IMG/VR virus record: IMGVR_UViG_3300044939_000025
Coordinates: 1 to 22,660 of that record
Length of the DNA: 22,660 bases
Strand: one strand, 5' to 3'
Source of the DNA: a virus
Positions 1 to 22,660 of this stretch are shown here, piece after piece. The number at the start of each line of letters is the position of its first letter. The stretch's first letter is position 1. Both the position numbers and the translations under genes were made by a program. The notes under the pieces were generated by a model that saw nothing but the letters and a program-made list of their open reading frames with translations, was not told where the DNA came from and ran no database searches.

Positions 1-84
1 AGAGACGATGGTAAAGAAGTGTTGTGGGACTTAGCGAATCAAGACATCGTGGTGAATGCTTCTCAGTATAAGCGTAATATCTAG
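1..84 (+). CDS. 3' end of an upstream gene, product unknown
   Basis: Frame 1 is open from the first base of the window and stops at TAG (82-84), giving the last 27 residues of a protein that starts outside the window. The visible tail includes VLWDLANQDIVVN and ends in KRNI. There is no similarity I recognise and too little sequence for a call. It runs in the same direction as all downstream genes, so it is probably the previous gene of the same phage late cluster. The alternative is that this is chance open frame, since 28 codons is short. Confidence 0.5.
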   Translation, partial: RDDGKEVLWDLANQDIVVNASQYKRNI

Positions 85-194
85 TTGTGAGTTAAAGATG
101 TTCACGTATAGGACGATTAAACTGTTCACGCATTACTAAAATATTGTCATTGGCGTAATATTGTATACGAGTTTCATTCTACTGGAGAATTTGT
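85..194 (+). promoter_or_regulatory. 110-base intergenic leader, possible regulatory region
   Basis: This is the longest non-coding gap in the window. It holds a direct repeat, TGTTCACGTAT at 99-109 and TGTTCACGCAT at 123-133, whose copies start 24 bases apart. A second short repeat, GCGTAATAT, occurs at 72-80 and 153-161. The stretch 144-169 is AT-rich with TTGTCA and TATACG-like hexamers, but their spacing (14 bases) is poor for a sigma-70 promoter, so I do not assign one. The Shine-Dalgarno GGAGA of the next gene sits at 184-188. A promoter is plausible here because this is the only sizeable gap before a long operon; that is inference. Confidence 0.35.
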
Positions 195-503
195 ATGAAG
201 AAGATCGCCCTTGACGAGGCTGCAAAGAAGTATTGGAAGATGCTTTTCAAGGAACTTGGTTACGGCGAGGCGCTGGTTCGTGACATACCGCGTCGCATTA
301 AGGCAGCTTTGGTCGACAATAAGAAAGTTGCTGGCGTAGATGCATCTGCAGTTATAATCCCAGTTGCCCACGCAGTTAATGGCGAAAGTCGTGTGATTGA
401 GGGTATCTATTCGGACGGTTCTAGGTCGAAGCTGCTATTCAGAGCCGCCTTAGATTCTCGTGGCGATGTTACTGATATTCGTACTATAGCCATTAGAGGG
501 TAA
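195..503 (+). CDS. Small hypothetical phage protein (102 aa)
   Basis: The function is not recognised. The start ATG at 195 has a good Shine-Dalgarno, GGAGA, seven bases upstream-spaced at 184-188. The N-terminal third is basic and helix-prone (KKYWKMLFKELGYGEALVRD, then IPRRIKAAL), and the rest looks like short beta strands (DASAVIIPVAHAV, RVIEGIYSDG). There are no signal peptide, membrane segment or cysteines. It is the first gene after the 110-base leader, and its stop codon is one base from the start of the next gene, so the two are probably translationally coupled. Being next to small and large virion-type genes suggests a minor virion or assembly protein; this is inference from position only. 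Confidence 0.75.
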   Translation: MKKIALDEAAKKYWKMLFKELGYGEALVRDIPRRIKAALVDNKKVAGVDASAVIIPVAHAVNGESRVIEGIYSDGSRSKLLFRAALDSRGDVTDIRTIAIRG

Positions 504-504
504 T

Positions 505-783
505 ATGGTTAAGATTGTTAATCTTACTTCAAGTAACTGTTCAATAGATTCATTGTGTACAATTCTGGGCCCAGGTGAATCGTTAGAATTTATGTTGTCT
601 GAGCAAGAGATGATGCTTGCACACCCTGATATTGTAGAATTTATAAAGCGTGGCCATCTTGCGGTTGTGCCGTCTCAACAGTCTAACGATGCGCATGATA
701 GTGATAAGTCTGTAGACGACAAACTAGCTCCTGCTGACAATGGTGATGCATATAAGACAGATGGTCTTAGCGAAGAGGGATAA
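505..783 (+). CDS. Small beta-domain protein with acidic tail (92 aa)
   Basis: Residues 1-55 read as a compact beta domain: KIVNLTSSNCSI, then a LGPGES turn, then HPDIVEFIKRGHLAVV, a pattern in which a short helix is followed by a final strand ending in a Gly-hydrophobic step. Small phage head and tail proteins often have this layout (an N-terminal 'V-N-L' strand, a Gly-rich turn, and a terminal 'i..G.l.vv' strand). Residues 56-92 are a disordered, Asp/Ser-rich acidic tail. AGAGGG at 495-500 lies just before the ATG, and the start is one base after the previous stop. The protein at 8556-8765 has a similar layout and may be a distant paralogue. The exact role is unknown. Confidence 0.75.
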   Translation: MVKIVNLTSSNCSIDSLCTILGPGESLEFMLSEQEMMLAHPDIVEFIKRGHLAVVPSQQSNDAHDSDKSVDDKLAPADNGDAYKTDGLSEEG

Positions 784-786
784 ATT

Positions 787-3402
787 ATGCAAACACGTAA
801 GGCCCTTAGTTTGTTAGGCGTTACTAGATCAGAAGAGCAGTCGCCACTTGAAAGGCATGCATCTAGATATCTTCGGCAGTATGAGGAAACTAATCGTGCC
901 ATAGAAGAGAAGAAAGCACGTGTAAATGTACAGTTGCCATTTTATGACGCACTTAAGCGCAAGATTAACAAGGCATTGAGTGAACAGGCTAAGAATGAAG
1001 AATCTATGCCTGTTGTTGCAACTTTTGATTTGCATTCATCTATTGCAAAGTATGCGGAGCGTGCGCCTAAGGATCGTGGTATAAAGAATTTAAGTGCGCA
1101 TGTTCGCAAGTTGTGGGAGAAAGACCCGCTAGGCTCACTCAGCTATCGTGATGTCAATGGGCTTATTTCTACTTATAGAGACTTGTATCCTAAGTCAAAG
1201 GCTGCTGATTTAATACAAGCTGAGGTTATTAGGCTTGGGTATCATAAGTTGCCGGTAGCAAAACTGGCACGTATTGCAAGCCGTATTAATAGCCAGGAAG
1301 ATTATGATGCTGCCATGGAAGCAAATGGTTATAGTGGTGCACGGCCTGAGCAGGTGCGTGCAAGATCATTAGTGCGTGCACTTGTTGCAATGCGTACTGC
1401 GGCTGGCGATACATTGTCTGATAAGGTCAAGGATCCATTTAATAAGCCCGATGCCGAATCGTATGTGGGTGATAAATTATTGGAATTGTCTTCTGACGGT
1501 GGGTCAGACACTGATTCGTTTGATGCATTAAGCAAGCCAGAAAATGATATTGAGTTGCCACCTGAATTTAAAAGTGACAACACACGAGGCGAAAGTAGCC
1601 CGGAGGAAATGCTCAATGACGCTGCAGAGGCGATCCAATCAGTAGAGGAAGTTGCACTAGATGTTGCGCCTCCTGAAGCGAAAGATTTTATAGACCATGA
1701 GATGTCAGAGGGACATCATGCACATCCACCTGGGTCTGCTGGCTGGGGGGCAGAAGAAAAGATGGAGCCTGCCCATGCTGACAGTGATTCTATACCAGGT
1801 GATCCTAAGTGGATGCAGGAGGAATTGTCAGAGATAGAAGGCGAGCAGGCTGGCGACATTGATATGTTTGGCGGTACTGATGATATTATGTCATTTAATG
1901 CATCATTTAATCTCACTGCTTCATCAATTGAAGATGCATTGCTCAGTGGTAAAGAAGTTAAATTCGGGAAGATATCCATAAAGATTAATGATAAGGATGA
2001 GGTTGAGCTTTGGAATGGTGCTGATGGCGTAGCAACCAGCTTAATTCATCTTGATACAGCGATTGCTGATTTTATGAAGCTAGCAAGTGAATTTGAGCTG
2101 CAGGCCAAGGCACCTCCTGGCAAGGAGAAGCTAGTAAAAAAGTTGAAGAAACAATATCCAGGACATCCTGAGAAGGCATTTGCAGTTGCATGGTCAATAC
2201 ACAATAAAGAAAAGAAAAAGCGTGCATTTATAAGCAGGTTCGCGTTTGCTGTTACGGAGCTTGCAGATATACCATGCGCTGGCTGCGGCAATGTAGTTAC
2301 TTATAAGAAGGCCAGGTCTGCGAATGATGTATATAGGTGTGATTGTGGCCATACTGTACGTAATAGAGCCCGCGTTGCAGCGTCGCATGACGACATGTCT
2401 GATTTGCCGATCATTGAGGGTACGCCAATAGATGATGGAAACGACATATCTGATTTGCCGATAATTGAGGGTACGCCAATATATTATAAGGCTAAAATAG
2501 ACATTCTTTTCAATGGAAGGCCAGAAGTTGCATCTGCGCTATATGGAAAGATAATGTCTATAGCGTCACATGCCAAAGTAGATGTACATGGCAATAGGAT
2601 GACTGCAGTCGTTAACTACACAGATGAAAAAGACCTTGGTGACTTGGTCCATGCGCTAACAGAAGCAGGTGGTCGTAACATACTATATCATCAATTAGAT
2701 GATGGTAGTGGCTCAGATAGTCAACGTGTAGGCCAGCTGCTATCTGAAGCGGCCCCAGAAGGGCAGCAGATGGATAATGCGGTGATGTCTGGCGAAGGTT
2801 CACATGGCGGTGATGCACCATCTGTTCCTGCGGTGTCTAATTCTGAATTGATTCGTGCCGCGCTTACAAATTATCGTGCACAGGGCATGAATTTCCCAGA
2901 GGCTATGAAAGAATTTAATAAGGAGCATGGCGATCGTCTAAGTGGGTGGGGCCCTGAAGATGATGCAACCCTAATATCTGTTGCAAGGGAGTTATGGACT
3001 GGGGATATAATGTCAGCCCCGATGGAAGAGACAATGATGGAGCCTATACAAGCGACTAGTAAGAATGCACAGGCACGTATGAAGTTGCCAAAAGTTAGGA
3101 AGCCGTCGGATCATGTTAAGCCTCAAAGCCTAGGCAAGGACTCTGAAGGTGAAGATCTCCTGCCTTCTACAAAGGTGAATAAGAATCACAAGCCAAGTGG
3201 TAAGATGTCTGACACTGATCTAGGTAAGGATTCTGAAGGTGCTGATCTGTTACCGGACCCTGGGAAGCCTAAGCAGCGACATATGCCACAGGATCAGCGT
3301 GGTGTTAAGCTGCCTGACACTGACTTAGGTAGCGACACAGAAAAGAATGACCCATTCAAAGTTCCATCACTTGGGTCTAGCCCATCAGTTTCTAGTAAAT
3401 AA
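787..3402 (+). CDS. Large mosaic virion-associated protein with zinc cluster and repeats (871 aa)
   Basis: Not a family I can name. Start ATG at 787 follows AAGAGGGA at 773-780. The layout is: a helical, basic N-terminal region (about 1-230); an acidic low-complexity region (about 235-370); a small strand-rich segment around 385-420; residues about 440-476 with a short motif, KAPPGKEKLVKKLKKQYPG then KAFAVAWSIHNK, of a kind that recurs in otherwise unrelated phage structural proteins; a four-cysteine cluster C497-x2-C500-x17-C518-x-C520, likely zinc-binding; a tandem 17-residue-period duplication (536-565); a predicted alpha/beta segment (about 567-615); a helical segment near 686-740; and a disordered tail with three LGKDSEG-type repeats. 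No signal peptide or membrane segment is seen. Size, charge and position upstream of terminase fit an internal head or scaffold-like component, but this is inference. Confidence 0.8.
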   Translation: MQTRKALSLLGVTRSEEQSPLERHASRYLRQYEETNRAIEEKKARVNVQLPFYDALKRKINKALSEQAKNEESMPVVATFDLHSSIAKYAERAPKDRGIKNLSAHVRKLWEKDPLGSLSYRDVNGLISTYRDLYPKSKAADLIQAEVIRLGYHKLPVAKLARIASRINSQEDYDAAMEANGYSGARPEQVRARSLVRALVAMRTAAGDTLSDKVKDPFNKPDAESYVGDKLLELSSDGGSDTDSFDALSKPENDIELPPEFKSDNTRGESSPEEMLNDAAEAIQSVEEVALDVAPPEAKDFIDHEMSEGHHAHPPGSAGWGAEEKMEPAHADSDSIPGDPKWMQEELSEIEGEQAGDIDMFGGTDDIMSFNASFNLTASSIEDALLSGKEVKFGKISIKINDKDEVELWNGADGVATSLIHLDTAIADFMKLASEFELQAKAPPGKEKLVKKLKKQYPGHPEKAFAVAWSIHNKEKKKRAFISRFAFAVTELADIPCAGCGNVVTYKKARSANDVYRCDCGHTVRNRARVAASHDDMSDLPIIEGTPIDDGNDISDLPIIEGTPIYYKAKIDILFNGRPEVASALYGKIMSIASHAKVDVHGNRMTAVVNYTDEKDLGDLVHALTEAGGRNILYHQLDDGSGSDSQRVGQLLSEAAPEGQQMDNAVMSGEGSHGGDAPSVPAVSNSELIRAALTNYRAQGMNFPEAMKEFNKEHGDRLSGWGPEDDATLISVARELWTGDIMSAPMEETMMEPIQATSKNAQARMKLPKVRKPSDHVKPQSLGKDSEGEDLLPSTKVNKNHKPSGKMSDTDLGKDSEGADLLPDPGKPKQRHMPQDQRGVKLPDTDLGSDTEKNDPFKVPSLGSSPSVSSK
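2392..2481 (+). repeat. Tandem in-frame duplication, 39-base copies with 51-base period
   Basis: Copy 1 is at 2392-2430 and copy 2 at 2443-2481; the two differ at two positions by eye. Each encodes D(M/I)SDLPIIEGTPI, separated by a four-residue spacer DDGN. It lies directly after the four-cysteine cluster of the 871-residue protein. Near-identity at the DNA level suggests either recent duplication or selection to keep two copies of a short linear motif. Confidence 0.85.
3130..3357 (+). repeat. Three spaced acidic peptide repeats (LGKDSEG-type)
   Basis: At the C-terminus of the 871-residue protein the peptide LGKDSEGEDLLP (3130-3165) is repeated as LGKDSEGADLLP (3220-3255) and in degenerate form LGSDTEKNDPF (3325-3357). 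The copies start 30 and 35 residues apart, joined by Lys/Pro-rich linkers. Synonymous differences between copies (for example GAC TCT versus GAT TCT) show that the peptide is conserved more than the DNA, pointing to a functional short motif such as a docking or processing site. Confidence 0.75.
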
Positions 3403-3405
3403 TAT

Positions 3406-3419
3406 GTTGCCACAGCAAC
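3406..3419 (+). other. Small hairpin abutting the ribosome binding site of the 1691-residue gene
   Basis: GTTGC (3406-3410), a CACA loop, and GCAAC (3415-3419) form a 5-bp stem in the 26-base gap before the ATG at 3429. The Shine-Dalgarno GAGG (3420-3423) begins at the base after the stem, so the structure could present or partly mask it. There is no T-tract, so it is not a Rho-independent terminator. A 5-bp stem may be chance. Confidence 0.35.
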
Positions 3420-3428
3420 GAGGTTCAG

Positions 3429-6400
3429 ATGGAGTTATCAGATAACAAGTTTATAACAAATGTTGGTGTTTGTACACGTTGTGGTGTATTTGTAGATGGT
3501 AATGCAACAACATGTAATGCATGTGCAATACGTGTAAATCGTGCGCTTATCGCAGCAGCGCTGGATAAACGCGATTATACTGCTGTACTTAATTTAATAG
3601 CAGAGGTTGGTGGGCCTGATATGGCCTTGCATGATGATAATAATAAAAATGTACAGCAGACAGCTTGGGATGAGCCACGTGTACGGCAACGTGTTCAAGA
3701 GCTAAGGGCTGGCGGTAATAGTGATGCTGATATACTAGTCGGCTTAGTTGAAGAAGGAGCGTTGGGTAAAGAACAGCCTACTGTTGAAAAGATAGACCAT
3801 CTTAATAATATAATTAAGCAATCGCGTACAGAGAGTGAAACCACATACGCGCCATTGTCTAAGCCAGAGATTGAGGGCAGCGGTGTTGTGCAACAGCCGC
3901 TACGTAGGAAGCGCTATATTAACAAAAAGAAGAAGGCGCAGATGCAGCCTGCCATGGCTGATATGCCGCAGCAGGGAATGCCAATGCCTGGCCAAGAGCA
4001 TGGCGTGGCTGCACCACAGGAGTCTCTAAACACAGAGCAAGTTGCGCCAGACGCAGCTAACGATAGGCCAACAATATCAGAATCTCTAGCAGAGTTAGAG
4101 AATTCATTGTCAACCATCCAGAAAGCGGTATCTGATATTAAGAGTGGTATAGGCGCAGGAGAGACTACAATAGATGGTATACCTGTAGAGCCTGCGTCTG
4201 ACGAGTCTGGTCCGATACCGTCTACTATGACTCCTGGCTCAGTTGGTACTGTACCTGAATTAACTACGTCAAAAGTGGCGGCTGGTCCAGACGATGACGA
4301 AGATGTCATTGATGATGATGATATACTGTCTGATGATGATATTGTAGACCCAAGCGATTTTGATGATTTCGAAGATGAAGACGTAGAAGACAAGTATAAG
4401 AATGTTGACTGGCGTTCTCTGCAGAGGCTTGAACTTCAGCGTGCTGAAGACAGGAAGAAGCGGCAAAAACTAACGTCACCAGACGATGATGATAGTGGTG
4501 ATGTGCTACCTGGTGTGCGTGATCCGTTTAATATTAATAAGAGGATTGTAGATATAGATAGGGGTCACAAGCCACGTACATTTGTGATGAAGGATACACC
4601 AGGTGCTAAGCAGCATAAGCCGAAGCCACCTGGAATGGGCGGTTGGCTAGACTTGGAAACGGGTGAATGGGTGCCGCATGAGAAAGCTGAAGAGGAGCTT
4701 TCGCTTGGTGAAAGAAGTCTACAGGAGATGTTTAAGGGCGACAAATCTAAGGTTGACGAGTGGGTTGCAAAGTCGCTCGAAGCACAAAATCGCATAAATG
4801 AGGCGATTGAAAGGCTACGTGAGGAGCTTGCAGATGAGGCTGTTAGGCTCCTAGGATTAGGTTTGCCATATTCACAAGTAGAGAAATCTATAAACAGGAA
4901 AATTGTTGAATATAATAAGAAATATTTTGAGTTGATGAGCGACCAGGATAAGGAGTTGCTCAATATAAATAATCCAAAATTCATATACAGAATGTCAGTG
5001 CCTCGTATACAAGAGGCTATGCGTGCTAGGGAAGAAGTTAGGGAAGCACATAGGAAACACCAGCTTGCTAAAATGCTACACGATATACGTCGTGAGCAGT
5101 ATTACACGTATTTGGAGAAGACAAAGGGTCCAGCAGAGGCTGAAAGAGCTCGTAAGATGTATGAGTCTCGTGGCAAGCACGAGCTTACTGATAGGGACCT
5201 CGAGTTTATAGATAGGTATTATAAAGAATATAATAATGATGAGCTGGTCAAGCGATCAATCTTAGATGCTCTTCGTAATGAATACATGCTGAAGCTAGAT
5301 AATCCCGATGATGTCGCTAGGTTCAGCAAGCTTCCAAATAGCCAGTTACCTAAGGAGATAATAGACGAGTATAATACCCTTGTAAAGGGTAAGAATGTAA
5401 GGGAATTAGAAGAAGTGTTGCGTGGCCTTGTCAGTGAGTTAGGCGAGGCGCGAGCTGAGGCTAGGAAGAAGAGAAATATTGAACGTAGTACTGTAAAGAG
5501 TGTTGATGTACCTGCTGGATCAGAGTATGAAAATGATCCAGTTATGTCTAAGATAGTTGAGAATCTGCGCACAATTAGATTTAATAAGAATATAACGCCA
5601 GAAGAGGCAGCAGAATTAGTTACCCCAACAAACTGGAGTGACGAGGATAAGAAGATAGTACTTGACTTAGCCAGAAAGATAGTGCGTCGTGACACCGGTG
5701 GTGTTACGGATGAATCGTCTGGCAGAGATGAAAGCGGCGGGGGTAAAGGTGGCGCATCTGGGCCATATGAGGCTTTGTTAGAGGATAAGTATAGTATAAT
5801 AGATTCACAAGATATTAGTGAAGCCGAGAAGAGGTGGCGTAAGCGTGAGCTAAGTAAGAAGCTAAGGCAGTTGCCACCGTGGGTGGTTAATGAGCTAGTA
5901 GATAAGAAGGTAGTACGTAGTGGCGACCCGGTCTATATTGTTTATGAGAGGGTGCCAGATGAGAATGATAATTTAGTTGAAGTTGATGTTGGTGAAGTCA
6001 GCACTGACGAGTCTGGTAACCCAGTTATAAATGCGTATAACGCCAAAGATCAAGATAGACTAGATTCAAGGTATAATGTTGTAATAGGAGCTAACGGCAA
6101 GCCTGAGATACGGCCTAAGTCAAGTGATGCTGTAGATAGTAGCGGGAAGCCATATGCAGGTATTAGAGCTGTACATAATACACGAGAGGTTTATGTACCT
6201 AAGCCCATTTACAAGCCAAGTGTATGGAAGTCACTGAATCCGTTTGCTAGAGAAGAGTATATTAAAGTGTTTGGCACGCCGGGTTCTGCCATTGATGATG
6301 AAGCGTTTATACCACCTGCAGCAGATAGGCCATCACCACAGGGCGGAGAGGGTGCACCTGGCGGACAGACAGCCGTGCCACAGGCACAGCTACCTGAATC

Positions 6401-8504
6401 ACAAACAGGTGCTCCGTCACCTGGAGTTAAAAAGCCTACTGAGATAGATTTGTATACTCAACCAGTGCCGGATTTTTGGACTGAGAAACCAAATATAGGG
6501 CCGGTCATTATAAATAAGTCTGTATTAGATAAACTCACTCAAGACATTATTAATGAAACATACGGTAGTAAATTTAAGGGGCTATCTGTTTTCGATGAGA
6601 ACGCTGCCCGTGAGCTTGCAGAGCGTAGATTGAGGTTAATAGAGAGGCTGAGGAATGATGAGCGTGCAAAGGAGCGTCAAGAATATATAGATAAAATTTA
6701 TAATGAAAAGTCTAAGATACAGAGCCAAATGGATAGGCTTATTGCTAAAGGTCGTCAAAAGTCTGACGAATATGTTAGGCTATGGAACAAAATGCAGACG
6801 CTTGATTCTAAGTTGAATTATATCGAGGATCGTGATAGGCGTCAGTTAGTAATTAATAATGTAAAGGATGAGATTGAGAAGCTTAATGAATTTATTAATA
6901 GTATAGAATCACGTGCGGATAAAGGGTTAACCCGTGGTGACGAGCGTGCACTTGAAAATGCATATACGATTTTAGAAGATAGAAAGAAATACCTTGATAA
7001 ATTGCGGCTCAACAGCTCAGCAAACCCATCATGGTATGACAAGTTGTTGACTGGTATGGCCATGTGGGAGCATAGGGCTGTAACTGATCCTGCGTTCGCA
7101 AATGACAAAGAGAAGATGCACGAGAGCCTGGCGCGTACTGTAGGGCCAGTATTGGCTGAGGAAGTACAGATACCACCGCCGCAGTTCTTTGTTAGGGGGC
7201 CAGAGTCAGATAAGTATAGGCATTTGTACACTATAGGATATGAAGGGCCAGGTGATGCGCTTGATAGAAAGATTGTAATGCAGGAACTTGGCCTTGATGA
7301 AATAATAGATGAGAATTCTGACTCACCAGAGAGAAGAAAATCAATAGTAAAAGATCCGTATGCATCAATTGCTCTAAGGCTTATAAGAGGTAAGGCGCCG
7401 CTTAGCGAGCGTGCCAAAGAGATATTTTATAAGGACAAGGTGCGCTTACTCGATATATTGCCAGCAGATATAGTGGGCATGATAGAGCGTGCAGGTGGCC
7501 CATACCACATTAAGGATGCGATGCCATATGAAGAATTACTACACTGGGCACGTATACTTGAAGAGTTCGCGAGGCGTGCTAAGGCTGGATATCGTAAGGT
7601 TATGAACTTAGAGAGGGCTAAGCGTAATGAGGGTGTAGGTAAGTTTGTGAGGCTACCGCGTGAACCGAAGCCCCAGTGGGGTGTTGCACCACCTAAGGAT
7701 AATAGGAAACTACCTGTTAATATTGGCGACCCTGTATTGCAGAAGAATATTTCTAAACCATTACGGCCATTTGGCCCTTCTATTAGGAAAAAGAAGGGGT
7801 CTACGATTGATAAGTTCGCCAAGCTTGCCGATATAATCAGCTCAGTAGAGGGTATGACTGGGCGCACCATAGATGTTGCTAGTGTGACAGATTTTATGAT
7901 GACTGACCACAACAGGGATTATGAAACCCCATTGTATAATAAGATATTGCTTGCGTCAAATGACGATAAAGTATTCAAGATGGTATCAGCTGCAGTTGTT
8001 GACTACATATCGTCCTCAAACATGCCGCTTACACCAGAAAATAAGCCTATGATATATGTTGCAGCAGTCAAGCGATCAAAGCGGCTGGTTGATTACATTA
8101 ATAAGGTCGCACAGGCATTAAAGATGCCAAAGATAAATTCTGGCGGCGATGATGCAGTAAAGTTGGATAAGATGGATGATGTTGCGGCCAATGATGAATT
8201 TATGCTGGCACGTCCTAGTCACTTACCAATGGAAGTCACTGGCATGGAGCTACATGGTAAGCTTACTAAGTTGACTATTGCTTGGGATACTGACCATGAT
8301 GCTGCTAAGATGATGAATGACAATGCCTTAAAGCATGCAATTAAGTCGTTCGTTAAGGGGCTAGAAAGTACTAAAGAATTCAAGGATCTAGGTTTTCTCG
8401 GGTCAATTGAATTCGACGAGTTCGACCCGGAAGCAGGTGTAGCAGTAGTCTATTTCAATACTGCCAAGGGCGCTGACGCGCTACCTAGGGTGTTGTTGAA
8501 TTAG
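3429..8504 (+). CDS. Giant zinc-ribbon, coiled-coil virion-type protein (1691 aa)
   Basis: This is the largest gene of the window and not a family I recognise. Start ATG at 3429 has GAGG at 3420-3423. A zinc ribbon at the extreme N-terminus uses C15-x2-C18-x10-C29-x2-C32. Then come a helical segment, a basic patch near residue 160 (RRKRYINKKKK), Met/Pro/Gln-rich linkers, and an Asp-rich tract at about 287-322 (runs such as DDDDILSDDDIVDP). Long Lys/Glu-rich helical stretches (about 417-685 and 1057-1190) look like coiled coils. A Pro/Gly/Gln linker lies near 957-1000. The C-terminal 200 residues look folded and mixed alpha/beta. No membrane segments or signal peptide are seen. Its position before terminase, the charge pattern and the size suggest an internal head or ejected protein. 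A tape measure is less likely because there are no hydrophobic segments and the gene is not in a tail context. Confidence 0.8.
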   Translation: MELSDNKFITNVGVCTRCGVFVDGNATTCNACAIRVNRALIAAALDKRDYTAVLNLIAEVGGPDMALHDDNNKNVQQTAWDEPRVRQRVQELRAGGNSDADILVGLVEEGALGKEQPTVEKIDHLNNIIKQSRTESETTYAPLSKPEIEGSGVVQQPLRRKRYINKKKKAQMQPAMADMPQQGMPMPGQEHGVAAPQESLNTEQVAPDAANDRPTISESLAELENSLSTIQKAVSDIKSGIGAGETTIDGIPVEPASDESGPIPSTMTPGSVGTVPELTTSKVAAGPDDDEDVIDDDDILSDDDIVDPSDFDDFEDEDVEDKYKNVDWRSLQRLELQRAEDRKKRQKLTSPDDDDSGDVLPGVRDPFNINKRIVDIDRGHKPRTFVMKDTPGAKQHKPKPPGMGGWLDLETGEWVPHEKAEEELSLGERSLQEMFKGDKSKVDEWVAKSLEAQNRINEAIERLREELADEAVRLLGLGLPYSQVEKSINRKIVEYNKKYFELMSDQDKELLNINNPKFIYRMSVPRIQEAMRAREEVREAHRKHQLAKMLHDIRREQYYTYLEKTKGPAEAERARKMYESRGKHELTDRDLEFIDRYYKEYNNDELVKRSILDALRNEYMLKLDNPDDVARFSKLPNSQLPKEIIDEYNTLVKGKNVRELEEVLRGLVSELGEARAEARKKRNIERSTVKSVDVPAGSEYENDPVMSKIVENLRTIRFNKNITPEEAAELVTPTNWSDEDKKIVLDLARKIVRRDTGGVTDESSGRDESGGGKGGASGPYEALLEDKYSIIDSQDISEAEKRWRKRELSKKLRQLPPWVVNELVDKKVVRSGDPVYIVYERVPDENDNLVEVDVGEVSTDESGNPVINAYNAKDQDRLDSRYNVVIGANGKPEIRPKSSDAVDSSGKPYAGIRAVHNTREVYVPKPIYKPSVWKSLNPFAREEYIKVFGTPGSAIDDEAFIPPAADRPSPQGGEGAPGGQTAVPQAQLPESQTGAPSPGVKKPTEIDLYTQPVPDFWTEKPNIGPVIINKSVLDKLTQDIINETYGSKFKGLSVFDENAARELAERRLRLIERLRNDERAKERQEYIDKIYNEKSKIQSQMDRLIAKGRQKSDEYVRLWNKMQTLDSKLNYIEDRDRRQLVINNVKDEIEKLNEFINSIESRADKGLTRGDERALENAYTILEDRKKYLDKLRLNSSANPSWYDKLLTGMAMWEHRAVTDPAFANDKEKMHESLARTVGPVLAEEVQIPPPQFFVRGPESDKYRHLYTIGYEGPGDALDRKIVMQELGLDEIIDENSDSPERRKSIVKDPYASIALRLIRGKAPLSERAKEIFYKDKVRLLDILPADIVGMIERAGGPYHIKDAMPYEELLHWARILEEFARRAKAGYRKVMNLERAKRNEGVGKFVRLPREPKPQWGVAPPKDNRKLPVNIGDPVLQKNISKPLRPFGPSIRKKKGSTIDKFAKLADIISSVEGMTGRTIDVASVTDFMMTDHNRDYETPLYNKILLASNDDKVFKMVSAAVVDYISSSNMPLTPENKPMIYVAAVKRSKRLVDYINKVAQALKMPKINSGGDDAVKLDKMDDVAANDEFMLARPSHLPMEVTGMELHGKLTKLTIAWDTDHDAAKMMNDNALKHAIKSFVKGLESTKEFKDLGFLGSIEFDEFDPEAGVAVVYFNTAKGADALPRVLLN

Positions 8505-8555
8505 CTACACAATATTGCATTAATTCTGGTTGGTTCTATTGTGTAACCATTGTGT
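8505..8555 (+). promoter_or_regulatory. Intergenic inverted repeat and shared leader motif
   Basis: TACACAATA at 8506-8514 is perfectly inverted as TATTGTGTA at 8537-8545, a 9-bp stem enclosing a 22-base loop. No T-tract follows, so it does not look like a terminator; an operator or leader structure is possible. From 8543 the sequence GTAACCATTGTGTATGG, which includes the ATG at 8556, closely matches GTAACCATTGTAAATGG at 10268-10284 (15 of 17 bases). No convincing Shine-Dalgarno precedes the ATG at 8556, which makes this shared element more interesting. Weak TTGCAT (8515) and TATTGT (8537) hexamers with a 16-base spacer could be a promoter; the match is poor. Confidence 0.4.
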
Positions 8556-8765
8556 ATGGCAAGGTACTATGTCATAAATCAGTCAACTGGCGATGTGGCA
8601 ATAGACATAACTAATACACTTGGTCATGGATACCATGTAATCGTCCCACGTAGCCAGGCTCTTGATATATTGCCATTTGCTGGGTCCATAGATGCATGTC
8701 ATAATATTCCTGGGCTCTATGACATGATAGTAAAGGGCTATATAAGGGTTGAGGAGGAGCGATGA
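8556..8765 (+). CDS. Small beta-domain protein (69 aa)
   Basis: I take ATG 8556 (MARYYVINQ) rather than the in-frame TTG at 8550, because ATG is the stronger start and TTG adds only two residues; neither has a clear Shine-Dalgarno. The protein reads as strands and turns: YYVINQSTGDVAI, a LGHGYHVIV turn, and a final PGLYDMIVKGYIRVEE segment. The last part resembles the HPDIVEFIKRGHLAVV end of the protein at 505-783, so both may be copies of the same small virion fold. Its stop overlaps the next gene's start as ATGA (8762-8765), implying translational coupling. Function is unknown. Confidence 0.7.
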   Translation: MARYYVINQSTGDVAIDITNTLGHGYHVIVPRSQALDILPFAGSIDACHNIPGLYDMIVKGYIRVEEER

Positions 8766-9538
8766 GCGTTAATGGTCCTTTAGACATTATATGGCAGTAT
8801 CGGTGCAAGATATGCCAGATGGCGAACACACATCCAGATGTGTTCAAGGAATTACATCAGAATGTACTTGAGGTAGGCATGAGTTACACTCGTGCCATGA
8901 ATCTTATTAACGACCGTATAGAGAGAGAGCATCTGACATGTCCTAAGTTGAATAGTCAGAACATGACTGTACATTTTTCAACTCATATTACTATACCAGA
9001 TAAAGTACAGTCAGAAATAGTAAAGGCCCACACCGGACCTTCTTTGAGGGATATAAACCCAGAAGTAGGTAGCTATGTAGAAGAGCTTGTCAGGCGTCGT
9101 GTTGGTAATGAAGTCAACGATTATTTGAACATCGATAGGCTACGATCGATGCTCATGGAAAAGCTTGATGTACTAGATGATCTTGTGGCTAAAGAGGATA
9201 ATAATGGTGTTAAATATATAGATTTGCAGTCACTCGATAGCTACATAGCTTTAGTAAAAGAAATTAGGGCATGTATTGTTGACCTGAATAAAATTAGGCA
9301 TTCGAAACAGTTAGTCAGCTTGGTTATTAAATCACTTGTTGAAAGAAATACATTCGAGATAGTGCGTCAAATGGTACGTGAATATGACCAGATTCGTAAA
9401 GATATGCTCGAATCTGGTATGAGTACAAAGGACGCTGATAGGATACATAGGCAATTATCACTAAGGCTTGCTGAAGTGGTTGCTCTTACTGCGAAACAGG
9501 CTGTGGCAGATATATCACGTACATATAAGTTGGCATAA
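8762..9538 (+). CDS. Putative small terminase subunit-like zinc/helix protein (258 aa)
   Basis: Start ATG 8762 overlaps the previous stop, with AGGAGG at 8752-8757. Residues 15-75 hold C15-x2-C18, a helix, the segment GMSYTRAMNLINDRI that looks like a helix-turn-helix, and H71-x3-H75. This follows a pattern I know from many phage small terminase-like DNA-binding proteins: CxxC, then 'l..G.s...ia..l', then HxxxH. The two cysteines and two histidines could bind one zinc. Residues about 95-258 are all helical (for example YIALVKEIRACIVDLNKI), as in the oligomerisation region of such proteins. A small subunit normally recognises phage DNA and loads it on the large terminase; that gene is four genes downstream. 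The assignment rests on motif pattern, not on strong identity. Another DNA-binding regulator is possible. Confidence 0.55.
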   Translation: MSVNGPLDIIWQYRCKICQMANTHPDVFKELHQNVLEVGMSYTRAMNLINDRIEREHLTCPKLNSQNMTVHFSTHITIPDKVQSEIVKAHTGPSLRDINPEVGSYVEELVRRRVGNEVNDYLNIDRLRSMLMEKLDVLDDLVAKEDNNGVKYIDLQSLDSYIALVKEIRACIVDLNKIRHSKQLVSLVIKSLVERNTFEIVRQMVREYDQIRKDMLESGMSTKDADRIHRQLSLRLAEVVALTAKQAVADISRTYKLA

Positions 9539-9542
9539 TATT

Positions 9543-10271
9543 ATGTTAGTATCTGATAGAATAGCAAAGAGGTTGATTAAGAATCATAGCGATCTTCTTG
9601 GTATAAGCAAGATCGCAACTGACGGATGGAATATATCAATAGATGATCTTGAAGATGCGGTTCCGTTAAAATATGAGGAGTGTTTTGTTGGTCTTGGTAA
9701 AGATGCTAGGATAGTGGTTAAATGCCAGATTGCTAATACGACAGAATTGCAGGTTATAGGTCTGCAGAAACATAGCAGTCTTGCTGCATACGATGGTATG
9801 GTATTTCCGTACCATCCACCCAGAAGGGTTGGATTCCACATGGCGTCAGTTAGATTCCCTATTGATATTATATTTGTTGGCAGTGACAGACGCATATCTA
9901 GGATAGTTGATAATGTAGAGCCTGGATCACCTGGCAGATGGTATATGCCTCATACCGCGGCTGTAATAGAAGTTAATGGCGGATTTTGTCGTGCACATGG
10001 GCTATCAGTTGGCGATGATGTTTGCTTGGTTGAGCCAATTGTGAAAGGTGCACAAGAAGGATTCCCTGATTATCCAAGGAAGGATATTAACCCACAAATG
10101 GTTCGTGACCCAGATAGGGATCCAGAATATAGGTTTAAAGGTCACGATCTCCCAGATAAATTTTTTGATTATAATCCAATGGATTCTAATTATATGGAGA
10201 CTGATGGGGTTGATGTGGTGAGATATCATGACGATGATGATAATATAGCTCCAGTTCGTCCATCATTGTAA
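9543..10271 (+). CDS. DUF192 family protein (242 aa)
   Basis: I choose ATG 9543, four bases after the previous stop; an upstream in-frame start at 9468 would overlap the preceding gene by 71 bases. Residues about 57-163 match the DUF192 fold well: IVVKCQIANTT, a GLQKHSSL segment, GMVFPY at 85-90, FHMASVRFPIDIIFVGSD at 98-115, and VIEVNGGFCRAHGLSVGDDV at 141-160. These correspond to the family's 'GMLF', 'WM.n...plDiiF' and 'vlEl..G.....gi..Gd' blocks. The family is a small beta domain found in bacteria and archaea; its biochemical role is not established. Many bacterial members are exported, but I see no signal peptide here. About 42 residues precede the domain and about 80 follow it; the tail is Asp/Pro-rich. 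Location inside a head operon suggests a virion-associated use (inference). Confidence 0.85.
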   Translation: MLVSDRIAKRLIKNHSDLLGISKIATDGWNISIDDLEDAVPLKYEECFVGLGKDARIVVKCQIANTTELQVIGLQKHSSLAAYDGMVFPYHPPRRVGFHMASVRFPIDIIFVGSDRRISRIVDNVEPGSPGRWYMPHTAAVIEVNGGFCRAHGLSVGDDVCLVEPIVKGAQEGFPDYPRKDINPQMVRDPDRDPEYRFKGHDLPDKFFDYNPMDSNYMETDGVDVVRYHDDDDNIAPVRPSL

Positions 10272-10282
10272 CCATTGTAAAT

Positions 10283-10287
10283 GGAGA
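10283..10287 (+). promoter_or_regulatory. Ribosome binding site deciding the start at 10296
   Basis: GGAGA at 10283-10287 lies eight bases before ATG 10296, ideal spacing. It lies inside an alternative upstream in-frame start (ATG 10281), which itself has no Shine-Dalgarno but does carry the GTAACCATTGT motif also found before the gene at 8556. I prefer 10296, with 10281 as the alternative. Confidence 0.6.
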
Positions 10288-10295
10288 CTATTTAT

Positions 10296-11162
10296 ATGAC
10301 GTATTTTTCACGTGAAAGGCGTTTACAAAGGCGTGCAGCTAGGCTGGCAAGAATACAAAAGTATGCCGGGTCGGTATTTACGCCGTTTTATAAAACGGAT
10401 AGACTAACAACTCAAAATGTTGGTCCGAGAGCGATTGAATTTGTTAGATCAATACTGGCTGAATACACGCTACCTAGTATGCCATCATTATCATATTCTG
10501 GTACTAGGAAGGCCAACATTGATGGTAATATAGATATAATTGATGGTGTGATTACAGTGTCAGCAAGTATGAAGACTGCATCTGGTATAGGTGTAGCGTT
10601 TGACGTGCCTGTGTTAATACGTGGTGGTGAGATGCAGGAACCTTCGGTGATAATGTATAAGGGTATTCCGCGTCTTTTGTCGCAGTCTACTTTTGATAGT
10701 ATAGTTGCAGATAATACTATAATAGATAGATATCCAGCTCGTAGTATGTATTCAGCCCCAGATAAAAATGTTGGCACGCATAAACAGCCTATGCCTAGGT
10801 ATAGGGGTAATGTGTTTTCAATTAATGCGTTACGTAACGAGATACGCAGTGCAATAGGGCTTTGTGGATATCGTAGGTCATACGAATCTGAAGTTGGCAT
10901 GGGTGCAGATATTGGTATAGATAAGCTTGCGTGCGATTCGTGGGACCCAGCTGAGCGTGGTGTAGGTGGTGTGCATAGCTCTAGCAAGATACGTAAGCTG
11001 AAGAGTGATGTTGAAGTCAAGGATCGTGGCGGTGTCACATATAAATATAAGGCCGGATCTGAAGTTATTGTGTTGAGGGACTTAGACGGTACTGGGGAGC
11101 AATTTGTAGTGCAATTCCCTGATACAAAACTTAGTGCGATTGTTTCTGCGGACTGTATATAA
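10296..11162 (+). CDS. Hypothetical phage protein (288 aa)
   Basis: Unrecognised. From ATG 10296 the N-terminus is strongly basic and helical (RERRLQRRAARLARIQKYAG). The middle is strand-rich (GNIDIIDGVITVSASMK, VAFDVPVLIRGGEM, SVIMYKGIPRLLSQ). The C-terminal part has charged strands (KSDVEVKDRGGVTYKYKAG, VIVLRDLDGTGEQF) that read as a small SH3-like or beta-barrel segment, followed by the last residues IVSADCI. An RNA- or DNA-facing basic N-terminus plus a beta domain could suit a head-associated protein, but no family can be assigned. It sits between the DUF192 gene and the proline-rich gene with a 17-base downstream gap, consistent with one operon. Base composition and codons match its neighbours. 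Confidence 0.75.
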   Translation: MTYFSRERRLQRRAARLARIQKYAGSVFTPFYKTDRLTTQNVGPRAIEFVRSILAEYTLPSMPSLSYSGTRKANIDGNIDIIDGVITVSASMKTASGIGVAFDVPVLIRGGEMQEPSVIMYKGIPRLLSQSTFDSIVADNTIIDRYPARSMYSAPDKNVGTHKQPMPRYRGNVFSINALRNEIRSAIGLCGYRRSYESEVGMGADIGIDKLACDSWDPAERGVGGVHSSSKIRKLKSDVEVKDRGGVTYKYKAGSEVIVLRDLDGTGEQFVVQFPDTKLSAIVSADCI

Positions 11163-11179
11163 TGTAGCGGTGTATAATT

Positions 11180-13096
11180 ATGCCTGCTGTTAAAAAAAGG
11201 AAGCTAAGACCAGCGCAGCAGCCTATACCAAGAAATATAGCTGCGCTATATGTATTTAAGCATTACTTAAAGTGGTTTTATGAAAGCTTTAAATGGCTTT
11301 TGAATCTTGATGTGTCTGCCGTGGACACACCTGAGGCGCATGTTACTAAACTACCTGGTTTATATTCCCAGATAATGTATTTGGTACATGCAGCGTATAC
11401 GTATGTTTCAACGGCCTTGTCAATTGCAAAGGCGCCAAACTCTGTTGCGTTGCAGAGCCAGAGAGAGGCTGAGGCAATGCGTAGATTTTTTGAGATGGAT
11501 CCGGCTGAATATGTGATGAAGCGGGTCCAGATTGATGTTCCAATAAGATTTAGTAATCCACGTAAAGTAATAAATGTATTAGATGGGTTTGTTAAGAGTA
11601 TACAGAAAATATTCTCTGAATCTTTCAGTAAGCCTGATATAATAGATTCATATGACGATAGTACGCTACGAGTTGTTTTTGAAAAAATTGCACACTTCAT
11701 CAAGGTGTCGCATGACGCTTTGTTAATGTTGTCTATGTCTGGGCAAGAACAGTCTGGTACCGTCAATAAGCAGGCTCCTAAGACTGATGGGGAGCAGAGT
11801 CCACCCGCGCCACCAGCCCAGCCTGTCCAGCAGAAACCACCAGCGCCACCAGCCCAGCCTGCCCAGCAGAAGCCACCAGCGCAATCAGCTCAACCAGCGC
11901 AGCAGAAGCCACTTCCGCCTGCCCAGCAGAATCCACCTGCGCCTCCAGCTCAGCCCGCGCAGCAGAAGCCACCCGCGTCTGCCCAGCAGAAACCACTTCC
12001 GCCTGCCCAGCAGAATCCACCCGCGCCCCCAGCCCAGCCTGCCCAGCAGAAGCCACTTCCGCCAGCGCAGCAGAAGCCACCGCCACCGCCTCCACCAACA
12101 CCACCGGCTCCACCTACGCCGCCTGCTCCACCTACGCCACCGGCCCCACCTACGCCACCAGAGCAGGCTGTGCAGCAGGAGCATAGGCGATTAGTGCCAC
12201 CTGTGCAGCAAATGCATGGCCCACGATCTCCAGCAGATACGCAGCAAGTTAATATGGCATTGCGTGATCAGAAGTCTGCGATATCTGCGGCAGACGCAAT
12301 ATTAAGGGCATTGTCATATAATCCAGTGTACATTAAGACATATGGTAAGTTATTTAATAAGGCAAGGTCATTGGCGCTGTCTGGTCACGGACAATCATAT
12401 ATGTTCGTGCCTAAGATACAAGAAGCTGCGAAATACATGCAGGAAAAACACCCTAGATTGTATTCGTTAATAAAGAAGCAATTAAATACACTTGAATCAA
12501 GTATGCTACCTCCATTGCCACCACACCAGGTTGGCCTTTTCAACAGGCTAAAGAATTGGTGGCGCACACGTGGTATGCCAGAAGAGCCACGCCCGTATGA
12601 TGCACCAGAGCGTGTATTTGAGGGTGTGCGTAAGTTCGTGGCACAATTAACAGGTGTAGATCTACCTAAAGAAATTTTCGATGCTGATTTTAAGTCGGTA
12701 GAAGAGCTGATAGAGCTCATACTTAAAGAAGTCGAAAAAATGAAGGAAGACGGTATCGCACCTGTTGATATAGAACTGTCAGTGCTGCGGAAGCATGGCC
12801 CAGAAATACATAAAGAAGTGTTCGAATCTGACGATGATGATACAGATGAGGAGGAGGATGGTGATGATGGGAGCGAAAACGATGCTAATGATTCTGACAA
12901 AGATAAATCAAAGCATGATAAGAAGGGCGTTAATGTCCATATATTAAGTGGTGATGGTGTTGATGATAATTTACGATATATTAGATTTCGTTCTAGGCCT
13001 GTACGCGCAATAAAATCTGACGGTACGAATGTTACTTTCGAAGTCAGGATTGGTGGGTGTTGGACGCGCCTATATTCTGATAAGCAGCCTCGATAG
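11180..13096 (+). CDS. Proline/glutamine-repeat protein with acidic region (638 aa)
   Basis: Unrecognised. ATG 11180 has only a weak purine stretch upstream. Residues 1-200 are helical and folded-looking (IAALYVFKHYLKWFYESFK). Residues about 207-333 are a low-complexity spacer of PPAPPAQPAQQK-type units, a run of seven prolines, and TPPAPP tandem repeats. Residues about 340-530 are again helical. Residues about 549-584 are very acidic (SDDDDTDEEEDGDDG), followed by KDKSKHDKKG. A final strand-rich segment ends in FEVRIGGCWTRLYS. The proline-rich part probably acts as an extended arm between two folded modules. The stop codon is joined to the terminase Shine-Dalgarno, indicating co-expression with packaging genes. 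A virion arm, scaffold or packaging accessory role is inference. Confidence 0.8.
   Translation: MPAVKKRKLRPAQQPIPRNIAALYVFKHYLKWFYESFKWLLNLDVSAVDTPEAHVTKLPGLYSQIMYLVHAAYTYVSTALSIAKAPNSVALQSQREAEAMRRFFEMDPAEYVMKRVQIDVPIRFSNPRKVINVLDGFVKSIQKIFSESFSKPDIIDSYDDSTLRVVFEKIAHFIKVSHDALLMLSMSGQEQSGTVNKQAPKTDGEQSPPAPPAQPVQQKPPAPPAQPAQQKPPAQSAQPAQQKPLPPAQQNPPAPPAQPAQQKPPASAQQKPLPPAQQNPPAPPAQPAQQKPLPPAQQKPPPPPPPTPPAPPTPPAPPTPPAPPTPPEQAVQQEHRRLVPPVQQMHGPRSPADTQQVNMALRDQKSAISAADAILRALSYNPVYIKTYGKLFNKARSLALSGHGQSYMFVPKIQEAAKYMQEKHPRLYSLIKKQLNTLESSMLPPLPPHQVGLFNRLKNWWRTRGMPEEPRPYDAPERVFEGVRKFVAQLTGVDLPKEIFDADFKSVEELIELILKEVEKMKEDGIAPVDIELSVLRKHGPEIHKEVFESDDDDTDEEEDGDDGSENDANDSDKDKSKHDKKGVNVHILSGDGVDDNLRYIRFRSRPVRAIKSDGTNVTFEVRIGGCWTRLYSDKQPR
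11800..12171 (+). repeat. Proline-rich coding repeat array with an 84-base super-repeat
   Basis: Units encoding PPAPPAQPAQQK, PLPPAQQN and related forms are arranged irregularly. A block starting at 11911 recurs at 11995, a period of 84 bases or 28 codons, with high identity over roughly 65 bases. At about 12095-12160 an 18-base unit encoding TPPAPP is repeated about three times. The array is far more C-rich than the surrounding genes. It lies wholly inside the 638-residue gene and keeps frame. Copy-number change by slippage or recombination is likely. Confidence 0.9.
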
Positions 13097-13104
13097 GAGA
13101 CACT

Positions 13105-15135
13105 ATGGCTAGGGACCATGATCTTGATGGGTTCTTAGCAGGACTACGAACAAAACTGCAAGCTGAAGCGTCTGCCCATATAGATAAGCGCGTAGATAAT
13201 GCTACACAGGCCGTAGACCAAGATCTAGAATATTTCATCACTCCAGCGCCGAATGCAATTGAATGGGTTATACGGCCTGAGTACCTAGGAATAGAGTCAT
13301 TATATCGGCATGTGAGGCAATACCAGATTATAAGAGACTTTTTCCAACTTAGATGCCCATTGCCAAGTTGTAATGACCAGAGTGACGAGGCGAAAGACTG
13401 CTGGGGTAAGGGTAGAGAGTATCTAGAATCAGAGAATCTCTTAAGATGGTCTAAGAGTCATGGTGAAGATGTTTGCCCTTCATGTAGCTCTACTAGGTCT
13501 GAGCTTATAGCAGATGGCTTGTTGAAAATCTATAATCAAATGCATTTGGTGTGTGGGATGCGCTCAGGGAAGTCATCTGTGGCAGCGATGATTGGCACAT
13601 ATGTAGAGCATAGGCTAATAAATATAGGTCATTCATTCCCTGGTGGCATTTCATCGTATTTTAATCAATTGCCTAGGCAGCCATTTGAAATGACGTTTAC
13701 TGCTGCAACTGAGGTGCAGGCTGCAGATACCATCTGGGCTAGGTTTGTGGCTATTCGTGGGTCTAGCCCGTGGTTTGATCGTTATATAAGATGGATTAAA
13801 TCATTAGAGATGAGGCAGACCACAGTTAATGGGGCAAGACCATGGACGTATGAAGAGCGTGATAAATATATAATTAATGGGTTTTTGAATCTGAAAATCA
13901 ATTCATTGAATTCAAGCTCTTCTGGGATGGCAGGTAGAACACGTGTGGTTGCATTCATAGATGAGCTTGCAAGATTTGATGGTAAAGATTCGTCTCGGTC
14001 CGCTGATGAGGCGTATCGTGTGCTTGAAAACTCTCTTAGAACTGTAAGGTCTGCCGCATTGTCTAAGAAGGATGCGCCATGGTTTGGGTCGATGTTTTCA
14101 TTGTCATCTCCAATATCAGAATCTGATAAGGCCATGAGGCTGTTGCGCCAGGCGCCAGAAATAAATGGCATGTATTATGGGCATTATGCCACATGGGAAT
14201 TTAATCCTGACCAGCCTAGGTCGATGTTTGATGATGATTTTGCGAAAGACCCTATAGGCGCAATGCGCGATTTTGGTGCTCGCCCGCCAACTGCTGCATC
14301 GCCATTTATACAGGACCCAGACAGGTTCAGGGAGCTTGCTATCCAAAAAGATTTAAAGCCAACGGCCACATTTAAGAAGATTAACCACATAGACCAAACT
14401 GGTCGTGAATATATCTCTGCTGTAGTTGAATCTGCCAATCTATCAAGGAATGGTGAGAGATATATAGCGTTTGATGCTGGCGCCTCGTTTGACCAGTTTG
14501 CCGCTGCGTGTGCGCATGGTGAGTGGGTTGATACACCAGAGGGCAAGCAGTTAGTTACTGTGTATGACTGGGTATATAGATTGCTCCCAGAGCAATCCCC
14601 ACGTAGGGACATATGGTTTGATTTTGTTGTTAAGGCTGTTGAAAAGCTGTCAAAATATTATATCATATCGAGGATAGATTTCGATCGATGGCAATCAACA
14701 TATCTTATACAGCAGCTTAGGGAGCGTGGCATTAATTGTGCGTCTAAGGGCACAACTGTTGATATGTTTTTGAAGTTTTTGAATGATGTTAATTATTCTA
14801 AGGTACGTATGTTACCACCAGTTGAAAATGACCATATGCTTGATCCACCATTTATGTCTGCACAGGGACTTGCTTTTTATGAATTAGAACATTTAGAACG
14901 GTCACCTGACCTTAAGAAAGTATATAATCCGCAGAAGGGTGAGCGTAGGGGATGGAATTCAGATGACGTTGCTACTGTAGTTGTACACGCTAATTGGATG
15001 GTACAATCTATAGTATCAGATATTAGTGATTCTAACTCGATTGAGAGTAGGTTGCGCCGCGAGCAAATTGGATCAAATTATTGGGAAGGTGGTGCCAAAT
15101 TATATCGACCAATGTTTTCTAAACGAGGCTGGTAA
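13105..15135 (+). CDS. terL: Large terminase subunit (676 aa)
   Basis: This is the DNA-packaging motor: an ATPase that pumps DNA into the prohead and a nuclease that cuts it. AGGAGA at 13095-13100 overlaps the previous stop and fixes ATG 13105. The Walker A box is GMRSGKS (151-157). The Walker B box is VVAFIDE (281-287), with D286 and E287 as metal and catalytic residues. The C-terminal RNase H-like nuclease is visible as YIAFDAGASFD (D457, D463), SRIDFDRW (D525, D527) and NSDDVATVVVH (D620, D621, H628); which acidic residues bind metal is inferred. A cysteine cluster between the N-terminal segment and the ATPase (C84, C89, C99, C124, C127) looks zinc-binding and is absent from T4-type enzymes. 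At 676 residues it is somewhat longer than the usual 450-620. The next gene overlaps its stop by one base. Confidence 0.95.
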   Translation: MARDHDLDGFLAGLRTKLQAEASAHIDKRVDNATQAVDQDLEYFITPAPNAIEWVIRPEYLGIESLYRHVRQYQIIRDFFQLRCPLPSCNDQSDEAKDCWGKGREYLESENLLRWSKSHGEDVCPSCSSTRSELIADGLLKIYNQMHLVCGMRSGKSSVAAMIGTYVEHRLINIGHSFPGGISSYFNQLPRQPFEMTFTAATEVQAADTIWARFVAIRGSSPWFDRYIRWIKSLEMRQTTVNGARPWTYEERDKYIINGFLNLKINSLNSSSSGMAGRTRVVAFIDELARFDGKDSSRSADEAYRVLENSLRTVRSAALSKKDAPWFGSMFSLSSPISESDKAMRLLRQAPEINGMYYGHYATWEFNPDQPRSMFDDDFAKDPIGAMRDFGARPPTAASPFIQDPDRFRELAIQKDLKPTATFKKINHIDQTGREYISAVVESANLSRNGERYIAFDAGASFDQFAAACAHGEWVDTPEGKQLVTVYDWVYRLLPEQSPRRDIWFDFVVKAVEKLSKYYIISRIDFDRWQSTYLIQQLRERGINCASKGTTVDMFLKFLNDVNYSKVRMLPPVENDHMLDPPFMSAQGLAFYELEHLERSPDLKKVYNPQKGERRGWNSDDVATVVVHANWMVQSIVSDISDSNSIESRLRREQIGSNYWEGGAKLYRPMFSKRGW

Positions 15136-15725
15136 TGACTAGGATACATAGGCTATACAAGGGCAGGTTTGCTAATATACTAAGGGAGCGTTTGGTAGAT
15201 CGTATTATAAGGGCTGCTGTGAATGTCGTTGATGAAGAAATCGATATGCCGTCTGAGTATGAGCTAGAGCAAGAGGATGCATTCCCATCAGGCGAGCAGA
15301 GACAGCGAGATAATCCAGAAATGGATTTTGGGCATATGCGTAGAATAGAAGGGCATGTATTTAATGTGCGTAGAAGGCGCAGTGCAGCATCTGGCCCGTT
15401 TAGTATTGACGATATTTTGTCTCCTGGTAAACATACACCAGGGTATGATGATATAGATGACTCATATATTGATGAAAACACAAGCGAGGACACTGATGTT
15501 AAGCTAGGTAAGGTTGAGCCACCATATTCTGATGCTTATGGCCCACTCGGCACCAGATTTGATGACGATGGTGATATAGTGAAGGGTGCTGACATCGATA
15601 AGGATGGCGTGGCTCTTATTGAAGGGCCTGCTGATGATGAAAATAAATATGGTGCAGGCTGTGATAGGTCTGGCCTTTCAATACCTAGAGACCCAAAGAA
15701 ACGCAAGCTAATATATCGTAAGTAG
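15135..15725 (+). CDS. Hypothetical protein between terminase and portal (196 aa)
   Basis: Start ATG 15135 shares one base with the terminase stop (TAATG), so it is probably translated by reinitiation. Residues 1-40 are basic and helical (MTRIHRLYKGRFANILRERL, DRIIRAAVNVV). From about 40 on the chain is acidic, Pro/Asp-rich and probably disordered, with a basic patch (NVRRRRSA) in the middle and a KKRKLIYRK tail. I see no catalytic motif, cysteine cluster or membrane segment. Placement between terminase and portal genes suggests a packaging or portal accessory, or an early scaffold part; this is inference. No family is recognised. Confidence 0.75.
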   Translation: MTRIHRLYKGRFANILRERLVDRIIRAAVNVVDEEIDMPSEYELEQEDAFPSGEQRQRDNPEMDFGHMRRIEGHVFNVRRRRSAASGPFSIDDILSPGKHTPGYDDIDDSYIDENTSEDTDVKLGKVEPPYSDAYGPLGTRFDDDGDIVKGADIDKDGVALIEGPADDENKYGAGCDRSGLSIPRDPKKRKLIYRK

Positions 15726-15755
15726 TCAACCTTGGCTTGATAATGGTGCGTTCAT

Positions 15756-18017
15756 ATGAGTGATGAAATGATACACGGGCTTACGCCACAGCAGGTAGCT
15801 GAGCTACATGAGCGTATGTCTAAGCTTGACCCGGCTATAGTTAATAGCTGTGATGTGTCTTATAGGTTTAGGTCATTATTTGAATCTGAGCTTCCTGAGG
15901 GTGCATCGTGGGATGTGCGTAGGACTGCGCAATCACTAAATGTAAATAACACCGGTGGCAATGCATCAAATACGCTCATAACACAACAGACTCCATATCA
16001 ACCAGAGTTTGCAAGTCCAGATCGTCAGCAGTATCCAGTACACAGAATACTAGCTAATAGATATTGGAGGTTGTTTTTTAAGCTAGACCCAGTAATTGGT
16101 AATGCAATAGATTTGTATTCTGAACTACCATGGAGTAATTTTGAACTTACAGGTGAGGGTGTTGAAGGTGAGGTGAGACATACTTATGAGAGGATGGTAT
16201 CTGAGACACAGATACTGGCGATGCTTCCATATTTCGTACGTGAGTTTCTGGTAGTAGGTGAAGTAATCCCGCACTTGTTTTTTGATGATTCAAAGGGTAT
16301 ATTTACTTATATTTCGCTCCACAACCCTGACCAGATACAAATAATAGATACTCCATTTATTAAAATGGATCCGGTTGTACAGTTTATTCCAGATGATAAA
16401 TTGCGTGCTGTATTGCTGTCTGATGACCCGCAGTTGGTAAAGATTCGTAATAAAATGCCACCAGAGTTGTTGTCAAAATTGTACTCTAAACAGAGTATAG
16501 TTTTGTCTCCAATAAATTGTACATTTATACCTAGAAAACTACATCCATATGATACTCGTGGCACATCTATAATCAGTAGAATGTGGCGAGTTCTGATGTT
16601 AGAGGATGCAATATTTAATGCAACAATACAAACTGCAAGACGGCATGCGGCCCCATTGAAGGTTGCGAAATTAGGTAATGCTGCTACTGGATTCATACCA
16701 CCGCCAGAGCAGGAGAAGAAATTGCTGGAACTATTGGCCCAGGCTGAGCAGGACCCAAATGCGTGGCTTGTATACCATTATGGGATACAGTTTGAGACTA
16801 TCGGTACTACCGACAGGTCGCTGTCTATTGGTCGTGAGTGGGATATACTAGAACGCATTAAACTTGTCGCGCTTGGTATTAGTAAGAGCTTTTTGCACGG
16901 TGAGGTTACATACGCAAGTGCAGCTACTGGGTTACAAGTGTTTTTACAGAGACTGAAATCACTACGGATGTTTTTTGAACAAAAGTTTTTGTATCCTAAA
17001 TTCTTTAGGATAGTTGCAGAAATTAATGGTTGGATTAGGCCTAAGCCGTCCGAGATAACGCATAGATTTAGGGTAAAGCGGTCACAGCGAGAACTTATTG
17101 AAGATAATGCATATATAGTACCTAAGATAGTATGGGATAAGACTCTTGACCCACAGATAAATGACAGTCTAATTAGTGCGATGTCTGCACTAGAGAGTCT
17201 CGGTGTGAAATTCTCTAAGACTTCTAAGATGGCCGCTGTCGGATACTCCTTTGAGGAAGAGACTAAGAAAATACATCGCGAAATGGAGTTTGAGAAGCAG
17301 TTTTTGCCTACTACTAACCAGCAGCAGGGTAAAGGTGGTGGCGGAGCGCCTATGGTTGGCGGTGGAGGTGGTGGTATGCCGCCGCCACCTACTGGTGGTG
17401 GTATGGGCGAGGGTGGTGCTGATATTGGTGATACTGGAGAGGGCCAGTCCATTGGCGAACCTGCTGGTGGTGCCCCAGGTACTGGAGAAGCGGGAAGTGA
17501 GCCACCACCAGCTATTCCAGGAGCTTCAAAGAGGAGCATGAGATCTGGGGCTAAGAAGCGGGATGGTGCCCCTGGTAGATCTTCTATTGAATCATTAACA
17601 TCTAATATATGGGTAGATGATAAGTATGGTAATTGGGATGCTGAGGAAGTAGCATCACTTAAAGACTTGATAACTGAGGGGAAGACAGATTCTGCTTTTT
17701 GGCAGCAGCTTGGGATGACGCGTTCATTTAAGAAAGCGGTTTCATCTGGTGATACTAATATGATGTGGGATCTTATTGAAGATTACCTTGTTGATCACGG
17801 GTATCCAGATGTAGATATAGACGATTTGCGTACAATATTGGAAAAAGAATCAGTACTACGTGCGCCAATGGAATTTAACGCATTGAAATCGTTAGAAGAT
17901 AGAATTAATGAAAACATGTCTGATAAAGAATTTATGGATGTAGTAAAAAATATTGCAGCTGAGATTAAAAATCCTGGCCCAGTAAACACTGACAATATTC
18001 TGACTGGAATAGGGTGA
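15756..18017 (+). CDS. Portal protein (753 aa)
   Basis: This is the dodecameric head-vertex ring through which DNA enters and leaves. Recognition rests on the ordered features of large-phage portals: RQQYPVHRILANRYWRLFFK with LDPVIGNAIDLYSELPW (about 90-127); an alpha/beta core with YFVREFLVVGEVIPHLFFDD; the phrase ISLHNPDQIQIIDTPF; the RRHAAPLKVAKLGNA segment (about 297-311); a helical stem region with LVALGISKSFLHGE; and EFEKQFLP near 515. Residues about 525-590 are a Gly/Pro-rich linker, then a folded C-terminal domain (about 600-753) that most portals lack. No good Shine-Dalgarno precedes ATG 15756; a second in-frame ATG lies at 15768. It is flanked by terminase and protease genes, the standard order. 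Confidence is high for portal; the function of the C-terminal domain is unknown. Confidence 0.9.
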   Translation: MSDEMIHGLTPQQVAELHERMSKLDPAIVNSCDVSYRFRSLFESELPEGASWDVRRTAQSLNVNNTGGNASNTLITQQTPYQPEFASPDRQQYPVHRILANRYWRLFFKLDPVIGNAIDLYSELPWSNFELTGEGVEGEVRHTYERMVSETQILAMLPYFVREFLVVGEVIPHLFFDDSKGIFTYISLHNPDQIQIIDTPFIKMDPVVQFIPDDKLRAVLLSDDPQLVKIRNKMPPELLSKLYSKQSIVLSPINCTFIPRKLHPYDTRGTSIISRMWRVLMLEDAIFNATIQTARRHAAPLKVAKLGNAATGFIPPPEQEKKLLELLAQAEQDPNAWLVYHYGIQFETIGTTDRSLSIGREWDILERIKLVALGISKSFLHGEVTYASAATGLQVFLQRLKSLRMFFEQKFLYPKFFRIVAEINGWIRPKPSEITHRFRVKRSQRELIEDNAYIVPKIVWDKTLDPQINDSLISAMSALESLGVKFSKTSKMAAVGYSFEEETKKIHREMEFEKQFLPTTNQQQGKGGGGAPMVGGGGGGMPPPPTGGGMGEGGADIGDTGEGQSIGEPAGGAPGTGEAGSEPPPAIPGASKRSMRSGAKKRDGAPGRSSIESLTSNIWVDDKYGNWDAEEVASLKDLITEGKTDSAFWQQLGMTRSFKKAVSSGDTNMMWDLIEDYLVDHGYPDVDIDDLRTILEKESVLRAPMEFNALKSLEDRINENMSDKEFMDVVKNIAAEIKNPGPVNTDNILTGIG

Positions 18018-18050
18018 TGCTGGACAGTAATTGGCATTAATTATTTATGC

Positions 18051-18055
18051 AGAGG
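18051..18055 (+). promoter_or_regulatory. Ribosome binding site deciding the start at 18064
   Basis: AGAGG lies eight bases before ATG 18064, whereas the alternative in-frame start at 18031 has no purine-rich site at the right distance. This favours a 66-residue protein beginning MFVKYGKAF. Confidence 0.6.
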
Positions 18056-18063
18056 TATTTAGC

Positions 18064-18264
18064 ATGTTTGTAAAGTATGGTAAGGCATTTGTGTTGGGCG
18101 TAGTAGATCCGCTTAATGGCAATCGTTCTAATGGCGACAGCACAGATGAAACTGATGTTAAATGTGACGTTGATGCTGATGCCACTAATTGTGGCATAAA
18201 TTCTACGAATGTGAAAATGGTAAATCATTTACCAGATGGGAATGTAGAGCCTGGGTCTGAATAA
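18064..18264 (+). CDS. Small hypothetical protein between portal and protease (66 aa)
   Basis: From ATG 18064 the N-terminus reads MFVKYGKAFVLGVVDP, likely two short strands; the remaining 50 residues are Asn/Asp-rich and probably disordered (GNRSNGDSTDETDV) with two cysteines. The 46-base gap before it and the 13-base gap after it keep it in the operon. The product is unknown. A tiny head-assembly or scaffold cofactor is possible given its neighbours, but nothing in the sequence shows this. It could also be an unimportant filler gene; length and composition make the coding call only moderately secure. Confidence 0.6.
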   Translation: MFVKYGKAFVLGVVDPLNGNRSNGDSTDETDVKCDVDADATNCGINSTNVKMVNHLPDGNVEPGSE

Positions 18265-18277
18265 TAGGGATATTAAA

Positions 18278-20872
18278 ATGGGATTTTGGAAGACTGCTAA
18301 AATTCCACTTGAATGGATTGCTGAGGCAGAATACGATGCCGATTCGCAGTCATTACGTTTCTTGAAGAATGCATCAAAGGAGTCCCATTATAAGGAGGCA
18401 GCTAAGGGGAGTATTAAGATACAGGATATATTGAATATCACGGCTGATAAATATAATATATCAAATAATCCTAAGGATTACCTATATGAAGTAGTTAGGG
18501 CCGTGACTGCAGAGGTACCTAACGAAAATGGCGATGCTTTCCCACGTAATGAATTGTTGCGTTTTGACCATCAGCGTAATGCTGCAGTTTTCCAGACATT
18601 TATAGGTAAGCCTCACCATATTAATCATAAGGCTGACAACCCTAAGACAGCACGTGGTGTGGTTATAGATGCATACTATAACGATAAGTCGCCGCCGTTG
18701 GAGCAGTGCCCTAGCTGTGGTACTAAGACTGCTGCACGTGAAAATAGGGATGATGAGACTGGTATATATTGTAAGAAGTGTGGCACTGTAGTTAAGGATG
18801 AATTTGTTGAACTTTTACTAGCCATTGACACGAAGAAAGACCCTACGTTTGCTCATGGCGTTAAAACCGGGGCATTAGATGGGCTGTCGATGGGATGTAC
18901 TGCTGGCTATACTGACTGTAGTATATGTGGTAATAGGGCCAGATCTGCGTCACAATTTTGTGAGCACATACGCGGCAGTAACAAGAAGAAGCAGTATAAG
19001 ACCGCATCAGGTAGCATGAAAATGTCTTTCGAGAAGTGCGGTGAGGTTGAATTTACAGAAATTTCACGTGTAGATCAGCCAGCTGATCCAACAGCAAGGC
19101 AGAAGGAATTGCTCGAGGTAGCACCAGCTAGTCTGCAGCTAGAATCAGAGAATTTAATTCTAGCCAATAGGATATCTAAATTGGAGGCGGCTGTTGCGAA
19201 GTATGCGCAGGCTGTTGGCGCTGGCGCTGAGCCTACTGATAAAGAAGATATTTTAAATGAACTTGAGTCAATTAAGGACATGCACCCTGCTCTATATCTG
19301 AAGTTAAAGCAGAAGCTCGACCCTAACTATACTAATGGTGCGATGTCTATTGACGAGTACACAGAGAAAAAATTAGATAGCCAGGGCGATGTTTCGCCTG
19401 CTGAAATAGGTATACTTAGTGATACAGCTTCTCCAGCCCCGGCAGAGGTGGCTAGAAGCGCTGTTTTGAAAAACATTGAGGCTGATATTGACAAAATTGA
19501 GGAGCAGACTGTGGGTACCAACTTGATGTTTAAGAATGCATATAATGATGTTGAAGTCACTGTTACAAATGCTGGTAATGTGACTGTAGGTACAAAGCGT
19601 GGTAGTCTTTTCCTTATCAGGCCTAAGGATAAGCCCACTGATAGGGAGTCTGCAAAGAAGATAGCTGTTGAAGTGTTAACTAGCATAGCATCTCGTGGTC
19701 TTGTAGAGACTATGGAGAAGTACAATGCTATTGCATCACCACGCATTGGCCAGGTATTAGAGTTCCATGTTGAAGATTTCGCCGGTGGTCGTAGCGAAGG
19801 TGACAAGAAGCCATCAATTGAAGGTGGCGATGATGATATGTCTGGCGACATGCGTGGTAAGCCAGCTGGTAGTACGTTGGATGATGAGCATTCTGATCGC
19901 GCAGAGAAGCGTAAGAAGAGAGATTTGAGTGATTCTACTCTTGATGACGCCGTTCGTGATAATGCTGAACAGCCAACTGGTATGAAGCCGTTGGCCGGTG
20001 AGGAACATGCAGATAATGAAGGGCATGGTAAGGCGCCCAAGTCCACGCTTGAAGATCTACATTTAGATTTTTCTCATAGTAAGTCGAAGTCTAAGACCGC
20101 GCAGATGGCTGCTGAAGATGATATTGTTGATTCTTCAGATCTAGAAGATGAGCCATTTGAACTAATACCAGATGATTATGATCCGCTGTCACAGGATGGC
20201 TCAGCAGAGCTTGATATGCAGGCATCTGCACGTGAGGCTGCGTTAGGCCTAAAGGTTAAGGCTGCAGTCACTGATTTAGCTAAGAAGCATGTTGCGCGAG
20301 TTGAGAAGCTATATAAGTCGCGTCTTGCTAATATTAAGTCTGAGGTATTTGAGTCACTAAAGTCTAAATTTGCTAGGGCATTAAAGCTAGCCGCTAAGCG
20401 TCAGGCATTGAACCTAGAGTCTAGCCCTATGAAGGCTCGTATGTTTGATGTGTTGACGTCAGAATTAGACCTTGGGGGCGATGAATTTTATCCTGGCATG
20501 GATCCAGTTACTGCCTCTACATTAATAGAGGCTACTGCAGATGGATTTGAGGCGACTGCCTCGTCTATGGTTGATAGAGCTGCAGAGCTGGTTGCCATGA
20601 GTGATGAAGCATTTGATGCGTTAGAAAATGACGTTAAGCATTTGCAACCAGTTGGCATTAGTGTTCAGGCATTGCGGCAGGCTAAGAATGAGCCTAGCCA
20701 GGCGGTGCGTAAGGCTGCAGTGGAAGGTAATCTACCAATAAATCCATCTGCATCCTTTAGTGACTCTGATGTAGATGATACTGTTCCCGTAAACAACAGT
20801 AGAAGAAACATTAGAGCAGCTTTAGGTAATACTATGGTTAGTAGAACCGCAAGCAAATTTTTTAATAAGTAG
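18278..20872 (+). CDS. Prohead protease fused to long scaffold-like C-terminus (864 aa)
   Basis: Residues about 65-275 match the capsid-maturation protease pattern of large phages: VTAEVPNENGDAFPRNELL (76-94), then FIGKPHHINHKADNPKTARG (108-127), then GALDGLSMGC (198-207), then EISRVDQPADP (261-271). By analogy with the herpesvirus-type fold, H113, H114 or H117 and S204 would be catalytic; the exact residues are inferred. Two cysteine modules are inserted: C144-x2-C147-x17-C165-x2-C168, and C214-x2-C217-x10-C228-x-H230. The C-terminal 580 residues contain coiled-coil-like helices, a strand-rich segment, a disordered part with three STLDD-type motifs, and a helical end resembling scaffold or core protein. 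SD AGGGAT sits at 18266. The protein would process scaffold and possibly capsid protein. A single protease-scaffold gene is plausible but unproven. Confidence 0.85.
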   Translation: MGFWKTAKIPLEWIAEAEYDADSQSLRFLKNASKESHYKEAAKGSIKIQDILNITADKYNISNNPKDYLYEVVRAVTAEVPNENGDAFPRNELLRFDHQRNAAVFQTFIGKPHHINHKADNPKTARGVVIDAYYNDKSPPLEQCPSCGTKTAARENRDDETGIYCKKCGTVVKDEFVELLLAIDTKKDPTFAHGVKTGALDGLSMGCTAGYTDCSICGNRARSASQFCEHIRGSNKKKQYKTASGSMKMSFEKCGEVEFTEISRVDQPADPTARQKELLEVAPASLQLESENLILANRISKLEAAVAKYAQAVGAGAEPTDKEDILNELESIKDMHPALYLKLKQKLDPNYTNGAMSIDEYTEKKLDSQGDVSPAEIGILSDTASPAPAEVARSAVLKNIEADIDKIEEQTVGTNLMFKNAYNDVEVTVTNAGNVTVGTKRGSLFLIRPKDKPTDRESAKKIAVEVLTSIASRGLVETMEKYNAIASPRIGQVLEFHVEDFAGGRSEGDKKPSIEGGDDDMSGDMRGKPAGSTLDDEHSDRAEKRKKRDLSDSTLDDAVRDNAEQPTGMKPLAGEEHADNEGHGKAPKSTLEDLHLDFSHSKSKSKTAQMAAEDDIVDSSDLEDEPFELIPDDYDPLSQDGSAELDMQASAREAALGLKVKAAVTDLAKKHVARVEKLYKSRLANIKSEVFESLKSKFARALKLAAKRQALNLESSPMKARMFDVLTSELDLGGDEFYPGMDPVTASTLIEATADGFEATASSMVDRAAELVAMSDEAFDALENDVKHLQPVGISVQALRQAKNEPSQAVRKAAVEGNLPINPSASFSDSDVDDTVPVNNSRRNIRAALGNTMVSRTASKFFNK
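19871..20056 (+). repeat. Three STLDD-type peptide motifs in the protease-scaffold protein
   Basis: STLDD occurs at 19871-19885 and 19934-19948 and as STLED at 20042-20056, starting 21 and 36 residues apart in an acidic and Lys/Arg-rich disordered stretch (residues 532-593). Codons differ between copies, so the peptide rather than the DNA is kept. This could be a repeated docking motif. Confidence 0.65.
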
Positions 20873-20900
20873 CCCTTGGAAAGTTTAGGAGACGAAACAG

Positions 20901-21686
20901 ATGGGTTCAGTTGGACTTGGTAATAACGCACTATTAGGCGCATTTTCGAATAAGATCTTCCGTGAAGGACTAGATCTTACTCGCTCACAGATCCGCGAGA
21001 ATCTAGGCGTGTTCGTTGCAGATCCTACGGCAACGTTTCTGCAGGGCATGCTTGTAATGCGGAACTCGGCGGGCCTTGTAGTTCCATCAAATGGGCTTGA
21101 TGTCCTTGGCGTTGCTAAGTGGAACCACGCTACCTCACTTCTTGCGGTTGAGGTTGATGAGGCGATTGTTCTCACTGGTACTAACCCGTCCTCACTAAAG
21201 CGCGGCAATGTATCGAATCTGCGTGTAGCAAGCGCACCTGCTGGCGGTGGTACGGTTTACACAGTGGGCACTGACTATACGTTTAGTGGTCCGAACGGTA
21301 CTGTGACACGTGTCGCTGCTGGTGGAATCACTAGCGGCTCTACTGTGTATGTAACCTATACGTTCGTTATTCCAACTCAGGATTTGTACCAGACTCAGGG
21401 TGTGAATTTCTGGAACAATCTTGACGAGGTTTCACAGGCTGATGGTCGTGTGACTGTGATTACAGACTCAGAGCTACTGTTTACAACTCAGTATGACACT
21501 TCTCGCGTCTATACGCTAACTGGCGCCACTAGCAACCTGTATGCATCCACAGCCGCTGGCAAAGAGGGATTGTTTACTACTGATCCTGCTGGTGGTGCGA
21601 AGTTCGTTGGGCGCGTGATGCAGGTCCCGACGGCATCAGATCCGTATCTGGGTGTGAGACTGTTCAAGTCAGCTATTGCAGCTTAA
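20901..21686 (+). CDS. Beta-rich abundant head protein, probable decoration protein (261 aa)
   Basis: A strong Shine-Dalgarno, AGGAGA at 20887-20892, sits eight bases before ATG 20901. An N-terminal helix-like part is followed by FLQGMLVMRNSAGLVV and LDVLGVAKWNH (about 47-76), a layout typical of small head-stabilising or decoration proteins. Residues about 105-155 contain VGTDYTFSGPNGTVTRVAAG and STVYVTYTF, a beta-sandwich pattern seen in several phage head and tail proteins. Arginine codons are almost all CGN (one AGA, no AGG), and isoleucine uses ATC/ATT, unlike the upstream genes; this suggests high expression. It sits directly before the major capsid gene with a 20-base gap. The exact position on the capsid is inferred. 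A minor capsid or tail-tube-like role cannot be excluded. Confidence 0.65.
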   Translation: MGSVGLGNNALLGAFSNKIFREGLDLTRSQIRENLGVFVADPTATFLQGMLVMRNSAGLVVPSNGLDVLGVAKWNHATSLLAVEVDEAIVLTGTNPSSLKRGNVSNLRVASAPAGGGTVYTVGTDYTFSGPNGTVTRVAAGGITSGSTVYVTYTFVIPTQDLYQTQGVNFWNNLDEVSQADGRVTVITDSELLFTTQYDTSRVYTLTGATSNLYASTAAGKEGLFTTDPAGGAKFVGRVMQVPTASDPYLGVRLFKSAIAA

Positions 21687-21706
21687 TATGATTGGAGATA
21701 AGTAAA

Positions 21707-22660
21707 ATGGGTGTTATCAATCCTTATCGGCAAATAAAGAACGCGTCAGTGCAGAAGGCTCATCCTGCCCTTGCTACTACAACAAAGGTCAAGGTTTCCA
21801 ATAAGGAGACCGAGGCCATGGTTGATGATAAGGGCAATTTTAATCCGCCTTCATTTGGGGGGTACACGGATGCTGGCCACGCAGACATTCGTGCGGCACT
21901 TGGTAATCCCAAGTCAAGAATGTTTGATGCGTCTGGCGAGCTTAATGCATACGATAAGAAGGATGCCCTGCAGCAGATCGCGTATCTGTTGAATAACGTT
22001 ACTAAGAAGACTGCAGGCTCGCTCTATCGCGAACCGTCGCCTCTAAAGGCAGAGGAGCGGCGTAAGATTCTTGCTGCTGCGTTGCGTGACCCTACTGGTG
22101 AGGGTTTTGCAATTGTAGGACAGGAGCTGCTCCTCCCCATTAAGGACATTATTGACTATGAGGGATGGGCCCGTAAGATACTACGGGTGCGTCCACTAGC
22201 CCAGGGCGAATTGTTCCGTGTTGCGAAGGACGTTCGCGCCACGGCCTGGGTAATTGGTCAGGATGGCCAGGGTATTGAATCTCGGCTAAGCGGCAAGTAT
22301 GTCATGCCGTCAGAGTTCAAGATCGCCTCGTTCCCCACTGTTGACATCGAGGACATCTATCAGATGAACTTCGATGTCCTAGACCGTGCGCAGGACACGG
22401 CGCGTCAGGAAATTGAGCTTGAGGAAGACAAGCGGTGCCTAGCACTACTTGATCGTGCTGCAACCACCGTCAATGCTGATACCATTTTCTCAACGCTTGG
22501 TGTTGCGGCTCTTGAAGATATACGGTATCAGGTTGAGCGTCACCGCCTTGTTGTCGACAAGTTCCTCATCAACCGTCGTGAGCTAACTGACCTTGTCAAG
22601 ACGTCAGTTGGTCTGAACGGCTCGCAGACTGTTGACCCAGTGACACAGCGTGAGCTGATT
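21707..22660 (+). CDS. Major capsid protein, 5' 318 codons (runs off window)
   Basis: The frame is open from ATG 21707 to the last base. GGAGA at 21694-21698 precedes the ATG. This HK97-fold capsid protein builds the phage head. The folded region starts near residue 138 with GQELLLPIKDII, then YEGWARKILRVRPLAQGELF (151-170), a signature arrangement of the N-terminal arm and E-loop of large-phage capsid proteins. Helices follow at about 220-300 (for example RQEIELEEDKRCLALLDRAA). Residues 1-137 are an unusually long N-terminal extension that could be a scaffold-like delta domain removed by the protease. Codon use is biased to CGT/CGG and ATC/ATT with no AGG, as for an abundant protein. The C-terminus is beyond the window, so total length is unknown. 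Confidence 0.88.
   Translation, partial: MGVINPYRQIKNASVQKAHPALATTTKVKVSNKETEAMVDDKGNFNPPSFGGYTDAGHADIRAALGNPKSRMFDASGELNAYDKKDALQQIAYLLNNVTKKTAGSLYREPSPLKAEERRKILAAALRDPTGEGFAIVGQELLLPIKDIIDYEGWARKILRVRPLAQGELFRVAKDVRATAWVIGQDGQGIESRLSGKYVMPSEFKIASFPTVDIEDIYQMNFDVLDRAQDTARQEIELEEDKRCLALLDRAATTVNADTIFSTLGVAALEDIRYQVERHRLVVDKFLINRRELTDLVKTSVGLNGSQTVDPVTQRELI

Follow-up and report, generated by a model that had tools for sequence, protein, structure and literature searches.

A non-exported DUF192 protein kept beside one partner gene among the particle genes of a phage lineage

A DUF192 gene among phage head genes

The stretch of DNA analysed here, referred to as the window, is the 22.66 kb IMG/VR virus record IMGVR_UViG_3300044939_000025. 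The features that bear on its DUF192-domain gene are collected in Table 1. The gene begins 4 nt past the upstream open reading frame and ends 9 nt ahead of the next gene, which we refer to as X. Downstream, PHROG profiles matched genes for the terminase large subunit (TerL), portal protein, head maturation protease and major head protein. The tight packing among phage-type genes described in the first-pass annotation is borne out. The ATG start of the open reading frame is supported by the relative L009, in which the homologous frame opens with ATG immediately past an in-frame stop.

Table 1. Coordinates of the DUF192 gene, its parts and its neighbours in the window
Feature	Position	Strand	Remarks
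Upstream gene, terminase small subunit (TerS) candidate	8762..9538	+	position, CxxC...H...H N-terminus; conserved neighbour
DUF192-domain gene	9543..10271	+	242 aa, ATG start, TAA stop; dN/dS vs L002 0.144
N-terminal extension, residues 1-39	9543..9659	+	low-confidence predicted helix 3-19; export signal absent
DUF192 fold core, residues 40-165 (Pfam match 60-160)	9660..10037	+	pLDDT mostly >90; dN/dS 0.042
FHMASVRFPID motif, residues 98-108	9834..9866	+	His99 where sampled bacterial DUF192 has Trp
C-terminal tail, residues 166-242	10038..10268	+	low pLDDT
Gene X, 293 aa	10281..11162	+	near-constant DUF192 neighbour
Terminase large subunit	13105..15135	+	phrog_17415, 1.3e-53
Portal protein	15756..18017	+	phrog_16240, 1.1e-82
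Head maturation protease	18278..20872	+	phrog_18299, 3.6e-35
Major head protein, runs off window	21692..22660	+	phrog_2522, 3.8e-41

The domain is a genuine DUF192 domain (PF02643). The Pfam profile matched with an E-value of 2.2e-23 and 82.6 bits (cut-off 27), and a phmmer search with the window protein retrieved the DUF192 structures 3m7a (3.6e-14) and 3pjy (4.6e-6). The AlphaFold model of the protein, built from 35 sequences and confident over most of its core, superposes on 3pjy with a Z-score of 20.4 (rmsd 1.8 Å over 125 residues) and on 3m7a with a Z-score of 19.5; Foldseek matches of the model to DUF192 structures have E-values of about 1e-11 to 1e-12. Both the profile search and the comparison with solved structures that the first-pass annotation had proposed as checks thus uphold its identification of the domain. 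Membership rests on profile and fold, because the motif WM.NT.IPLD, in place of which the window protein has HMASVRFPID, is a common bacterial trait and not a defining criterion. DUF192 is a widespread family for which we know of no established function. Its conservation is highest at Gly, Pro and hydrophobic positions, joined by a single Asp and a single Glu, a pattern that suits a binding fold better than a catalytic set.

Cellulophaga phage phi4:1 gp40 (BFVD S0A572), a structural protein detected by MS, was considered as a DUF192 protein and rejected: the Foldseek match was weak (E-value 0.018), and Pfam and a sensitive HMM search yielded no DUF192. The model also matched the fold of BFVD A0A218MMM0, a 947 aa ‘cytidyltransferase-like’ protein of an uncultured virus, which suggests a further fusion context.

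The extra residues on both sides of the domain, described earlier as possibly phage-specific, exist, about 40 at the N-terminus and about 77 at the C-terminus, and the comparisons support their being specific to phages. The N-terminal extension is common only to the close relatives L002 and L009 and is absent in more distant relatives. The C-terminal tail is probably disordered, and its short linear motifs DI.P, RF..H.LPD and DN.AP.R.S recur loosely across the wider phage group. We computed dN/dS for the window against L002, which is 93% identical. The core value of 0.042 (3 nonsynonymous and 18 synonymous changes) compares with about 0.24 for residues 1-54, 0.335 for residues 164-242 and 0.018 for TerL. 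We conclude that the DUF192 core is under strong purifying selection.

No PHROG or Pfam TerS family was matched by nine homologues of the upstream TerS candidate. The window copy of X matched no PHROG family, and Virus Rctr197k provided the only X homologue in the phages collection. In a fold search, the C-terminus of X weakly matched an SH3-like barrel (Z-score about 7), which is a common arrangement. The gene between X and TerL (11180-13096 in the window, 3983-5881 in L002) contains a long proline/glutamine-rich repeat tract whose length differs between the two relatives; a contact between the SH3-like C-terminus of X and a proline peptide of this gene product is conceivable. Additionally, the head maturation protease carries a zinc-ribbon-like stretch at about residues 143-230, with Pfam matches below the cut-off.

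The neighbourhood of DUF192 in related phages

Relatives of the window (group A) were collected by TerL-based and DUF192-based scans of IMG/VR. Across the loci of the TerL scan, except for the near-identical L008, TerL was 35-68% identical to that of the window. As far as the contigs reach, profiles of the window genes revealed the order TerS-like gene, DUF192, X, TerL, portal, protease and major head protein in Virus Rctr197k and in eight IMG/VR lineages (L009, L011, L013, L014, L016, L018, L022 and L024). Rctr197k, which comes from a DAMO/AAA enrichment, is the only phage relative in GenBank with the same arrangement. The survey thereby found the same order in ten-plus related phages, and the gene is not a one-off cellular insertion. 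The first-pass annotation had named a missing profile match, a deviating fold and such an insertion as outcomes that would speak against it; instead, the profile matched, the fold agreed and the neighbourhood recurs.

Constant linkage between the DUF192 and TerL genes was not found, as it is broken in G009 and G010. The surroundings of TerL had suggested that L017 and L021 lack DUF192, a reading that was rejected when whole-record searches located it at 114.8 kb of the 152.6 kb record L017 and at 94.0 kb of the 175.0 kb record L021. Its distance from TerL is thus about 35 kb in the former and 68 kb in the latter. At both displaced loci, X is the first recognisable gene to follow, with homologues of further window genes upstream. 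In G010, one small open reading frame intervenes before X, which is itself split over two frames. Further, a scan with X alone returned five loci, two of them new (L200 and L202), and DUF192 adjoins X in all five. Because the displaced loci keep X and the X-alone scan consistently returned DUF192 beside it, we conclude that the near-constant neighbour of DUF192 is X, and not the terminase. Two exceptions were observed: L010, a partial record of 54 kb, has X and no DUF192, and L025 has DUF192 after TerL with no X detected.

The L010 record contains a 1911-residue open frame (1-5733) immediately before X, where other relatives have DUF192. Upstream of TerL in L017 (5646-9182), we noticed by eye genes that resemble NAD salvage and Nudix enzymes.

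DUF192 in other phages and in bacteria

TerL was located at a distance of at most 3 kb in 55 of the 80 loci of the DUF192 scan, always on the same strand, and within 200 nt in 43. Most of the TerL-adjoining loci belong to T4-like marine phages forming one clade, in which the gene directly 5' of gp17 (TerL) contains DUF192 or consists of it. Only three cultured species matched, namely the Synechococcus phages Bellamy, S-SM2 and SynMITS9220M01. The hypervariable gp16-gp17 interval is among the gene-exchange hot-spots of these genomes (Sullivan et al. 2010, PMC3037559), and the adjacency of DUF192 and TerL in T4-like phages is therefore weak evidence of function. The position between TerS and TerL, which the first-pass annotation had treated as informative, loses its weight on two counts: the gene can lie tens of kilobases from TerL yet beside X, and in cyanophages the interval is a hot-spot.

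A homologue of the DUF192-carrying protein in S-SCSM1, annotated as ‘virion protein’, is missing exactly the DUF192 segment. The paper that accompanies the record reports MS of purified virions (PMC9602691). The homologue without DUF192 places the carrier protein, and not the DUF192 domain, in virions.

The DUF192 tree puts the T4-like clade apart from group A. We did not adopt an independent origin of the two, since an AU test does not reject one clade (P = 0.487) despite their separation in the tree. A DUF192 protein of a Haloplanus plasmid (L105, 1447-2091), surrounded by uncharacterised genes, clusters with group A in the tree and has a very long branch. In a third, gut-type clade, DUF192 lies near PHROG matches to virion structural proteins in two records (L007 and L030), and the other examples lie within regions of small unannotated genes. 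A TerL match to phrog_2 was obtained in only one of nine gut-type records. The PF03237 search gave no TerL match in 13 of 13 records and is uninformative, because records with known TerL also gave none. In-frame TAG (L110 and L026) or TGA (L029) codons occur in gut-type DUF192 frames, which suggests stop-codon reassignment. We found no papers on phage DUF192 in the open-access collection searched.

A hydrophobic segment upstream of the domain is present in 77 of 85 sampled cellular and plasmid DUF192 proteins (the bacterial set being mostly Alphaproteobacteria), while none of the 18 phage examples has a hydrophobic N-terminal segment. At the motif position, 83 of 85 bacterial rows have Trp (‘FWM/MWM’), and the T4-like clade and most of group A have ‘FHM’ instead, a contrast that is partly biased because one of the two bacterial retrieval patterns required W. 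The His common to the T4-like clade and group A could reflect either common ancestry or convergence. Phage DUF192 is best read as a non-exported, cytosolic form of a family that is mostly exported by the sampled bacteria.

Proposed role and comparison with known systems

We propose that the DUF192 gene of the window belongs to the head-morphogenesis operon and codes for a phage-adapted, non-exported protein that would act as a non-enzymatic docking or adaptor protein, binding a partner in assembly, most likely X. We assign this reading a probability of about 0.52. A docking role is favoured because the core has no recognisable catalytic set. The rigid DUF192 beta-barrel, flanked by the N-terminal extension and the tail, would bind the X product during particle assembly, and the tail could give a second contact via its loosely recurring short motifs. 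The protein might then be kept in the virion or act transiently at head or neck assembly. The near-constant presence of X downstream suggests that DUF192 may have a role in building the particle. The virion or assembly use put forward by the first-pass annotation stays plausible, at roughly even odds, from the location among structural genes and the linkage to X, while the TerS-TerL placement no longer serves as its basis. The S-SCSM1 carrier homologue annotated as a virion protein, the two gut-type records with DUF192 near structural genes and the low dN/dS of the core also speak for it. Linkage within a morphogenesis operon does not by itself prove an interaction between DUF192 and X, and we infer their physical contact, the presence of DUF192 in the virion and the adaptor role from sequence and gene order.

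Alternatively, DUF192 could be virion cargo or an early protein, namely a cytosolic form of an envelope family that interferes with or replaces host DUF192. The family is widespread in cells, and most of the sampled bacteria export it; NMNAT is one example of a non-structural protein in cyanophage virions (PMC9602691), and the cyanophage carrier protein can occur without the domain. We nevertheless consider this improbable, as the phage copies are without the export segment that would bring them to the site of host DUF192, and a head-operon location with an almost constant partner, as in group A, is unusual for host-directed accessory genes. Still less probable is a DNA-packaging accessory working directly with the terminase, as implied by the initial focus on gene placement. 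The two relatives in which DUF192 has moved away from TerL and kept X argue against such a function, and no packaging-family match was obtained; its proximity to TerL in ten-plus group-A lineages and in the majority of scanned loci would fit, but the T4-like loci among the latter represent one clade at a known hot-spot. Least probable is a hitchhiking moron: a domain acquired from cells would have persisted by chance at operon junctions or hot-spots and play no part in assembly. This reading is consistent with the gp16-gp17 hot-spot (PMC3037559), with the optional occurrence in cyanophages (three cultured species matches only, S-SCSM1 being without) and with the absence from the partial L010 record, but not readily with retention across group-A phages as divergent in TerL as noted above, with the low dN/dS of the core or with X linkage preserved away from TerL.

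As a tentative extension, which we hold with low confidence, DUF192 could represent a recurrent structural module of tailed phages that derives from exported cellular proteins, with the export segment lost and Trp changed to His in two TerL-linked clades, and that would form an undescribed two-protein assembly unit with X in a lineage of large phages. If this proves true, the DUF192 family would gain its first defined role. A phage lineage that keeps a seemingly non-exported DUF192 beside one partner among its particle genes poses a testable protein-pair question, and naming X as the near-constant neighbour corrects a tempting gene-order inference about the terminase.

The window protein and bacterial DUF192 proteins (COG1430, UPF0127; 3pjy and 3m7a) have the profile, the fold (Z-score about 20) and conserved Gly, Pro, Asp and Glu positions in common. 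Most of the bacterial proteins sampled have a hydrophobic export or membrane segment at the N-terminus and the WM.NT.IPLD motif, whereas the window protein is without both and has HMASVRFPID, the N-terminal extension and the C-terminal tail. A DUF192-like fold is also found in a chain of a Trypanosoma mitoribosome assembly intermediate (7aoi_XH and 6yxx_EH; Z-score 11-12 over 121 residues, rmsd 2.9-3.0). This chain, however, belongs to a eukaryotic ribosome assembly complex and is 19% identical over the aligned residues, and the common fold is no evidence of a common function.

Among phages, the T4-like phrog_727 proteins (Bellamy gp123, S-SM2_109 and SynMITS9220M01_097) resemble the window protein in a DUF192 domain with His for Trp and lie directly 5' of TerL. 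They differ in being multidomain proteins of 600-700 aa with DUF6321, in which the DUF192 insert is optional, and no X homologue was detected at their loci, unlike in the window. In Virus Rctr197k, gene 042 (KX853510) encodes a DUF192 protein that is 43% identical, without the N-terminal extension of the window protein and with some 170 additional residues in a C-terminal region, and is followed by an X homologue and then by TerL (44%).
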